The notes under the pieces were generated by a model that was not told the DNA's origin, did no database searches, and was given only the letters and a program-made list of their open reading frames with translations. A stretch of DNA of 64,000 nt, from the NCBI RefSeq assembly GCF_015694465.1, contig NZ_JADQDO010000001.1, forward strand, positions 434,001 through 498,000, written 5' to 3'. Position numbers and translations under genes: made by a program. Shown here one piece after another: positions 1-64,000 of the stretch (position 1 is the stretch's first letter; each line of letters starts with the position of its first letter). The DNA is from Microvirga alba. Its GTDB lineage: Bacteria; Pseudomonadota; Alphaproteobacteria; Rhizobiales; Beijerinckiaceae.

Positions 1-1148
1 CGACGGTTCCGTTGAGTCTTGCGCCATCGCCGGCGATCAAGCGACGAGCGTCGCTCTTCGAAGTTGACAGGCCAGCCTGGACGAAAAGCTGGGCAATCGC
101 GACGCCGTTCGTCAATTCGGCTCTCGCGATCTCGAATGTGGGAAGACCGGCGGCGTTCTCACCTTCCTCGAACGCGCGCTGCGCGGTTTCTTCGGCTTCC
201 CGCGCCGCTTCGTCGCCATGAGCGAGGCGCGTGACCTCGTTGGCGAGAATCTGCTTCGCCACGTTGATCTCCGAGCCTTGGAGCTTGGCAAGGCGATGCA
301 CCTCGTCGAGCGGGAGTTCCGTGAAGAGACGCAGGAAACGCGGCACGTCGAGATCATCGGTGTTGCGCCAATGCTGCCAGAATTCGTAAGGGCTCAAACG
401 ATCCGCGTTGAGCCAGACCGCCCCATTCGCGGTCTTGCCCATCTTCGTTCCCGCCGACGTGGTCAGCAGCGGCGTAGTCAATCCGAAGAGCTGACGCTGA
501 TCGACACGGCGACCGAGCTCGATGCCGTTGACGATGTTGCCCCATTGATCCGACCCGCCCATCTGCAACACGCAATCGTGGCGACGCGACAATTCCAGAA
601 AATCGAACGCCTGCAGAACCATGTAGTTGAATTCGAGCAACGACAGCGGCTGCTCGCGCTCAAGCCGTGAGCGCACGCTGTCGAACGTCAGCATGCGATT
701 GACCGTGAAATGCGTTCCGAACTCGCGCAGGAATGCCACGAAGTGGAGCGGGTCGAGCCAGGCCGCGTTGTTGACGAGGATGGCATCCGTCGCGCCCTCA
801 CCGAAATTCAGGTAGTGTGAAAACACCTTCTGCAGACCGGCGAGATTGTGGTCGATCTGCGCATCGTCCAGCAGAGGGCGACTGGCATCCCGGAAGCTTG
901 GATCGCCAAGGCGCGTGGTTCCCCCGCCGACGAGCACGATGGGCTTGTGGCCAGTACGCTGAAGCCAGCGCAAAGCCATGATCTGGACGAGAGAACCGAT
1001 ATGCAGGCTGTCCGCCGTGGCGTCGAAGCCGATATAGGCGCTGATCGGTTCGGCCGAGAGGCGCTGGTCCAATGCGGACAGATCGGTGCATTGGTGGAGA
1101 AAGCCGCGTTCCGTCAAAACGTTCAGGAACTCGGATTGGTGGGTGGGC
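1..1148 (-). CDS. tyrS: Tyrosyl-tRNA synthetase (3' end outside window)
   Basis: Class I aminoacyl-tRNA synthetase that charges tRNA-Tyr in the cytoplasm. The reading frame is open from an ATG at 1148 to the window edge (about 382 codons), so the C-terminal end is missing. Visible landmarks are the HIGH-type signature HIGS near residue 51, the tyrosine-site stretch [10 protein letters not shown] near residue 200, and the KMSKS-type loop, here KMGKT. The C-terminal part reads like an S4-like RNA-binding domain ([11 protein letters not shown], then GARLNG). The family is usually about 400-420 residues, so little is lost. It lies 229 bp downstream of cueR on the same strand, with a hairpin between them, so it is probably transcribed separately. 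Identification is firm. Confidence 0.96.
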
Positions 1149-1211
1149 ATGGAAAGTCTCCATTAAGGCTTGCGGGGGTGCCGCTGCCCGGAGACTCGAT
1201 CACCAAATGAA

Positions 1212-1235
1212 GATGCCGCCGGGAGCGGCGGCATC
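1212..1235 (-). terminator. GC-rich hairpin between cueR and tyrS
   Basis: A perfect 9-bp inverted repeat, GATGCCGCC / GGCGGCATC, with a 6-nt loop. It lies 142 bp past the cueR stop and 64 bp before the tyrS start. There is no clear T-run, so it may be a weak terminator for the copper operon or a leader structure for tyrS. Confidence 0.45.
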
Positions 1236-1376
1236 GAACGTCTGGTCGCAACCGAACGCAGCCGCCCTATGGGGACGGCGTAAAATAGCTGACGAAGGTG
1301 TGGCGACCGGTGATCATGGGGGCGAACCTAGAGAAGGCCTCGATAAGCGTCAACCCATCCTTCCCGCATTGGTTCC

Positions 1377-1835
1377 TCACACGCGGGTCGGAGCCTTGCC
1401 GAGCGAACCGAACCTCGTGCCTGCTGCCGAGTGACATTGGGGAGCCTCGTTGCTGGCCAATTCCTCTATAATCGGACATCCCGGGCGGGCGTCACCGTGG
1501 CAGGTCTTGGCCAGGTGGTTGAGGGTTTCCGCCATTTGCTGGAGCTCCACGATCTTGCGTTCGAGCACGGTCACATGTTCCAGCGCGATGCGCTTCACGT
1601 CCTTGCTCGCCCGCTCGCGATCCCGCCAAAGAGAGACGAGATCGGAGATCTGCTCGACGGAAAACCCCAGGTCCCTGGCGCGGCGGATGAAGCGCAACGT
1701 ATGGACGTCGCTGTCCGAATACACCCGGTACCCTGCTTCCGTCCGAACGGTCTTCGGGATCAGTCCGATCGACTCGTAGTAGCGGATCATTTTGGCCGAT
1801 ACGCCCGATGCTTCAGCAGCTTGTCCGATATTCAT
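1377..1835 (-). CDS. cueR: CueR-type copper-responsive MerR regulator
   Basis: A 152-residue MerR-family activator. The N-terminal winged helix (MNIGQAAEASGVSAKMIRYY) is followed by a dimerisation coiled coil (about 75-110). The metal loop has Cys112 and Cys120 in a C-x7-C arrangement, which matches the spacing and even the numbering of E. coli CueR, the Cu(I)/Ag(I)/Au(I) sensor. The ATG at 1835 was chosen because the MerR domain begins there; the frame is open further upstream without homology. It is the last gene of the copA operon, 32 bp behind the ferredoxin reductase. It presumably acts on the MerR-type promoter in front of copA. Confidence 0.93.
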   Translation of the reverse strand: MNIGQAAEASGVSAKMIRYYESIGLIPKTVRTEAGYRVYSDSDVHTLRFIRRARDLGFSVEQISDLVSLWRDRERASKDVKRIALEHVTVLERKIVELQQMAETLNHLAKTCHGDARPGCPIIEELASNEAPQCHSAAGTRFGSLGKAPTRV

Positions 1836-1867
1836 GACCGCAAGTCCTCCGGCAAAAAACAAACCCC

Positions 1868-2887
1868 TCAGGCGGCGGGAGCCAGCTCGGGTGTGAAGAA
1901 AATATCGGCATGCAGGTCGCCAACGCCAAGCCCACGCTCGGCAAGCGCTGTACCTGCTGCCTCGACCATGACGGGTGGCCCCGCCACATAGGCCTTCCAC
2001 CCGTCGCAATCCGCGAGATCCTGCGCCAGCGCATCCGACACGTTCCCGACCCTTCTTTCCGTAGGCTCAGACGGAGCAGACAGGACGGGAATGAACGTGA
2101 GGTTGGGGTGGCCGACCTCCAGGGCAGCGAAACGATCCAAAAGGTAGAGGTCGTTTTCACTGCGAGCGCCGAAATAGACCCGGATCGGCTGTTTGAGCCC
2201 TGCGGCGAGCGCCGTCTCCACGATCGATTTGATCGGCGCCAGTCCCGATCCACCCGCCACGCAGACGATAGGCCCCTTATGCCGCTCGCGCAGATAGGAG
2301 CTTCCGAAGGGCCCTTCGACCCGTACCCTATCGCCGACCTTCGCGGAGGAGGCGACATGCCCGCTCGTCACGCCCGACGGCACGCGGCGGATATGGAATT
2401 CGAGGATCGCTTCCTCGGGACGGTTTGCCATCGAGTAGTCGCGCGTGGGCACTCCCGGAAACGTCAGCCGCGCGTATTGCCCGGCCGAGAACCGGAAAGC
2501 CTGCCCGTTCTCGATCGAAAGGCGGACGCGCTTGATGTCGTGCGTTGCGTCCGAGATCTCGACGATGCGGGCCTGGATATCCCGCCTCGGATGGTCGACC
2601 GCGTCCGCATCCCCATGTAGCCACAGGACCTCGCCGGATGATTTCGGCATCGCCCTGCAGGCAAGGATAAGACCTTCCTGGCGCTCCTTCTCGGTCAGGG
2701 AGAAAGGCGTATGAGGCAGCAGATCGACTTCGCCTTTGACGAGGCGCGACTTGCAGGAGCCGCACCGGCCCGAGCGACAGCCATGCGGGTAGGCGATGCC
2801 GGCGTCGAGGGCGGCGGTAAGGATCGTCTCGCCCTCATTGACAGCGATGGTCCGGCCCGTCGAGCGGACGTGAATATGGTGTGTCAT
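1868..2887 (-). CDS. 2Fe-2S ferredoxin / FAD-NAD(P) reductase fusion
   Basis: A 339-residue flavoprotein reductase of the CDP-6-deoxyglucoseen/phenol-hydroxylase reductase type. The N-terminus is a plant-type [2Fe-2S] ferredoxin with ligands Cys37, Cys42, Cys45 and Cys77. It is followed by an FAD-binding barrel (RDYSMAN) and an NAD(P)-binding domain (GGSGLAP near 215, AGPP near 303). Such proteins pass electrons from NAD(P)H through FAD to the iron-sulfur centre and on to an oxygenase or metalloprotein. Here it sits between copA and cueR with gaps of about 30 bp, so it is co-transcribed with copper export. No oxygenase partner is nearby. A role in copper redox chemistry is an inference. Confidence 0.88.
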   Translation of the reverse strand: MTHHIHVRSTGRTIAVNEGETILTAALDAGIAYPHGCRSGRCGSCKSRLVKGEVDLLPHTPFSLTEKERQEGLILACRAMPKSSGEVLWLHGDADAVDHPRRDIQARIVEISDATHDIKRVRLSIENGQAFRFSAGQYARLTFPGVPTRDYSMANRPEEAILEFHIRRVPSGVTSGHVASSAKVGDRVRVEGPFGSSYLRERHKGPIVCVAGGSGLAPIKSIVETALAAGLKQPIRVYFGARSENDLYLLDRFAALEVGHPNLTFIPVLSAPSEPTERRVGNVSDALAQDLADCDGWKAYVAGPPVMVEAAGTALAERGLGVGDLHADIFFTPELAPAA

Positions 2888-2917
2888 ATCCCGCGTTCCT
2901 TGTGATGACGTGCTGGG

Positions 2918-5464
2918 TCAGTGAGCGCTCTTTACCGAGGCCAGGGGCATCTCCGGGGCTGCCTCCCTGCGCGCCTCGATCGGGGCCTTGAAGCGCCGCA
3001 GGCGCAGCGCATTGCCGACCACGAAGACGCTGGAGAGCGCCATTGCGCCTGCCGCCACCATAGGCGAGAGCAGTGTGCCGTCCACCGGGTAGAGAGCGCC
3101 GGCTGCGACCGGGATGAGCACGACGTTGTACGCGAAGGCCCAGAACAGGTTCTGACGGATGTTGCGGATCGTCGCCTTGGAAAGCGCGATCGCGTTGACG
3201 ACGCCGCGCAAGTCGCCGGACATCAGAACCACGTCCGCGCTTTCGATTGCGATGTCGGTGCCCGTGCCGATGGCAAGCCCGATATCGGCCTCGGCCAACG
3301 CGGGCGCATCGTTGATGCCATCACCCACGAAGGCGATCTTGCCGAACTTTTCACGCAGGCGCTTGACGGTCTCGACCTTGCCGTCGGGCAGAACTTCCGC
3401 GACGACCTCGTCGATGCCGATTTGCCGCGCGATGGCCTCTGCCGTCTTGCGATTATCGCCGGTGATCATGGCCACCTTGAGCCCCAGCGCGTGCAGCGCC
3501 TTGATAGCCTCTGGCGTCGAGGGCTTGATGGGATCGGCGACGGCGATGATCGCGGCCAGCCGGCCGTCAATCGCGGCGTAAAGCGGGCTCTTGCCTTCCT
3601 GGCCGAGACGATCCGCCGTCGAAACGAATTCGGTGATCGGGAGGCCGAGCTTCGTCATGAAGCGGTCCGCGCCCACATCCACCTTGCGGCCTCCGACGGT
3701 CGCCGACACGCCGAAGCCCGGCACGGCATCGAAGCTATCCGTGGAGGCCAGTGGGATGCCTTGGCGTTTCGCTGCGTCGACGATGGCTTCCGCAATCGGA
3801 TGCTCGGAGCGGCTTTCCACGGCGGCAACCAGCTTAAGGACCTCCGTCTCGGAGAAGCCGGGGGCGGCCACGAAGTCGGTCAGATCGGGACGGCCCTTGG
3901 TCAGCGTTCCCGTCTTGTCGAGGGCGACGACGCCGATTTCTTTCAGGCTCTGCAGGGCCTCGCCTTGGCGGAAGAGAACTCCGAGTTCCGCCGCGCGTCC
4001 CGTGCCGACCATGATCGACGTCGGCGTCGCCAATCCCATGGCGCAAGGGCAGGCGATGATGAGCACGGCGACCGCGTTGATGAGGGCAAAAGTCAGGGCC
4101 GGATCGGGCCCAAAGACCATCCAGATCAGGAAGGTGAGGGCGGCGGCGGCCATGACAGCCGGGACGAACCATGCGGTCACCTTGTCGACCATGGCCTGGA
4201 TCGGCAGCTTCGAACCTTGCGCCTGCTCGACCATGCGAATGATCTGGGACAGCACGGTGTCCGCGCCGATGCGCGTAGCTCGGAACGTGAAGCTGCCGGT
4301 CTTGTTGATCGTGCCGCCGACGACTTCCGCACCCTTGGCTTTCTGGACCGGTATCGGCTCGCCCGTGATCATGGATTCATCCACGAAGGACGATCCCTCG
4401 ATCACGTCACCATCGACCGGGACCTTTTCGCCGGGACGGACCTGGACCATGTCGCCTGCCAGAACCTCTTCGAGCGGGACTTCCAGCGACGCGCCGTCAC
4501 GGACGACGCGGGCGGTCTTGGCCTGGAGGTTCAGGAGATGCTTGATGGCGTCGGAAGTGCGACCCTTGGCCCGCGCCTCGAGATAGCGCCCGAGCAGGAT
4601 CAACGTCACGATAACGGCGGCGGCCTCGTAGTACACATTGGCTGTGCCGAGCGGCAAAGCATCCGGCAGGAAAGTCGCCACCAGCGAATAGCCATAGGCT
4701 GCGCTCGTGCCGAGGACGACGAGGGAATTCATCTCAGGTGCCCAGCGCAGGAGCGCGGGCACACCCTTCTTGAAGAAGCGCAGCCCCGGACCGAACAGGA
4801 CGACCGTCGTCAACACGAACTGGAGATACCAGCTTTGGCGGTGACCGATGGTCTCCATGACCCAGTCGTGCATGCCGGGGACGAAGTGGGAGCCCATCTC
4901 CAGCACGAAGACGGGGAGGGTGAGAACAGCGGCGACGGTGAGTGCGCGCCGGAGGCCGGCAATCTCGGCTTCGCTTGCAGGCCGCGCGTGATCACTATGA
5001 TCTCCATGCGCCCTATGCGGGTGGAGTTCCCTGGCTTCGTAGCCTGCTTCAGCGACAGCAGCCTTGAGGCGTCCGACCGAATCCGCACCACTCAGCGTCC
5101 GGATCGAGGCGCGCTCGGTGGCGAGATTGACGGTGGCGTCGAGCACGCCCGGAACGCGCTTTAAAGCCTTCTCGACCCGTCCCACGCAGGATGCGCAGGT
5201 CATGCCGTCGATCTTCAACTCGACCTTGCTTGCTGCCGGCTCATATCCGGCCTTGCGAATGGCATCTGCGACGGCCTGCGGATCGGCGGGGGAGGGGGCG
5301 AGCGAAACCGTCGCACGGCCGGTCGCGAGATTGACATTCGCCGAGGCGACGCCGTTGACGGACTTGATTGCCTTCTCGACTCGCCCGACGCAGGACGCGC
5401 AGGTCATACCCTCGACAGGGATGTCGAGAGTGACGGGCGGGTTGGAAAGCTTGCTCTCAGCCAT
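2918..5464 (-). CDS. copA: Cu(I)-exporting P1B-type ATPase
   Basis: An 848-residue inner-membrane ATPase that exports Cu(I). Two N-terminal heavy-metal domains each carry GMTCASC (Cys22/Cys25 in the first). A His-rich linker follows ([12 protein letters not shown]), then eight predicted membrane segments. The CPC ion-binding motif sits in [11 protein letters not shown], the phosphorylation site in DKTGTLTKG, the HP dipeptide in [10 protein letters not shown] and the hinge in [14 protein letters not shown]. Length is normal for CopA. It is the first gene of the copA - reductase - cueR operon, and its promoter carries a CueR-like site. The ATG at 5464 starts just before the first metal domain. 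Confidence 0.97.
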
Positions 5465-5497
5465 GGCGAATCTCCAGATTCAACTCTTATGGCTGAT

Positions 5498-5528
5498 GTA
5501 GTGACCCCTCCAACCATGGGAAGGTCAA
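5498..5528 (-). promoter_or_regulatory. CueR-type copA promoter with 19-bp spacer
   Basis: On the minus strand, TTGACC (-35, 5523-5528) is followed by exactly 19 bp and then CACTAC (-10 position, 5498-5503). The spacer starts TTCCCATGG and ends TGGAGGGGT, giving an imperfect dyad very like the E. coli copA promoter (TTGACCTTCC...GGAAGG). The over-long spacer is the hallmark of MerR-family promoters. It lies 34 bp upstream of the copA start codon. Confidence 0.8.
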
Positions 5529-5549
5529 GGGCGTTTTATCGAGCTTGAT

Positions 5550-5566
5550 CGTTCTGTCGCAGAACG
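5550..5566. repeat. Perfect palindrome CGTTCTG-TCG-CAGAACG
   Basis: Seven-base arms around a 3-base centre, lying 21 bp upstream of the copA -35 box and downstream of the small membrane-protein gene. It could be an extra operator or a small hairpin ending the upstream transcript. Confidence 0.5.
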
Positions 5567-5727
5567 TCTCGGGAGGGGCCAGATTCGTTTCATCGATGAG
5601 TGAAGGCGACGCGCTGCGGTACCGCTTACGAAGGCGGACGTCGCCGCGGATGAGACGCGCGGCGAAGGAGCTGCGCGGTCAGAACGACGCATCTCACGGG
5701 CCGATCGCTGCCGACGATCGCTGCCGA

Positions 5728-5850
5728 TTAGATCGCGCGGATCGTGAAGGTCGTGATGAAGACGATGATGCCGAGGCCGAAAGTCAATCCGAGCCAATCC
5801 AGCACTCGCGCGATGGTGTCGTCCGCAGGGCGTCTTCTTGAGTTAATCAT
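5728..5850 (-). CDS. Small single-helix membrane protein (40 aa)
   Basis: A 40-residue protein beginning MINSRRRPADDTIARVLDW. The N-terminal half is charged and is followed by one hydrophobic helix (about residues 19-38). No known family was recognised. The sequence ADDTIARVLDW resembles ANDRLARVLNW in the small protein at 8675-8854, so the two look like members of one small family. The ATG at 5850 was preferred because the longer open frame upstream is AT-rich and has no such composition. AT-rich DNA just upstream probably holds its promoter. Function unknown. Confidence 0.6.
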   Translation of the reverse strand: MINSRRRPADDTIARVLDWLGLTFGLGIIVFITTFTIRAI

Positions 5851-6173
5851 GGCGATGCTCGTCTCGTCTGTTGCTGCGGCATTGAACTCAAATGATAATG
5901 TATAGTTAAAAAATACAGTTAGGGAACAGAGAGCATAATCACATATCGAAACGATATAGCATGATATTATTCTCACTGTTTCAATGGCCCGTCAGCGAAG
6001 CGTCGCATTCGGAACTGAGGTGAGTTTGGCCTTCGAGCCTTGTGGGAAGCTTGGCTGCTTTAAGGTCATCGATCCGACATCTTCTCGCCTTAGGCGAAAG
6101 GTGAAGAAAGACTCGCTTGTGCCGATTCAAGCGGCCACTTACCTGTCAACTCTTCTCAAGCCGGTGCCGATCT
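5851..6173. other. Intergenic region between divergent genes
   Basis: No gene seen. The part from about 5880 to 5990 is strikingly AT-rich compared with its surroundings and probably carries the promoters for the small membrane protein (minus) and perhaps the EEP-family gene (plus). It contains the palindrome at 5943-5957. Confidence 0.5.
5943..5957. repeat. Palindrome ATATCG-AAA-CGATAT
   Basis: A perfect 6-bp inverted repeat with a 3-bp centre in the AT-rich divergent intergenic region. It is a plausible operator, regulator unknown. Confidence 0.5.
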
Positions 6174-6989
6174 TTGAAGCATGTCGACAAACAGGGGCGG
6201 ATCGTTCGTATCCTGACCTATAACGTTCACCGCTGGCTTGGGACGGATCGAAAAATCGTACCCGCGCGGATCGCGGAGGTCATTGCGTCCTGCAAGCCGG
6301 ATATTGTCGCTCTCCAGGAGGTGCGCGCCGGACGTGTCCATGCGGGCGAAGCCGATCAGGCAGCGTCTGTTGCGTCTGATTTGGGGATGGAACTGCATTT
6401 CCAGCCGACCATCCGCATCCTGGGCGAGCAATACGGCATCGCAATTCTCACGAGACACCCATCTCGCCTCGTGAGGTCGGAACGTCTGCCGAGCCAGTCC
6501 CCGGGGCCTGCCTTTGAAAAGCGCAGCGCCCTTTGGGTATCAGTCGAGATCGACGGGCACGCGATGCAGGTGGTCAACGCGCATCTGTCACTCCGCTCCG
6601 GCGAGAGGCGGGCGCAGGCAGCCGCTTTGATGGGTTCTGATTGGATGGGACACCCGGATTGCGCCGACCCCGCCGTTCTACTCGGCGATTTCAACGCCCC
6701 GCCTTACTCCCGGTCATATCGCCTCTTTGCAGATCGCTTGCGGGATGCGCAATTGGCGAACCCTTCCGGAGAGCCGCAACCCACTTTTCACACGCGTGCG
6801 CCCGTGCTGCGGCTCGATCATGTTTTTGTCACGAAATCGGTGGAAGTCGTTGCAGCCGCACCGGTTCGGACCGCATTGACGCGCGTGGCCTCCGATCATT
6901 TTCCCTTGCTGGCGGAACTGCGCGTGCGCACCCGGGCCCGCAAGACAGGGGCGAAGTACGCCCCTCGGACGGAAGGTGAGCTTCTCTGA
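6174..6989 (+). CDS. Endonuclease/exonuclease/phosphatase family protein
   Basis: About 271 residues with the EEP (DNase I-like) fold. The motifs run in order: LTYNVHRW near the N-terminus, DIVALQEVRAG (metal-binding Glu), VNAHLSL, LLGDFNAPP, and the C-terminal ASDHFPL with catalytic Asp-His. Members hydrolyse phosphodiester or phosphomonoester bonds in nucleic acids, lipids or small molecules; the substrate here cannot be told. No ATG or GTG is available in frame before the conserved core. TTG at 6174 (MKHVDKQG...) is the likeliest start, with a TTG at 6117 as alternative; neither has a strong Shine-Dalgarno. It appears to stand alone. Confidence 0.85.
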   Translation: MKHVDKQGRIVRILTYNVHRWLGTDRKIVPARIAEVIASCKPDIVALQEVRAGRVHAGEADQAASVASDLGMELHFQPTIRILGEQYGIAILTRHPSRLVRSERLPSQSPGPAFEKRSALWVSVEIDGHAMQVVNAHLSLRSGERRAQAAALMGSDWMGHPDCADPAVLLGDFNAPPYSRSYRLFADRLRDAQLANPSGEPQPTFHTRAPVLRLDHVFVTKSVEVVAAAPVRTALTRVASDHFPLLAELRVRTRARKTGAKYAPRTEGELL

Positions 6990-7114
6990 GCCTTGCATGA
7001 TTGCAAAGTTTTCGGCGATCGCTGCATAGAAGTGAATATTGCCGTTGGGGAAGTGCCATATTAGGTTGTTACAACTTTATAACATTCAAATTTGGCGGGC
7101 GCTGAGGGAACTCC

Positions 7115-7729
7115 ATGAAGCTGTACTTCTCGCCCGGAGCCTGTTCGCTTGCTCCACGCATTGTCGCCTGTGAGGCGGGTCTCGAAATCGATTACGACAA
7201 GGTCAATCTGAAGACGCAAACCACGGCATCGGGGCGGGATTTCACCCGCATCAACCCCAAGGGCTATGTCCCGGCACTGGCCTTGGACAATGGTGAGATG
7301 CTGACGGAAGGCGTGGCGATCGTGCAATTCCTGGCGGATCAGGCTCCCGAAAAGGAATTGATGCCGCCGCACGGCTCGATGGATCGCTACCGTGTGCAGG
7401 AATGGCTCGGATTCATCAGCACTGAGGTGCACAAGAATTTTTGGCCGCTGTGGAAGCCGACTGCCCCCGATACGGCACGACAGATGGCGGTCGAGAGTCT
7501 CCACCGACGGTTCGCCTATATCGATCGTCGCCTCGAAGGTCGCTCCTACCTCATGGGCGACCGCTTTACGGTGGCGGACGCCTATTGTTTTCCGGTCCTG
7601 AACTGGTCGCATTTCCACAAGATCGATCTCGCGGCCTATCCCCATATTGTGGCCTTCATGAACCGCGTCGGGGCACGTTCAGGAGTCCGGGAGGCGTTTC
7701 AGGCCGAGGGGCTTTTGAAGGCGGCTTGA
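7115..7729 (+). CDS. gstA: Beta-class glutathione S-transferase
   Basis: A 204-residue cytosolic GST that conjugates glutathione to electrophiles. The N-terminus MKLYFSPGACSLAPRI has the beta-class signature Cys10. The thioredoxin-like domain ends around residue 80, and the helical C-terminal domain contains the N-capping/hydrophobic-staple region (GDRFTVADAY near 150). Length is normal. A GAGGGAA Shine-Dalgarno precedes the ATG. A short palindrome GTTGT-T-ACAAC (7065-7075) next to a TATAAC-like stretch lies about 40 bp upstream and may be its control region. Confidence 0.93.
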   Translation: MKLYFSPGACSLAPRIVACEAGLEIDYDKVNLKTQTTASGRDFTRINPKGYVPALALDNGEMLTEGVAIVQFLADQAPEKELMPPHGSMDRYRVQEWLGFISTEVHKNFWPLWKPTAPDTARQMAVESLHRRFAYIDRRLEGRSYLMGDRFTVADAYCFPVLNWSHFHKIDLAAYPHIVAFMNRVGARSGVREAFQAEGLLKAA

Positions 7730-7837
7730 GCTGTCGGGTTGAAGGCGGATTGTCTGCTCCATCGCCCCTTGCGGCGCTGAAGCCCTTGCCATGGGCCGCT
7801 TGGGCGGGTAGGCAGCCTGTGATACGGCACCATTGTT

Positions 7838-8629
7838 ATGCTCCCAATTTCTGTCTTCATCATCGCCAAGAACGAAGCCGACCGGATCGGCGAGACGATC
7901 CGCGCGGTCCGCGACCTCACGGACGACCTGATCGTGGTCGATTCCGGCTCGACTGATGGCACGCAGGCCGTGGCGGAAGAGCTTGGTGCCCGGGTCATCT
8001 TCAACGCCTGGCCGGGCTATGGTCCGCAAAAGCGCTTTGCGGAAGAGCAGTGCCGTCACACCTGGATGCTCAATCTCGATGCCGACGAGGTCGTGCCGGC
8101 CAAGCTTGCAGCGGAGATCCGCGCGCTCTTTGCCCAAGGCGAGCCGCCCTGTCAGGCCTACAAGATCCGCATTGCCGAAATTTTCCCCGGCGAAAGCGCG
8201 CCGCATCCTTTCGCTTATGCGCTCGCTCCTGTTCGGCTCTACCGGAAGGACTGGGGCCGTTATTCCCCCTCCCTCGTTCATGATCGCGTCGATCTGAATC
8301 AGGGAACGAAAGTCGGCAAGCTGAAGGGGACCGTGCATCACTGGTCCGTGCGGTCACTGGGCGACCAGCTGGCGAAGCTCAACCGCTATTCCGACCAGCA
8401 GGCCGTGGATCTGGAGATCCGGGGCGTGTCGATCCCCACCTGGCGCGTGTTTTTTGAGCTGCCGGCGAATTTCATCAAGGCCTATATCGGCCGTCGCCAT
8501 GCCCTGCGCGGCACCTATGGCTTCCTGACCGCGATGAACTACGCCGTTTCGCGCCACCTTCGCCTGGCGAAGCACTATGAGAAGCGACGCCTCAACGCCT
8601 TGAAGGACACGGCCTCCAAGCCCGAGTAA
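7838..8629 (+). CDS. GT2 glycosyltransferase, WaaE/KdtX-like
   Basis: A 263-residue family 2 glycosyltransferase. The nucleotide-sugar domain starts SVFIIAKNEADRIGETI, has VVDSGSTDGT near residue 37, and the metal-binding DxD-type motif LNLDADEV near 80. The later part (HHWSVRSLGDQLAKLNRYSDQQA) is typical of the WaaE/KdtX group that adds a sugar to the lipopolysaccharide inner core at the cytoplasmic face of the inner membrane. No other LPS genes adjoin it. The acceptor and donor sugar cannot be assigned from the sequence. Confidence 0.88.
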   Translation: MLPISVFIIAKNEADRIGETIRAVRDLTDDLIVVDSGSTDGTQAVAEELGARVIFNAWPGYGPQKRFAEEQCRHTWMLNLDADEVVPAKLAAEIRALFAQGEPPCQAYKIRIAEIFPGESAPHPFAYALAPVRLYRKDWGRYSPSLVHDRVDLNQGTKVGKLKGTVHHWSVRSLGDQLAKLNRYSDQQAVDLEIRGVSIPTWRVFFELPANFIKAYIGRRHALRGTYGFLTAMNYAVSRHLRLAKHYEKRRLNALKDTASKPE

Positions 8630-8651
8630 AGCGATCCCTGTCACGGGCTTG
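8617..8651. terminator. Inverted repeat at convergent gene ends
   Basis: CAAGCCCG / CGGGCTTG with a 19-nt loop spans the stop codon of the glycosyltransferase and faces the end of the small membrane-protein gene. It lacks a T-run and may act weakly in both directions. Confidence 0.4.
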
Positions 8652-8674
8652 AAGGTCGCTCGCTCGCCTCGCTC

Positions 8675-8854
8675 CTAACGCTGTCCGACCATCGTCGCGA
8701 TAATCGTTCCCGTGATCATAACCAGGGCGGCAGCCGGGGCGGCCCAATTCAAAACGCGCGCCAGGCGGTCATTCGCAGGGTTGTTCTGGGGCACTTCGAG
8801 GCGAATGACGTGCTCATCGACAGGCTGTTCGACGAGGCGTGTTTCAAGGCGCAT
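8675..8854 (-). CDS. Small single-helix membrane protein (59 aa)
   Basis: Fifty-nine residues starting MRLETRLVEQ, with an acidic/polar N-terminal part and one hydrophobic helix near the C-terminus (about 36-57). The stretch ANDRLARVLNW immediately before the helix matches ADDTIARVLDW of the 40-residue protein at 5728-5850 in both position and pattern. The start at 8854 is supported by AGGAGA about 7 nt upstream; a longer frame to 8923 lacks such a site. It lies just beyond the end of dosC on the same strand. Function unknown. Confidence 0.65.
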   Translation of the reverse strand: MRLETRLVEQPVDEHVIRLEVPQNNPANDRLARVLNWAAPAAALVMITGTIIATMVGQR

Positions 8855-8943
8855 GACGCTCTCCTGTTGCGGGTGTCCGGACCCATGCCAGAGCTCCGCT
8901 GCAGGGTCATTGATCCGGATCAAGAGCGCTTGAGGGCGGCGTC

Positions 8944-10341
8944 TCAGCCGACACGATCCATCCGCGCCGATTCAGAAATCATGCAGCGGTTTCGGCCCAT
9001 CTGCTTTGCTCGATAAAGCGCATGATCCGCAGCTTTTATCAGGTACGAAAAGTCCGGATGGCCGTCGAAGGTCGCGATGCCGACCGAAACGGTGACGGGC
9101 AGGCGCGTATTGTCCGGCGAGATGAAATCCCGGGCCTCGATAGCCCCCCGGATTCGTTCCGCAATCTGAAACGCGGCATCGCTGTCCATTTCAACGAGGG
9201 CGACGAGAAACTCCTCTCCGCCATAGCGAAAGACGAAGTCGCTCAGCCGACAGGTTTCGAGAACCACATCCGCGATTTGACGCAACACCGCGTCCCCGGC
9301 TGGGTGCCCCCACTGATCGTTGATCTGTTTGAAGTGATCCACGTCGATCATGAGAACAGAGAATTGCGTGTCGTTCTTCGTCGCGATGGCGATTTCACGG
9401 CTGAGGATCGAAGGCAGGAAACGGCGGTTGAGCGTTTGCGTCAGCGGATCCCTGCCATTCTCGATGGCGGCCACGGATTGAAACATGTCCGCGAGCAGGA
9501 ATTTCATTTCAGCGATCGCTGCCTGTAGCTTTTCGAGAAGTCCGGGAAGCTCCGACCGGCTTCCGCTGCGCGCCGCGGCGATCTGCGGCAACAAATCGGA
9601 ATCGATGCTGCGCATGGACCGCTCAATATGTTCGAGGGTGGCGGAGCCTTGGAACATCACACCGGCACGATGGTGAAGCCAGAGGCCGAATTCGGACGCT
9701 GAAATCGAGGCAAGTTTGGCCTCCTGCTCTGTCCCGTAGAGGCTGAACAGAACGCTTTGGCTCCACTCCATCAAGGCGGCCCGTTGGCTCTCCCGCTCGA
9801 GGGTAATATCCTGGCCGAGCGAGAACAGGCGATAGGCTTCATCGGTCTGAACACGGCTCGCCGTGCTGCGCACGAACGCCTGACTCATGATCTCGATTGC
9901 GAGATCGATCAGACCGCCCGCATAGACGAGCGCGGCCCACAAATCGTCGCGCTGGAGCGGGGTTGTCTCCAGGCGCTGGAAGAGAGCGACCTTGAGAAGG
10001 TTGGCACCCTGCATGACGAGGTGGATCGGAATTCGGATGCGCGCATGGACGTCGCCGATGGTCTTCTGCCGATCGCTGAAAAGCGTCACATCATCCGCGA
10101 TCTGCGCGACGAACAGATCCGTCAGCCAGCGCCGCAGCGAATGATGAAGCCGTTCATTGACGATCGAATGCGACAAGAAGCGCGCAGCCTCCTCGTCTTG
10201 CAGCAACGTCGAATAGAAAATTGCGACCAGCTCGTCCGCCGCGTCCTCAACGACGAGCGCCACGGTGCGGCGGGTCCCAAGGCTGGCGGAGCCGAGAATG
10301 TCGTCGACCCTCGTTGCAATTGGCGGATGCGTCTTTTCCAA
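8944..10341 (-). CDS. dosC: Globin-coupled oxygen-sensing diguanylate cyclase
   Basis: A 465-residue cytosolic enzyme that makes cyclic di-GMP under control of a heme. The N-terminal globin sensor has Tyr43 (distal) in IFYSTL and the proximal heme ligand His99 in TIGDVHARIRIP, aligned with Tyr43/His98 of E. coli DosC. A linker domain follows, then a GGDEF domain from about residue 290 with GRDPLTQTLNRRFL, DVDHFKQIND and the active-site loop RYGGEEF. Overall similarity to DosC extends along the whole length. It is 15 bp behind a RidA-family gene and so probably in one operon. No c-di-GMP phosphodiesterase partner (DosP) is adjacent. Confidence 0.93.
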   Translation of the reverse strand: MEKTHPPIATRVDDILGSASLGTRRTVALVVEDAADELVAIFYSTLLQDEEAARFLSHSIVNERLHHSLRRWLTDLFVAQIADDVTLFSDRQKTIGDVHARIRIPIHLVMQGANLLKVALFQRLETTPLQRDDLWAALVYAGGLIDLAIEIMSQAFVRSTASRVQTDEAYRLFSLGQDITLERESQRAALMEWSQSVLFSLYGTEQEAKLASISASEFGLWLHHRAGVMFQGSATLEHIERSMRSIDSDLLPQIAAARSGSRSELPGLLEKLQAAIAEMKFLLADMFQSVAAIENGRDPLTQTLNRRFLPSILSREIAIATKNDTQFSVLMIDVDHFKQINDQWGHPAGDAVLRQIADVVLETCRLSDFVFRYGGEEFLVALVEMDSDAAFQIAERIRGAIEARDFISPDNTRLPVTVSVGIATFDGHPDFSYLIKAADHALYRAKQMGRNRCMISESARMDRVG

Positions 10342-10356
10342 CGGGGATGTCTTTCG

Positions 10357-10710
10357 TCACAAGGCCGCGATGACCTGAATTTCAAGTGCGTATTGAGGGT
10401 CGGCAAGCCTGGATTGCACGCAGACCCGCGCCGGCGAATGCCCGGGCATGACCCAGGCATCCCAAACGGCGTTCATCTCTTCGTAGGAGTCGATATCCGC
10501 CAGCCAAATCGTCGCGTGCAGGAGCCTGGACTTGTCGCTACCGATCTCCGCCAGGGATTGCTCGATCTGCGCGAGGATGTCCTTCGTCTGATCCGAAATC
10601 GAATGCCCGAGCGTCGTTTCCGGGACGTAACCAGAAAAATAGGCCGTATCGCCCAGGATCACGAGGTCACTGTAGCGGGCGGCAACGCCGATCCGATTGA
10701 TTTCTGTCAC
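10357..10710 (-). CDS. RidA/YjgF/UK114 family protein
   Basis: A 117-residue member of the Rid family, which typically forms trimers that hydrolyse reactive enamine/imine intermediates. The typical core is present: DTAYFSGYVPE, then ATIWLADI, and a C-terminal SPARVCVQSRLADP holding the carboxylate-binding Arg. It lies 15 bp upstream of dosC on the same strand, a pairing of unclear meaning. It belongs to one of the RidA paralogous groups rather than obviously to RidA itself, so no symbol is given. Confidence 0.88.
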   Translation of the reverse strand: MTEINRIGVAARYSDLVILGDTAYFSGYVPETTLGHSISDQTKDILAQIEQSLAEIGSDKSRLLHATIWLADIDSYEEMNAVWDAWVMPGHSPARVCVQSRLADPQYALEIQVIAAL

Positions 10711-10797
10711 GCTGCTGACTCCGTTCGACGGTCTCGGGGTGGCCTCCGTATCACAGGTTCCGTCGTGCCGTAACGGTAGGCGCGCTCCCGGGTCGTC

Positions 10798-11214
10798 CTA
10801 CTGAGCGTCTTCCACCGATACGACCAGAAGCCGATGTATTTCGCCCGATCTCGTCGGCCAGGTAATCGATTGCCCTTCGGAGAGGCCGATGAGCGCGGCT
10901 CCGATCGGCGTCATGACGGAAATCCGCTTTTCGGCGATGTTTGCCTCTTCCGGGAAAACGAGCGTGACGCGCTCGGTTCGGCCGGTCTGCTCATCGCGAA
11001 AGGTGAGGGTGGTGCCCATGGTCACGAGCTTGGCCGGAATTCGCGCCGAAGGGACGATTTTCGCGCGGTCGAGTTCAGCCGCCAGATAATCGGCGACCTC
11101 CGGCATCCGGTCCGCGGCGGCGTCGGCCAGCCGTGAGAGACGAGCATAATCGGCTTCGGTCAGGACGATCTTCGGCTTCCGGGCGGTAGCAGATTTCGAA
11201 ATGGATTCGGTCAT
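10798..11214 (-). CDS. rnk: Rnk, nucleoside diphosphate kinase regulator
   Basis: A 138-residue protein with a short N-terminal coiled coil (about 15-50) and a GreA/GreB-like C-terminal domain (VTLVFPEEANIAEKRISVMTPIGAALIGL). Rnk binds RNA polymerase near the secondary channel and affects nucleotide metabolism. The ATG at 11214 (MTESISKSATARKP) fits the family. An in-frame ATG at 11235 would add seven residues, and a still longer version has no homology. A hairpin is present in its upstream leader. Confidence 0.88.
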   Translation of the reverse strand: MTESISKSATARKPKIVLTEADYARLSRLADAAADRMPEVADYLAAELDRAKIVPSARIPAKLVTMGTTLTFRDEQTGRTERVTLVFPEEANIAEKRISVMTPIGAALIGLSEGQSITWPTRSGEIHRLLVVSVEDAQ

Positions 11215-11299
11215 AGGGTGCTCAAGGAAAAACATGCGCCCGCCCGCGAGCGTCGAGGGCAGGGACAATGGATATGGGAATGTTTGTGAAGCATGACCC

Positions 11300-11328
11300 G
11301 AGCAGGGGTGCGCAAAACCGCACCGCTC
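11300..11328 (-). repeat. Stem-loop in the rnk upstream leader
   Basis: Two stacked stems, GAGC/GCTC and GGTGCG/CGCACC, separated by a 3-nt bulge and closed by a 6-nt loop. It lies about 85 bp upstream of the rnk start on the transcribed side, so it could be an attenuator or the end of an upstream transcript. Confidence 0.4.
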
Positions 11329-11708
11329 ACCCGGGCTAGGAATGTGCGATGAGTTGTCCTGCGGAGCGCAGGCCTCGGCTATAGGGCGCGAAATGACTCA
11401 TGCCGCCATGCTAGCTCCGGTCTCCATATTGTCAATTCCGTAGAGCGGACCCGCGTCTCTTGTGCGCTCCTCGGGCCAGACGGGACTGGCGCTCCAACGC
11501 GTATCCGTCTCTTGCGATGGAATCGGTCCCAGGCCCATCCGGCGTGGCGTAAGGATCGGGCGTCCTGCACTTCCAATGCCCGGGATTCGTTCCCACCACC
11601 CGGTCTCGTCTGACACTTGGTGACCAATATGAGCGGGGCAATTGCATTACGCCTTCGCGATTTGCGCCCGCGCAGCAGGCTTTGTTCACGCCATCGGCGG
11701 AAACGGGA

Positions 11709-11737
11709 TTGACGCCCAAATTCCGAAACCGTAAGAA
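11709..11737 (+). promoter_or_regulatory. Sigma-70 promoter for tRNA-Ser
   Basis: TTGACG (11709-11714), a 17-bp spacer and TAAGAA (11732-11737), placed 10 bp before the first base of the tRNA. Spacing and position are ideal for a tRNA promoter. Confidence 0.75.
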
Positions 11738-11747
11738 CTCGACCACC

Positions 11748-11838
11748 GGAGACGTGGCCGAGAGGCTGAAGGCACTCGTTTGCTAAATGAGCATACCCCA
11801 AAAGGGTATCGAGGGTTCGAATCCCTCCGTCTCCGCCA
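11748..11838 (+). tRNA. tRNA-Ser (anticodon GCT)
   Basis: A class II tRNA of 91 nt. The acceptor stem GGAGACG pairs with CGTCTCC, the D-arm begins TGGCCGAGAGGCTGAAGG, and the anticodon stem CTCGT/ATGAG encloses the loop TTGCTAA (anticodon GCT, reading AGC/AGT). A long variable arm (ATACCCCAAAAGGGTAT) and a T-arm with GGTTCGAATCC follow. CCA is encoded at 11836-11838. Strong match to tRNA-Ser. Confidence 0.97.
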
Positions 11839-12368
11839 CCTTGCCCCACAAGTATCTAGTAAATATGGTTTTTGAAGCCGTCGTGGCTTCTGGCGCTGCC
11901 TTTGTTCCGAAGGAATGCCACGAAACCAGGAGGACGATGGTGGGCCGCCGATCCGACCTTGTTCGATTTCAAGACTCCGAGTTCGCTGAATAAGAGTAAC
12001 GCCAGGACCGGGTTTTCGCTCAACCTCGACACTGCCGATCTCGTTGAGGCGAAGGGGCGGGCGTGATCCCTCGAAGTCGAGGCGGCCCGGATCTTCGAAC
12101 GGGCGGGCCCGAATCCGTTCTGGTCCGCCTCTTCGTTCCGCCGACGATGGGACCGCCGAGCGGCTCGTGACGCGCGAGCTCGTGGCCGGTGGGGCCAAGC
12201 GTCGGGAGGCCGAGATCGCACAGCTGGAAGCGGAGCGTCGCGACGCCAATAGCTGACTGTGGGGACTGCGCAGTCATCCACTTCGATCACGCCCCATCCA
12301 GGTGGTGATCCTGAACCCAGAATGCCACCTCGCATGGTCCTGGAATCGGGAGCCGGCAGCTTTCGCGA
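11839..12368. other. Intergenic region downstream of tRNA-Ser
   Basis: No gene recognised. A short hairpin CCTCGA-AG-TCGAGG occurs near 12068-12081. One plus-strand frame ending near 12256 has a charged, coiled-coil-like tail but no homology I can place; it may be a decayed gene end. tRNA 3' ends are common integration sites, but I see no repeated tRNA end here. Confidence 0.4.
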
Positions 12369-13448
12369 TCAGGCCGTCAGCGACGCCATGTCGATCACGA
12401 AGCGATAGCGGACATCGGCGCGTTCCATGCGTTCGAAGGCCTCGTTGATCTGGTCCATCCGGATCGTCTCGCATTCGGGCAGGATGTTCTGGCGCGCACA
12501 GAAATCGAGCAGTTCCTGGGTCTGAGCGATGCCGCCGATGGGAGAGCCGGCGACGCGCCGCCGTCCGAGCATGAGCGGCACAGTGGACGGCTCGCTCAAG
12601 TTGCCGAGCTGGCCCACGATCACCAATGTGCCGTCCACGTCCAGTAGCGGCATGTAAGGATTGATGTCGTGCTTGGTGGGGACGGTGTCGATGATGAGGT
12701 CGAAGCTGTTGGCCGCCTGCGCCATGGCGTCCGGGTCGGTGGAGACGAGAAGCCGGTCTGCGCCGAGTGCCAGCGCATCGGCCTCCTTGTCGGGTGTCCG
12801 GCTCATGACGGTCACATGAGCGCCGAGGCCGGAGGCGAGTTTCACGGCCATGTGGCCGAGCCCGCCCAAACCGATCACGCCGACGCGGCTGCCCGGACCG
12901 ACGCCCCAGGTGCGTAGCGGCGAATAGGTCGTGATGCCCGCGCACAGAAGCGGGGCCGCGCGCGCGAGGTCGAGTCCCTCCGGAACGCGCAGGACGAATT
13001 CCTGCCGGACGACGACATGCTTCGAGTAACCGCCCTGGGTCATCTCCTGCGTGATGCGGTCGGGGGAGCCATAGGTCAGCGTGTTGCCTTCACGGCAGAG
13101 CTGCTCCTCGCCCTTACGGCACTGGTCGCAATGCTGGCAGCTATCCACCATGCAACCGACCGCCACATGATCGTCTGCCTTGAAGCGCGTGACCTCGCTG
13201 CCGACTTCTATCACGCGGCCGATGATCTCGTGGCCGGGGACGACCGGATAGGCAGACCAGCCCCAATCGTTGCGCGCCCAGTGAAGGTCCGAGTGGCAAA
13301 CGCCGCAATAGAGGATCTCCATCGCGACATCGTTCGGGCGCAGGGCTCGCCGCTCGAACGAGAATGGCGTGAGGCGGGCACCGACTGATTGGGCTGCGTA
13401 GCCGAAGGTTTTGTAGCGAAAGGTTGCCATGGTGTTGGTTGCACTCAT
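12369..13448 (-). CDS. Zinc-dependent alcohol dehydrogenase (MDR, YahK/cinnamyl-ADH type)
   Basis: A 359-residue NAD(P)-dependent medium-chain dehydrogenase. The catalytic zinc site is in CGVCHSD and GHE, the structural zinc site is CQHCDQCRKGEEQLC, and the Rossmann motif is GLGGLGHMA near residue 195. The sequence is closest to bacterial YahK/AdhC-like aldehyde reductases that reduce broad-range aldehydes with NADPH. It is the last gene of the cupin - aldo-keto reductase - ADH cluster (71 bp gap). The start at 13448 (MSATNTMATF) was chosen; ATG at 13430 is a close alternative. Its substrate is probably an aldehyde/ketone handled together with the reductase upstream. Confidence 0.9.
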   Translation of the reverse strand: MSATNTMATFRYKTFGYAAQSVGARLTPFSFERRALRPNDVAMEILYCGVCHSDLHWARNDWGWSAYPVVPGHEIIGRVIEVGSEVTRFKADDHVAVGCMVDSCQHCDQCRKGEEQLCREGNTLTYGSPDRITQEMTQGGYSKHVVVRQEFVLRVPEGLDLARAAPLLCAGITTYSPLRTWGVGPGSRVGVIGLGGLGHMAVKLASGLGAHVTVMSRTPDKEADALALGADRLLVSTDPDAMAQAANSFDLIIDTVPTKHDINPYMPLLDVDGTLVIVGQLGNLSEPSTVPLMLGRRRVAGSPIGGIAQTQELLDFCARQNILPECETIRMDQINEAFERMERADVRYRFVIDMASLTA

Positions 13449-13519
13449 CGGGTTGGTTCGTTGAAAGACAAATAGGCCGTCCGCACCGGGCGGTTGATCT
13501 TGGACGCAACGCCTGCCGG

Positions 13520-14931
<1,412 letters not shown>

Positions 14932-14984
14932 CGTCCTTCTCCTTCGAAAATTGCGACCTCGAACCGTCCCGCGACAGCCGATCA

Positions 14985-15075
14985 GGTGGACAGGTAATGA
15001 TTTAGCCGGTGCGCCCGCAGGCGATTAGATGCCAAAATGCGCATGGACTTATATCTGAGGTTCATGAATGCAGCG
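14985..15075. repeat. 91-bp duplicated regulator-promoter segment, copy 1
   Basis: Aligns without gaps to 16451-16541 at 75 of 91 positions. It ends in ATGCAGCG, the same bases that start the LysR gene at 16534, but no regulator follows here. It therefore looks like an orphaned upstream region of a former divergent LysR gene, retained as the control region of the cupin operon. Confidence 0.8.
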
Positions 15076-15179
15076 GGGCCTGAAAGTTCCGCGCCGTCGT
15101 GGAAAAGCTTGTCGTGCGCCGTCGCCCGTTGTCCCGGCCGCGTGATGGATGACGTTGCCGCCCCACGTGCGAGGACCAG

Positions 15180-16406
15180 TCATGTAGCGGGGCCGGAAGC
15201 GCGCACCAGTAGGATGGCGCTCACAAACGAGCCGACACCGCCGAGCCCGACGATCCAGCCCATGGCCCAGGGTGTGCCGTCGGCGAACCAGCCGATCATG
15301 GCGGCGCTGAGCACGCCAGTGCCATAGTGCATCGCGCCGACAAGGGCCGAGGCGGCGCCGGCCTTGCTCGGGAAGGCCGCCAGCGCACCGGCGACCGAGT
15401 TGGCCACGACGAAGCCGGCCATGGATACGTAGAGGAATAGCGGCACCACGAGCCCGGCCAGGCCGCCCCAACCGAACCGACTATTCAGAGCCAAGGTGAC
15501 CCCGGCAAAAGCCGCAATCATGGTCCCGACGCGAAAGATCCGGTCACTGCCCAGCCGTATCACCAGCCGTGTGTTCAGCAGGTTGGCCACCATCATGCCG
15601 ATGATGTTCAGGCCGAACAGCAGCCCATAAGCCTGGGTCGGCACGTGATAGTAGTTGATGTAGGCGAATGGCGTTCCAGCGAGGTAGGCGTAAATGCCGC
15701 CGTAGAAGAAGCCGCCGGACACGGCGTAGCCGATCAGCCTCGGGCTGCGTAGGAGGCGGAGGTAGCCGCCCAGCGCCTGCGTGAGCCGCTGCGGGTTGCG
15801 TCGGTGCCGCGGCAGGGTCTCCGGCAGGGCCAACAATCCGACCAGCACCAGCAGGCCGAAGCCGGCCAGGGTCCAGAAGATGGCCTGCCAGGACCGGACC
15901 GCGAGGATCTGAGCGCCCAGGATCGGGCCTAGCAACGGAGCGACGCTCATAACCAGCATCAACGTCGAGAGCATCTGGGCCGAGCGCTCGCGAGCATAGA
16001 GATCCCTCACCATGGCTCGGGCCAGCACAGGTCCGGCACAGGCGCCGACGGCCTGCACGACGCGCCAACCAGTCATCTGCCAAGCTGATCCGGACAGGGC
16101 GCAGCCAGCGGAACCGACCATGAATAGCACCAGACCGATCGCGATTGGAATTCGGCGTCCGTAGCGGTCACCGATTGGGCCCCAGAACAGTTGGCCCAGG
16201 CTGAAGCCGACCAGAAAACCTGAGAGCGTCATCTGCACCTGACCAGGGTCGGTGTGAAAGGCGGTTGCGAGCGCTGGAAAGGCGGGCAGGTAGATGTCCG
16301 TCGAGATGGATGCGAAAGCCATCAGGGCGCTGAGGACCAGCAGGATTCGCAAGCCGCTGGCGCGACTGGGGTTCTCGAGGGAGACGTGATTGACGTCGGA
16401 CGTCAT
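15180..16406 (-). CDS. MFS multidrug exporter, Bcr/CflA family
   Basis: About 408 residues with twelve predicted transmembrane helices. The Bcr/CflA hallmarks are visible: STDIYLPAFPALA in helix 1, VQMTLSGFLVGFSLGQLFWGPIGDRYGRR between helices 2 and 3 (the conserved MFS loop), and a gap of hydrophilic residues near the middle (RHRRNPQRL). It exports drugs such as bicyclomycin or chloramphenicol by proton antiport. The ATG at 16406 was preferred; a GTG at 16451 would add 15 residues. It is divergent from the LysR gene, with copy 2 of the duplicated segment between them, and lies inside what looks like an insertion between the regulator and the cupin operon. Confidence 0.9.
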   Translation of the reverse strand: MTSDVNHVSLENPSRASGLRILLVLSALMAFASISTDIYLPAFPALATAFHTDPGQVQMTLSGFLVGFSLGQLFWGPIGDRYGRRIPIAIGLVLFMVGSAGCALSGSAWQMTGWRVVQAVGACAGPVLARAMVRDLYARERSAQMLSTLMLVMSVAPLLGPILGAQILAVRSWQAIFWTLAGFGLLVLVGLLALPETLPRHRRNPQRLTQALGGYLRLLRSPRLIGYAVSGGFFYGGIYAYLAGTPFAYINYYHVPTQAYGLLFGLNIIGMMVANLLNTRLVIRLGSDRIFRVGTMIAAFAGVTLALNSRFGWGGLAGLVVPLFLYVSMAGFVVANSVAGALAAFPSKAGAASALVGAMHYGTGVLSAAMIGWFADGTPWAMGWIVGLGGVGSFVSAILLVRASGPAT

Positions 16407-16450
16407 GATGATGATCGCGTCCTCTGCTGAAGTGCGTGATGAGCTGTTCA

Positions 16451-17427
<977 letters not shown>

Positions 17428-17984
17428 AACCGAGGCTCCGTCATGGGCTGGAGCCGGTGGGCAACGGGTGGCCGGTTCTCCGAAGGTTTGTACGGTGGAA
17501 CCGCCATAGGAGGCACTGGTCCGGTCAATGAAGCCTGGGAAGCTGACAGTCCGGCTGATGTCGGTGTTGTGTGTCGCTCAGGCGCAGCCGCGCGCAGGTT
17601 CAGCCTGCCCCATTTGGCCGAGCCGTAGAGAGCGCCGAACACGCTCTCGTTTCGATCCCCAGGACAGGCGTCCCTCGACATTGAAGGTCGTGCGGGGGAA
17701 CCCACCGGCGAGGCCAAGCCGCAAGGTCTGGTCCATCACTGGCGCAGGTTCCACTCAGCGTGATGCTTTTGCATGCGAAGAATTTCGTGTATGTTGGTGG
17801 CTTCGACCTAAAGGGCAACGCTCACAATTGTAATCGGTGTGCACACGTTGCGTTATGTCCTTGTTCGCAGGTTTTTGGCGACGGCCTAGGTCACGTTTTG
17901 TAGATAATGCTCTAGGTGCAAGTTGAATGCTGTGCGCCTGAGTTTGTTCGTGGCCAATATTTCTTCGATCCGCGGAGAATGCAC
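17428..17984. other. Intergenic region, LysR to aldehyde oxidase operon
   Basis: No gene recognised. The first part carries the hairpin at 17434-17455. The last 200 bp are less GC-rich and probably contain the promoter of the paoABC-like operon, but I could not fix its boxes with confidence. Confidence 0.45.
17434..17455 (+). terminator. Hairpin just after LysR stop codon
   Basis: GGCTCC / GGAGCC with a 10-nt loop, extended by ACC/GGT across a bulge, beginning 7 bp after the LysR stop. There is no T-run, so it may be a weak or Rho-assisted terminator. Confidence 0.45.
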
Positions 17985-18494
17985 ATGGCACAACCGAACG
18001 CGGCCGCTCAATCAAGCATCGGGTCACCAAGCAAGATTTCGGTTGAGTTGATCATAAATGGTGTTGAAACCAAGCTTGATGTCGCACCGTGGACAACTTT
18101 GCTTGACGCTCTGCGAGAGCACCTTGATCTCACCGGCACAAAAAAGGGGTGCGATCACGGTCAATGTGGTGCCTGCACCGTGCTGGTGGACGGACGACGG
18201 ATCAATTCCTGCCTGACGCTTGCCGTCATGAAGGATGGTGCCAGAGTCACGATGATCGAGGGTCTTGCGACGGACGGCGTGCTGCACCCGATGCAACAGG
18301 CGTTCATCGACCATGACGCGTTCCAGTGTGGCTACTGCACGCCGGGCCAGATCTGCTCGGCGGTAGGCCTGATCGCAGAGGGAAAGGCAAAAACCGCGGA
18401 GGAAATCCGTGAGATGATGAGCGGCAACATCTGTCGCTGTGCCGCATATCCGAACATCGTTTCGGCCATCCAGCAGGTGATGGGGGCGTCATGA
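17985..18494 (+). CDS. paoA: Aldehyde oxidase, [2Fe-2S] subunit (PaoA-like)
   Basis: A 169-residue small subunit of a xanthine-oxidase-family molybdoenzyme. The plant-type cluster is held by Cys56, Cys61, Cys64 and Cys76; the second, helical cluster by Cys115, Cys118, Cys150 and Cys152. It passes electrons from the molybdenum subunit to the FAD subunit. The ATG at 17985 is preceded by GGAG at a good distance. Unlike E. coli PaoA, no twin-arginine leader is present; the RR motif is on the large subunit instead. It overlaps the next gene by ATGA. Confidence 0.93.
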   Translation: MAQPNAAAQSSIGSPSKISVELIINGVETKLDVAPWTTLLDALREHLDLTGTKKGCDHGQCGACTVLVDGRRINSCLTLAVMKDGARVTMIEGLATDGVLHPMQQAFIDHDAFQCGYCTPGQICSAVGLIAEGKAKTAEEIREMMSGNICRCAAYPNIVSAIQQVMGAS

Positions 18495-19507
18495 TCAATT
18501 TCGAGTACGCGCGAGCCAACGACGTGGCCGACGCGGTCCGACAGATCGCGGCCGATCCCACATCGAAATTCATTGCAGGCGGCACTAATCTCCTTGACCT
18601 CATGAAAGAGGATGTGGAACGTCCTGCCCGACTGATCGACATTACGCGATTGCCACTTTCAGACGTTGAGGAAACTCCGGACGGCGGCGTCCGGATCGGC
18701 GCGCTGGTGCCCAATTCCGACCTCGCGTGGCACCCGCTGATTGCGCAACGCTACCCGATGCTCGCAAGTGCAATTCTCGCGGGCGCTTCGGCGCAGTTGC
18801 GTAATATGGCGTCCACCGGCGGCAATCTCATGCAACGCACGCGCTGCTTCTACTTCTATGACACTGTGACACCGTGCAACAAGCGCCAGCCCGGCAGCGG
18901 ATGCTCGGCGATAGCGGGGATCAACCGCATCAACGCAATCCTGGGGACGAGCGATACATGCATTGCGACCCATCCCTCCGACATGTGCGTGGCACTTGCC
19001 GTCCTCGAAGCCAAAGTTCATGTCGCCGGGCCTGGAGGGGAGCGGGTCATCCCCTTTGCCGACTTCCATCGCCTGCCCGGGGACGCGCCGCAACGCGACA
19101 CCAACCTGGATGCAAACGAGCTCATCACCGCGGTCGAGCTTCCAGCCGATGGTTTCGCCAAGAATTACACCTATCTCAAGATTCGCGATCGCCTGTCCTA
19201 CGCCTTCGCGCTGGTGTCCGTCGCGGTTGGGCTGGAAATGGACGGCAATACCATCCGCCGGGCTCGGTTCGCACTCGGCGGTGTCGCGCACAAACCTTGG
19301 CGAGATGAAGCGGCCGAAGCGGGGTTGAACGGAAAGGTCGCAAACCCGGAGATTTTCGAACGCGCCGCGGGCCTGGTGCTACGAGATGCAAAGGGATTCG
19401 AACACAACGCTTTCAAGATCGAACTCGCCCGCCGCACCATCGTTCGCGCACTGATACAGGCCGCACATGGCACGCCGCAGTCTCAAAACAATAAGAAAAT
19501 CGCGTGA
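18491..19507 (+). CDS. paoB: Aldehyde oxidase, FAD subunit (PaoB-like)
   Basis: A 338-residue FAD-binding subunit (CoxM-like). The FAD-binding motifs are IAGGTNLLDLM near residue 32 and ASTGGNLMQR near 108. Cysteines in TRCFYFYDTVTPCNKR, GSGCSAI and SDTCIATHPSD match the extra [4Fe-4S] cluster known in E. coli PaoB and are absent from ordinary CoxM proteins. This places the enzyme in the PaoABC group rather than among simple isoquinoline oxidoreductases. It overlaps the genes on both sides by a few bases, giving a tight operon. Confidence 0.93.
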   Translation: MINFEYARANDVADAVRQIAADPTSKFIAGGTNLLDLMKEDVERPARLIDITRLPLSDVEETPDGGVRIGALVPNSDLAWHPLIAQRYPMLASAILAGASAQLRNMASTGGNLMQRTRCFYFYDTVTPCNKRQPGSGCSAIAGINRINAILGTSDTCIATHPSDMCVALAVLEAKVHVAGPGGERVIPFADFHRLPGDAPQRDTNLDANELITAVELPADGFAKNYTYLKIRDRLSYAFALVSVAVGLEMDGNTIRRARFALGGVAHKPWRDEAAEAGLNGKVANPEIFERAAGLVLRDAKGFEHNAFKIELARRTIVRALIQAAHGTPQSQNNKKIA

Positions 19508-19515
19508 GGGGAACG

Positions 19516-21867
19516 ATGCCACGTGATCGCTCGACACCTTCACACCGAGGCGACATCAGCCGCCGAACTGTCCTGCAAGGTGCTGTCGCTGTCGGCGTGC
19601 TCACACATGGACAAGCTGTTTCCTCCGCAACGGTTGCCGCTGAACAAGGCGAAGCAAGCAAGCCAATGGCTCCTTATATCGGTAGTGCTACCTCACGTGT
19701 CGACGGGCGTGACAAAGTCACGGGAGGGGCGAAGTATGCCGGCGAATTCAATGCACCGGGCCTCGTTCATGCCAGTGTCATTGGCTCAGCGATTGCAAAG
19801 GGACGCATCGCAAGGATTGATGTCAGCGAAGCTATAAGCGTCGGCGGCGTTGTCGCCGTATTAACGCATGAGAACCGGCCACCGATGGCCGACGATGATA
19901 AGGCTTATAAGGATGCGGTAGCGCCTGACCAGGGCTCGCCGTTCCGTCCGCTATATGACGACAGGATCAGGTTCAGCGGACAGCCGATTGCATTGGTATT
20001 GGCTGAAAATTCCGAAACGGCGCGCTTCGCCGCCTCGCTTGTGCACGTAGAATATGAGCCGGAGAAGCACGTCACCGACTTGTACAGCAAGCTGAACGAC
20101 GTCGTTTCCCTGAAGGCTCCCGCAAAACCGCGAGGCGATACGGCGAGCGCCCTGGCATCGTCCCCCGTGCGGCACCATGGCGAATATTACGTTCCAATCG
20201 AACATCACAATCCCATGGAGCCCTATGCTTCGACTGTGATCTGGGAGGGCGGCGGAAAGATCACGATCTACGACAAGACCCAAGGTGTACAGAACGTGCA
20301 CGGATACGTGTGCAACGTTTTCAATCTGAAGCCGGAGGATGTGCGCGTCATGTCGCCGTTTGTCGGCGGCGCGTTCGGATCCGGGTTGAGGCCGCAATAT
20401 CAGGTCGTTTTGGCCGTCTTGGCGGCGCGTGCGCTGGAGCGCTCGGTCCGTGTCGTACTCACGCGCCAGCAGATGTACTCGCTTGGCTACAGGCCTGCCA
20501 TGATCCAACGCATCGATCTGGGTGCCGAAACTGACGGAACGCTTAACGCGATCTCGCACGACGCGACCACGGTGACGTCGCAGTACGAAAACTTTCACCG
20601 GAATGAAACCACCTGGTCCGGCCTGCTCTACAAGAGTGCCAACGCGAAATACGCGCATAATCTGGTGCGGCTCGATCTCTCCACGTCGTGCGACATGCGA
20701 GCGCCGAGCGCAACGACAGGAGTCTATGCGCTCGAAGCCGCGATGGATGAGCTTGCCGTCGCGCTCAAGCTCGATCCGTTGGAGTTTCGCCTGAAGTGCT
20801 ACTCTGAGCGTGACCAGAGTAGCGGCCTTCCCTTCAGCAGCAAGAACCTGCGCGAATGCTACCGGCAGGGCGCGGAGGCGTTCGGTTGGGACAAGCGCAG
20901 CCCGGAACCTCGCGCGATGCGCGACGGTCGCGAATTGGTCGGCTGGGGCATGGCAACGGGCATCTGGGAGGCGTTGCAGGTACCGATCGCCGTTCGGATC
21001 GCACTCACGGCGAACGGACACGCGGAGGTTTCGTGCGCGACATCCGACATCGGCACTGGAACCTATACGATCATGGCGCAGGTTGCTGCCGATATGCTTG
21101 GACTTCCGTTAGACGGCGTCGACATCAGGCTGGGCGATTCAACGCTGCCACAGTCGCCGGTGGAGGGCGGGTCCTGGATAGCGGCCTCGGTGTCGAATGG
21201 AATCGTGACGACATCCCGCGCAGTTCTCAAAGAGTTGCTGCGCCTGGCGAAGGAAATGCCGAACTCGCCTCTCGCAACCGCCGCTCCGGAAGAGGTTGTC
21301 CTCTCCGGCGGCATGATCGTCAGCAGGCGGGATGCGGCCCGAGCGGTATCGATCGCGGATGCAATGCAGCACGACGGCGTGGACCGCATCGTACGGGAAG
21401 AGACCACCCGCTTCGCGAGGGACAGCTCACATGCCCATAACACGCATTCTGCGATCTTCGCGGAGGTGAAGGTGGATGAGCAGCTCAACGTCGTCCGCGT
21501 CACGCGCGTCGTCAGCGCCGTTGCTGCCGGGCGAATCCTGAACGCCAAGACGGCGCACAGCCAGGTCATGGGTAGCGTCGTGTGGGGTATCGGAATGGCC
21601 CTGCACGAGGAAACGCTGATCGATCACGCGTTCGGCCGCATCATGAATGCGAACATCGCGGAATACCATGTTCCGGTGAACGCCGACGTGCAGGACATCA
21701 AGGTGATCTTCGTCGATGAAAAGGATGAGATCGTTAATCCACTCGGGGTGAAAGGATTGGGCGAGATCGGCATCGTGGGTGTCGCGGCGGCGATTGCCAA
21801 TGCGATCTACCACGCCACCGGAAAGCGGGTGCGCGCGCTGCCGATCACGCTCGACAAGTTGTATTGA
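19516..21867 (+). CDS. paoC: Aldehyde oxidase, molybdenum cofactor subunit (PaoC-like)
   Basis: A 783-residue catalytic subunit of the xanthine oxidase family that hydroxylates aldehydes to carboxylic acids. It has the a/b hammerhead domain (about 50-160) and the molybdopterin-binding part with FVGGAFGSG near 275. The catalytic Glu is in VKGLGEIG near the C-terminus. The start at 19516 is chosen because AGGGGA sits 4-5 bp upstream. The N-terminus contains SRRTVLQGA followed by a hydrophobic stretch, a twin-arginine export signal, so the complex is probably periplasmic. The cofactor-insertion chaperone (PaoD/XdhC) is not in this window. Confidence 0.93.
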   Translation: MPRDRSTPSHRGDISRRTVLQGAVAVGVLTHGQAVSSATVAAEQGEASKPMAPYIGSATSRVDGRDKVTGGAKYAGEFNAPGLVHASVIGSAIAKGRIARIDVSEAISVGGVVAVLTHENRPPMADDDKAYKDAVAPDQGSPFRPLYDDRIRFSGQPIALVLAENSETARFAASLVHVEYEPEKHVTDLYSKLNDVVSLKAPAKPRGDTASALASSPVRHHGEYYVPIEHHNPMEPYASTVIWEGGGKITIYDKTQGVQNVHGYVCNVFNLKPEDVRVMSPFVGGAFGSGLRPQYQVVLAVLAARALERSVRVVLTRQQMYSLGYRPAMIQRIDLGAETDGTLNAISHDATTVTSQYENFHRNETTWSGLLYKSANAKYAHNLVRLDLSTSCDMRAPSATTGVYALEAAMDELAVALKLDPLEFRLKCYSERDQSSGLPFSSKNLRECYRQGAEAFGWDKRSPEPRAMRDGRELVGWGMATGIWEALQVPIAVRIALTANGHAEVSCATSDIGTGTYTIMAQVAADMLGLPLDGVDIRLGDSTLPQSPVEGGSWIAASVSNGIVTTSRAVLKELLRLAKEMPNSPLATAAPEEVVLSGGMIVSRRDAARAVSIADAMQHDGVDRIVREETTRFARDSSHAHNTHSAIFAEVKVDEQLNVVRVTRVVSAVAAGRILNAKTAHSQVMGSVVWGIGMALHEETLIDHAFGRIMNANIAEYHVPVNADVQDIKVIFVDEKDEIVNPLGVKGLGEIGIVGVAAAIANAIYHATGKRVRALPITLDKLY

Positions 21868-21910
21868 CGGGGCCTTGCAGTCGAACTGCCGGGGGAGAGG
21901 AGAGTAGCCG

Positions 21911-22057
21911 ATGCGCGTATTCGCTTCGCTCGTTATGCTGGCCGCCCTCTGCACCGCGAGCCCGGCCTTGCCGCAGGTGGTGCAGGCGCCGTTCGGTGAG
22001 GTCGCCCATCACGTGGTCCGGGTAGATGGGATCCGCTTTCACTATGTCATCGCATAG
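21911..22057 (+). pseudogene. Truncated start of an exported alpha/beta hydrolase (48 codons)
   Basis: An ATG with a good purine-rich ribosome-binding site (GGGGGAGAGGAGA) opens a 48-codon frame. It begins MRVFASLVMLAALCTASPALPQ, a convincing signal peptide. The rest, HHVVRVDGIRFHYVIA, reads like the first strand of an epoxide hydrolase/haloalkane dehalogenase-type alpha/beta hydrolase before a TAG stop. No continuation of the fold was found in any frame after the stop. It is probably the remnant of a third hydrolase in this cluster. Confidence 0.6.
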
Positions 22058-22186
22058 GCCTTCTGGCGCGAGACGCCCTGACACCTTGAACGTCTGAGTT
22101 CCGCTGCCGTGTGGTCCATCCGAGTCTAGCCTCGATGAAGCCTATTCACCGCGCTCAAGTTCGCTTGTCGAGAAAGGAGAAAGGCG

Positions 22187-23482
22187 ATGCTCTTTCTTAC
22201 CAATTCAGCCGTCGTATTTCTTGCCACATCAGCTGCGGCGATCGCTGTGAGTCTGATCCCCACGCAGCTAGCCGCGGCGCCCCCGACACCGAGTACAGTA
22301 ACCGAGGACACCGCAATCCGCTCCTTCCGCGTCAACGTTCCGGAAGAGGCGCTCGTCGACCTCCGGCGCCGCATCGCCGAGACAAAGTGGCCAAAGCGGG
22401 AAACGGTAACGGATGAATCGCAAGGCGTGCAGTTCGCGACGATGCGCGAACTCGCGCGCTATTGGCAGACAGATTACGACTGGCGCAAGGTCGAAGCGAG
22501 GCTGAATGCCTTGCCGCAATACACGACAAACATCGACGGGCTGGACATTCATTTCATCCACGTTCGTTCGAAGCATGAGAATGCGCTGCCGGTCATCATC
22601 ACGCATGGGTGGCCCGGCTCGATCATCGAGCAGTTGAAGGTCATCGAACCGCTGACGAACCCAACGGCTTATGGCGGAAACGCATCGGACGCCTTCGACG
22701 TCGTGATTCCGTCGCTGCCGGGCCACGGGTTTTCAGGGCAGCCGACCACAACCGGCTGGGACCCCGTTCGCATAGCACGCGCCTGGATCGACCTCATGAA
22801 GCGCCTCGGATACACACGATTTGTGGCGCAAGGCGGCGATTGGGGTGATGCGGTCTCGGAGCAGATGGCCTTGCAGGCTCCTCCGGAATTGCTCGGCATT
22901 CACACCAACATGCCCGCCACTGTCCCGGACGACGTCGCAAAGGCACTCCAACTCGGCGACCCAGCGCCGTCCGGTCTCTCAGCCGACGAGAGGCATGCAT
23001 ACGATCAGCTCGATTTTTTCTACAAGCACGGCGCGGCCTACGCCCAAGAGATGGGGAACCGCCCTCAAACGCTGTACGGGATCGAGGATTCACCTGTCGG
23101 CCTCGCTGCTTGGATGCTCGACCACGACGCGCGTAGTTATGCGCTCATCGCGCGCGTCTTTGACGGCCAGCCTGAGGGGCTTACCCGAGACGACATTCTC
23201 GACAACGTCACGCTCTATTGGTTGACGAATACGGCGGTCTCCTCGGCTCGTCTCTATTGGGAAAACAAGCTCGCCTTTTTCGCCCCGAAACACGTCGCCA
23301 TCCCGGTTGCCGTGAGCGTCTTTCCGGATGAAATCTATGCAGCCCCACGGAGTTGGGCAGAGAAAGCGTTTCCCAAACTGATTTATTACAATCGGCTCGA
23401 CAAAGGCGGGCACTTCGCCGCCTGGGAGCAACCGGAACTCTTCACCAAGGAGGTTCGAGCGGCGTTCAGATCGCTGCGGTGA
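22187..23482 (+). CDS. Exported epoxide hydrolase family protein
   Basis: A 431-residue alpha/beta hydrolase with the N-terminal epoxide hydrolase domain ([26 protein letters not shown], about 45-75). An N-terminal signal peptide is followed by a Pro/Thr-rich spacer. Visible active-site parts are the oxyanion motif HGWPGS near 143, the nucleophile Asp in QGGDWGD near 220 and the C-terminal His in [12 protein letters not shown]. It opens epoxides by water attack through an ester intermediate. Its place after a periplasmic aldehyde oxidase suggests both act on the same organic compound class in the periplasm. Confidence 0.88.
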
Positions 23483-23549
23483 TGGGAAGGAGGTGGGCGG
23501 TGTGCACGTCATTCCCACCTTTTTCCTCTCGCAAACGGGAGAGATGTCA

Positions 23550-24593
23550 ATGTCCGAATACGTCAATCATGATCGCCGCCGATTCTTGAGCACTGCCGCC
23601 ATGACCGTTGCTGCTGCCGAACTCGCCATGATTGGTTCGGCGGAGGCACAAACCAGCAGAGGGGCATCCCCGGCGATCAAGCCGGGGACGAACACGTCGT
23701 TCGGTTCGCTCAAGCAGATCGATGCTGGCGCCCTGAACGTTGGATACGCTGAAGCCGGCCCTGCGACTGGCCCTGTGGTCATTCTTCTACACGGCTGGCC
23801 CTACGACATTCACAGCTATGTCGACGTCGCTCCGTTGCTGGCGTCGGTAGGCTACAGGGTGATCCTCCCGTATCTGCGCGGCTATGGCTCGACCCGCTTT
23901 CTTTCAAGTGAAGCGTTCCGGAATGGCCAGCAATCGGTGGTCGCCGTCGATATCATCGCCTTGATGGATGCTCTCAAAATCGAGAAGGCGATCCTCGGTG
24001 GTTTTGATTGGGGGGCGCGGACGGCCGATATTATCGCAGCGATCTGGCCGGCGCGCTGCAAGGCGCTCGTCTCCGTGAGCGGCTATCTGATCGGCAGCCA
24101 GGAAGCCGGCAAGATGCCGTTGCCGCCCAAGGCTGAGCTCCAATGGTGGTACCAGTTTTATTTTGCCACCGACCGCGGCCGAGCTGGCTACGATCAATAC
24201 CGGCACGACTTTGCCAAGCTCATTTGGCAGATCGCTTCGCCGAAGTGGGATTTCGACGACGCTACATTCGACCGCACTGCGGCGTCTTTCGATAACCCGG
24301 ATCACGTCAGCATCGTCATCCATAATTACCGCTGGCGTCTTGGCTTGGCGGCCGGCGATCCGAGGTATGACGATCTGGAAAAGCGGCTCGCCGAAGGCCC
24401 GATCATCACCGTGCCCACCATTACAATGGAAGGCGATGCCAATGGTGCGCCACACGCGGACGCCAGCTCCTACGCGACGAAATTCTCAGGCAAATATGCT
24501 CACCGGGTCGTCACGGGCGGCATAGGGCACAATCTGCCGCAAGAAGCACCGCAGGCTTTCGCCGAAACCGTGGTCGACGTCGATCGCTATTGA
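23550..24593 (+). CDS. Tat-exported alpha/beta hydrolase
   Basis: A 347-residue hydrolase with a twin-arginine signal near the N-terminus (DRRRFLSTAAM) and a leader ending about AEA-Q. The fold shows HGWPYD, the nucleophile elbow GGFDWGART (Asp) and a C-terminal GIGHNLPQEAP (His), as in haloalkane dehalogenase/epoxide hydrolase relatives. ATG at 23550 is spaced better from GGGAGAG than ATG at 23544, so it is preferred; the difference is two residues. It follows the other exported hydrolase by 67 bp. The substrate is not known. Confidence 0.85.
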   Translation: MSEYVNHDRRRFLSTAAMTVAAAELAMIGSAEAQTSRGASPAIKPGTNTSFGSLKQIDAGALNVGYAEAGPATGPVVILLHGWPYDIHSYVDVAPLLASVGYRVILPYLRGYGSTRFLSSEAFRNGQQSVVAVDIIALMDALKIEKAILGGFDWGARTADIIAAIWPARCKALVSVSGYLIGSQEAGKMPLPPKAELQWWYQFYFATDRGRAGYDQYRHDFAKLIWQIASPKWDFDDATFDRTAASFDNPDHVSIVIHNYRWRLGLAAGDPRYDDLEKRLAEGPIITVPTITMEGDANGAPHADASSYATKFSGKYAHRVVTGGIGHNLPQEAPQAFAETVVDVDRY

Positions 24594-24701
24594 TCGACGT
24601 CAAGATGGAAAGTCCCTTGGCGGCTGCGTACGCAATCGCCTCGCCGCGAGCGGGACCTCGTCCATGAGCCGACATGACACCTGAACCTGAATGGTCGGTT
24701 C

Positions 24702-24790
24702 TGGCACGAAGCGAAGTGCCACTTTCTGGTCCGCTCGTCGGGGGGCTAGGCAGAGGTTTGCGAGGGACAGGGGAATTTCAGAGTCTGACC
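24702..24790. repeat. Degenerate intergenic element A
   Basis: Resembles 36232-36315 over about 80 nt. Both start TGGCACGAAGC and share CGTCGG, a CTA-CAGA block, AGGG-CAGGGG and GTCTG in the same order and orientation. The copies are diverged (roughly 70 percent in the best block). This suggests an old dispersed non-coding element in this genome. Confidence 0.4.
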
Positions 24791-24872
24791 CAATTCAAGA
24801 CATTCCGAAGTTCCGACACGAAAATTTCGGGATGGCGCCGATAGGAGACGAAGCGCACATAGCACTATCATC

Positions 24873-25577
24873 CTAGGTGTGTGCCTGCGGGGCATGAGGG
24901 CCCCCTTGTTTGGTCGCAATCCAAATCGTGTGTCTTGCGCCACCACGTCGTCCGTTGGCGCGCGCACCTACCTCATCCACGCGAAATCCTGCCTTGCGAA
25001 GTCGGTGGGTGAAGTTTCGATTCGGTGCCGAGGACCACACAGCTAAGACGCCACCAGGCGACAGCGCCGTCCGGGCGGCGCTTAGCCCTGCCAAGTCGTA
25101 GAGGCTATCATTAGCCTCGCGGGTCAGTCCCTCGGGGCCATTGTCGACGTCTAGCAGGATCGCATCGTAGGCTGACCGGCCGCACCTTATCAGACGGCCG
25201 ACATCGTCTTCGCAGATGCTGACGCGCGGATCCGCAAGGCTATCGCCAAATACTTCGGCCATCGGACCTCGTGCCCATGCCACGACAGCGGGTACCAGTT
25301 CAGCCACGGTGACCTGAGCATCAGAGCCGAGTTCAGCAAGCGCAGCGCGGAGCGTAAAGCCCATGCCCAACCCACCAATAAGAATCTTCGCCCGCTGGCG
25401 GCCCCGTATTCTCAGGCAGGACAGTCTGGCGAGCGCCTCCTCGGAACCACTGAGACGGCTATTCATCAGTTCGTTGTTACCCAACATGATTGAGAACTCG
25501 GCCCCGCGCTTCTTAAGGCGCAGCTCGCCGCCTTCACCAGGAATCGCTGCTGTATCGAGTAAGGCCCAGGGGATCAT
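24873..25577 (-). CDS. Spermidine-synthase-like methyltransferase-fold protein
   Basis: A 234-residue protein with the SAM/decarboxylated-SAM-binding Rossmann fold. Glycine motif GGLGMGFTLRAAL is near residue 68, the acidic strand end is TVAELVPAVVAWA, and LLDVDNGPEGLTREANDSLYD is near 138. It is shorter than true spermidine synthases (about 290 residues) and lacks most of their N-terminal beta domain. Aminopropyl transfer is therefore unproven; a small methyltransferase is equally possible. No polyamine genes adjoin it directly, although an Orn/Lys/Arg decarboxylase lies 8 kb away. Confidence 0.7.
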   Translation of the reverse strand: MIPWALLDTAAIPGEGGELRLKKRGAEFSIMLGNNELMNSRLSGSEEALARLSCLRIRGRQRAKILIGGLGMGFTLRAALAELGSDAQVTVAELVPAVVAWARGPMAEVFGDSLADPRVSICEDDVGRLIRCGRSAYDAILLDVDNGPEGLTREANDSLYDLAGLSAARTALSPGGVLAVWSSAPNRNFTHRLRKAGFRVDEVGARANGRRGGARHTIWIATKQGGPHAPQAHT

Positions 25578-25727
25578 GAATAGCTCTTTAGACGGCGTTA
25601 TCTATTTCGCACGAGACCATGCACAGAAGAGTGCACTTGTCACGGAAGATCGATTGATTGGAGCACTGCGCTACAGCATTGCGCAAAAAAATCGGGATCG
25701 GAGCGTGAGGCCTGTTTCATTCTTGTC

Positions 25728-25773
25728 GCAACGCTTTTTGCGAAAAGCTGGGACCCATCTTTTCGCGCGTTGC
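25728..25773. repeat. Dispersed extragenic palindromic element
   Basis: GCAACGC / GCGTTGC flank an internal TTTTTGCGAAAAG...GGACCC...TTTTCGCG core. The layout (palindromic ends, AAAA/CCGGG-like centre, ending in a TTTAGATC-like tail) recalls the abundant extragenic elements of Rhizobiales genomes. Family assignment is from memory of the pattern. Confidence 0.4.
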
Positions 25774-26095
25774 TTTAGATCCTATCTGACCGCCGACACG
25801 AGCAGCATAAAGGATTTCACGCTCGTCGAAGCAGCGCGACAGGATCGTAGACCTGCGGCGCGTCACCTCGTAGATGCCACTGGAAGTTGCACGCTTATCC
25901 GAGAAGCTTGGGCGGGTGAGGCGGACCTAACCTTTCTCGATTGCGGTAGATACACGCGAGCGAAGCCGCGCAAAAGCACAGCCTTAATTCGCTCTGTGAT
26001 CTAATGGTAGGAAAGCCTGAACGTAATCCTTTGTAAAGTCAAAAGATAAACGCCACGATCGTTCGGCCAAAATACGATAAAATTCATATAATTCT

Positions 26096-26137
26096 TATCC
26101 TACAACAACAAATGCTGTCTGTTGTTCTTTTAGGATA
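26096..26137. repeat. Strong AT-rich hairpin
   Basis: TATCCTA pairs with TAGGATA and, inside it, CAACAACA pairs with TGTTGTT; a 3-nt bulge and a 9-nt loop complete the structure. The surrounding 100 bp are far more AT-rich than the genome around them. It lies 44 bp upstream of a small open frame, so it may be a leader structure, a terminator or the edge of an acquired segment. Confidence 0.55.
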
Positions 26138-26180
26138 GACAGAAATTAACGTCCCTCGAAGTGATGGAGGGGGCAGAACT

Positions 26181-26339
26181 ATGCTTAACATAAGCCGGGA
26201 CGTGTTTCGGCTTCATGAGGATAATCCGCGGCCCATGCCGTCTACACCGAAGCGGCACGACAACGCGGGCCCGTTCGGATCCGTGAACTGCCCGTCCTTC
26301 ATGTGGCTTCCAAGAATAAAAGTCACAGATGAGGAATGA
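26181..26339 (+). CDS. Small hypothetical protein (52 aa)
   Basis: A 52-codon frame starting MLNISRDVFRLHEDN and ending LPRIKVTDEE. A strong Shine-Dalgarno (GGAGGGGG) lies about 8 nt before the ATG. It has no transmembrane segment and no recognised domain; the middle is Pro/Arg-rich. It lies between a strong hairpin and an AraC regulator on the same strand, 181 bp upstream of the latter. It could be a leader peptide or a standalone small protein, and may be spurious. Confidence 0.35.
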   Translation: MLNISRDVFRLHEDNPRPMPSTPKRHDNAGPFGSVNCPSFMWLPRIKVTDEE

Positions 26340-26520
26340 AAGTTTCGCACAAAGCGCCACCGACTGACCAAACGCAATTTGCCGATGTGAATTTCTTGTC
26401 ATTCTGAGACTCCGAGGCGAAGGCAAGTCATCACAGGAAGGTCGTCGAGACGCTGCGGCGTCCCGAGCGGGAGACATCGACATTGCCGACGGTGGGGGCT
26501 TGCTGTTGGGAGATCTCCAA

Positions 26521-27633
26521 ATGGATACAGACCTTTCCGCTGCAGATTGGCCGATGAAGGATTCAGCGGTTCTGCACCCGAAGGCCAACGAACATCTCGC
26601 AGTCGACCATCCTCGCCGAATCCCAGTCAAAGCCGGCTTCATTCATCTGGGCGTGATCAAGGAGTTGATCCCCGTTTTGCAGGATTTCGGGACCGATCCC
26701 GAAAGCGTCATCCGGGAGGCTGGTCTCGATCCTCGCCTGTTTGAGGAGGCAAGTAATGTGATTGCCTTCTCAAGCCTCAACAAGCTGCTGACTCTAGCCG
26801 CCACGCGCACCCGATGCCCCCATCTCGGTTTGCTGGTCGGCCGGAAAGCGACGATCTCTTCCATGGGGATCGTCGGCTGCCTTATGCAACACTCCAAGAC
26901 CGTTGGGGGCGCCCTGGAGAGTCTCGTCAGGCACCTCCATCTCCAAAACCGTGTCGCTGTTCCCAAGCTCGTCGTGAGCGGCGGCGAGGCAATGCTGAGC
27001 CTGCGTGTCTATGCGCCTGTCGGCGAGAGTGCGGATCAAATAGCCGATGCATCGCTTGCCACGGCTTTCCAGTCGCTGGCGGCGATATGCGGCCCACGAT
27101 GGGTCGCGGCGGAGGTTCTTCTGCCGAGGAAGCAGCCCGCGGATCCGCAGCCCTATCGTGATTTTTTCCGGGCGCCTCTGCGGTTTAACGAAGAGGCGGC
27201 CACTCTTGTCTTCTCGGCAAGCTGGCTCGCCTCTCCCATCGCTGGAGCGGATGCGGTTTTTCGCCAGATTTTCGAGGAACGGATTGCCGAGCTGGAAGCC
27301 GTTCCCAACAGGGACTTTCGGGATGAGGTGCGTCGTGCGCTGCGGTCGCGGCTTCTGAAGAATAAATGCTCTGCCGGCGAGGTTGCGAGCTACTTCGCAA
27401 TACACCGCCGTACCCTGCACCGACGCCTGGTTGCCGAGGGGACCGACTTCAGCGCGATTGTCGATGAAATGCGGTTCGAGATTGCACGCCAATTGCTCGC
27501 CGCCACCAACATAACCCTTGGCCAGGTCGCGGCCGCGCTCAGTTATTCGGAGGCCGGCGCCTTCACAAGGGCCTTCCGGCGCTGGTCGGGCCAGACCCCG
27601 AAATCGTGGCGCGCCGAGCATCGCCGACGATAA
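26521..27633 (+). CDS. AraC-family transcriptional regulator (arabinose-binding-type N-domain)
   Basis: A 370-residue regulator. The N-terminal domain (about 30-225) is of the OruR/ArgR-like AraC_binding type, beginning VIKELIPVLQDFGTDPESVIREAGLD. The C-terminal double helix-turn-helix includes SAGEVASYFAIHRRTLHRRL and LGQVAAALSYSEAGAFTRAFRRWSGQTPKSWR. The ATG at 26521 is preceded by GGGAG 9 nt away; a TTG seven codons earlier is less likely. It converges with the AspT/AspD cluster. Since relatives such as OruR and ArgR govern amino-acid use, control of that cluster is a reasonable guess. Confidence 0.88.
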   Translation: MDTDLSAADWPMKDSAVLHPKANEHLAVDHPRRIPVKAGFIHLGVIKELIPVLQDFGTDPESVIREAGLDPRLFEEASNVIAFSSLNKLLTLAATRTRCPHLGLLVGRKATISSMGIVGCLMQHSKTVGGALESLVRHLHLQNRVAVPKLVVSGGEAMLSLRVYAPVGESADQIADASLATAFQSLAAICGPRWVAAEVLLPRKQPADPQPYRDFFRAPLRFNEEAATLVFSASWLASPIAGADAVFRQIFEERIAELEAVPNRDFRDEVRRALRSRLLKNKCSAGEVASYFAIHRRTLHRRLVAEGTDFSAIVDEMRFEIARQLLAATNITLGQVAAALSYSEAGAFTRAFRRWSGQTPKSWRAEHRRR

Positions 27634-27963
27634 GCCTACCGATCTGGATGGTTTCATCCCAAATTCCGACGGCGAAATCGAGGAGGCCAGAGCGGCTTGT
27701 AAACGCCTATGCGGCGAGCCCCTCGGATTGCTCAGCGAGTGACGGTTGGGAATTGCAGGCGCATTTCACCTGTCCTGTCCCGCTCAAGATCACTCGTGCA
27801 CTGTCAACGGGTCGGAACCCGCGTGTCGGACGATCACAGGTTTGAGCGGACGGCTGCGGACACATGACATGGTCGGCCAGTCCTGCGCTTGCGGCCCAGC
27901 GCCCATCGGTGACACCGCGACCCGCATGCCGAGCCCGGTCCGGGCTCATTGCGGTTCCTCTTT
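27634..27963. other. Convergent intergenic region
   Basis: 330 bp between the ends of the AraC gene and the aspT-like gene. No gene seen; it contains the terminator hairpin at 27931-27947. Confidence 0.55.
27931..27947 (-). terminator. Hairpin downstream of aspT-like gene
   Basis: Perfect GAGCCCG / CGGGCTC with a 3-nt loop, 16 bp past the stop codon of the antiporter gene. It is very stable but has no T-run. Confidence 0.55.
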
Positions 27964-29649
27964 TCAGATAGTCATCATCGCAACGAGAACCGGCCCCCAG
28001 GCTGTTAGAAGAATATTTCCGATGGCATAGGGAACCGTATAACCTAGGGCCGGAATGCTGCTTTGCGCCTCGTCCTGTAACGCACGAAGGGCAGCGGTAA
28101 TCGTGCCGGCCCCAGCACAGGCACCCAGGACAATAAGGGGATTCATCTTCAGGACGTAGCGGCCGAAGAGGATCCCCAGCGTATGAGGAAGCAGGGCTGA
28201 CACCAAGCCGACGACGACCAGGCTCAGGCCGGCTGTCTGCAAACCCGAGATAAAACTCGGCCCGGCGCTCAGGCCGACAATACCGATGAATATACAAAGC
28301 CCAACGGTATCGAATATCCAAATCGCTGGTTCCGGAATGCGGCCGAAAAAAGGATAGACTGACCTGAGCCATCCAAAGACCAAACCCATGACCAGCGCGC
28401 CGCCGCTCGCGGTAAGGGTAAGCGGCACGCTCCAGACCACTACGGAAAGGAGGCCGACCAAGCCGCCGAGAAAGATACCGATCCCGACGAAAACCATGTC
28501 TGTCGCCGCTGTGTGTCGATCGGGATAGCCCAGCTCCTGAACCGCGCGCTCGACTTCGGGTAAGGTTCCAATAACGCGCATCACGTCCCCCCGATCGACG
28601 CGGGTTTCCGGCGAGATTGGCATTTCAAGCCCAGCTCGCGTGAGCTTGGACAGAAACACGCCCCGGGCAAAATGAAGACGCGCTAAGTCCGCCAGCGACT
28701 TGCCTTGTATGGATCGGTTCGTGATTACGACATCCAAGGCCTCCAGTGGAATGTCGAGGAGGACGGGGTCGCTGACTTCGGGACCGATTGTGCTCCCGCG
28801 CGTTGCATGGATTCCCTGTCGCGCGATCACCGCAATGACGTCGCCCTCCCGGATGACCAGATCTGGTGCTGACTCCATGACCTGGTCTCCGCTACGAACA
28901 CGCACAATAAACACGCGGGTGGGCTGAGGGAGGCTCTCAAGCTCGGCTATCGTCTTATTGATCAGCGTCGGACAGGTGACACGATAAGCTCGCACGTCGA
29001 ATGAACGAGCGGCAGACATGACGCCTTCCGCAGTTTCATCAGACTTCATAGTATCCGCATGGAATCGAATAGCCTCTTCCCGAAGATTGATTCCCATGAG
29101 TTTGGGACCGATCGTGGGCAGAAACCAAACCAGCGTGGCCGTTCCGACGAGGTAGGTTACTGCATAGGCAACGGGGATATTGTTGACCAGCGTGGTCCTC
29201 TCCGTCTCGGGAATGGCCAAACGTTGGATTGCCTCCCCAGCAGTGCCAATCACAGTCGACTCCGAGAAAGCACCTGCAAGAAGGCCGGCCGCCGTTCCGA
29301 CGTCATATCCCAACAGCTTTGAAAAGCCGAACGCCGTGAGCAGGCAAACGACGCACACAAGAACGGTTAGAGCCATTTGAGGGATTGCGTCGCTTTTCAG
29401 CCCGCGGAAGAATTGCGGCCCAACCTTATATCCCGTGGTGAAGAGAAAGAGGTCGAAGAAGACCGTTTTGACCAAAGGCGAAATCTTGATGTCGAGTTGG
29501 CCGATCAGCACCCCGGCCAAAAGGCAGCCAACGACAATCCCGAGGCTGAAGCTTCGAAACCTGATGCGGCCGATGAGGAAGCCGATCGCTATCGTCAGGA
29601 AGATAGCAAGCTCCGGATTGTGCCGCATGGCCGATACGAAGAAATCCAT
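27964..29649 (-). CDS. aspT: Aspartate:alanine antiporter family protein (AspT-like, first)
   Basis: A 561-residue inner-membrane exchanger of the AAE family. Five or so N-terminal helices begin MDFFVSAMRHNPELAIFLTIAIGFLIGR. A large cytoplasmic loop (about 190-360) holds two TrkA_C/RCK_C-like segments (VMESAPDLVIREGDVIAVIA; RVDRGDVMRVIG), and a second membrane half carries the conserved GYTVPYAIGNILLT at the end. In Tetragenococcus, AspT swaps Asp(2-) for Ala(1-), and together with AspD builds proton-motive force. The ATG at 29649 follows GGAGGG. It is the last gene of the decarboxylation cluster, 129 bp behind aspD. Confidence 0.88.
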   Translation of the reverse strand: MDFFVSAMRHNPELAIFLTIAIGFLIGRIRFRSFSLGIVVGCLLAGVLIGQLDIKISPLVKTVFFDLFLFTTGYKVGPQFFRGLKSDAIPQMALTVLVCVVCLLTAFGFSKLLGYDVGTAAGLLAGAFSESTVIGTAGEAIQRLAIPETERTTLVNNIPVAYAVTYLVGTATLVWFLPTIGPKLMGINLREEAIRFHADTMKSDETAEGVMSAARSFDVRAYRVTCPTLINKTIAELESLPQPTRVFIVRVRSGDQVMESAPDLVIREGDVIAVIARQGIHATRGSTIGPEVSDPVLLDIPLEALDVVITNRSIQGKSLADLARLHFARGVFLSKLTRAGLEMPISPETRVDRGDVMRVIGTLPEVERAVQELGYPDRHTAATDMVFVGIGIFLGGLVGLLSVVVWSVPLTLTASGGALVMGLVFGWLRSVYPFFGRIPEPAIWIFDTVGLCIFIGIVGLSAGPSFISGLQTAGLSLVVVGLVSALLPHTLGILFGRYVLKMNPLIVLGACAGAGTITAALRALQDEAQSSIPALGYTVPYAIGNILLTAWGPVLVAMMTI

Positions 29650-29778
29650 GTTGCACCCTCCGCACGCCTGTCTAGTCAAGCTGACGCGCACGCAACCTGC
29701 CGCTCACGGTCAGAAACCAGAATCCCAGTGCCGTCGCGGCACTCCTGACTCCAAGTGTTCGAGCACCCCTTTTCACGC

Positions 29779-31404
29779 CTAGGCGATCCGCGCCTTCTTG
29801 GATGCCATGGTGTAAGCCTCGAAGGCTTGGCGATAACCGCGGGCCACCGCCCGGGTGGCGCGGCCGATCTGGCTGTAGACTTCATCGTCAAGGTTGGCGA
29901 ATGAGACGCGTACGGACCAGTCCGGCGCGGAAAAACCGCCTCCGTTCAGCAGCACAATTCCGTAATCTTCAGCCAAGCGGAACACGATATCCAGCGGGTG
30001 GATATGCTCCTTCATGTACGCTACGACCTCCGGGCCGACATATTTGTTCGCCCAGAACTCGAAATCGACCAGCCCATAGTATCTGTCATGGAGAGGGTTG
30101 TCGGGCACTTCGATGCCAAGCCCTTCAACCATCCGGTCCAAGCGGGCCTGCACGATCTCCATGCAGGCCCTCTGATAGGTCTTGGCCTCGTCCATCATCT
30201 CGGCGAGTGAGAACAGGCTCATCATCACCTGCTGCGGCAAGGAGAGCCCGGCCGTATGATTGAGCGCAACGTCGCGGCTGTCTGCGACGATGCGGTCGAT
30301 CAACTTGATCTCCCGTGGCTTCAGGGTCAATGCGCCGTAGCGTGCGTCCAATGCGGCCTGAACACTTTCAGGGTGTTCGGCGATGGCTTTGTCGAAGACG
30401 TTGTCTTGATGGATCGCGATGACGCCCAGCCGCCAGCCTGTACAGCCAAAATACTTGGAATAGGAATAAACCCCGATTGTGTTGCGAGGAAGGGCGCCCA
30501 GCAATCCGCGGAACCCCTTAACAAATGTTCCGTAGACATCGTCGGTCAGCAACATCAGATCTGGCCGCTTCGTCTCCACCAAGGTCACGATCTTGTCGAT
30601 GGTCTCCTTGCTCATGGCGACCGCATAGGGATTGCCTGGGTTCACCACGAAGAACGCCTTGACCTTCGGATCCTCGAGCTTTTTGAGCTCGGCGTCGGTG
30701 AACTGGAACCGGTTCTCTTGGTGCGCCGCGACATGGATTACGTTCAGGCCATAATCCTCGAGATGAGGCATTTCGAGGTACGGCGTAAAAATCGGCGTGC
30801 CAAGCGCTATCGTATCGCCAGGATTGAGCAGCCGGTTCGCTTTTAGCGACTTGAAGATATAGCACATGGCGGCCGTGCCGCCCTCAACTGCGTAAAGGTC
30901 ATACTGGCCAGCCGGGCGGGGTTGGCCGCACATCGCCCACATGAGGTATTCATGCACGATCCTCTCGTTGTGGACGAGCATCCGGTCTGGGACCGGGTAG
31001 TTGTCGCCAATGATCGAGTCGACGAGTTCGTGGACGAAGGCATCCGGCTTGAAGTTGAACTTCTCGACGGCGAACGCAACCATCGCGGTCAGAAAGGCGG
31101 CGCCGGGCGATGACTTGCGCTCCGCAAGCCAGACGTCAAGACGATGAGCGATACCGTCGGCTTTAGGCATTCCGCCAATTCCCGCAGCCTTGCTCATCAC
31201 CCGCCGGCTTTCGGTGATGGCGAACTGACCAAGCAGGAAGAAGCCCTCGCGCGGTGTGGTGGCGACCCAGTTCGGGTTCCCGCGACCGGCATTCAGAAAC
31301 GCCAGTGCCGAGGTCTGCGCCGTCTGTTTTGCTATCTCGATAAGTTCATCCTTGATCTCGAACGGGCTCAACTTCTCGAAGCTGCGCAATCTCACGAGGT
31401 CCAT
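29779..31404 (-). CDS. aspD: Aspartate 4-decarboxylase
   Basis: A 541-residue PLP enzyme of fold type I that converts L-aspartate to L-alanine plus CO2, consuming a cytoplasmic proton. The PLP lysine is Lys317 in YSYSKYFGCTGWRLG. Other signatures are NPGNPYAVAMSKE near 257 and LLTDDVYGTF near 288. Length (about 530-540) is right for AspD and longer than ordinary aspartate aminotransferases. It sits between two AspT-like antiporter genes with a gap of only 25 bp to the upstream one. The set Asp uptake, decarboxylation, Ala export is the textbook electrogenic decarboxylation cycle. Confidence 0.92.
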   Translation of the reverse strand: MDLVRLRSFEKLSPFEIKDELIEIAKQTAQTSALAFLNAGRGNPNWVATTPREGFFLLGQFAITESRRVMSKAAGIGGMPKADGIAHRLDVWLAERKSSPGAAFLTAMVAFAVEKFNFKPDAFVHELVDSIIGDNYPVPDRMLVHNERIVHEYLMWAMCGQPRPAGQYDLYAVEGGTAAMCYIFKSLKANRLLNPGDTIALGTPIFTPYLEMPHLEDYGLNVIHVAAHQENRFQFTDAELKKLEDPKVKAFFVVNPGNPYAVAMSKETIDKIVTLVETKRPDLMLLTDDVYGTFVKGFRGLLGALPRNTIGVYSYSKYFGCTGWRLGVIAIHQDNVFDKAIAEHPESVQAALDARYGALTLKPREIKLIDRIVADSRDVALNHTAGLSLPQQVMMSLFSLAEMMDEAKTYQRACMEIVQARLDRMVEGLGIEVPDNPLHDRYYGLVDFEFWANKYVGPEVVAYMKEHIHPLDIVFRLAEDYGIVLLNGGGFSAPDWSVRVSFANLDDEVYSQIGRATRAVARGYRQAFEAYTMASKKARIA

Positions 31405-31429
31405 GGTTCTCTCTCCAAATTCGCGAATG

Positions 31430-33121
31430 CTAGGTCATCAACATGACGATGATCATCCCCCAGATGGTGAGTAGCGTGTTGCCGACGGCATAGGTGACGG
31501 TATAGCCGAGCGCCGGTACTTGGCTCTTGGCGGTTTCACAGATCATGCCGAGCGCGGCCGTCGTCGTGCGCGCCCCAGCGCAGCATCCAAGCAAAATCGC
31601 AGGATCGAAGCGGAAGACGTATTTGCCCACAAACATCGCGAGAATCAGCGGCACCGATGTCGCGCAGATGCCCCAGATGAAGAGACCGATGCCTTGGGTT
31701 TGAAGCCCTTTGACGAAACCGGGACCTGCCGATATGCCGACCACGGCGATGAACATGGAGAGGCCGACTGAGTTCATGAACCAGACGGTTGACGACGGAA
31801 TCCGGCCGAACATGGGTCTCACTGCTCGCAGCCAGCCGAAAACAAGTCCTGCGATCAAAGCGCCCCCAGCCGTCGACAGCGTGAGTGGCAATCCGCCTAC
31901 CTTGAAGACAAGGGCGCCGATGAGGGCGCCGAGCGTGATGGCTCCCCCGATGAACGCGACATCTGCGACATCGCTCGGCCGGTCGGGATAGCCGAGAAGT
32001 TTGGCGAGCGCCGCCGTATCCTGTGAGCGACCCACGATCGTCAGAATATCACCGCGATTGATCACTGTGTTCGGAAGAATGGGAATGCGTGTGGCGAGTG
32101 CACCGCGTAAGATGCGACGAAGAAAAACCCCGCGAGCCTGCGGGAGTTGGGCAAGTTCAGAAAGCGTCTTTCCATCCACATCCTTGTTGGTGACATAGAC
32201 GTCGAAGCCCTCTGCCTTAACGTCGAGGAGTTCTGGGTCCTCGACCTCGTCGGCTGCTCGCCCGATGAGGTTCACCAGCGTTTCGCGGGGACCGGCCACC
32301 GCTACGATATCGCCTTCCTGCAGCACGGTATCAGCCGTCGCATCCTCGATTTTTCCGTTGCGGCGAATGCGCTCGATGAAGACGCGGGCGTCGGGTACGA
32401 GCTCCTCCGCCTCAACCGCCTTCATTCCGGCGGCGCGAGCACCCGACCGCAGGCGAAAAGCGCGCAGCTCCCAGCGGTGCCAAACGGAGCCTTCTCCCCC
32501 AAGTTCTTTCCCGCCTCCCAGACGGGCTTCGTAATCCTTGCAAGCTTGGACGAGATCGACGCCGAGCAGCTTCGGGCCGAGCAGAGCGAGAATGACGGCT
32601 GAGCCCACTGTTCCGAATATGTACGTGACGGCATAAGCAACCGGCATGGCATCGAGAAGGGCCTTGGTCTGATCCGATGGAAGGCCTAAGCGATTGATGG
32701 CATCCGTAGCGAGCCCCATCGACGCCGAGATGGTCTGCGAGCCGGCATACAAACCCGCAGTGTATCCGATGTCGTACCCAGCGACGCGCGCAGCCACAAT
32801 GGAAGCGGCAAGACAAAGCACGGCAACGACGACTGCAAACAACGCCTGTGGAGTTCCGTCTTTGGCAATGCCGCGGACGAATTGCGGACCAACGCCGTAA
32901 CCTACGGCGAATAAGAACATCAGGAAGAAGGTCGCTTTGACGTTCGGGGAAATCGTGATCCCGATTTGTCCGATAATGACGGCCGCGATGAGGGTCGAGG
33001 TGACCGCGCCGAGGCTGAAACCGCGGTAGGAAAAACTCCCCACGTAGTACCCGATGCCCAGAGAGAGAAAAAGAGCGATTTCAGGATAGGTACGAAGCGT
33101 ATTGGCGAACCATGCAAACAT
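31430..33121 (-). CDS. AspT-like amino-acid antiporter, second copy
   Basis: A 563-residue AAE-family exchanger with the same layout as the one at 27964-29649: an N-terminal membrane half ([28 protein letters not shown]), a long cytoplasmic loop with two RCK_C-like segments, and a C-terminal half ending [14 protein letters not shown]. Shared motifs include FGWLR...FGRIP and LSAGP/ISAGP, but the two differ in much of the loop. It directly precedes aspD and follows the large decarboxylase. It may exchange a different amino acid/product pair than its partner; substrate unproven, so no symbol is given. Confidence 0.85.
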
Positions 33122-33173
33122 GTCCCTTCCCTTTCATTCGAGTGCAAACCCCGCGCGAGACTTAGTGCATCCT

Positions 33174-35942
33174 TTATGCTGCCTGTGACCGTCTGCGGGC
33201 GCTCGAGGTTGCGCGAGCATCGTTCTTGCTCATGATCGCGTCTGGCCTGAGCAGCTTGAGCCCTTTCGCTTTCTCGTAGCCGTGGATCTCTTTCACATCG
33301 AGTTGACGCATGAAATTGATGGCGGCCTGGGTGATTACCTGACCCGGCACCATGATCGGAAACCCTGGCGGGTAGGGAATCACGAAGTTGGCCGAAACCA
33401 TCTCCGGTCCTTCGCGGAGACGTTTGTCGCACTCTGGGCTGTCCAGTCGAACGTATTCGCAATCCTCCGGCGCATAGGCGGCGAAGAATGCACCGCGAAT
33501 ATCACCTTCAGGCGTTGTTGCCCCGGCGTCATAGCGGAACGCTTCATGAAATCGGCTGAAGTCCGGCAGATCAGGTACGTCTTTCATCAGGCTGTGCACC
33601 CGGGCCGCGAACGCCTGTCGCTCGCCTTCACCGCCCTGCATGAGGCGGGTCTCGATGCTGTTGCAGATCCTCAGGAGGATGCTGATCAGCTGAGCCACGT
33701 CGCTGCGCGTGTTATTGATGTTCGATTGCAGCAAGACGGAGTTTCGGGACGTTTTGTTGACCTGGATATTGTACTCGGATGCAAGCAATCCCTTAAAGGA
33801 TGTCCCGTCGAAGCCCGCAGTACCGCAGACCAATGTCATACGCGTCGGGTCGAGGCAGAACTCGTCCTCCCGCATACTGCGTAACTGATCGTCCCATCGA
33901 GTACCGGGAGCCAGAAAATCGATGAAGCCGCTGGTGCGGTATTCTTCAGGAATCATTCCATCCGCTCCGACGATGCGGAAGTATTTCGCTATCAGCGGAT
34001 GAGCGTTGACCTCGCGACGGATATCCAGCGCAACCTCCATCGCATTCATCACGAGGCCGTAACCTTCGAGTTCCATCTGCCGCCGCGCGACATCAAGGCT
34101 CGCGATGATTTGCTGATTGGGGCTGGTCGAGGCATGCGTAAAGATGGCCTCGTGAAACTGCGCTTCTACTGTGGGGAAGTCGACATCTTTGACCAGAACC
34201 ATCGACCCCTGGCGGATGGCTGACATCGACTTGTGGGTCGAATTTGTCTGGTAAACCCGCAACCGAATGGCGCGGGGATCTGGCACTAAATGGGTGTCCA
34301 GCAGGGTCTCCCGCGATGGGCTTTCGCCGATTTCGGCGCGGTGACGTTCATACTTGGCGAGAGCGTCAGCGCTTCTCATCCAGGCTTCAATGTCGGCTGC
34401 GGCCCCCATGGCGGTTCGCGGCCGGAGGAACGGCGACCACCGCGCAAAACCAAACCACGCCTCGTCCCAGAGGAAGATGAGGTCCGGCTTGATCGCGAGA
34501 CATTCTTCCATCACGCGACGGACATTGTAGATATGGCCGTCGAAGGTACAGTTGGTCAGGTCGACCATTTTGACGCGGTCGAGCCGATCCTCCGCCTTCA
34601 GATCCAGCAGTGCCTTCTTGATCGTGCGCAGTGGCACCGCTCCGTACATCGAGAATTCCGGCATCGGAAATGCCTCGACGTAGAGAGGCTGGGCGCCGCA
34701 CAGCACTAGCCCATAGTGGTGCGACTTGTGGCAATTGCGGTCAAGGATAACGATGTCGCCCGGGGCCACGAGCGCCTGAAGCACCATCTTGTTGGACGTG
34801 CTGGTTCCATTGGTTACAAAGAATACACGGTCGGCGCCGAACGCGCGCGCAGCCATTTCCTGCGCTCGTTTGATGTTGCCGGTCGGCTCAAGCAGACTAT
34901 CAAGGCCGCCCGTGGTCGCACTGCTTTCCGCCAGGAATAGGTTGATCCCGTAGAACTGGCCCATGTCGCGGATCCACGGTGATCGGAAGACAGACTTGCC
35001 CCTAGCAATCGGGAGGGCGTGAAACGTGCTGATCGGACGTTGAGCGTAGTGCTTGAGATTATCGAAGAACGGTGTCTCGTATCGCGCCTCGATGCCCTCT
35101 AGAATGGACAGGTGAAGTTCCAACGGTTCTTCGATCTGATACATGACGCGGCGAAAGATCGTGGCGCGCGGATCGCCGGCAAGCCTTTCCACCCGCCTGT
35201 CGGACAACAAGTAGATATCGAGCTCCGGCCGGATTGCCTTTAGTCTGTCCGCAAGAAGAAGCGCCAGATCGGCTTCACCGGCCTTCTCCAATGCTGCTTT
35301 TTGAGCTGCAATGACCCGGCGGAGAACCGGGGCATCGTAGCGCGACTTCAAGGCGAAGCCTTCATAGAGGGCCACCGCCGCTATGTCAGGATTAAGCACG
35401 ATGGCACAGATCGCATCTTCGAGGCTGGCCACGGGAACGACCTCGTAGACGAATGCGTCTTCCGGCCGACGCAATCGGCGAAACTCAGCGATGATGTGCG
35501 GCCATCGCGGAGCGGGGGCGGGCGTTACGAGCAAGAGCTCGAAGTAGGGGCGGGTCTGCGGCTGTGCCCCGATCGCGGGTGGGAGAAGATCGGCAGGTTT
35601 CGCGAAGATGTCGTCCGCCGTTTCCCATTCTTTGGGATCGTGCTTGTAGTTCCCAGTGATAATGGCAAGCGATATCCGTTTGGAAAGTGATAAGAAGCCG
35701 GTTGGGTCTTCGTCTTGAAGCTGCTCACGCAGCGCCGCCATCAGCTCCGGGCCAGGGAATGCGTAATACTCCTCGATGACCCCAACCTCGTCGAGCGCTG
35801 CCTCGACGGCATGCCGCTCAACCTCGCGATTGACCCAAGCTCTGGCAGCCGCATGAACATCGCGCCAGCGATCAAGTCGGGCAGACGGCGCGGAGAAAAA
35901 GTGGTCGACTGAGTATGCGTCCGGGCTCGAATCCGCTGTCAT
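33174..35942 (-). CDS. Orn/Lys/Arg-type PLP decarboxylase
   Basis: A 922-residue fold-type I decarboxylase, longer than the inducible acid-stress enzymes LdcI, SpeF or AdiA (about 710-755). The PLP lysine is Lys571 in TNSTHKSMSAIRQGSM; upstream are FFVTNGTSTSNKM (PLP phosphate site) and FLWDEAWFGFA (Asp contacting PLP). About 300 residues precede the PLP domain, including a wing/REC-like domain. The C-terminal domain ends in PYPPGFPIMVPGQVI. Substrate among arginine, lysine and ornithine cannot be told. GGAGGAGT gives a strong ribosome-binding site. It heads a four-gene operon with two antiporters and aspD, pointing to acid resistance or energy from amino-acid decarboxylation. Confidence 0.9.
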   Translation of the reverse strand: MTADSSPDAYSVDHFFSAPSARLDRWRDVHAAARAWVNREVERHAVEAALDEVGVIEEYYAFPGPELMAALREQLQDEDPTGFLSLSKRISLAIITGNYKHDPKEWETADDIFAKPADLLPPAIGAQPQTRPYFELLLVTPAPAPRWPHIIAEFRRLRRPEDAFVYEVVPVASLEDAICAIVLNPDIAAVALYEGFALKSRYDAPVLRRVIAAQKAALEKAGEADLALLLADRLKAIRPELDIYLLSDRRVERLAGDPRATIFRRVMYQIEEPLELHLSILEGIEARYETPFFDNLKHYAQRPISTFHALPIARGKSVFRSPWIRDMGQFYGINLFLAESSATTGGLDSLLEPTGNIKRAQEMAARAFGADRVFFVTNGTSTSNKMVLQALVAPGDIVILDRNCHKSHHYGLVLCGAQPLYVEAFPMPEFSMYGAVPLRTIKKALLDLKAEDRLDRVKMVDLTNCTFDGHIYNVRRVMEECLAIKPDLIFLWDEAWFGFARWSPFLRPRTAMGAAADIEAWMRSADALAKYERHRAEIGESPSRETLLDTHLVPDPRAIRLRVYQTNSTHKSMSAIRQGSMVLVKDVDFPTVEAQFHEAIFTHASTSPNQQIIASLDVARRQMELEGYGLVMNAMEVALDIRREVNAHPLIAKYFRIVGADGMIPEEYRTSGFIDFLAPGTRWDDQLRSMREDEFCLDPTRMTLVCGTAGFDGTSFKGLLASEYNIQVNKTSRNSVLLQSNINNTRSDVAQLISILLRICNSIETRLMQGGEGERQAFAARVHSLMKDVPDLPDFSRFHEAFRYDAGATTPEGDIRGAFFAAYAPEDCEYVRLDSPECDKRLREGPEMVSANFVIPYPPGFPIMVPGQVITQAAINFMRQLDVKEIHGYEKAKGLKLLRPDAIMSKNDARATSSARRRSQAA

Positions 35943-36354
35943 GGACTCCTCCTTCGAGAACGACCGCTGTCAGGCCTGAAGCCTACACCTCTGCACACAA
36001 GCCAACCGAGCGCCCGCAACCTGATCAGGGCTCAGAGAATATACGCATAGGTGCCTCCATGGTTCAGTTTACACGAGGAGGGGTTTCCCAGCTTGACACA
36101 TGGGGACAGGTTCTTGGCATTTAGTGACATAGCTCAAATTCAAACGAGTTCAGGCGGAGACCCAGTCCTATCCGCACCATAGTCTGAAATGCCGGACTCC
36201 CGCGCAGAGGGGCCTCATTCAACGTCCGGACATGGCACGAAGCCGAAGCAAGGCTTTGGTTCGTCGGCCTAACCAGATCTTCGTGAAGGGCAGGGGGAGT
36301 CGAAGTGTCTGCCTCAAAAACAGTCCTTCACATGGTCCCAAGGAGAAGCGGCGC
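35943..36354. other. Intergenic region upstream of decarboxylase operon
   Basis: 412 bp without a gene. The part next to the decarboxylase should hold the operon promoter. Further out lies the degenerate element B (36232-36315) and a stretch near 36080-36130 that resembles decayed mobile-element DNA but cannot be assigned. Confidence 0.45.
36232..36315. repeat. Degenerate intergenic element B
   Basis: Counterpart of element A at 24702-24790, in the same orientation; see that entry for the shared blocks. Here it ends about 40 bp from the 3' end of pepT. Confidence 0.4.
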
Positions 36355-37590
36355 TTACGCGCGCTCCTCCCAGAGTTTGGCGAGCTCGACAATAGTCTTC
36401 GCTGCTTTTTCCATGTCCTGGCTGCTGACGAATTCCAGTGGGGAATGGAAGGCATGGCCGCCAGCGAAGATATTGGCGCAAGGAAGCCCCATGAACGAGA
36501 GGCGCGAACCGTCCGTGCCGCCGCGAATAGAACCGCGCACCGGCGTCATTCCAGCGCGGCGGATCGCTTCAACCGCGTAGTCGACGATCTCCGGATGCCG
36601 GTCGAGCACGACCTTCATGTTGCGGTACTGTTCCTTGACGGTGAAGGTGTAGCTGGAACCCGGATAACCCTCCATCACCTCCTTGGTGATCTTTTCCAGC
36701 AGGGCCTCCTTGCTCTTGAGGCCATCCTCCGTGAAGTCGCGGATGATGAAGCTGAGTGTCGCCTTTTCCATCACTCCGGAAACGCCGGTCGGATGGATGA
36801 AACCATCACGGCCCTTCGTCGTCTCGGGCGCCATGTCCTTCGGCAGACGCGCGATGACGGCCCCGGCTATCCTGATGGCGTTTTCCATCTTGCCGTAGGC
36901 GAACCCCGGATGGATCGCCACGCCCTTGATGGTAATCTCCACCGCATCGGCGGAGAAGGTCTCGTCCTCAATGGTGCCAGCCGTCTCGCCGTCCATCGTG
37001 TAGCCGAAGTCGGCACCGAGCTTTTTGAGGTCGACCTTGTTAACCCCGCGGCCGATCTCCTCGTCGGTGGTGAAGAGGATGCGGATCGTGCCGTGCTTGA
37101 TGTCCGGGTTGTTGATCAGGAATTCGGTCGCCGCCACGATTTCGGCAATCCCGGCCTTGTCGTCGGCGCCCAAGAGCGTCGTGCCGTCCGACGTGATGAT
37201 GTCGTTGCCGATCAGGTCCTTCAACACTTGATTTTCAACGACCCGGATGATTTGGCTCGGATCGCCCGGTAGGGGGATGTCAGCGCCCTGGTAGTTCCTG
37301 ACGACCTGCGGCTTGACGTTGGTGCCACTGAAGTCAGGAGCCGTGTCCATGTGGGCGCAGAAGCAGATGACAGGAACGTTGTTTTTGGCCGTATTCGACG
37401 GAATGGTCGCATAGACATACCCGTGCTCGTCGAGATGAGCGTCGGAGATACCGATCTCGAGGAGCTCCTCGACCACCAGACGGCCAAGGTTCTTCTGCTT
37501 CTCGGTCGATGGCTGTGTCGAGGACTTGGCGTCGGATTGAGTGTCGATGACGACGTAACGGAGAAAACGATCTGTAACGCTGGTGGCCAT
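36355..37590 (-). CDS. pepT: Peptidase T (tripeptide aminopeptidase)
   Basis: A 411-residue cytosolic zinc aminopeptidase of family M20 that removes the N-terminal residue of tripeptides. Metal and catalytic residues are visible in FCAHMDTAPD (His, catalytic Asp), GADDKAGIAEI (bridging Asp), TTDEEIGRG (catalytic Glu pair), MDGETAG and HSPLEFVS (final His). A dimerisation domain occupies about 210-320. The ATG at 37590 matches the usual PepT start; the frame continues upstream without homology. It is divergent from yigZ, with 187 bp between them. Confidence 0.95.
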   Translation of the reverse strand: MATSVTDRFLRYVVIDTQSDAKSSTQPSTEKQKNLGRLVVEELLEIGISDAHLDEHGYVYATIPSNTAKNNVPVICFCAHMDTAPDFSGTNVKPQVVRNYQGADIPLPGDPSQIIRVVENQVLKDLIGNDIITSDGTTLLGADDKAGIAEIVAATEFLINNPDIKHGTIRILFTTDEEIGRGVNKVDLKKLGADFGYTMDGETAGTIEDETFSADAVEITIKGVAIHPGFAYGKMENAIRIAGAVIARLPKDMAPETTKGRDGFIHPTGVSGVMEKATLSFIIRDFTEDGLKSKEALLEKITKEVMEGYPGSSYTFTVKEQYRNMKVVLDRHPEIVDYAVEAIRRAGMTPVRGSIRGGTDGSRLSFMGLPCANIFAGGHAFHSPLEFVSSQDMEKAAKTIVELAKLWEERA

Positions 37591-37777
37591 GGGGACGATC
37601 CGAATGGGTAAGGATGACAACCGATTTGTAGCGGGGCGAAGCTGTCTCGTGAATGGGTTGTCGGAAAATCCTTGTTTTGGAGCGCCCTTATCGGTCGCCC
37701 CGGCCACTGATGCCAGGGATCAGTCATCCGGGGGACCTCCAGTTGCCCGGACCGCAACTTCGGCGCTATGTGGGCAT

Positions 37778-38386
37778 ATGTTCACGCTGGAACGAGCCAC
37801 ATCTCTCGAGCAGATTATCAAGAAGAGCCGGTTTGTTGCTTTCGCCGGACCGGTTGCGAGCGAGCAGGCAGCAAAAGCCTTGATCGCCGCCCATTCCCAT
37901 CCTGCCGCCAACCATAACTGCTGGGCGTGGCGGGTAGGCCAGACCTGTCGGTCCAGCGATGATGGCGAGCCCAGCGGCACGGCCGGCAAGCCGATCCTGC
38001 AAGCCATCGATCGCCTTCAGCTCGATACCGTTGCGGTCGTGGTGACCCGTTGGTTCGGAGGCATCCTTCTTGGGAGCGGCGGTCTCATCCGCGCCTATGG
38101 CGGGGTTGCGGCGGCCTGCCTGCGCGCATCACCTCTGGTAGAGATCCTTGCCGTTCAGGAAACAACCATCATCGCGACGTTCTCCGACCTTGCACTGGTA
38201 CGCGCGCGGCTTGCAAGTGTCGGAGGTGTTCAAGTCCTGGGCGAAAGTTTCACAGAGACAGGTGCGGTTATCAAAGCGGCTCTTCCTGAGGCAGCTGCCC
38301 AGCAGATCGTTCAAATGATCACTGACGTCACGAGTGGACGTGCTCGCATCTCACGACCCGTCACGCTGGCAGGAACCGCGGATTAA
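37778..38386 (+). CDS. yigZ: IMPACT/YigZ family protein
   Basis: A 202-residue protein with an N-terminal UPF0029/IMPACT domain (KKSRFVAFAGPV, then SSDDGEPSGTAGKPIL near 65 and VTRWFGGILLGSGGL near 90) and a C-terminal ferredoxin-like domain. The family is conserved in bacteria and eukaryotes; the human relative IMPACT binds GCN1, but the bacterial role is unsettled. The ATG at 37778 was chosen as the family start. Confidence 0.9.
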   Translation: MFTLERATSLEQIIKKSRFVAFAGPVASEQAAKALIAAHSHPAANHNCWAWRVGQTCRSSDDGEPSGTAGKPILQAIDRLQLDTVAVVVTRWFGGILLGSGGLIRAYGGVAAACLRASPLVEILAVQETTIIATFSDLALVRARLASVGGVQVLGESFTETGAVIKAALPEAAAQQIVQMITDVTSGRARISRPVTLAGTAD

Positions 38387-38707
38387 CGTCACCCGACACG
38401 CCCAAGCGTGCATCCCCCGGCGAGCGGAAGGCGGTTACGCAGGACAGATCGGTCACAAGGACCGGTTCGGCTTCGCAATCCGCCTCGGCGGGACGAGCAG
38501 GGGCATCGGCTCACATGCGCGGTGGAGTTCCGTGGTGAGGGGATGGTTGCCTCCACTCTTCGTAGAGTGGCAGCGACGGTGCCGCATTTGTGTGCGCGGC
38601 ACCGCCGGCAGGGACATGATGTGTCACGATGGGCGCCTGTATGGGCGCAAAGCCTTGCGCCCATTGGAGACGGGGCCCCCAGTGACGTCACCGTCGCCGC
38701 TTCGTTG
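38387..38707. other. Convergent intergenic region with hairpin tract
   Basis: 321 bp between the 3' ends of yigZ and the CMD gene. No gene seen. The downstream half is packed with stem-loops (38553-38664) and a GTGACGTCAC palindrome near 38681-38690. Confidence 0.55.
38553..38664. ncRNA. Three consecutive stem-loops, candidate structured RNA or terminators
   Basis: Stem 1 is CCACTCT/AGAGTGG with a 4-nt loop (38553-38570). Stem 2 is CGGTGCCGC/GCGGCACCG with a 10-nt loop (38577-38604). Stem 3 is ATGGGCGCAA/TTGCGCCCAT with loop AGCC (38641-38664), a perfect 10-bp stem. Two or three terminators at a convergent junction would explain them, but none has a T-run. The tight spacing also fits a small structured RNA. 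Type assigned tentatively. Confidence 0.3.
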
Positions 38708-39316
38708 CTAGCGTGGGGCTGGGCGCGTTGGTTCTCCGAGTGAGAGCATCAATCTGTTCGCCCAGTTGAAGAACGCGGAGCCATTGATGACGTCCACGAT
38801 CTCGATGTCATCAAGTCCGGCAGCGCGCAGACGCTCGATATGCTGAGCCTCAAACTCGCCGGGTGTCGCAGTCAACGCGATCGAGGCCGCGATGATGGCG
38901 CTCCAGCGCGTGTCGATTTCCACGCCGATACCTTCATCCAGAAGGCGTTGAACATCGTCCTTGCGCTTGGAGAACTGGGTGGCGAAGCGCGAATGAACGG
39001 ACGCGCAGAAGATACAGCCGTTATATCGCGATGTCGCGGTGGCCGAGAGCTCGCGTTCCGCGCGTGGCAGGCCGGAACTCGTGTTGTAGAAAATGTCCTT
39101 ATCCGTCTTGGTTCTGGCCTGAAGAATGTCCGGATCGCGTGCCAGCAGGAGAAAGTAAGGGGACTTGGCGCGAGACGCGTCGACAAGCCCCGCCCAGTGT
39201 CGCTCCGTCAGTTCGTCCGCGGGAAAAGGCTCCAGCCATGGCAGCCAGCCAAGTTCCTCCTGGGTGAAGGAAACGGGCTCAAGGTTGTCGGCATAGGTGA
39301 TGGTTGACTTGGTCAT
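38708..39316 (-). CDS. Alkylhydroperoxidase-domain protein, Avi_7169 type
   Basis: A 202-residue member of the AhpD/carboxymuconolactone decarboxylase (CMD) superfamily. The redox motif is CIFCASVHS near residue 100, i.e. C-x2-C with a following His as in AhpD. The ATG at 39316 (MTKSTITYADNLEPVSF) fits the family. It is the last gene of the ABC/monooxygenase operon, 17 bp behind the second CMD gene. AhpD-like proteins reduce peroxides or react with thiols; here it may handle a product of the FMN monooxygenase, which is inference. Confidence 0.85.
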   Translation of the reverse strand: MTKSTITYADNLEPVSFTQEELGWLPWLEPFPADELTERHWAGLVDASRAKSPYFLLLARDPDILQARTKTDKDIFYNTSSGLPRAERELSATATSRYNGCIFCASVHSRFATQFSKRKDDVQRLLDEGIGVEIDTRWSAIIAASIALTATPGEFEAQHIERLRAAGLDDIEIVDVINGSAFFNWANRLMLSLGEPTRPAPR

Positions 39317-39332
39317 GAGAGCTTTCTCCCGC

Positions 39333-39998
39333 CTAGATGTGCCCGGACGCCAAGGCGCCGGTGAAAAGCGTCTTGGAACCGACATCGGCAAGTTTCCGAT
39401 CAGGCGCCGCCGCGAGTGTCCGCAGTCCCGCGATCACGCGGATTTGGAATGCAAGGAACGACACCAGCTGCGACAGGGTGACGATATCGGTCGTCGACCA
39501 ACCCGCGTCCAACAGCCTTTGCAGCGCTTCCGGGCTCGCATCGCGCGGGCGGAAAACCAGCAGATGGGCGTGCTCGAATGCGGCCGCGAGCCTGTGGCCA
39601 AGGAGCGCTCGGGCGTCATCCGATACGCGATAGACCAAGCCATCTTTGTTCTCGATGGTCAGGGGGCCTTTCGGGTAGCTGCCATAGGGGCCTCGCGTCG
39701 CGCCGCGTGCGGCCTCCGCATCGACCGCGTCGGCGATGCCGGATCGGTCCGCCCTGCGTAAAGCCGACGCATAGAAGTCGGTCACGGTTGGTTGGCGATG
39801 AAGGCCTGCGACGAAGGTTGCAACGGCATAGCGCTCGAGCGCCGTGACATTTCCCGGAAACTCCGGCTCGAACAGAGCTTGATAGCTTTTCTGCGCATTC
39901 TCCCGCGCCTGCGGGCGTTGGTCTCGAATGCCTTGAAGATACGAATCCGGCTCGATGCCGGAAAGGAGGTCGATGACGTCGGTCGTCGATGCACTCAT
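39333..39998 (-). CDS. CMD-domain protein, Avi_7170 type
   Basis: A 221-residue CMD-superfamily protein starting MSASTTDVIDLLSGIEPDS. Unlike its neighbour it has no C-x2-C pair, so it probably lacks thiol peroxidase activity. The helical CMD core (about 45-110 and 130-200) is recognisable from ALERYAVATFVAGLHRQ and TTDIVTLSQLVSFLAFQIRV. The two CMD genes are regularly found side by side in this operon type, which suggests a heteromeric pair. A GAAAG-type ribosome-binding site precedes the ATG. Confidence 0.82.
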   Translation of the reverse strand: MSASTTDVIDLLSGIEPDSYLQGIRDQRPQARENAQKSYQALFEPEFPGNVTALERYAVATFVAGLHRQPTVTDFYASALRRADRSGIADAVDAEAARGATRGPYGSYPKGPLTIENKDGLVYRVSDDARALLGHRLAAAFEHAHLLVFRPRDASPEALQRLLDAGWSTTDIVTLSQLVSFLAFQIRVIAGLRTLAAAPDRKLADVGSKTLFTGALASGHI

Positions 39999-40074
39999 TG
40001 CTTTCTCACTTTCTCTCTCAAATTGGTCGGCTTTCGGAACCTCAAGCCCGGCGCCCGCCGATGCGCTCGGGGTC

Positions 40075-41121
40075 TCATCTCAACAGAGCGACGCGCCGTT
40101 CCAGCTTCTCGCTCGGTTTCCGCCAGCCGAAAGCAGGTGCGACCTCGTTCGCGATCAGTTCGATGGAACGCAAAATGTATGGATGCGGCGGGTCGACCGA
40201 ATGCACCTGGAAGACCACATCCGTGACGCGCGAAAGGGTGGTGTCCGCGGTGAGTGAGGCGATCACGTCTTCCGGCGTGCCGACATGGGTGTCGAAAGCG
40301 GCAATGAGGTCGGGCAGGGAATTCCCCGGCAGGACGTGCCCCTTTTCCTGGAAATGGTCTGCGATGCGCCGCAATCCCTTTTCCGCGAAACGCAGCGCCT
40401 CTTCCCGGTCATCCGCGACGAAGAGTGTACGTGAGCCGAGAATGCGCGGTTCCCGGCCAGGAGGCAGCTTTTCGAGATAGGCGTCGATGATGGGGTGCTG
40501 GAGGTCCGCAAGCGAGGCATGCGGCGCGTCCTTGGATCGTGGCTGCGTGCGTGACAGCATCAGACCGTCTCCAGCCTCGCCGGCTCGTGCACCGCCCGCG
40601 ACCGAGAACGTCGCCTGCCAGATCCGGTCGCTCAATTGAGACGCGGCCGGATAAAGCGTGTCGCCGCCTTCGAACGGCTGGCCGTTCCACGCGTCGCGGA
40701 CATTTTTGAGGTATCGCCCGAAAATCTCGCCGCGGTTCGCGCTGTCCAGGCCGAAGGCGGTGAAAGAGGAGGGCGTTCCGCCTGAGCCGACACCAACCTC
40801 GAGGCGTCCGCCGGAGAGGAGATCGAGCACGGCGGTGTCCTCGGCAACCCGGATCGGGTTTTCAAGCGGCAGTGTGATGATGCCCGTTCCAAGGCGGATT
40901 CTGGATGTTTGCGCCGCCACCTGGGCGAGAAAGACCAACGGAGCGGGAAGTCCTCCCTCCGCTTCATGGAAATGGTGCTGGGCGACCCATGCGGAGTCGA
41001 ACCCGAACCGTTCGGCCTGGAGGATCTGTTCGGTCGCAAACCGATAGCGTTCCGCGGCGCTCCCTTCATCGAGAAGGCGAGTGAAGAAACCGAGCCGCTT
41101 TGTTGTTGCAGTTATCGTCAT
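40075..41121 (-). CDS. Luciferase-like FMN-dependent monooxygenase (KPN_01858 type)
   Basis: A 348-residue flavin monooxygenase of the bacterial luciferase superfamily with a TIM-barrel fold. The start is TKRLGFFTRLLDEG, with ERFGFDSAWVAQHHFH near 36, and the conserved LGTGIITLPLENPIRVAED and LEVGVGSGG follow. Such enzymes use reduced FMN and O2 to cleave C-S or C-N bonds or to hydroxylate. It lies between the ABC transporter and the CMD genes in the same orientation (30 bp from the ATPase gene), so its substrate is probably what the transporter imports. No flavin reductase is adjacent. Confidence 0.88.
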   Translation of the reverse strand: MTITATTKRLGFFTRLLDEGSAAERYRFATEQILQAERFGFDSAWVAQHHFHEAEGGLPAPLVFLAQVAAQTSRIRLGTGIITLPLENPIRVAEDTAVLDLLSGGRLEVGVGSGGTPSSFTAFGLDSANRGEIFGRYLKNVRDAWNGQPFEGGDTLYPAASQLSDRIWQATFSVAGGARAGEAGDGLMLSRTQPRSKDAPHASLADLQHPIIDAYLEKLPPGREPRILGSRTLFVADDREEALRFAEKGLRRIADHFQEKGHVLPGNSLPDLIAAFDTHVGTPEDVIASLTADTTLSRVTDVVFQVHSVDPPHPYILRSIELIANEVAPAFGWRKPSEKLERRVALLR

Positions 41122-41151
41122 TCGTAAGCTCCGAGAAACAGGTTTGAATTG

Positions 41152-42816
41152 TCATGCATGGGAAAGGGTCTTCGTGCCCGGGATCGCCTCGATGAGCTCA
41201 CGCGTGTATTCGCTGCCTGGGCGCAGAAACACGTCTTCGACCGTCCCGCTGTCGACCAGCCGTCCATTGCGCAGAACCGAGACCGTGTCCGAGATCTGGC
41301 GGACCACCGCGAGATCGTGCGAAATGAACAGGTAGGTCAGTCCCAGCACCTGCTGGAGTTCGTCCAGAAGGTTCAAGATTTGGGCTTGAACCGTCACGTC
41401 GAGCGCGGAAACCGCCTCGTCCAACACGAGCACTTGTGGGTCGAGGACGAGCGCGCGGGCAATGGCGACGCGCTGTCTCTGACCTCCGGAGAGGGCGCGG
41501 GGTTTCCGGGTCAGCACCGATTGGGGAAGGCCGACGCGCCCGAGGATATCGTGAACCTTCCTGGCGCGATCCTTCCTCGCGATCTGGCCGAAATTGAGCA
41601 GAGGCTCCTCGATGATTTGAAAAACGCTTTGCAACGGATCCAGGGAGCCGAAGGGGTTCTGATAGACGAGCTGGATTTTCTTGCGGAACTGGCGGAGGGA
41701 TTCGCCGTGGAGAGTCGTGACGTCGATTCCATCGACGAGAATGCGCCCCGAGGTCGGCTTCTGAAACGCAACCACGCTGCGAGCTGTGGTCGTCTTGCCC
41801 GAGCCGGATTCCCCCACGATTGCGTGAGTGGATCCCTTGCGCACTTTGAACGAGACGCCATCGACGGCTCTGAACTTTTCGCGCCCGCTTCCAAGTGAAA
41901 AATCCTGGACGAGGTCCTCGACGACGATGGAATATTCGTCGCTCGCGGCCGATGTCGATTTCCCCTTCGATGGGCGCTGCGCCTTGGTGAGCGAGGGCGC
42001 GTCCGTCAGCAGCTTGCGGGTGTAGGGGCTGCGTGGCGCGGCAAGGACCTGAGCCGTGGGTCCCTGTTCCTGAATACGCCCGCCTTGCAAGACCACCAGA
42101 TGGTTGGACCGGTCGGCGGCGACACCCAAATCGTGGGTCACAAGTAAAACGGCGGTTCCGAATTCGCGGCGAAGGTCGTCGATGAGATCGAGAATGCGCT
42201 TTTGCACCGTCACGTCGAGCGCGCTGGTTGGCTCGTCGGCAATAATCAGCGCCGGTTCGAGTGCGATAGCGATGGCGATCAAAACGCGCTGACGCATGCC
42301 GCCGGACAATTCGTGCGGATATTGCCTGGCGCGCAATTCCGGGCGAGACAGGCCGACCCGGGCCAATAGCTCGATGACGCGCGCCTCAATCGCTTTCTTA
42401 TCGCCGCGGCCGTGAATCTTCAGGATCTCGCCAACCTGGTCGCCGATGGTCTTGACCGGATTGAGCGAGCTCGTCGGATCCTGCGGGATCAGGCTGATCT
42501 TGCTGCCGCGTATCGCGTCGAGCTGCCTTCGCGACCACGTTGAAATGTCGGTGCCGTTGAGGCGGATCGCGCCGGATTCCAGGCGGCCGTTCTCGGCCAG
42601 AAGCCCGATGACGGCTTGCGCCGTAGTGGTTTTGCCGGAGCCGGACTCGCCCACCAGCGCAACGACCTCACCCGGCCGCACTTGAAAGGAGACGCCGTGG
42701 ACGACCGGGTGAAACGCTTCGTCATCCTTGTAGGCGAGGACCAGATTGTCGATTTCGAGCACCGGTGTGTCCAGCGCTCTTGCTGGTGGGGCTGCAAGGT
42801 CGGGGGCGAGAGTCAT
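41152..42816 (-). CDS. ABC transporter, fused double ATP-binding protein (Dpp/Opp type)
   Basis: 554 residues with two complete ATP-binding domains. The first has Walker A GESGSGKTTT near 61, signature LSGGMRQRV and Walker B LIIADEPTSALD. The second has GESGSGKTTT near 335, LSGGQRQRV and VLVLDEAVSALD. The fusion replaces the usual separate DppD and DppF. It overlaps the permease gene upstream by ATGA (42813-42816). The cytoplasmic ATPase energises import of a solute delivered by the binding protein at 44758-46422. Confidence 0.93.
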   Translation of the reverse strand: MTLAPDLAAPPARALDTPVLEIDNLVLAYKDDEAFHPVVHGVSFQVRPGEVVALVGESGSGKTTTAQAVIGLLAENGRLESGAIRLNGTDISTWSRRQLDAIRGSKISLIPQDPTSSLNPVKTIGDQVGEILKIHGRGDKKAIEARVIELLARVGLSRPELRARQYPHELSGGMRQRVLIAIAIALEPALIIADEPTSALDVTVQKRILDLIDDLRREFGTAVLLVTHDLGVAADRSNHLVVLQGGRIQEQGPTAQVLAAPRSPYTRKLLTDAPSLTKAQRPSKGKSTSAASDEYSIVVEDLVQDFSLGSGREKFRAVDGVSFKVRKGSTHAIVGESGSGKTTTARSVVAFQKPTSGRILVDGIDVTTLHGESLRQFRKKIQLVYQNPFGSLDPLQSVFQIIEEPLLNFGQIARKDRARKVHDILGRVGLPQSVLTRKPRALSGGQRQRVAIARALVLDPQVLVLDEAVSALDVTVQAQILNLLDELQQVLGLTYLFISHDLAVVRQISDTVSVLRNGRLVDSGTVEDVFLRPGSEYTRELIEAIPGTKTLSHA

Positions 42817-43730
42817 GTCCTGACCTTTCCAAAGGATTGGCTGATGCGGTTTGCGGACAGCACGACAAGGATCACGACGAAGCCGGGGACGGCGGTGAGC
42901 CACCAGGCCCTTGCGATGTAATTGCGTCCTTCCGCGATGAGCAGGCCCCATTCCGGCGTCGGCGGCGGCGCGCCATACCCCAGAAAGCCCAGCGTCGAGA
43001 TGGCCAGGATAGCGGACCCGAACTGCAACGCCGCGAGCGCGATCACGGACGTCAGGGAGTTGGGCAATATGTGGCGCAACAGAACGCGGCCGAATGTGCC
43101 ACCACTGCCGAAGGCCGCTTCGACATAATCACTGTTACGTACGCGGACGACCTCGGACCGGGCGAGCCGGGCGAAACTGGCGACGGAGGTGATGCCGACC
43201 GCGATTGCGGCGTTGATCGTCCCGAAACCCAGCAGAATGATGATGGTAAGAGACAGGAGGAGGTTCGGGATGGAGAGAAGCACGTCGACGATCCGCATGA
43301 TGACATCGCCGATCATGCCTCTGACCGAGCCCGCAATCAGGCCGAGCGCGGTTCCGAACAGCAAGCCGACAGTCACCGAGACGAACGCGCCGGACAGCGA
43401 GTTCACGGCCCCATAGATGATACGTGCGAACACATCGCGACCGAGCGCATCGGTGCCAAGCCAATGCGCGGCGCTGGGGGCACGGAGTTGGGTGCCGGCC
43501 ACGCCGACGGTGCCGCTATGGCTTGTAAACAATTCAGGAAAGACAGCCCAAAGGATTGCAATGGCAATCATGAACCAAGCCAGCACCAAGCCGATCTGGG
43601 CCCCTTTGAGACGATGGGACCAGCTTTTAGCCTCCGCTTGGCGACGGAAAGGAAGGGCCGCAGAGACTTTTCCGAGAAAGCCTCCTTCGGGTTGCAGGAG
43701 AGTTCGCTCTGTCGTGTCGAAGGTCGTCAT
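42813..43730 (-). CDS. ABC transporter permease (DppC-like)
   Basis: A 305-residue inner-membrane permease with about six helices. It begins MTTFDTTERTLLQPEGGF and has a hydrophilic N-terminal tail of about 45 residues. The domain has LGTDALGRDVFARIIYG, typical of DppC/OppC, and the EAA-loop VEAAFGSGGTFGRVLLRHILPN. It overlaps both neighbours by ATGA. Family known to form a heterodimer with the other permease. Confidence 0.92.
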   Translation of the reverse strand: MTTFDTTERTLLQPEGGFLGKVSAALPFRRQAEAKSWSHRLKGAQIGLVLAWFMIAIAILWAVFPELFTSHSGTVGVAGTQLRAPSAAHWLGTDALGRDVFARIIYGAVNSLSGAFVSVTVGLLFGTALGLIAGSVRGMIGDVIMRIVDVLLSIPNLLLSLTIIILLGFGTINAAIAVGITSVASFARLARSEVVRVRNSDYVEAAFGSGGTFGRVLLRHILPNSLTSVIALAALQFGSAILAISTLGFLGYGAPPPTPEWGLLIAEGRNYIARAWWLTAVPGFVVILVVLSANRISQSFGKVRT

Positions 43731-44671
43731 GCTGATGCCTCTCTTTTGCTCCTGAGGCGTGGATCGAACACGGGGTAGAGCAGATCCACGACAAGGTTGA
43801 TGATGACGAAGGCGGTGGCGGAGAAAACGACGATGGCCTGAAGGACGGCTATGTCCTGATTGCCCACCGCCTGCTGTGTGACGCTGCCGATCCCGTTGAG
43901 TCCGAAGACCGCTTCGGTGACGACGGCACCGGCCAGAAGTTCCCCGAACAGGATGCCCGCGATCGTTAGCGTCGGCAGCAGCGCGTTTCGCGTGACGTGC
44001 CGCCATAGAACCCAGCTTCGCGTCGCGCCTTTGGCTCGCGCCACCGCCACGAAGGGCTCTGTCAGGACGTGATCGATGTTGCGCATCAGCACCTGCGCCA
44101 ACGGCGCCGAGATCGGGAGCGCCAGCGCTGCCACCGGAAGAATGAGCGCCTCCCATTCACCAGGATTGATGACCGGGATGAGTTTCAGCTGAAACGAAAA
44201 AATCTGGATCAGCATGATCCCGAGCCAGAACACCGGGACCGAGATGAACAGCGCCGGCAGGGATTGAATGACCGCGCGGATCCACGAAAATCCGATCAAT
44301 GTCGACAGGAAGGAGATCGCGACGGCGAGGAGAGCCGCAATCAGAAACCCGAATGTCGCGAGGCGCAGCGTCGAGGGCAGGTTGGCCAGAAGAACGTGGC
44401 TGACCGGAACGCCGGCGTGCACGGAATATCCGAAATTCCCGGTGAGGAAATTGCCGAGGGAGTGCGCATATTGCGTCCAGATCGGAGTATCGACCGCGTA
44501 GGATGCGCGGATGTCGGCAATCTGCTCGGGCCCCAAGCCCAGTTCGGGGTTCAGGAACTTGATGAGGATGGCGTCGCCGGGCAAGGCCTGCAGCAGAATG
44601 AACGAGACCGTGAAGGCTGCCCAAAGCACGATCACCGCCTGCCCGATCCGACCAATCAGATATCTCGACAT
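43727..44671 (-). CDS. ABC transporter permease (DppB-like)
   Basis: A 314-residue permease starting MSRYLIGRIGQAVIVLWAAFTVSFILLQ, with six predicted helices. The DppB/OppB features are LPGDA in the first periplasmic loop, an EAA motif in ARAKGATRSWVLWRHVTRNALLP and a C-terminal DLLYPVFDPRLR. The start at 44671 is the natural family start; the longer open frame upstream reads into non-coding sequence. It lies 86 bp behind the binding-protein gene. Confidence 0.92.
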   Translation of the reverse strand: MSRYLIGRIGQAVIVLWAAFTVSFILLQALPGDAILIKFLNPELGLGPEQIADIRASYAVDTPIWTQYAHSLGNFLTGNFGYSVHAGVPVSHVLLANLPSTLRLATFGFLIAALLAVAISFLSTLIGFSWIRAVIQSLPALFISVPVFWLGIMLIQIFSFQLKLIPVINPGEWEALILPVAALALPISAPLAQVLMRNIDHVLTEPFVAVARAKGATRSWVLWRHVTRNALLPTLTIAGILFGELLAGAVVTEAVFGLNGIGSVTQQAVGNQDIAVLQAIVVFSATAFVIINLVVDLLYPVFDPRLRSKREASA

Positions 44672-44757
44672 GAAAGGCTCCATTCCGGAAGAAGCAGATC
44701 CGTGAAGGTTGCCCGGACCTCGGCGTTCAGCGAGATCCGGGCGAGTTCGTGCGACGG

Positions 44758-46422
44758 TCAGCGAGGTGCCAGCCAAACGTTGTAGAAGCTCGGACGTCCG
44801 ACAGCCTCGAAGGCCACCCCTTTGACATAAGGGGCCACGGCGAAGGCTTGTGGTTCTTCGAAGATCGGAATGACGTAAGCCTGATCCAGCACGTAGCTCT
44901 GAACATCACCGACGATGGCGAGACGCTTGGCCCTGTCCGGCTCGGATGCAAGGTTGTCCAAGAGCGTGTTCAGCTTGTCGTCGAGGAATGTCTTGACCTT
45001 GTCGCTGTTGCCGCCCTTCTGCAGCAGCACGTTGCGATTGGTGGGGTAGTACTGACTCTTGATCACGTCAGGGTCCGCACGCCCGACCATTCCTGGCGCA
45101 ACCGCTGTCTTGAGCGGGTCCAGACTGTCCACGGTCTTGCTGCCGGCGTCTCCGGCGAGGACGTTCAGTTTCACACCCACCTTGCCCCATTGCTGGGCAA
45201 CGAGTTGGAGCGTCTCCTTGTTCTGCGGTTGCGGCGGGGATTCATACGCCGCCAGCACGAGTTGCTGCCCGTCCTTCTGGCGGATGCCGTTGGTGCCCAC
45301 ACGCCAACCGGCCTCGTCGAGCAAAGTCTTGGCTTTTGCGACGTCGTAAGTCAGCTTCGAGGACAAATCGACATAGCCCTGGGCCGTCTTGGCGATGATC
45401 GAAGTCGCCTTCGGATAATTGGACGAGAAGAGCGTCGTGACGATCTCATCGGCATTCGTTGCGTTCAGCAGCGCACGGCGGACGCGGACATCCGAGACGA
45501 GCGGATTGTCCGGGCGGAAAACGACGCTATTGTTCACGCCGCGGGTCGAGGGCGCATAGATCTGATAGGCTTGCGCCTCGACTTGTTTCTCGTCGTAGGC
45601 CTGGATCTGGCGGATGTAGTCCGCCTGGCCGGCGAGGAGCGCGCCGATGCGCACGCTGTCCTCCGGCGTGACGATGATCTTGATGGCGTCCAGATAGGCA
45701 CGGCCTTGGTGAGCCAGCTTTGCGGGTCCCCAGTTGTAGTCCTTGCGCGCAGCAAGCGTGAGTTCACGACCGAGCTTTTCTCCAGTGACCACAAACGGAC
45801 CGGACCCGATGATCTTCGTCGCATCGCCGAGTTCTTCGTAAGACAGCGATAGCGTGGCCAGCGAAACGAGGCCGGACCCGATCACAGAAGTTCCTTGAAG
45901 GAACCCGGGCGATGGTTTCTTGAAGTAGAATTTCACCGTGCGAGCACCGATCACCTCGCTGCGGTCGTAGTTGTTGATTACTTCCGAGACCGGAAGCTTC
46001 AGGGCTTTGTTGCCGAGGCCGAAGATGTCGTAATTCTTGGCGACGGCGTTCGCATCCAGCGGCGTGCCGTCGGAGAATGTCACACCCGGGCGGATCTTGA
46101 ATGTGTACTCGGTCGCGTCAGCGTTGACGGTCCAGGATTCGGCGATCCAGGGTTCGATTTCCAGCGTCTCGGGGTTCTGATGGGTCAGCTTGTCCGTGAT
46201 CTGGTTGAGGACCCCGCCATTCGGATAGAAGCCCCCGGCAGGCGGATAAAGGTTCGTGTGGGCTTGCTGGTCGAGATAGACCAGTGTGCCGCCGATGACC
46301 GGTTTGTCGGGTTGGCTGGCAGCCAGCACTGTTGTCGCTGCGCCCGCGAACCCTGCAAGAAGCGAGGCCGTCGCCAGGGCGGTGAGACCGGATTTCGTTC
46401 TGAAGCGTAGATTGAGAGACAA
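44758..46422 (-). CDS. ABC transporter substrate-binding protein (KPN_01854 type)
   Basis: A 554-residue periplasmic solute-binding protein of the SBP_bac_5 family. A signal peptide (LTALATASLLAGFAGAATTVLA) occupies the first 35 residues. The mature part starts with PVIGGTLVYLDQQAHTNLYPPA and contains the family block VTFSDGTPLDANAVAKNYDI. The start codon is TTG at 46422, supported by GGAAGGA 6 nt upstream. It is the first gene of the operon that also encodes the permeases, fused ATPase, monooxygenase and both CMD proteins. The type is recognised by its company; the ligand is not known. Confidence 0.88.
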   Translation of the reverse strand: MSLNLRFRTKSGLTALATASLLAGFAGAATTVLAASQPDKPVIGGTLVYLDQQAHTNLYPPAGGFYPNGGVLNQITDKLTHQNPETLEIEPWIAESWTVNADATEYTFKIRPGVTFSDGTPLDANAVAKNYDIFGLGNKALKLPVSEVINNYDRSEVIGARTVKFYFKKPSPGFLQGTSVIGSGLVSLATLSLSYEELGDATKIIGSGPFVVTGEKLGRELTLAARKDYNWGPAKLAHQGRAYLDAIKIIVTPEDSVRIGALLAGQADYIRQIQAYDEKQVEAQAYQIYAPSTRGVNNSVVFRPDNPLVSDVRVRRALLNATNADEIVTTLFSSNYPKATSIIAKTAQGYVDLSSKLTYDVAKAKTLLDEAGWRVGTNGIRQKDGQQLVLAAYESPPQPQNKETLQLVAQQWGKVGVKLNVLAGDAGSKTVDSLDPLKTAVAPGMVGRADPDVIKSQYYPTNRNVLLQKGGNSDKVKTFLDDKLNTLLDNLASEPDRAKRLAIVGDVQSYVLDQAYVIPIFEEPQAFAVAPYVKGVAFEAVGRPSFYNVWLAPR

Positions 46423-46508
46423 GATCGTTCCTTCCCTGCCAGGCCGGCTCGGATAACCGTTTGATGGGGATGATTATCCGGGGAATGGTCCGAAACGGCA
46501 ACGAGAAT

Positions 46509-46524
46509 GTTCTTTTTTTAGAAC
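46509..46524. promoter_or_regulatory. Palindromic operator 1, GTTCT-N6-AGAAC
   Basis: GTTCTTTTTTTAGAAC, 5-bp perfect arms around six T, 87 bp upstream of the TTG start of the binding-protein gene. Same arms and same spacing as operator 2. Confidence 0.65.
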
Positions 46525-46646
46525 GACGCTGGCGAATGACACCTTCTAAAAATGATTGATCTGAAAGAAAAATCTTCACAAATCGGCTAAAATCGACAGA
46601 ATTCAACCGGAGTTTGTGGCGAATCTTAAAGCGGACGGTGGAAATC

Positions 46647-46662
46647 GTTCTGTATATAGAAC
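46647..46662. promoter_or_regulatory. Palindromic operator 2, GTTCT-N6-AGAAC
   Basis: GTTCTGTATATAGAAC, with the flanking bases also pairing (C...G) to give 6-bp arms. Its centre is 138 bp from that of operator 1. Confidence 0.65.
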
Positions 46663-46749
46663 GAGACAATCCGGAGTGATAAACGCTTTTGCGGACGCTT
46701 CCGCTTCAACGGGCCCCGACAAGAGCCCATTTGACTCCTTTCGAAATTA

Positions 46750-46764
46750 GAACATAATAGGAAC
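46750..46764 (+). promoter_or_regulatory. LexA (SOS) box of imuA
   Basis: GAAC-ATAATAG-GAAC, i.e. GTTC-N7-GTTC on the other strand, the direct-repeat LexA site known in alphaproteobacteria. It ends 33 bp before the imuA start codon, as expected for an SOS-controlled mutasome operon. Confidence 0.85.
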
Positions 46765-46797
46765 ATTGGTTGAGAAATAAGGTTTTGGGCAAGGTGC

Positions 46798-47550
46798 ATG
46801 CGTACCGGGCGACAGAGGATGCTTGCCGATTTACGGCACCGGATCGAGCGCCTGGAACATGGGCGTCGTAGCCGCGCGGTTTTGCCGTTCGGCCTCGCGC
46901 CCATCGACCGTCGATTGCCCGGTGAAGGCCTTGCTCTCGGGGCCTTGCACGAGTTGATCGAGGCCGGACCTGGCTCCGAGTTCGCCGGGGCGGCGACGCT
47001 TTTCGTGGCGGGGGTCGTGGCGCGCCTCAAAGGCCCGGTGCTGTGGTGCCTCAACCGCCGCGACCTGTTCGCGCCAGGATTTATGAATGCCGGGCTTCAC
47101 CCGGACAGGGTGATCTATGCAGAGACGTTTCGTGAGCGCGACGTCTTGGCCGTGATGGAGGAGGGGCTGCGAGAGAAGGGACTTGCCGCCGTTGTCGGGG
47201 AGGTGACGCGGCTCGGGTTGACGGCTTCGCGGCGGCTTCAACTTGCCGCCGAGGCTTCGAACGTACCGGCTTTCGTGCTGCGGCGATGGTGGACGGTGGC
47301 CGAAAAGGAACTTGCCAGCTTGCCGAGCGCCGCCGTGACGCGCTGGCGCATTTCACCTCATCCGTCGCTCGCCTTGCCGACACCGGGCTTAGGCCGTGTC
47401 TGCTGGCATGTCGAACTTCTGCGTTGCCGAGGCGGTGAACCTCATTCCTGGATTCTGGAGGCCTGCAATGAGAAGGGTCGTCTCGCTCTACCTTCCGACC
47501 TGGCCGACCGACCGGATCAGACGCCGGTTCGGCGCGCCGCCACCAGATGA
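46798..47550 (+). CDS. imuA: ImuA, SOS mutasome accessory protein
   Basis: A 250-residue RecA-like accessory protein of damage-induced mutagenesis. Its degenerate RecA/SulA-type core includes LPFGLAPIDRRLPGEGLALGALHELI near residue 29-54 and GPVLWCLNRRDLFAPG near 79. The C-terminal [22 protein letters not shown] is typical of ImuA. It is first in the imuA-imuB-dnaE2 operon under a LexA box. Its 3' end overlaps imuB by 83 bp in another frame, both ends being conserved in type. Confidence 0.9.
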   Translation: MRTGRQRMLADLRHRIERLEHGRRSRAVLPFGLAPIDRRLPGEGLALGALHELIEAGPGSEFAGAATLFVAGVVARLKGPVLWCLNRRDLFAPGFMNAGLHPDRVIYAETFRERDVLAVMEEGLREKGLAAVVGEVTRLGLTASRRLQLAAEASNVPAFVLRRWWTVAEKELASLPSAAVTRWRISPHPSLALPTPGLGRVCWHVELLRCRGGEPHSWILEACNEKGRLALPSDLADRPDQTPVRRAATR

Positions 47551-48973
47551 GCCGCTTGTCACCGTGATCACTGAGGGCTCCCGCCGTCTCATCGGTGCGG
47601 TCGATCGGGCAGCCCGCGCGCTCGGACTGCGCGCGGGGCAAACCATCGCGCATGCGCAAGCTCTTGTGCCGAACCTGCATATCGTCGATGCGACACCGGA
47701 AGAAGATAGAGCCTCTCTCAACGAATTGGCGCGCTGGTGCATCGGTTATTCCCCCATCGTCGCGCCGAACCCGCCGGATGGAATCTGGATCGATATTGCA
47801 GGAGCCGCGCACCTCTTCGGCGGAGAAGAAAAGCTCGTTGCCCATCTGGTGAGGCGGCTGACCACGCAAGGCATTCAGGCCATGGCGAGTGTCGCCGATG
47901 CACCGGGTACTGCCTGGGCCGTGGCCCGCTACGGCCATCAGGCACTTGTTTCGCCGGGGCGGGCTATCGATGCCATTGCGGGTCTTCCCGTTGCAGCTTT
48001 GCGGCTGTCGGCTGAGACAGTCGACGGACTGCATCGTCTTGGCGTCGAACGCATCGGGCAACTCGCCGCCATGCCGCGTGCGCCGATGGTACGCCGGTTC
48101 GGCAAGGATGTGGCGTTGAGGCTTGACCAGGCCTTCGGGCAGGTCTTTGAACCGCTCAATCCGCTCTTGCCAAAAGAGACGCCCCTGCGGCGCGTGGGCT
48201 TCACTGAGCCGATCGGACGGCTTGAGGATCTGGCCGCCGTCGTGCAGCGCCTCGCGCAATTGCTGTGTCACGATCTCACGCGCTCTGCGCTCGGCATTCG
48301 CCGTCTCGATCTGATCTTCGAGCGCGTGGACCGCCGCAGCGTCGCGCTTCGGGTCGGAACCGCGAAGGCGACGCGGGATGCAAAACATCTCGCCAAACTC
48401 TTCGATGAGCGACTGCAAACGGTCGATCCCGGCTTCGGTATCGAGGCGGCAATCCTGATCGCCAGCAAGGTCGAGCCTTTGAGCGATAAACAGGTGGAGG
48501 CGGCCGAACTCGGGAGCGACGGCGCCTCCGGTGTCGATCTCAGCCGCCTCGTTGACAGGCTCGGGGCGCGGCTTGGCCCAAAACACGTCTATCGCCTTGC
48601 GCCGGTCGAGAGCCGTTTGCCGGAACGCTCCATGCAACGTATTCCCGCGCTTGCGCCGATGACGGGGCTGACATGGCCGGATGGCCTGCCGCGTCCAACG
48701 CGCCTGCTCGATCCACCGGAATCCGTCACCGCGACGGCGCTCTTGCCGGATCATCCGCCTGCCTTCTTCATCTGGCGGCGCGTGCGTCACCGTGTGGTGA
48801 GGGCCGATGGGCCGGAGCGCATCACCGGGGAATGGTGGCTCTCCGATAAAGAGCGCTCGTCCTTGCGCGACTACTACCGGGTTGAGAACGAACAGGGCGC
48901 GCGCTTCTGGCTCTTTCGCGATGCACCGGCGGATCAGGGCGGCCGCTGGTGGCTGCATGGGGTGTTCGCATGA
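47468..48973 (+). CDS. imuB: ImuB, Y-family polymerase-like mutasome protein
   Basis: A 501-residue protein related to Y-family polymerases but without the catalytic acidic residues; the expected DMDAFFASVE-like start is replaced by [11 protein letters not shown]. ImuB acts as a hub linking the beta clamp, ImuA and DnaE2 in translesion synthesis. The polymerase-like part ends near residue 330, and the rest is the ImuB-specific C-terminal region ([22 protein letters not shown]). The start [12 protein letters not shown] at 47468 lies inside the end of imuA. Its last bases overlap the dnaE2 start by ATGA. Confidence 0.92.
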
Positions 48974-51900
48974 GTTATGCCGAACTCCAGATCACAACGC
49001 ATTTCTCGTTCCTGCGGGGTGCCTCGAGCCCACGCGAATTGTTCGAGCAGGCGAAGCGTCTCGGCCTGTCGGCCCTCGGTATCGTTGACCGGAATTCATT
49101 GGCCGGGATCGTGCGCGCCTATGAGGCGTCGAAGGAAACCGGCATTCGTCTCGTGGTCGGATGTCGGCTCGATCTTACCGATGGAACATCGCTTCTCGTG
49201 TACCCGACCGACAAGGCCGCCTATTCGCGCCTGTGTCGCCTGCTCAGTCTCGGCAAGGGCCGGGCAGGGAAGGGCAAATGCGCGCTCACGTGGGACGACG
49301 TGGAAGTCTGGAGCGAAGGTCTTCTCGCGGTTCTTTTGGGCGATCATGCGGATGAAGCTCTTTCGTCCAATCTAAAGCGTTTGAAACGCACTTTCGGCAA
49401 CCGCGCCTATATGGCGCTGATCCGCCGCTTCGCGCCGAACGAATATTTGCGCCTCTGGCAGGTGGAGCAGGCCGCTCAAGGCGAGGGCGTGCCGAGTGTC
49501 GCGATGGGCGATATTCTCTATCACCATCCCGCGCGCCGCATGTTGCAGGATGTGGTGGCCTGCATCCGCCAGGGCTGCACCATCGATCGGGCGGGGTTCC
49601 ATCTGGAACGGCACGCGGATCGCTTTCTGAAAGATCCGACCGAGATGAAACGCCTGTTCGAGCGGCACGCGGAAGCGGTCGCGCGGACGGGCGAGATCGT
49701 GCGGCGCTGCCGCTTCTCGCTCGATGAATTGCGCTATCAATATCCAAGCGAAACCGAACCTGGCGAGACGGCGCAGGAAAAGCTGGAGCGCCTGACCTGG
49801 GATGGTGCAAAACGCCGCTATCCCGAAGGTTTGTCCGACAAGGTGGCCGCGCAATTGCGGCATGAATTGAACCTGATTGAGAGCCTCAACTACGCCCCTT
49901 ACTTTCTCACCGTCCATTCCATCGTGAACTTTGCGCGCTCGCGGGAAATTCTGTGCCAGGGGCGTGGCTCGGCGGCGAATTCCGCCGTCTGCTATGTGCT
50001 CGGCATCACTTCCATCGATCCGATGCGTTCCGAACTTTTGTTCGAGCGCTTCATCTCGCAAGAGCGCAACGAGCCGCCGGATATCGATGTCGACTTCGAG
50101 CACGAGCGGCGGGAAGAGGTCATTCAATGGATCTACGACACCTACGGTCGCAATCGCGCCGCGTTGACCGCCGTGGTGAGTTGCTATCGCGCGCGCGGGG
50201 CCGTGCGGGAAGTCGGCAAGGTTCTGGGCGTGCCAGAGGATGTGACGGGAGGCTTGTCCGGTCTCGTCTGGGGGTGGAGCGCGGAAGGGGTGGGCGAGCG
50301 CGAGGCGAAGGATCTCAACCTCAACCTGGACGATCCGCGTTTGCGTCTCACGCTCGAACTCGCCCGCGACCTGATCGGCGCGCCGCGCCATCTTTCCCAG
50401 CACCCGGGTGGCTTCGTGCTGACGCAGGATCGCCTCGACGATCTCGTGCCCATTGAGCCCGCCGCCATGGAAAACCGGCAGGTTATCGAATGGGACAAGA
50501 ACGACATCGAGATTCTGCGCTTCATGAAGGTCGATGTGCTCGGCCTCGGCATGCTCGGCTGCATGCGCCGCGCCTTCGATCTTATGCGTGAGCAGAAAGG
50601 CATCTCGCACACTCTGGCCTCGATCCCGCCGGAGGACCCGAAAACCTATGCCATGATCAGGCAGGCCGACACGCTCGGCGTGTTCCAGATCGAGAGTAGG
50701 GCGCAGATGGCCATGCTGCCCCGCATGAAGCCCAAGACCTTCTATGATCTTGTTATCGAAGTCGCCATCGTCCGTCCCGGTCCGATCCAGGGCGATATGG
50801 TGCATCCCTATATCCGCCGTCGCGAGGGGCGGGAGGAGGTCTCCTACCCGACACCGGAGCTGGAGCGGGTGCTTGGCAAGACCCTCGGCGTGCCACTGTT
50901 CCAGGAGCAGGCGATGCGGGTCGCCATTGAGTGCGCTGGCTTCACGCCCTCCGAGGCCGATCAACTCCGTCGCTCCATGGCGACCTTCAAGTTCAAGGGC
51001 GATGTGTCAAAATTCCAGGAGAAGCTGACGAACGGCATGTTGGATCGGGGCTACACCCAGGAATTCGCCGAACGTATCTTCAAGCAGCTTGAAGGCTTCG
51101 GCTCCTATGGCTTCCCCGAGAGCCACGCGGCTTCCTTCGCGTTGATCGCCTATGCCTCGTCCTGGATGAAGTGTCATCACCCGGACGTGTTCTGTTGTGC
51201 GCTTCTGAACGCCCAGCCGATGGGTTTCTACGCCCCGGCGCAGATCGTGCGCGATGCCCGCCAGCATGGCATCGAGGTTCGTCCAGTCGATGTGAACCAT
51301 TCCCGATGGGATTGCACGCTCGAGCGGACGAATGACAAGAGCCGTTTCGCCGTGCGCCTCGGCCTGCGCTTGGCGAAGGGCCTTTCCAATGCCGACGGCG
51401 CTTCCATCGTGCTTGCGCGCGGCGACATGCCGTTCTCATCCGTCGAAGAATTGTGGCTTCGCGCGAGGGTGCCGGTCTCAGCGTTTGAACGCTTGGCCGA
51501 GGCGGATGCTTTCGGCTCTCTCGACAGCAACCGCCGCGATGCGCTCTGGACAATCAAGGGTCTGAGCGATGCGCCTCTGCCGCTCTTCGCTGCGGCGGAC
51601 GAACGCGATGCGCAATTACGTGCGGAGGTCATCGAACCGGTGGTCTCCCTGACGTCCATGACGCTGGGCCGGGAGGTCGTTGAAGATTATCGCTCGAAGG
51701 GCCTGACCCTGCGCTCACATCCGCTCGCGTTCTTGCGCGATGATCTGGAGCAAAGACGCATGATCCGTTGTTCCGACCTCAAATCCACCCGCGACGGACT
51801 CCGCGTAACGGTTCCTGGGCTCGTTCTCGTGCGTCAGAAACCGGGCTCCGCCAAAGGCGTCTTGTTCATGACCATCGAGGATGAGACGGACGTCGCGAAT

Positions 51901-52224
51901 CTCATTATCTGGCCGTCCCTGTTCGAAAAACAACGATATCTCATTCTATCTGCGGGCATGGTTGCCTGTCGGGGGCGCGTGCAGCGGGAAGGGGAGGTGA
52001 TCCATGTGGTTGCCGAACACCTTATCGATCTCTCCGACCTTTTGCGAAGCGTCGGCGAACGGGACGAGCCTTTCCCGCTCCCTCATGGACGTGGCGATGA
52101 AGCCAAAACCGGCGGCCCCGATCCGCGCGACCGGGAGGGACTCGGCCGAAAGCCCCGCGACATCTACATTCCCGACCTCCGGCCCGGTAGCGGGATCAAG
52201 GTGAAGACGAGGGATTTTCGCTGA
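48970..52224 (+). CDS. dnaE2: Error-prone DNA polymerase DnaE2
   Basis: A 1084-residue C-family polymerase alpha-like enzyme that performs mutagenic translesion synthesis. The PHP domain is at the N-terminus ([25 protein letters not shown]). The catalytic aspartates are in [16 protein letters not shown] near residue 368-376, with further conserved blocks [19 protein letters not shown] and [12 protein letters not shown]. The C-terminal OB-fold ([24 protein letters not shown]) ends near residue 1000. Length and gene order imuA-imuB-dnaE2 are standard for alphaproteobacteria. The LexA box upstream makes it DNA-damage inducible. Confidence 0.95.
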
Positions 52225-52259
52225 TGGTGCAGCGCCGGGCCGAAGAGACATGCCTTAAC

Positions 52260-52317
52260 GCGTGAAGAATCTGCGCGTCACGCGGGATTTTCACGCTCGC
52301 GCGTAGCGCATTTTTTT
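52260..52317 (+). terminator. Terminator-like structure after dnaE2
   Basis: GCGTGAA/TTCACGC encloses further CGCG-rich sequence and is followed by GCGC-GTA-GCGC and seven T residues (52311-52317). It lies 36 bp after the dnaE2 stop. The T-run makes intrinsic termination likely. Confidence 0.55.
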
Positions 52318-52373
52318 CGCTAGCCTCATACTATGTCGCGGACAAATTTGCGAAATTTGCGTCAAATGGAACC

Positions 52374-52389
52374 TGGCATGTTTTTTGCC
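52374..52389 (+). promoter_or_regulatory. Sigma-54 promoter of the peptide-type ABC operon
   Basis: TGGCATG-TTTT-TTGCC has the invariant GG (52375-52376) and GC (52387-52388) separated by exactly 10 bp, the -24/-12 signature of RpoN. Transcription would start near 52400, about 50 bp before the first gene. Upstream lies AAATTTGCGAAATTTGCG, a direct repeat that might bind the activator. Confidence 0.8.
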
Positions 52390-52452
52390 ATGCCTTATTC
52401 CATCCGCGCGCATAACATCTAGGGAACGCTGGTCGCGGCAAGGAGGGGAAGA

Positions 52453-53982
52453 ATGCTTCGCAAGACTCTCGCTATCACGGCGCTCGCAATGACTGTGGCG
52501 ATCCCCGCTCACGTCATGGCAAGTGAGCTCCGGGTCGGCTTCACGCTTGATGCGTTGACGCTGGATCCCGCCAATCATCGCAAACGCGAAACGGAAACCA
52601 TCATCCGGAATATCTATGACGGCCTCCTGACCCGCGACGCCAAAATGAAGGTTGTTTCGGAATTGGCTGAGTCATGGACGCAGGTCGATCCGCTCACCTA
52701 TGACTTCAAGATCAGGAAGGGGGTCACCTTCCACGACGGTTCGGCGATGACGGCCGACGACATCGTCTTCACCTTCGAGCGCCTGACCAAGGACGGCGCA
52801 ATGGGAGGACAGACCAGCCCGCGCAAGGATCTCGTGGGGCCGGTCAAGGCAATCTCGAAGGTGGACGACCAGACCGTGCGCTTCACCTTGAGCGAGCCCT
52901 GGCCGATCCTGCCCGCCATGCTGCCGGTCCAAGAGGTGGTCAGCAAGGCCTTCACGGAGAAGGTCGGCTCGCAAGGGCTGGCGACCCAGACCAACGGTAC
53001 GGGTCCGTTCAAGCTCGTCGAATGGCGCAAGGGCGATTCCATCATTCTCCAGCGCTATGACGGATATTACGGCGGTGCGACCGACATTCCTCCGGTTGGA
53101 AAGGCTTGTGTCGATCGCGCCATCTTCAAGATCATCCCGGAAAACGCGTCGCGCGTCGCGGCTCTGCTCGCCGGAGAGGTCGACATCATCAACGAGCTGC
53201 CGCCCTACGACATGAAGAAGGTGGAGGCGAGCGCGAACACGAAGGTGATGAAGGTCAACGGCACGCGCACTTTCTTTGTCGCTTTGAACAACACGAAGAA
53301 GCCGTTCGATGACGTGCGCGTCCGCAAGGCCGCGAACATGGCGGTCAACAAGGCCCTCATCATCGAAAAGGTTCTGTTGGGGACAGCCGAGCCGCTGAAC
53401 GGCGTCATGAGCCCGGACGCGTTCGGCTACAATCCCAACCTCCCGGCCTATCCCTTCGATCCCGAAGGAGCCAAGAAGCTCCTTACCGAGGCGGGTTACC
53501 CGAATGGCGTCGATGTGACGCTCGACACGGAAGGGGCGTTCAAGGAGATGGTGGAAGCCGTCGCCGCCATGCTGACCAAGGCCAACATCCGGGCCAAGGT
53601 GAATGTGGTCGAAGGCTCGACGCTGCGCGCGAAATGGTTGCCGACCAGCGAGAAGACCGGCGACATGTACTTCACATCCTGGGGCAACGGCTCGCTCGAT
53701 CCGGCGGACATCTTCGTTCCGACCCTTCGGACCGGGGATCGCGGCAACAGCGCCTTCTACTCCAACAAGGAAGTCGATGCCCTGCTCGACGCCGCCAATG
53801 TCGAGTTGGACCAGACCAAGCGCGCGGATCTCTACAAGAAGGCTCAGGTGATCGTGAACAAGGACGCCCCCTGGATGTTCCTGTGGCTGCCGCAGGACAT
53901 CTACGGCGTGTCGAAGCGTGTCAGCGGGTGGGAGCCGAGCGCCGACAGCCGCATCAACCTTCACGACGCCTGCGTGAAGTAA
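52453..53982 (+). CDS. ABC transporter substrate-binding protein (SBP_bac_5, DppA-like)
   Basis: A 509-residue periplasmic binding protein. The signal peptide MLRKTLAITALAMTVAIPAHVMA is followed by SELRVGFTLDALTLDPANHRKRET. The family block is VTFHDGSAMTADDIVFTFERL near 91. A strong AAGGAGGGG ribosome-binding site precedes the ATG. It is the first gene of a seven-gene operon under a sigma-54 promoter. The ligand is unknown; the C45-type hydrolase later in the operon suggests a peptide-like or N-acylated compound. Confidence 0.92.
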   Translation: MLRKTLAITALAMTVAIPAHVMASELRVGFTLDALTLDPANHRKRETETIIRNIYDGLLTRDAKMKVVSELAESWTQVDPLTYDFKIRKGVTFHDGSAMTADDIVFTFERLTKDGAMGGQTSPRKDLVGPVKAISKVDDQTVRFTLSEPWPILPAMLPVQEVVSKAFTEKVGSQGLATQTNGTGPFKLVEWRKGDSIILQRYDGYYGGATDIPPVGKACVDRAIFKIIPENASRVAALLAGEVDIINELPPYDMKKVEASANTKVMKVNGTRTFFVALNNTKKPFDDVRVRKAANMAVNKALIIEKVLLGTAEPLNGVMSPDAFGYNPNLPAYPFDPEGAKKLLTEAGYPNGVDVTLDTEGAFKEMVEAVAAMLTKANIRAKVNVVEGSTLRAKWLPTSEKTGDMYFTSWGNGSLDPADIFVPTLRTGDRGNSAFYSNKEVDALLDAANVELDQTKRADLYKKAQVIVNKDAPWMFLWLPQDIYGVSKRVSGWEPSADSRINLHDACVK

Positions 53983-54019
53983 TGAACCATCGCGGCATCT
54001 GCTCAGTGGAGAGAGCCTC

Positions 54020-55027
54020 ATGAAGCCATTGGCGCTCGTGGGGCGTATCGCCCAACTCGTGCCGGTTCTTCTTGGCGTCAGCGTCATCGTCTTCGTGATG
54101 ATGGCGCTGACGCCCGGAGATCCCGTCGAGATCATGCTTGCCGATCAGCAGGCAACGCCTCAGCAGGTGCAGGCGATGCGCCACGATATGGGGCTCGATC
54201 GCCCCGCATTGGAGCGGTTCGGCGTGTTTCTCGGAAATGCGCTGACCGGCAATTTCGGCCTGAGCTTCTTTCACCGCCGTCCGGTTGCGGAGGTGATCGC
54301 GGAGCGTCTGCCGGCAACGGTCGAACTGACGCTTGCGGCTTTGCTCCTCGCTATTGCCATTTCCGTCCCGCTCGGCGTCGTCGCGGCGGTGAAGAAGAAC
54401 AAGCTCGTCGACAGGCTGGCCGCGTTGGGGTCGCTGTTCGGCATTTCCTTGCCCGGCTTCTGGTTCGGGATCATCCTGATCATTCTCTTCGCCGTCCATT
54501 TGAAACTCCTGCCCGTTTCAGGGCGGATGGAGTTCGCGTGCGAAGTGCCCGCCATCACCACCCTGGTGACCATCGACAGTCTCCTCCGCGGACGGCCGGA
54601 TTGTTTCGCGAACGCGCTGTCGCATCTGATCTTGCCGGCTCTCACCCTGGCACTCCCCATGGCTGCCGTTCTGACCCGCGTTCAACGGGCGGCCATGCTC
54701 GAAGTTCTGCGGTCGGATTATATCGTGTTCGCGCAGGCCAAAGGCATCTCCCGTCGGCGGGTGCTCTGGCGTCACGCCCTCAAGAACGCACTTGTGCCGA
54801 CCGTCACGGTCGCTGCGATCGAAACCGGTTCGCTGCTCGGGGGTAACATGGTGGTTGAAACGGTGTTCGGCTGGCCGGGCCTCGGCCGCCTCGTCGTTGA
54901 GAGCATTTTCGTGCGCAACTATCCTCTCGTGCAGGCCGCCGTGCTGTTCTACGCCGTGACTTACGTGCTGCTGAACTTCATCGCCGACGTGCTCTACACG
55001 ATGCTTAACCCGAGGGTGCGCCTATGA
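54020..55027 (+). CDS. ABC transporter permease (DppB-like)
   Basis: A 335-residue inner-membrane permease. It begins MKPLALVGRIAQLVPVLLGVSVIVFVMMALTPGDP and contains the EAA loop AQAKGISRRRVLWRHALKNALVP and the C-terminal ADVLYTMLNPRVRL. A long periplasmic insertion (about 165-195, with CEVPAITTLVTIDSLLRGRPDC) separates two helices and holds two cysteines. It overlaps the next gene by ATGA. Confidence 0.93.
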   Translation: MKPLALVGRIAQLVPVLLGVSVIVFVMMALTPGDPVEIMLADQQATPQQVQAMRHDMGLDRPALERFGVFLGNALTGNFGLSFFHRRPVAEVIAERLPATVELTLAALLLAIAISVPLGVVAAVKKNKLVDRLAALGSLFGISLPGFWFGIILIILFAVHLKLLPVSGRMEFACEVPAITTLVTIDSLLRGRPDCFANALSHLILPALTLALPMAAVLTRVQRAAMLEVLRSDYIVFAQAKGISRRRVLWRHALKNALVPTVTVAAIETGSLLGGNMVVETVFGWPGLGRLVVESIFVRNYPLVQAAVLFYAVTYVLLNFIADVLYTMLNPRVRL

Positions 55028-55926
55028 GTATCGCAGTGCGCGTGCCCGTGATGACCGCCGAGCGGATCGAGACGCCGACATGGCAAAGCCTGCGCCGGTT
55101 CGCGGCGGACCGTTTCTCGATGGTCGCAGCGATCGTGGTCCTTGCCTTCGTGCTCATGGCTGTGCTGGCGCCCTGGCTCGCCCCGCACGATCCTTACGAG
55201 ACCGACCTTCTGCGCCGACTTCAGGCTCCGGCCTGGATGGAAGGCGGAGAGTGGAGCTATCTTCTCGGCTGCGATGCGCTCGGCCGCGATATTCTCTCGC
55301 GGATCATCTACGGCTCTCAGGTATCGATCACCATCGGATTGGCGGTCGTCCTAATCGCCACCGTGATCGGAACGGTCCTCGGCCTCGCCGCCGGCTACAT
55401 GCGCGGCTGGGTCGATATCGGGATCTCGCGGCTCGTCGATATTCTGCTCGGCTTCCCCTATCTCATCTTTGCCATCGCCTTGATGGCGATGATGGGCCCC
55501 GGCCTGCAGAACATCATTCTGGCGCTGGTCTACAAGGAATGGGTTGTGCCTGCCCGTGTCGTGCGTGGTGAGGTGCTTGCGGCGCGCGAGATGGAATATG
55601 TGGAAGCCGCCCGCGCGGTCGGTGCGCCGCGCCTCCACATCATGTTTCGGGAAATTTTGCCCAACATCCTGTCGCCGGTGATTGTCGTGTCGACGATCCG
55701 GATGGCGCACGTGATCATCCTGGAGGCGAGTTTGTCGTTCCTCGGCATCGGCGTGCAACCGCCCACAGCCTCCTGGGGCTCGATGGTGGCCGATGGCCGC
55801 GCCTTCATTCTCGATGCGTGGTGGGTCTGCACCTTCCCCGGCATCGCCATTCTATTCCTCGTCCTCTCGATCAATGTCGCCAGTCAGGGCCTTCGCGATG
55901 CATTCGACCCGAAGTTCAGTGACTGA
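55024..55926 (+). CDS. ABC transporter permease (DppC-like)
   Basis: A 300-residue permease with six predicted helices. Diagnostic sequences are LLGCDALGRDILSRIIYGSQ near residue 80, the EAA loop VEAARAVGAPRLHIMFREILPN and the C-terminal LRDAFDPKFSD. The N-terminus is extended by about 30 polar residues before helix 1. The stop codon lies one base before the ATG of the next gene. Confidence 0.93.
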   Translation: MSIAVRVPVMTAERIETPTWQSLRRFAADRFSMVAAIVVLAFVLMAVLAPWLAPHDPYETDLLRRLQAPAWMEGGEWSYLLGCDALGRDILSRIIYGSQVSITIGLAVVLIATVIGTVLGLAAGYMRGWVDIGISRLVDILLGFPYLIFAIALMAMMGPGLQNIILALVYKEWVVPARVVRGEVLAAREMEYVEAARAVGAPRLHIMFREILPNILSPVIVVSTIRMAHVIILEASLSFLGIGVQPPTASWGSMVADGRAFILDAWWVCTFPGIAILFLVLSINVASQGLRDAFDPKFSD

Positions 55927-55927
55927 G

Positions 55928-56917
55928 ATGTCAACGCCTCTTCTCTCCATACGTGGTCTCAAGACCTGCTTTCCCACACGCGCCGGTCTGGTGACGGCCG
56001 TCGACGGGGTCGATCTTGATGTTTATCCCGGCGAATGCCTCGGCATTGTCGGTGAGAGCGGGTCGGGCAAGAGCGTGACCTTTGCCAGCGTGATCGGTCT
56101 GGTGCGCTCACCGGGCTATGTGGCCGACGGCTCGATGCAGTTCGACGGCATCGATCTTCGAGGCTTGAACGCGGACGGCTGGCGGACTTTGCGCGGACGC
56201 GACATCGCCATGACCATGCAGGACGCGCTCACCGCGCTCAATCCTGCGCTCACGGTGGCGGAACAGATCGAGGAAGTGCTGCTCGCGCATGCCACCGACC
56301 TGCCTCGCCGAGGCCGCCGGGACGCGGCGCGCGCGCGGGCCATCGAGATGCTGCGGCTCGTGGGGATTCCCGCCCCCGACAAACGGATTGACGATTATCC
56401 GCACCAGTTCTCGGGCGGAATGCGCCAGCGCATCATGATCGCCATTGCCTTGTCCTGCCGCCCGAAGCTCCTGATCGCGGATGAGCCGACGACCGCCCTT
56501 GATGTGACCATCCAGGCCCAGGTGCTCGATCTCATCAGCGATCTGCGGCGCGAATTGGGAATGAGCGTGGTGCTCATCACGCACGATCTCGGCATCGTGG
56601 CCGAGCACACGGACCGGGTGGCGGTCATGTATGCCGGGCAGATCGTCGAGGCCGGTGTGACACGGGAGCTCATCGACCGGCCGCGCCACCCCTATACGCG
56701 CGGGCTCATCGGCCTGATCCCACGTCTCTCGGATCTCGATGCGCCGATCAAGCCGATCGAGGGGCAGGTGCCCGAACTCATCGGCCTCGGTGGAACTTGC
56801 CGCTTCTACGATCGCTGCGATTTCAGGGCCTCCCGATGCCGAACCGACATTCCGATGGAAGCGGCGGGACTAGATCATCAAGTGCGGTGTGTTCGCGTGG
56901 AGGAGAGCCTGCAATGA
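55928..56917 (+). CDS. ABC transporter ATP-binding protein (DppD-like)
   Basis: A 329-residue ATPase. Walker A is GESGSGKSVT near 40, the signature FSGGMRQRIMIAIALSC near 160 and Walker B LLIADEPTTALD near 180. The C-terminal oligopeptide-transporter extension carries four cysteines (CRFYDRCDFRASRC), which bind an iron-sulfur cluster in some Dpp/Opp ATPases. The ATG at 55928 is chosen because the longer frame overlaps the permease. It overlaps the next gene by ATGA. Confidence 0.93.
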   Translation: MSTPLLSIRGLKTCFPTRAGLVTAVDGVDLDVYPGECLGIVGESGSGKSVTFASVIGLVRSPGYVADGSMQFDGIDLRGLNADGWRTLRGRDIAMTMQDALTALNPALTVAEQIEEVLLAHATDLPRRGRRDAARARAIEMLRLVGIPAPDKRIDDYPHQFSGGMRQRIMIAIALSCRPKLLIADEPTTALDVTIQAQVLDLISDLRRELGMSVVLITHDLGIVAEHTDRVAVMYAGQIVEAGVTRELIDRPRHPYTRGLIGLIPRLSDLDAPIKPIEGQVPELIGLGGTCRFYDRCDFRASRCRTDIPMEAAGLDHQVRCVRVEESLQ

Positions 56918-57906
56918 ATGAGACGCAGTCTCCTCTCCTCGACGTCAGGAATCTCGAAAAGGTCTATCATCTCAACAGCGGCTTGCTGCAGCGGATCGCC
57001 CGTCAGCCGGCGCTGAACCTGCGCGCCGTGGACAAGGTGAGCTTCTCCGTCAACGCCGGCGAGACGCTCGGCCTCATCGGCGAATCCGGGTGCGGCAAGT
57101 CCACCCTCGCCCGGACGGTTTTGCGCCTGCACGAACCGACCTCCGGCAGCATCACCTTCGATGGCCGCGACATCACGAAACTGCCCCATCGCGAAATGAC
57201 GGCCCTGCGCCGCCGCATGCAGATCATCTTTCAGGACCCGTATGCCTCGCTCAATCCGCGCAAATCGGTGGAGGAGATTGTGGGGCTGCCGCTGTCACTC
57301 CATCGCATCGCGCAGCGCAGTGAGATCCGCGACCGGGTGGTCGCGATGCTCGAAAGCGTCGGTCTGAAAAGCTCGCATCTCGGCCGGTTTCCGCACCAGT
57401 TCTCCGGCGGCCAACGCCAACGCATCGGAATCGCGAGGGCGCTGATCCTCAACCCGAGCTTCGTCGTCTGCGACGAGCCGGTCTCCGCGCTCGACGTATC
57501 GGTCCAGGCGCAGATCATTGCGCTTCTGGGGTCCCTCAAGCGCGAGCTGGGGCTGACTTATCTGTTCATCTCGCACGACATCGGCGTGATCGGTCACGTG
57601 AGCGACCGGATTGCCGTGATGTATCTAGGCGATATCGTGGAGATCGGGCCTGCCCGCGAGCTTTTGCGCGCACCGCAGCATCCTTACACCAGGGCTCTGC
57701 TGTCGGCGGTGCCGCAAATCGATGCCGGGCCCAAGCGCGAGCGGGTGAAACTCTCGGGCGATCTGCCTTCACCGCTTGCGCCACCGCCGGGCTGCAAGTT
57801 TCACACGCGCTGCCCCTTCGCTGTCGAACGATGCCGTCAGGAAACGCCTGCTCTTCGCAAGGTGGCAGGCCAGGGGATGGTCGCCTGCCATCTGGAGCAG
57901 GCGTGA
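56914..57906 (+). CDS. ABC transporter ATP-binding protein (DppF-like)
   Basis: A 330-residue ATPase with Walker [11 protein letters not shown] near residue 52, signature [15 protein letters not shown] near 164 and Walker [13 protein letters not shown]. The C-terminal oligopeptide-type extension ([14 protein letters not shown]) again shows the four-cysteine pattern. It pairs with the DppD-like subunit. Its stop shares one base with the ATG of the following hydrolase gene, so translation of the two is coupled. Confidence 0.93.
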
Positions 57907-58979
57907 TGCACATCGATCCAGCCGACCCGATCCTGCTTGTCGGCGACGCCTACGCGCGGGGGCGGGCGCAGGCTCTGTGTGGAGAACCGCTGATCGCGGC
58001 GGTGCAAAGCGCCATCGATACGCGTCTCGCGCGGGCAGCGCCATTACTGGAAAAGCCGTCTGTCCGTGCTTTTCTCCTTGAGCAGTCACGACTTCTTGAG
58101 ACCCTCGATCCTGAATCGGCCGCGGAGGTCGCGGGGCTGGCCGATGGCTTCGAGCGCCCTTTCGACACCATCCTCGCCTATCTCCACTTGGGAATTCTCG
58201 CTGATTTCGCGACGGATGGCTGTTCTGCCTGGAGCTGGACCGCATCGGCCTCGGCCGGCCCGATCCTCGTCAAGAACCGTGATTATCGCGGGGAGCACGC
58301 CGCGCTGCAGCGGGTCTTTCTCCACCGCGACCCTGACCGGCCCGGCAAGGCGGTTCTCTGCGTGGGAAGCCTCGGAAGCCCCGGCGCGTTTTCCAGCGGG
58401 ATGAACGCGCGAGGCTTCGCTCTCGTCGATACTCACGTCGCGACGCGCGATCATGGCCCTGGGCTGTTGCGATACTTCCTCATGACACGCCTTCTATGGA
58501 ATTGCCGCACCGTGGAAGAGGCCTTGCGGGTCATAGCGGACACGCCGCATGCGGGAGGGGGCGCGATCGTCATGGCCGACGCGTCGGGCTCTTGTGCGGC
58601 AGTCGAGCTGGGACACCGGACCCAATCTGCCCAGATAAGCACCCCTTATGTGGTGCGAACGAACCATTTTCTATGCCCCGAGCGGGCGCCGGAAGGGCCT
58701 TCGACAGAAGACGGCCCGATGGGGAGAAGCACCAAGGGGCGTTACAAGCGTCTTCGAATGTGGCTGGAGGCGAGGGCCGGCGGTCCGACCCTTGCCGAGG
58801 TTGCCGCGCTCATGGGGGGGCATCATGACGACGGCGAGGAAGCCCTGTGCCGCCACGGCGAGGATGGGGATTCGCGGACGATCTCGTGCGCCATATTTGC
58901 GCCTGCCGAACTTCGCCTCTACTTTTCATCCCGCGAACCTTGTGCCGGCGAGTGGAATTCCTACGAGTGCCGGCCCTAA
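57906..58979 (+). CDS. C45 peptidase/acyltransferase (penicillin acyltransferase-like Ntn hydrolase)
   Basis: A 357-residue N-terminal-nucleophile hydrolase of the C45 family, relatives of isopenicillin-N acyltransferase and of bacterial N-acyl amino-acid or dipeptide hydrolases. The likely nucleophile is Cys106 in TDGCSAWSW, which becomes N-terminal after self-cleavage; DNTDW-like GPILVKNRDY follows. C-terminal conserved parts are VVRTNHF and GRSTKGRYKRL. No signal peptide is seen, so it acts in the cytoplasm. Being translationally coupled to the importer, it probably hydrolyses an amide of the imported compound. The substrate is not known. Confidence 0.88.
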   Translation: MHIDPADPILLVGDAYARGRAQALCGEPLIAAVQSAIDTRLARAAPLLEKPSVRAFLLEQSRLLETLDPESAAEVAGLADGFERPFDTILAYLHLGILADFATDGCSAWSWTASASAGPILVKNRDYRGEHAALQRVFLHRDPDRPGKAVLCVGSLGSPGAFSSGMNARGFALVDTHVATRDHGPGLLRYFLMTRLLWNCRTVEEALRVIADTPHAGGGAIVMADASGSCAAVELGHRTQSAQISTPYVVRTNHFLCPERAPEGPSTEDGPMGRSTKGRYKRLRMWLEARAGGPTLAEVAALMGGHHDDGEEALCRHGEDGDSRTISCAIFAPAELRLYFSSREPCAGEWNSYECRP

Positions 58980-58985
58980 GCGGGA

Positions 58986-59978
58986 TTGAAGAGTGTGGCG
59001 TATGAAGCGGGCCTGATCGGCGAACACAGCTCAGTCGTCGAGGTGAGACGGCTGATCGAGCGCGTTGCGAAGAGCGCGGCCCGCGCCGTCCTCATCTATG
59101 GTGAAACCGGAACCGGAAAGGGCCTGATCGCACGCCTCGTGCACCAGCAATCCGTCCGGGCCTCCCAGCAATTCATCGATGTGAACTGCGCAGCCATTCC
59201 AGATCAGCTGCTCGAGTCCGAGTTGTTCGGGCATGAGAAGGGGGCGTTCACGGGGGCGGTCGCGCGCAAACCAGGCTTGATCGAATCCGCCAATGGAGGT
59301 TCGATCTTTCTCGACGAGATCCGGGATATGAATCTTGTCATGCAGGCGAAAATGCTGACGCTGCTCGATACGCAGCGCCTGCGGCGGGTCGGAGCCGTCA
59401 CCCCTGTCGAAGTCGATGTTCGTTTCATCGCCGCGACGAACCGCATCCTGCTGTCGGAGGTCAATGCGGGACGGTTTCGCGAGGACCTTTACTATCGCCT
59501 GCAGATCGTCGCCATTAACGCGCCGCCTCTGCGGGAGCGGGGCGATGACATTTTCGTCCTCACCGATCATTTCCTCCGACGCCTGAGCAGCCGGTACGGC
59601 CGCGTCATCCGAGGGCTCGATCCCGAGGTCGTCGATGTCTTTCGGCGCTATCGCTGGCCGGGAAATGTTCGTGAACTCGAGAACCTTCTGGAACGCATTT
59701 TCATTCTCGAAGATGAAAACACGATCCTGCTCCGGCATCTGCCCGCCCGCATCCTGCGTGATGTGAAGGAGGCCGAAAAGGCGGCGCAACCCAGCGAGAA
59801 CGCCGATGCGGTCGACAAGGGGCCTCTCGACTACTACGAGGCGACCGCATCGTTTCAGATCAAGCTCATCCGCCATGCGCTCACTGTGACGAACGGCAAT
59901 CTCACCGAGGCGGCGGCGCGGCTGGGGCTGTCCCGCCACGCCCTGCGCCACCAGATGCTGAAGCTCGACATCGCCTGA
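58986..59978 (+). CDS. Sigma-54-dependent activator without N-terminal sensor domain
   Basis: A 330-residue enhancer-binding protein. Walker A GETGTGKG is at 39-46, the sigma-54-contacting loop GAFTGA at 86-91, and Walker B FLDEIRD near 112. The arginine-finger region includes RFREDLYYRL near 158-167. A Fis-type helix-turn-helix ends the protein (NGNLTEAAARLGLSRHALRHQMLKL). The AAA+ domain starts within the first dozen residues, so there is no receiver, PAS or GAF domain. The start TTG at 58986 is preferred; GTG at 58995 is possible. It is the last gene of the ABC operon and probably activates both sigma-54 promoters nearby. Confidence 0.9.
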   Translation: MKSVAYEAGLIGEHSSVVEVRRLIERVAKSAARAVLIYGETGTGKGLIARLVHQQSVRASQQFIDVNCAAIPDQLLESELFGHEKGAFTGAVARKPGLIESANGGSIFLDEIRDMNLVMQAKMLTLLDTQRLRRVGAVTPVEVDVRFIAATNRILLSEVNAGRFREDLYYRLQIVAINAPPLRERGDDIFVLTDHFLRRLSSRYGRVIRGLDPEVVDVFRRYRWPGNVRELENLLERIFILEDENTILLRHLPARILRDVKEAEKAAQPSENADAVDKGPLDYYEATASFQIKLIRHALTVTNGNLTEAAARLGLSRHALRHQMLKLDIA

Positions 59979-60157
59979 AGCGAGCGCGATCTCATGGGGA
60001 TCGGACGTCGCTCGCGAAACCGTCCTGTCGCGATGCCTCGACGGGCGAACCGGTATTTCATCCGCGGAAGGACGTCGTCATGCGCGTATCCCGCGCGTCC
60101 ATGCGTGGAACGCGCCTACGCCCGAAAGACGCGGCGGTTATTTGCTTTCCACGTCCC

Positions 60158-60176
60158 GTAATTTTGATTTTATTAC
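60158..60176. repeat. Inverted repeat GTAAT-N9-ATTAC
   Basis: Five-base arms in an AT-rich stretch, 26 bp upstream of the -24 element at 60203. It is closer than most activator sites, but may bind a factor or bend the DNA. Confidence 0.35.
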
Positions 60177-60202
60177 AGTAACTTATGGGTTCGTTTGGCC
60201 AT

Positions 60203-60218
60203 TGGCATGGAATTTGCT
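60203..60218 (+). promoter_or_regulatory. Sigma-54 promoter of the AtuA/DUF4387 pair
   Basis: TGGCATG-GAAT-TTGCT with GG (60204-60205) and GC (60216-60217) 10 bp apart. It shares TGGCATG with the promoter at 52374. Transcription would start near 60229. Confidence 0.78.
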
Positions 60219-60264
60219 CAGACCGGGTCGCCACTTCATGACGCCTACCGGGGAAATGCCTTCC

Positions 60265-61623
60265 ATGTCGTCCATCAAAATCATCTGCCCAAACGGTCAT
60301 TTGGGTTTTGCTCCGCTCAAACCAGACAGCTTCCTGCGCGGCGTCGAGGCGGGACCGGATTTCATCGCGGCCGATTCCGGAAGTGACGATATCGGTCCAG
60401 TCCCCTTGGGGTCGGACACCTCGACATCGCCCGAGGCATGGCAGCGGCAGGATCTCGAGGCCATGCTTCTGGCCTCGCGCCGGATCGGCGTGCCCATGAT
60501 CATTGGATCATCCGGCGACACGGGCACGAACAGCCGCGTCGACCGCTATGTGGAGATCATCCGCGAGGTTGCAAAGAAGCATGGCCTTGCGCCCTTTAAA
60601 CTCGGTTATTTCTATTCCGAGGTGGACAAGGAGCGTGTGCGGAAGGCCATCGGAAGCGACGAGCCGGTGCTCGGGCTCGATGGCCGCGACGCGCTCGATG
60701 AGGCCGAACTCGACGCCACGGACCGGATCGTCGCCATGGCCGGGGTTCACCCCTTCCGCAAGCTTCTGGAAGAGAACTGCGACGTCATCATCGGCGGCCG
60801 CTCAAGCGATTGCGCGATCTTCGCGGCCGCCGCGCTCCATCGTGGGGCAAGCGAGGCGGACGCCTATTATCTCGGAAAGGTGCTCGAATGCGCCTCGTTC
60901 TGCGCTGAGCCTTACGGCGCCAAGGAGACTGTGCTCGGCGCCGTGAATGGGTCTGGCGTGACGGTGACGGCCATGCATCCCGATCAGCGCTGCACGATCG
61001 CCTCGGTGGCCGGCCACGCCATGTATGAGCGGTCCAATCCCTATGACGAGTTCGTCGCGGGCGGCCGTCTCGACATGCGCGACTGCCATTACGAGCAGAT
61101 CGATCCGCGCACGACTCGCGTGACGGGACAGCGCTTCGAGCCCGCCGAGCGCGTTCGCGTCAAGCTCGAAGGCGCGGGTAAGGTCGGCGAGCGCTTCGTC
61201 GGCATCGCCTCGGTGCGCGATCCTTACACGATCGCCAATATCGACAAGGTCATCGACTGGGCCAAGGAGCAGGTGGTCGAGCGCTTCGGCGCATCCGGCT
61301 ACGAGCTGTACTACAACGTTTTCGGCAAGAACGGCGTGATGGGCGATCTGGAAACGGTGAAGGCTCCCGGCCACGAACTCTGTGTCGTCGTGCAAGGCGT
61401 CGCCGGGACGACGGAGATGGCGGAGGAGGTCTGCATGACCGGAACGCGCCAGATGTTCTACGCGCGCCTGCCCGAAGTGAAGGGCACGGCTGGCGGCGTG
61501 GCCTTTGTCCTCGACGAGGTTCTGAAGGCCTCACCGGCCTATCGCTGGACCGTCAACCACACGCTTGCGGTCGACGACCCGCTCGAACTCTTCCCCACCC
61601 ACACCGTCACCATCGGCGCCTGA
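60265..61623 (+). CDS. AtuA-domain (DUF1446) protein
   Basis: About 452 residues, nearly all one AtuA/DUF1446 domain, named after the acyclic terpene utilisation gene atuA. Visible conserved stretches are CPNGHLGFAP, FIAADSGSDDIGP, IIGSSGDTGTNS, DVIIGGRSSDCAIFAA and EVKGTAGGVAFVLDE. No biochemical activity is firmly established for the family. The start is taken at 60265 because the sigma-54 promoter would start transcription near 60229 and GGGGA lies about 10 nt upstream; ATGs at 60238 and 60256 are in frame. It is followed at 10 bp by its usual partner DUF4387. Confidence 0.85.
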   Translation: MSSIKIICPNGHLGFAPLKPDSFLRGVEAGPDFIAADSGSDDIGPVPLGSDTSTSPEAWQRQDLEAMLLASRRIGVPMIIGSSGDTGTNSRVDRYVEIIREVAKKHGLAPFKLGYFYSEVDKERVRKAIGSDEPVLGLDGRDALDEAELDATDRIVAMAGVHPFRKLLEENCDVIIGGRSSDCAIFAAAALHRGASEADAYYLGKVLECASFCAEPYGAKETVLGAVNGSGVTVTAMHPDQRCTIASVAGHAMYERSNPYDEFVAGGRLDMRDCHYEQIDPRTTRVTGQRFEPAERVRVKLEGAGKVGERFVGIASVRDPYTIANIDKVIDWAKEQVVERFGASGYELYYNVFGKNGVMGDLETVKAPGHELCVVVQGVAGTTEMAEEVCMTGTRQMFYARLPEVKGTAGGVAFVLDEVLKASPAYRWTVNHTLAVDDPLELFPTHTVTIGA

Positions 61624-61633
61624 GGACATCATC

Positions 61634-61948
61634 ATGAAAAAGCTGTCGGACCTCGCAAAGACCATTCGCAGCAAGAACGCTGGTGTCGACAAGATCACCT
61701 TCGACATCATCTTCACGGATCGAGACGTTTACGATCAGGTCCGAAGGAGCAAGGCGATCACGCCAGAGACGGTCGCCACGCTCTACGGGATCGAGCAAAG
61801 CCGCATCGCCGACTTTGTCGAGTACGATCCGGCCTGCGCCATCAAGTTCACGCTGTATCGTCTTCGGCCGAGCGGCAGCGCGGGTGACTCTGACATCTTC
61901 GGCGCGCAACAATACGCGCCTCTTCTGGATATTAGGATCGACATCTAG
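61634..61948 (+). CDS. DUF4387 protein
   Basis: A 104-residue small protein, MKKLSDLAKTIRSKNAGVDKITFDIIF at the start. DUF4387 proteins are typically encoded next to, or fused with, AtuA-domain proteins, and the pair probably forms one enzyme complex. It starts 10 bp after the AtuA-domain gene. No catalytic motif is evident. Function unknown. Confidence 0.82.
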   Translation: MKKLSDLAKTIRSKNAGVDKITFDIIFTDRDVYDQVRRSKAITPETVATLYGIEQSRIADFVEYDPACAIKFTLYRLRPSGSAGDSDIFGAQQYAPLLDIRIDI

Positions 61949-62031
61949 CCTAGGTGCGGTCCTAGTGGGGGCGGTGCGGCGGAAGACCGGAAAATGGCGC
62001 CGCCGCACCAGCGCCGCCGAGCCGGAGACGG

Positions 62032-63453
62032 TCAATAGCGGATGGTCGTTCTGAGGCCGAAGATGGCGGCGTCCTTGATCCGGGCGCCGGTCGGATCGCG
62101 CGGGTTCGACGCATTGCCGCCTGGACGAAAGACATATTGGAAATCGGGCTGTATCGTCCAGCCGGGAACGATCTGGGCTTGATAGGTCACTTCGATCACG
62201 GCTTCGCTGGTACGGACCGACCGGGCGCTATCGGTGAAGAAATTGATGTCCTGATCGAACCCGCGCGCCCCGTTGGAGATGCGGGAATAGGCGAAGCTCA
62301 GGCCGAAGGTGTCATCCTCGCGGCCGGGGATCATTCCTTTCCACGTCAATCCGCCATCTGCGTAAAAGCTGATCAGGTTGCGGTCGGACGGCGATGCCGA
62401 GATGCGGGCAAAGGCGCCGATCCCCTGATCGGTTCCAGAGGTGCGATAGACCATTTGATCGATAACGGCATAAAGGCCGTCATTGCCCCGCAGCTGGTTT
62501 GGAAGGCCGGAGCTCCTCGGGTCCGCCAGGGGCAACCCGCCGATGTCATATCGCTGGTCGGCGAAGCTTCCGAAATGGTGCCAACCGCCAAACTTGATCG
62601 TACCGGGCAATCCAGGGGCGTCCTTGCCCTGATTATACGCATATTGGATTTCGCCTATCAGGAAGGCCGGATCCGAGGTCCGAAACGCAAGTCCGGTATG
62701 GTTTCGGCGCTGCGGGTCGCCGGGTCCGGGTCCGGCAGGGTTGCCGTCGAACACGGCAGCGAGAATTGTCAGATTATCTGTCGGAGTGATCTTGAACCGA
62801 ACGCCCGGCGTCGCGAGCGGATAGGATGGCCCACCGCTCGGCAGATCGATCATCGCAATAGCGGGCCACCCGAAGGTGGCGTTCAAAAACAGAGTCCCAT
62901 ACTGGCTCACCAGAAACTCGGTATCGGCGCCGAGTTGCCCTGCGCGAAGCGCGACCTTATCCCCGGCGAATTTCTGTTCGAGCCATAGTTCGTAAAGCCG
63001 GGTCGATGGCAGAGCTTCGATCCCGCTTACCGGCATGAGGTTGCCGATATAGAAGCGCGATAACCCACGGCCATGAATCTGATAGAAGGTGGCGTGGAGG
63101 CTCGCACCGGACCAGCCTAAGAGCTTATCGAGATCGGCATCGAGGACGCCCTGAAGATTGCCTTCGTAGATGGTGCCTTTGCGCAGGCCCCCGGTTACTG
63201 CGCCCAGACCTTCGCCGATATAGGTGAAGCTATAGGTGATCCCGGCCCGTTCAAGAGCGCTGCGAGTGTCTCCACGGCCTCCGAGCGAGCTCGCGATCGA
63301 GGGAGGCGAGGGGGGAGCGGGCGGATTTTCCGACGTCTCTTGCGCCTGCTGGTCGCCTTTGCCGCCGCTTTCATTCCCAGCCGCAAAGGCCGGAGCGCCG
63401 ATACTGACCGCTCCGAGCAGAAGCCAGATGACGCTTACGGACGATGCTCTCAT
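62032..63453 (-). CDS. OprB-type carbohydrate-selective porin
   Basis: A 473-residue outer-membrane beta-barrel of the OprB family. The start at 63453 gives MRASSVSVIWLLLGAVSIGAPAFA, a good signal peptide, with GAGG about 10 nt upstream; starts further upstream are possible. A Pro/Ser-rich spacer (NPPAPPSPPSIASSLGGRGDTRS) precedes the barrel. The barrel shows alternating aromatic strands and ends with IRY, a typical C-terminal aromatic residue for outer-membrane insertion. OprB porins pass glucose and related sugars, but relatives take other small organics. It lies convergent to the AtuA/DUF4387 genes. Confidence 0.88.
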   Translation of the reverse strand: MRASSVSVIWLLLGAVSIGAPAFAAGNESGGKGDQQAQETSENPPAPPSPPSIASSLGGRGDTRSALERAGITYSFTYIGEGLGAVTGGLRKGTIYEGNLQGVLDADLDKLLGWSGASLHATFYQIHGRGLSRFYIGNLMPVSGIEALPSTRLYELWLEQKFAGDKVALRAGQLGADTEFLVSQYGTLFLNATFGWPAIAMIDLPSGGPSYPLATPGVRFKITPTDNLTILAAVFDGNPAGPGPGDPQRRNHTGLAFRTSDPAFLIGEIQYAYNQGKDAPGLPGTIKFGGWHHFGSFADQRYDIGGLPLADPRSSGLPNQLRGNDGLYAVIDQMVYRTSGTDQGIGAFARISASPSDRNLISFYADGGLTWKGMIPGREDDTFGLSFAYSRISNGARGFDQDINFFTDSARSVRTSEAVIEVTYQAQIVPGWTIQPDFQYVFRPGGNASNPRDPTGARIKDAAIFGLRTTIRY

Positions 63454-63864
63454 CGCCTTGCCTCGAGCTGCTTTCATTGAGGAGAGGATAGATGGCATGG
63501 TCAAGCTAGTGTTCTTCGGATCGGTTTCCAGCCTTTCGAAGAAAATATGCCGCTAATTTGCAATGCGTAAGGACTGTTTGAATGAGGCCATCCGCTCCCT
63601 GATGATCTCGCAACGTGTCTTCTCGAGCGTGAAAACTTCGGCCCCTTCATCACAAGTGAATTACTCGGCTTATCGGGGCCGCCGGTTGATGAACGTCATC
63701 ACAGCCAAGCCAAGCGCGCACTCTTGAAGCAAGAGGGGTGAGTTTTATTTGTATCGTCATTGTCAGCCCACTCATTTGAGTGCGTTGGCATCTCGGTATC
63801 GGCAAAGCGATATTTGCCCGCGTCTTGGTTGTTAAGTCTCGCTTGTCCGTTCGAAGGGAGAGAC
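63454..63864. other. Intergenic region upstream of porin
   Basis: 411 bp between the divergent porin and the partial gene at the window edge. No gene seen. Contains a perfect palindrome (63688-63702) and a GGCCCC/GGGGCC pair (63641-63646, 63676-63681). Confidence 0.5.
63688..63702. repeat. Palindrome TGATGA-ACG-TCATCA
   Basis: Six-base perfect arms around 3 bp, in the divergent region between the porin gene and the next gene. It is a candidate operator. Confidence 0.4.
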
Positions 63865-64000
63865 ATGGACAATCAGGTACCAGATGATCTCCGAGAGACA
63901 CTTCACGAGCGTTCAAGCGCGACGCTGGAGAAGCGCAAAGCAAATTGGCTTTTGCGGATTGTCCTCATCGCAATGGTCGGTGCCGCTCTCGCATGGTGGT
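63865..64000 (+). CDS. Start of a membrane protein (3' end outside window)
   Basis: The first 45 codons are visible, starting MDNQVPDDLRETLHERSS. A charged N-terminus is followed by one transmembrane segment (WLLRIVLIAMVGAALAWW). GGGAGAG lies just upstream of the ATG. The pattern fits the N-terminal anchor of a membrane-fusion/HlyD-like protein, but too little is present to name it. Confidence 0.5.
   Translation, partial: MDNQVPDDLRETLHERSSATLEKRKANWLLRIVLIAMVGAALAWW

What the first reader, a model, noticed from the sequence alone, without database searches (positions are those of the whole stretch)
27964..35942. Decarboxylation cluster with two AspT-like antiporters, AspD and a large Orn/Lys/Arg-type decarboxylase
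AspT plus AspD is a known proton-motive cycle, but here a second antiporter and a 922-residue basic amino-acid decarboxylase are in the same operon. Two decarboxylases and two exchangers could run parallel acid-consuming cycles; whether an AAE-family protein can exchange a basic amino acid for its polyamine is unknown to me.
Basis: partly seen in the sequence, partly recalled or inferred. Interest (0 to 1): 0.62.

Follow-up and report, generated by a model that had tools for sequence, protein, structure and literature searches.

The report
Likely glutamate/aspartate decarboxylation operon
A bacterial operon pairs two exchangers with two amino-acid decarboxylases; the large enzyme, named for basic amino acids, is more likely an unrecognised glutamate decarboxylase, which can be tested directly at the bench.

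Summary
The four genes are real: one strand, gaps 52, 25 and 129 nt: 922-aa PLP decarboxylase (ADC), AspT1, AspD, AspT2. AspT1, AspD and AspT2 pass curated cut-offs. ADC passes no curated Orn/Lys/Arg decarboxylase cut-off; its nearest solved relative is M. tuberculosis Rv2531c, activity unknown. I think 'basic amino acid' is wrong. In 102 of 102 ADC-family sequences CadA's Glu526 is Asn, and the PGHxGG motif of the E. coli enzymes is replaced, gaining Arg and Lys. In a 297-genome order sample all 11 close ADCs have an AspT-family gene directly beside them; 9 of these 11 genomes have no AspD. In two genomes of one genus a canonical glutamate decarboxylase (gadB) sits where ADC sits, before relatives of the same two antiporters. 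A sister antiporter clade lies directly behind gadB in 5 of 5 cases; gltS or gabT flank a few ADCs. Best reading: two acid-consuming, possibly electrogenic cycles, Asp/Ala (AspD) and Glu/GABA (ADC). Shown: anatomy, linkage, replacement, residues. Inferred: ADC's substrate, which antiporter serves it, co-transcription. Alternatives: Asp to beta-alanine, other acidic substrates, basic substrate.

The parts
33174..35942 (-). ADC: 922-aa fold-type-I PLP decarboxylase of the Rv2531c family; proposed acidic (glutamate) alpha-decarboxylase
   Evidence: OKR_DC_1 240 bits; Rv2531c 764 bits, top fold match 9n0o; below the Orn/Lys/Arg model cut-offs
34230..34232 (-). codon of Lys571, PLP lysine (CadA Lys367)
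   Evidence: aligned and kept in 102 of 102 family members
34995..35003 (-). codons of Arg314-Gly315-Lys316, aligned with Gly154-Gly155-Thr156 at the end of CadA's PGHxGG motif
   Evidence: Arg 102 of 102, Lys 102 of 102; Rv2531c, not among the 102, has Arg but Ala for Lys
33744..33758 (-). codons of Asn729 (CadA Glu526) to Arg733 (CadA Pro530, AdiA Asp)
   Evidence: Asn 102 of 102, Arg 101 of 102; Rv2531c has Asn but Ile for Arg733
31430..33121 (-). AspT1: AAE-family antiporter, clade A (motif GSQTxSA / GARTTT)
   Evidence: TIGR03802 670.8 bits; clade A in trees
29779..31404 (-). AspD: aspartate 4-decarboxylase
   Evidence: TIGR03801 764.9 bits, cut-off 435; solved relatives 2zy2, 2zy3, 3fdd
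27964..29649 (-). AspT2: AAE-family antiporter, clade B (motif AFSES / GAGTIT)
   Evidence: TIGR03802 642.3 bits; clade B in trees with ADC-linked genes of L012 and L073
26500..27633 (+). AraC-type regulator gene, convergent with the operon; link to the operon not shown
   Evidence: Arabinose_bd and HTH_18; QhpR model 206.9 bits, below its cut-off 250; start codon uncertain

Best explanation
The operon encodes two decarboxylation cycles for acidic amino acids. AspD removes the beta-carboxyl of aspartate (Asp to Ala + CO2) and an AspT-type antiporter swaps Asp outside for Ala inside, as known. ADC, although built on the Orn/Lys/Arg decarboxylase scaffold, most likely removes the alpha-carboxyl of glutamate (Glu to GABA + CO2), and the other AAE-family antiporter swaps Glu for GABA. 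Each turn would use one cytoplasmic proton and, if the exchange is Glu(1-)/GABA(0) as for Asp/Ala, move one negative charge inward: acid resistance and proton-motive force. Shown by sequence: the four genes and their families, the linkage of close ADCs to AAE genes independent of AspD, the replacement by gadB in one genus, the changed residues. Inferred: glutamate as substrate, the exchange, the pairing of ADC with AspT2 and AspD with AspT1 (about 60:40 against the reverse), co-transcription and physiological role.
For: (1) Order sample of 297 genomes: 11 of 11 close ADCs (at least 66% identical) have an AAE gene on the same strand 20-205 nt away; AAE (TIGR03802, E up to 1e-60) occurs in 22 of the other 286 genomes (Fisher p = 6e-12; 10 of 10 without the window's own genome); 9 of the 11 have no AspD, and among AspD-less genomes it is 9 of 9 against 7 of 277. 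The 11 fall in 7 genera. (2) In 41 ADC genomes that I chose from the 80 loci, 12 have no AspD over the cut-off, and 24 of 24 AAE genes over 350 bits in these 12 lie within 10 kb of ADC. (3) In G417 and G468 (one genus; no ADC at E 1e-100, no AspD) a canonical gadB (TIGR01788 519 and 522 bits, cut-off 380) directly precedes the same two AAE types that accompany ADC elsewhere. (4) The E-type AAE (ADC- or gadB-linked) and an H-type AAE form one clade (support 100/98); 5 of 5 H genes (4 genomes) have gadB directly upstream. (5) gltS directly behind the ADC-linked AAE in L121 (307 bits, cut-off 311) and L122 (387), and behind AspD in L021 (320): 3 of 88 close-ADC loci; gabT in 3 of 13 distant-ADC loci. 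(6) Glu526 to Asn 102/102, Gly154 to Arg 102/102, Thr156 to Lys 102/102, Pro530 to Arg 101/102, while Lys367, His245, Asp330 and Trp333 are kept 102/102. (7) The AAE family is said to include a glutamate exporter (PMC9527358, abstract passage).
Against: I found no enzyme of this family with a shown activity. The gadB replacement is one genus, so possibly one event; the other 5 of the 7 AAE genomes (370 bits or more) with neither close ADC nor AspD show no ADC, AspD or gadB in the fetched stretch, so AAE genes also occur without a decarboxylase. ADC and gadB do not exclude each other significantly (1 of 20 against 27 of 277 genomes, p = 0.7). The window itself has no gltS, gabT or gadB match, and its two AAEs are of clades A and B, not the gadB-linked clade E; A and E swap on the ADC tree, but A often comes with AspD. 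E. coli AdiA also lacks Glu526 (Thr), so that position alone does not exclude a basic substrate. Rv2531c lacks two of the three new basic residues. Residues 302-352, which hold the Arg/Lys motif, are below pLDDT 50 in the model, so its geometry is untested. 13 of 80 loci, 12 of them Bradyrhizobium, have no full-length AAE in the fetched stretch, although the four of these 12 whose genomes were searched have AAE genes elsewhere. None of the 9 distant ADC genomes has an AAE at E 1e-60.
Confidence: 0.55

Rival explanations
1. ADC is an aspartate 1-decarboxylase (Asp to beta-alanine + CO2); both cycles start from aspartate and the antiporters swap Asp for beta-Ala and Asp for Ala.
For: AAE prototypes carry aspartate; AspD is in the same gene order in the window and in 11 of 80 loci; the basic residues fit either dicarboxylic amino acid.
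Against: The enzyme that stands in for ADC before the same antiporter types is a glutamate decarboxylase; gltS and gabT are among the neighbours, though neighbours were not searched for beta-alanine genes; AspD is absent from 9 of 11 close-ADC genomes.
Confidence: 0.13
2. One reading: ADC is a basic amino-acid decarboxylase and one AAE antiporter swaps Arg/agmatine, Orn/putrescine or Lys/cadaverine.
For: Fold and Pfam family are those of Orn/Lys/Arg decarboxylases; E. coli AdiA also has no Glu at position 526; Roseateles L091 has a LysE/ArgP pair about 3.5 kb from its distant ADC.
Against: Far below the Orn/Lys/Arg model cut-offs; new basic residues in the PGHxGG motif; no polyamine or basic-amino-acid transporter among the representatives of 19 recurrent neighbour clusters that I scanned (several gave no match); a mutant of the Rv2531c gene was reported not crucial for growth on arginine (PMC4569260, passage); L-Lys is called a non-substrate of AspT (PMC9508256, passage).
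Confidence: 0.1
3. ADC acts on another acidic amino acid (for example cysteate, cysteine sulfinate, phosphoserine or aminoadipate) and the antiporter swaps that for its amine.
For: Nothing in the sequence fixes chain length; several distant ADCs sit in a different cassette (CN hydrolase, ATP-grasp, C45 acyltransferase), so the family may have more than one substrate.
Against: The gadB replacement and the gltS/gabT neighbours point to glutamate.
Confidence: 0.12
4. The genes are neighbours in a general acid or envelope-stress island and ADC needs no antiporter of its own.
For: PPK2, SulP, DUF2950, DUF3300 and HlyD-like genes recur around ADC in 32-50 of 88 loci; five AAE genomes have no decarboxylase beside the AAE.
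Against: An AAE is in direct contact with ADC in 11 of 11 close-ADC genomes, and no match to the island genes was found in this window.
Confidence: 0.1

Closest known systems
AspD/AspT aspartate-alanine cycle (Tetragenococcus halophilus)
   Same: AspD and two AspT-family antiporters pass the curated models; proton use by decarboxylation and electrogenic exchange would be the same
   Different: A second decarboxylase of another family and a second AAE clade are in the same cluster; close ADCs keep AAE genes without AspD
GadB/GadC glutamate-dependent acid resistance
   Same: Proposed reaction (Glu to GABA) and logic of decarboxylase plus exchanger; gadB stands in ADC's place in G417 and G468
   Different: ADC is of the OKR branch, not a PF00282 decarboxylase; the exchanger is of the AAE family, not APC-type GadC (APC is recalled). 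A gadB, GadC-like, aspD, AAE cluster exists in G400 (L151)
AdiA/AdiC, CadA/CadB, SpeF/PotE systems
   Same: Enzyme scaffold and cofactor residues
   Different: PGHxGG lost and, against CadA and SpeF, Glu526 lost; Arg/Lys gained; longer N-terminal part; no such antiporter seen beside it
Rv2531c of M. tuberculosis ('adi')
   Same: Nearest solved structure: 764 bits over residues 46-909, target TM-score 0.92 to 9n0o; same Asn and first Arg
   Different: 37% identical over the structural alignment; Lys316 is Ala and Arg733 is Ile; activity unknown (PMC12910592, passages)

Membership tests
AAE (AspT) antiporters, TIGR03802 | score over the curated cut-off 546.95 | tested here: met
   670.8 and 642.3 bits
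AAE (AspT) antiporters, TIGR03802 | Asp/Ala exchange | not testable with these tools
   needs reconstitution; the E-type relatives in other genomes score about 365-394 bits, below the cut-off
Aspartate 4-decarboxylase, TIGR03801 | score over cut-off 435.1 | tested here: met
   764.9 bits
OKR decarboxylase superfamily (Pfam OKR_DC_1) | score over cut-off and PLP residues kept | tested here: met
   240 bits, cut-off 27; Lys, His, Asp, Trp kept 102/102
Ornithine, lysine or arginine decarboxylases (NCBIfam models) | score over curated cut-off (794-1310) | tested here: not met
   92.8-175.3 bits for the six models matched
Ornithine, lysine or arginine decarboxylases (NCBIfam models) | PGHxGG motif, and Glu at CadA 526 (as seen in E. 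coli CadA and SpeF) | tested here: not met
   LPxxRG and Asn; AdiA keeps PGHxGG but has Thr at 526; only three E. coli enzymes were the yardstick
Glutamate decarboxylase GadB, TIGR01788 / PF00282 | match to the family | tested here: not met
   ADC has no such match; no PF00282 or TIGR01788 match in the own genome. ADC could work like GadB but is not a member
Rv2531c-like decarboxylases | full-length homology incl. the N-terminal region | tested here: met
   residues 46-909 aligned, 764 bits; target TM-score 0.92
Glutamate/GABA exchange system | Glu decarboxylation and Glu/GABA exchange | not testable with these tools
   inferred from replacement by gadB and residues

The most novel reading that the evidence does not exclude
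The Rv2531c-type enzymes are an independent invention of glutamate decarboxylase on the Orn/Lys/Arg decarboxylase scaffold, filed under the wrong substrate in rhizobia and mycobacteria, and a branch of the AspT family is their Glu/GABA exchanger, so that this operon runs two acidic amino-acid cycles side by side with no part of GadB/GadC.
Probability: 0.45. Interest if true: 0.75.

Novelty: new variant of a known kind. Interest (0 to 1): 0.62.

Why it matters
If right, a large decarboxylase family that is annotated for basic amino acids makes GABA instead. That would correct annotation across rhizobia and relatives, give the unknown Rv2531c branch a testable substrate class, extend the AAE family from Asp/Ala to Glu/GABA exchange, and offer a candidate enzyme type for bacteria that make GABA at low pH without GadA/GadB, such as Castellaniella MT123 (PMC12915299, passages incl. 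part of the abstract), whose 'arginine/lysine/ornithine decarboxylase' I could not compare with this family.

Tried and rejected
Rejected: ADC as partner of AspD only (close ADCs keep their AAE in genomes without AspD). Rejected as an argument: mutual exclusion of ADC and gadB (p = 0.7). Rejected as a specificity key on its own: the class I / class II motif of the AAEs, because clade A occurs beside AspD as well as beside ADC. Led nowhere: Rfam (no hit in 27000-37000), promoter and terminator scan (chance level), H-type AAE on plasmids (best match 32% identical), structure geometry (motif region under pLDDT 50; no coordinates are given out). A 900-aa frame beside the AAE of L116 was checked in case it hid a decarboxylase: it matches none. 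Alignment A3 held one row, L020, at 26% identity, most likely in a wrong frame, and was not used. Trees: the E+H join is flagged by the program as a meeting of long branches; the trees are quick ones. In one search I left out 5 of 13 loci without AAE and 7 Bradyrhizobium E loci before building; L004 was labelled II although an AspT1 is there, a fault of my gene calling. In one search the second and later tests leave out six weak AAE genomes (213-233 bits).

Papers: PMC12910592, PMC4569260, PMC9508256 (also its outline and introduction), PMC5607190, PMC8503589, PMC2912261, PMC4960864, PMC9527358, PMC10971958, PMC12915299 and PMC10385936 were seen as passages found by term, not whole. PMC12329521 (the Rv2531c structure paper) is not held. 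That S. meliloti SMa0680/SMa0682 belong to this family is recalled, not tested. Searches for AAE proteins as partners of a basic or glutamate decarboxylase: searches returned 0 papers; the listings showed none by title and abstract start. That covers this library only.

Full report
What is there. The window comes from an assembly of 4.42 Mb in 25 contigs, Bosea-like by its nearest loci. Four minus-strand genes lie at 35942-27964: ADC (922 aa), AspT1 (563 aa), AspD (541 aa), AspT2 (561 aa from the ATG at 29649). Gaps are 52, 25 and 129 nt. AspT1, AspT2 and AspD pass their curated NCBIfam models; ADC passes Pfam OKR_DC_1 but stays at 92.8-175.3 bits against ornithine, lysine and arginine decarboxylase models with cut-offs of 794-1310. 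Its closest solved relative is M. tuberculosis Rv2531c (764 bits); the AlphaFold model (mean pLDDT 76.8, pTM 0.80) matches 9n0o with target TM-score 0.92 (37% identity), and AdiA (2vyc), LdcI (3n75) and OrnDC (1ord) at 0.54-0.57 with rmsd near 11. Rv2531c has no known activity: PMC12910592 says the structural study did not clarify it (passages), and its gene was reported not crucial for growth on arginine (PMC4569260, passage).

ADC goes with AAE antiporters, not only with AspD. A scan of GTDB genomes gave 353 encoding stretches, of which the best 80 were kept. In 67 of these 80 loci a full-length AAE gene lies in the fetched stretch (68 counting shorter pieces), often two; AspD is variable in place and often missing from the stretch. 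To reduce the bias of that choice I drew 297 genomes of the order, at least 90% complete. ADC (E up to 1e-100) occurs in 20: 11 close (66-100% identity) and 9 distant (47-50%). AAE (TIGR03802, E up to 1e-60) occurs in 33 and AspD in 11. All 11 close ADCs have an AAE on the same strand with 20-205 nt between the matches, in 10 of 11 on the 3' side; only 2 of the 11 genomes (the window's own and G520) have AspD. Fisher: 11/11 against 22/286, p = 6e-12; without the own genome and without six weak AAE genomes (213-233 bits) 10/10 against 16/286, p = 4e-12; AspD-less genomes 9/9 against 7/277, p = 4e-13. The 11 close genomes belong to 7 genera, so the number of independent cases is smaller than 11. 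None of the 9 distant ADC genomes has an AAE. A class sample of 192 genomes held 7 with ADC, the own genome included. AspD, as expected, has an AAE within 150 nt in all 11 of its genomes (11 of its 12 genes; the twelfth, in G520, is 2.0 kb from one).

In 41 ADC genomes that I picked from the 80 loci for variety, 12 have no AspD over the cut-off, and each of those has two AAE genes over 350 bits; all 24 lie within 10 kb of ADC. Against this, 13 of the 80 loci have no full-length AAE in the stretch; four of these (L047, L050, L058, L063) were among the 41 and have AAE genes beside AspD elsewhere in the genome, in L047 about 10 kb away.

Which AAE. Trees of 127 (quick) and 74 (careful) AAE proteins give clades A (window AspT1), B (window AspT2), C, D and E. 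E genes follow ADC directly: -28 to +26 nt in 20 of 22 rows, the other two overlapping more because of long ORF calls; none of the 22 stretches holds AspD, though one of these genomes (L020's, G011) has AspD elsewhere. A genes are found beside AspD on other contigs than ADC (L102, L103), beside AspD in a genome without ADC (G517, L167), beside AspD in L160 (its genome was not searched for ADC), and also beside ADC. B genes outside Bosea are ADC-linked without AspD in the stretch (L012, L073; in L073's genome a clade A gene and AspD sit on another contig). Hence my preferred pairing in the window is ADC with AspT2 and AspD with AspT1, at about 60:40; AspT1 being the gene next to ADC speaks for the reverse. 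On an ADC tree of 79 rows the labels A and E need at least 10 and 8 changes by starred branches: the slot beside ADC is swapped between E and A, A often with AspD.

The replacement. Seven AAE genomes of the order sample (370 bits or more) have neither close ADC nor AspD. Two of them (G417, G468; one genus) carry an E-type and a D-type AAE in tandem, and the directly upstream gene on the same strand is a glutamate decarboxylase: TIGR01788 519 and 522 bits, cut-off 380; gaps are 84 and 57 nt. The other five (G320, G348, G416, G433, G450) have A-like AAE genes with no ADC, AspD or gadB match in 15-16 kb. E of the ADC loci and E of the gadB loci are 66-70% identical in these comparisons, and the D genes of both contexts form one clade (100/98). 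The next relatives of E, an H-type clade, sit directly behind gadB in 5 of 5 cases in four genomes (L106, whose gadB is cut by the end of the stretch, L153, L154, L155, L156). E plus H is a clade with support 100/98, with the program's warning about long branches. In the phylum sample of 397 genomes six had E-type genes at 62% identity or more: five of one genus, all with ADC beside the E gene, and G550 of another class, with ADC directly before E as well. One further E-type gene, in G525 (L116), has no ADC, gadB or AspD match nearby.

Neighbours that name a substrate. gltS follows the ADC-linked AAE directly in L121 (307 bits, just under its cut-off 311) and L122 (387), and follows AspD in L021 (320): 3 of 88 close-ADC loci. 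The genomes of L121 and L122 have one AAE each at E 1e-60. gabT lies near distant ADCs in L089, L125 and L126, 3 of 13. No background rate was measured for these two counts. No gadB match was found in the 88 close-ADC loci.

Residues. In an alignment with E. coli CadA, AdiA and SpeF the cofactor residues Lys367, His245, Asp330 and Trp333 of CadA are kept in 102 of 102 ADC-family sequences (89 close, 13 distant; Rv2531c not among them). Glu526, for which a substrate-binding role has been proposed (PMC5607190, passages), is Asn in 102; AdiA has Thr there. In PGHxGG, shared by the three E. coli enzymes, Gly154 is Arg in 102, and Thr156, just after the motif, is Lys in 102; Pro530 (Asp in AdiA) is Arg in 101. 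Rv2531c keeps Asn and the first Arg but has Ala and Ile at the other two. A loss of an acid and a gain of bases fits a substrate with a distal carboxylate. That these residues touch the substrate is inference from the scaffold: residues 302-352 of the model have pLDDT below 50.

Mechanism. Glu enters as an anion, is decarboxylated with one proton taken from the cytoplasm, and GABA leaves; together with the Asp/Ala cycle this would consume acid and could build proton-motive force, as described for AspT in T. halophilus (PMC9508256, introduction read). The AAE family is stated to include a glutamate exporter (PMC9527358, abstract passage). None of the transport steps is shown for these proteins.

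Limits. One genus carries the gadB replacement. ADC and gadB do not avoid each other significantly. The window has no match to gltS, gabT, gadB, PPK2 or SulP and no E-type AAE. Whether Asp rather than Glu is ADC's substrate cannot be told from residues. The finding is therefore a directly testable prediction, not a demonstration.

Noticed in passing
L151 (G400), 3421-11146: gadB, a GadC-like permease (490 bits, below the model's cut-off 650), a 359-aa gene, aspD and an AAE gene in a row on one strand: the same two cycles, mostly from classic parts.
   Followed up: partly
L125-L129, L089, L094, L096: Distant ADCs sit in a cassette with an ATP-grasp protein (named biotin carboxylase) and a C45 acyltransferase or peptidase, in several loci with a CN hydrolase; no AAE match there. 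Function unknown.
   Followed up: partly
88 close-ADC loci (L002-L081 and eight more): PPK2, SulP, DUF2950, DUF3300, HlyD-like and Cax genes recur near ADC (12-50 of 88 loci), as in an acid or envelope stress island; no match in this window.
   Followed up: partly
L114 6360-7964; cluster 14 in 25 of 88 close-ADC loci: A regulator with a Trans_reg_C domain and a TPR repeat, CadC-like in outline, in L114; weakly similar proteins recur near ADC.
   Followed up: no
L116 (G525) 7784-11481: Divergent E-type and other AAE genes with no ADC, AspD or gadB match in 18 kb.
   Followed up: partly
window 24873-25577: ORF with a weak match (37 bits, cut-off 472) to polyamine aminopropyltransferase, about 2.4 kb from the operon's end; no sign of a link.
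   Followed up: no
window 36355-37707: pepT (peptidase T, 446 bits, cut-off 286) lies upstream of ADC on the same strand with a gap of about 410 nt.
   Followed up: no
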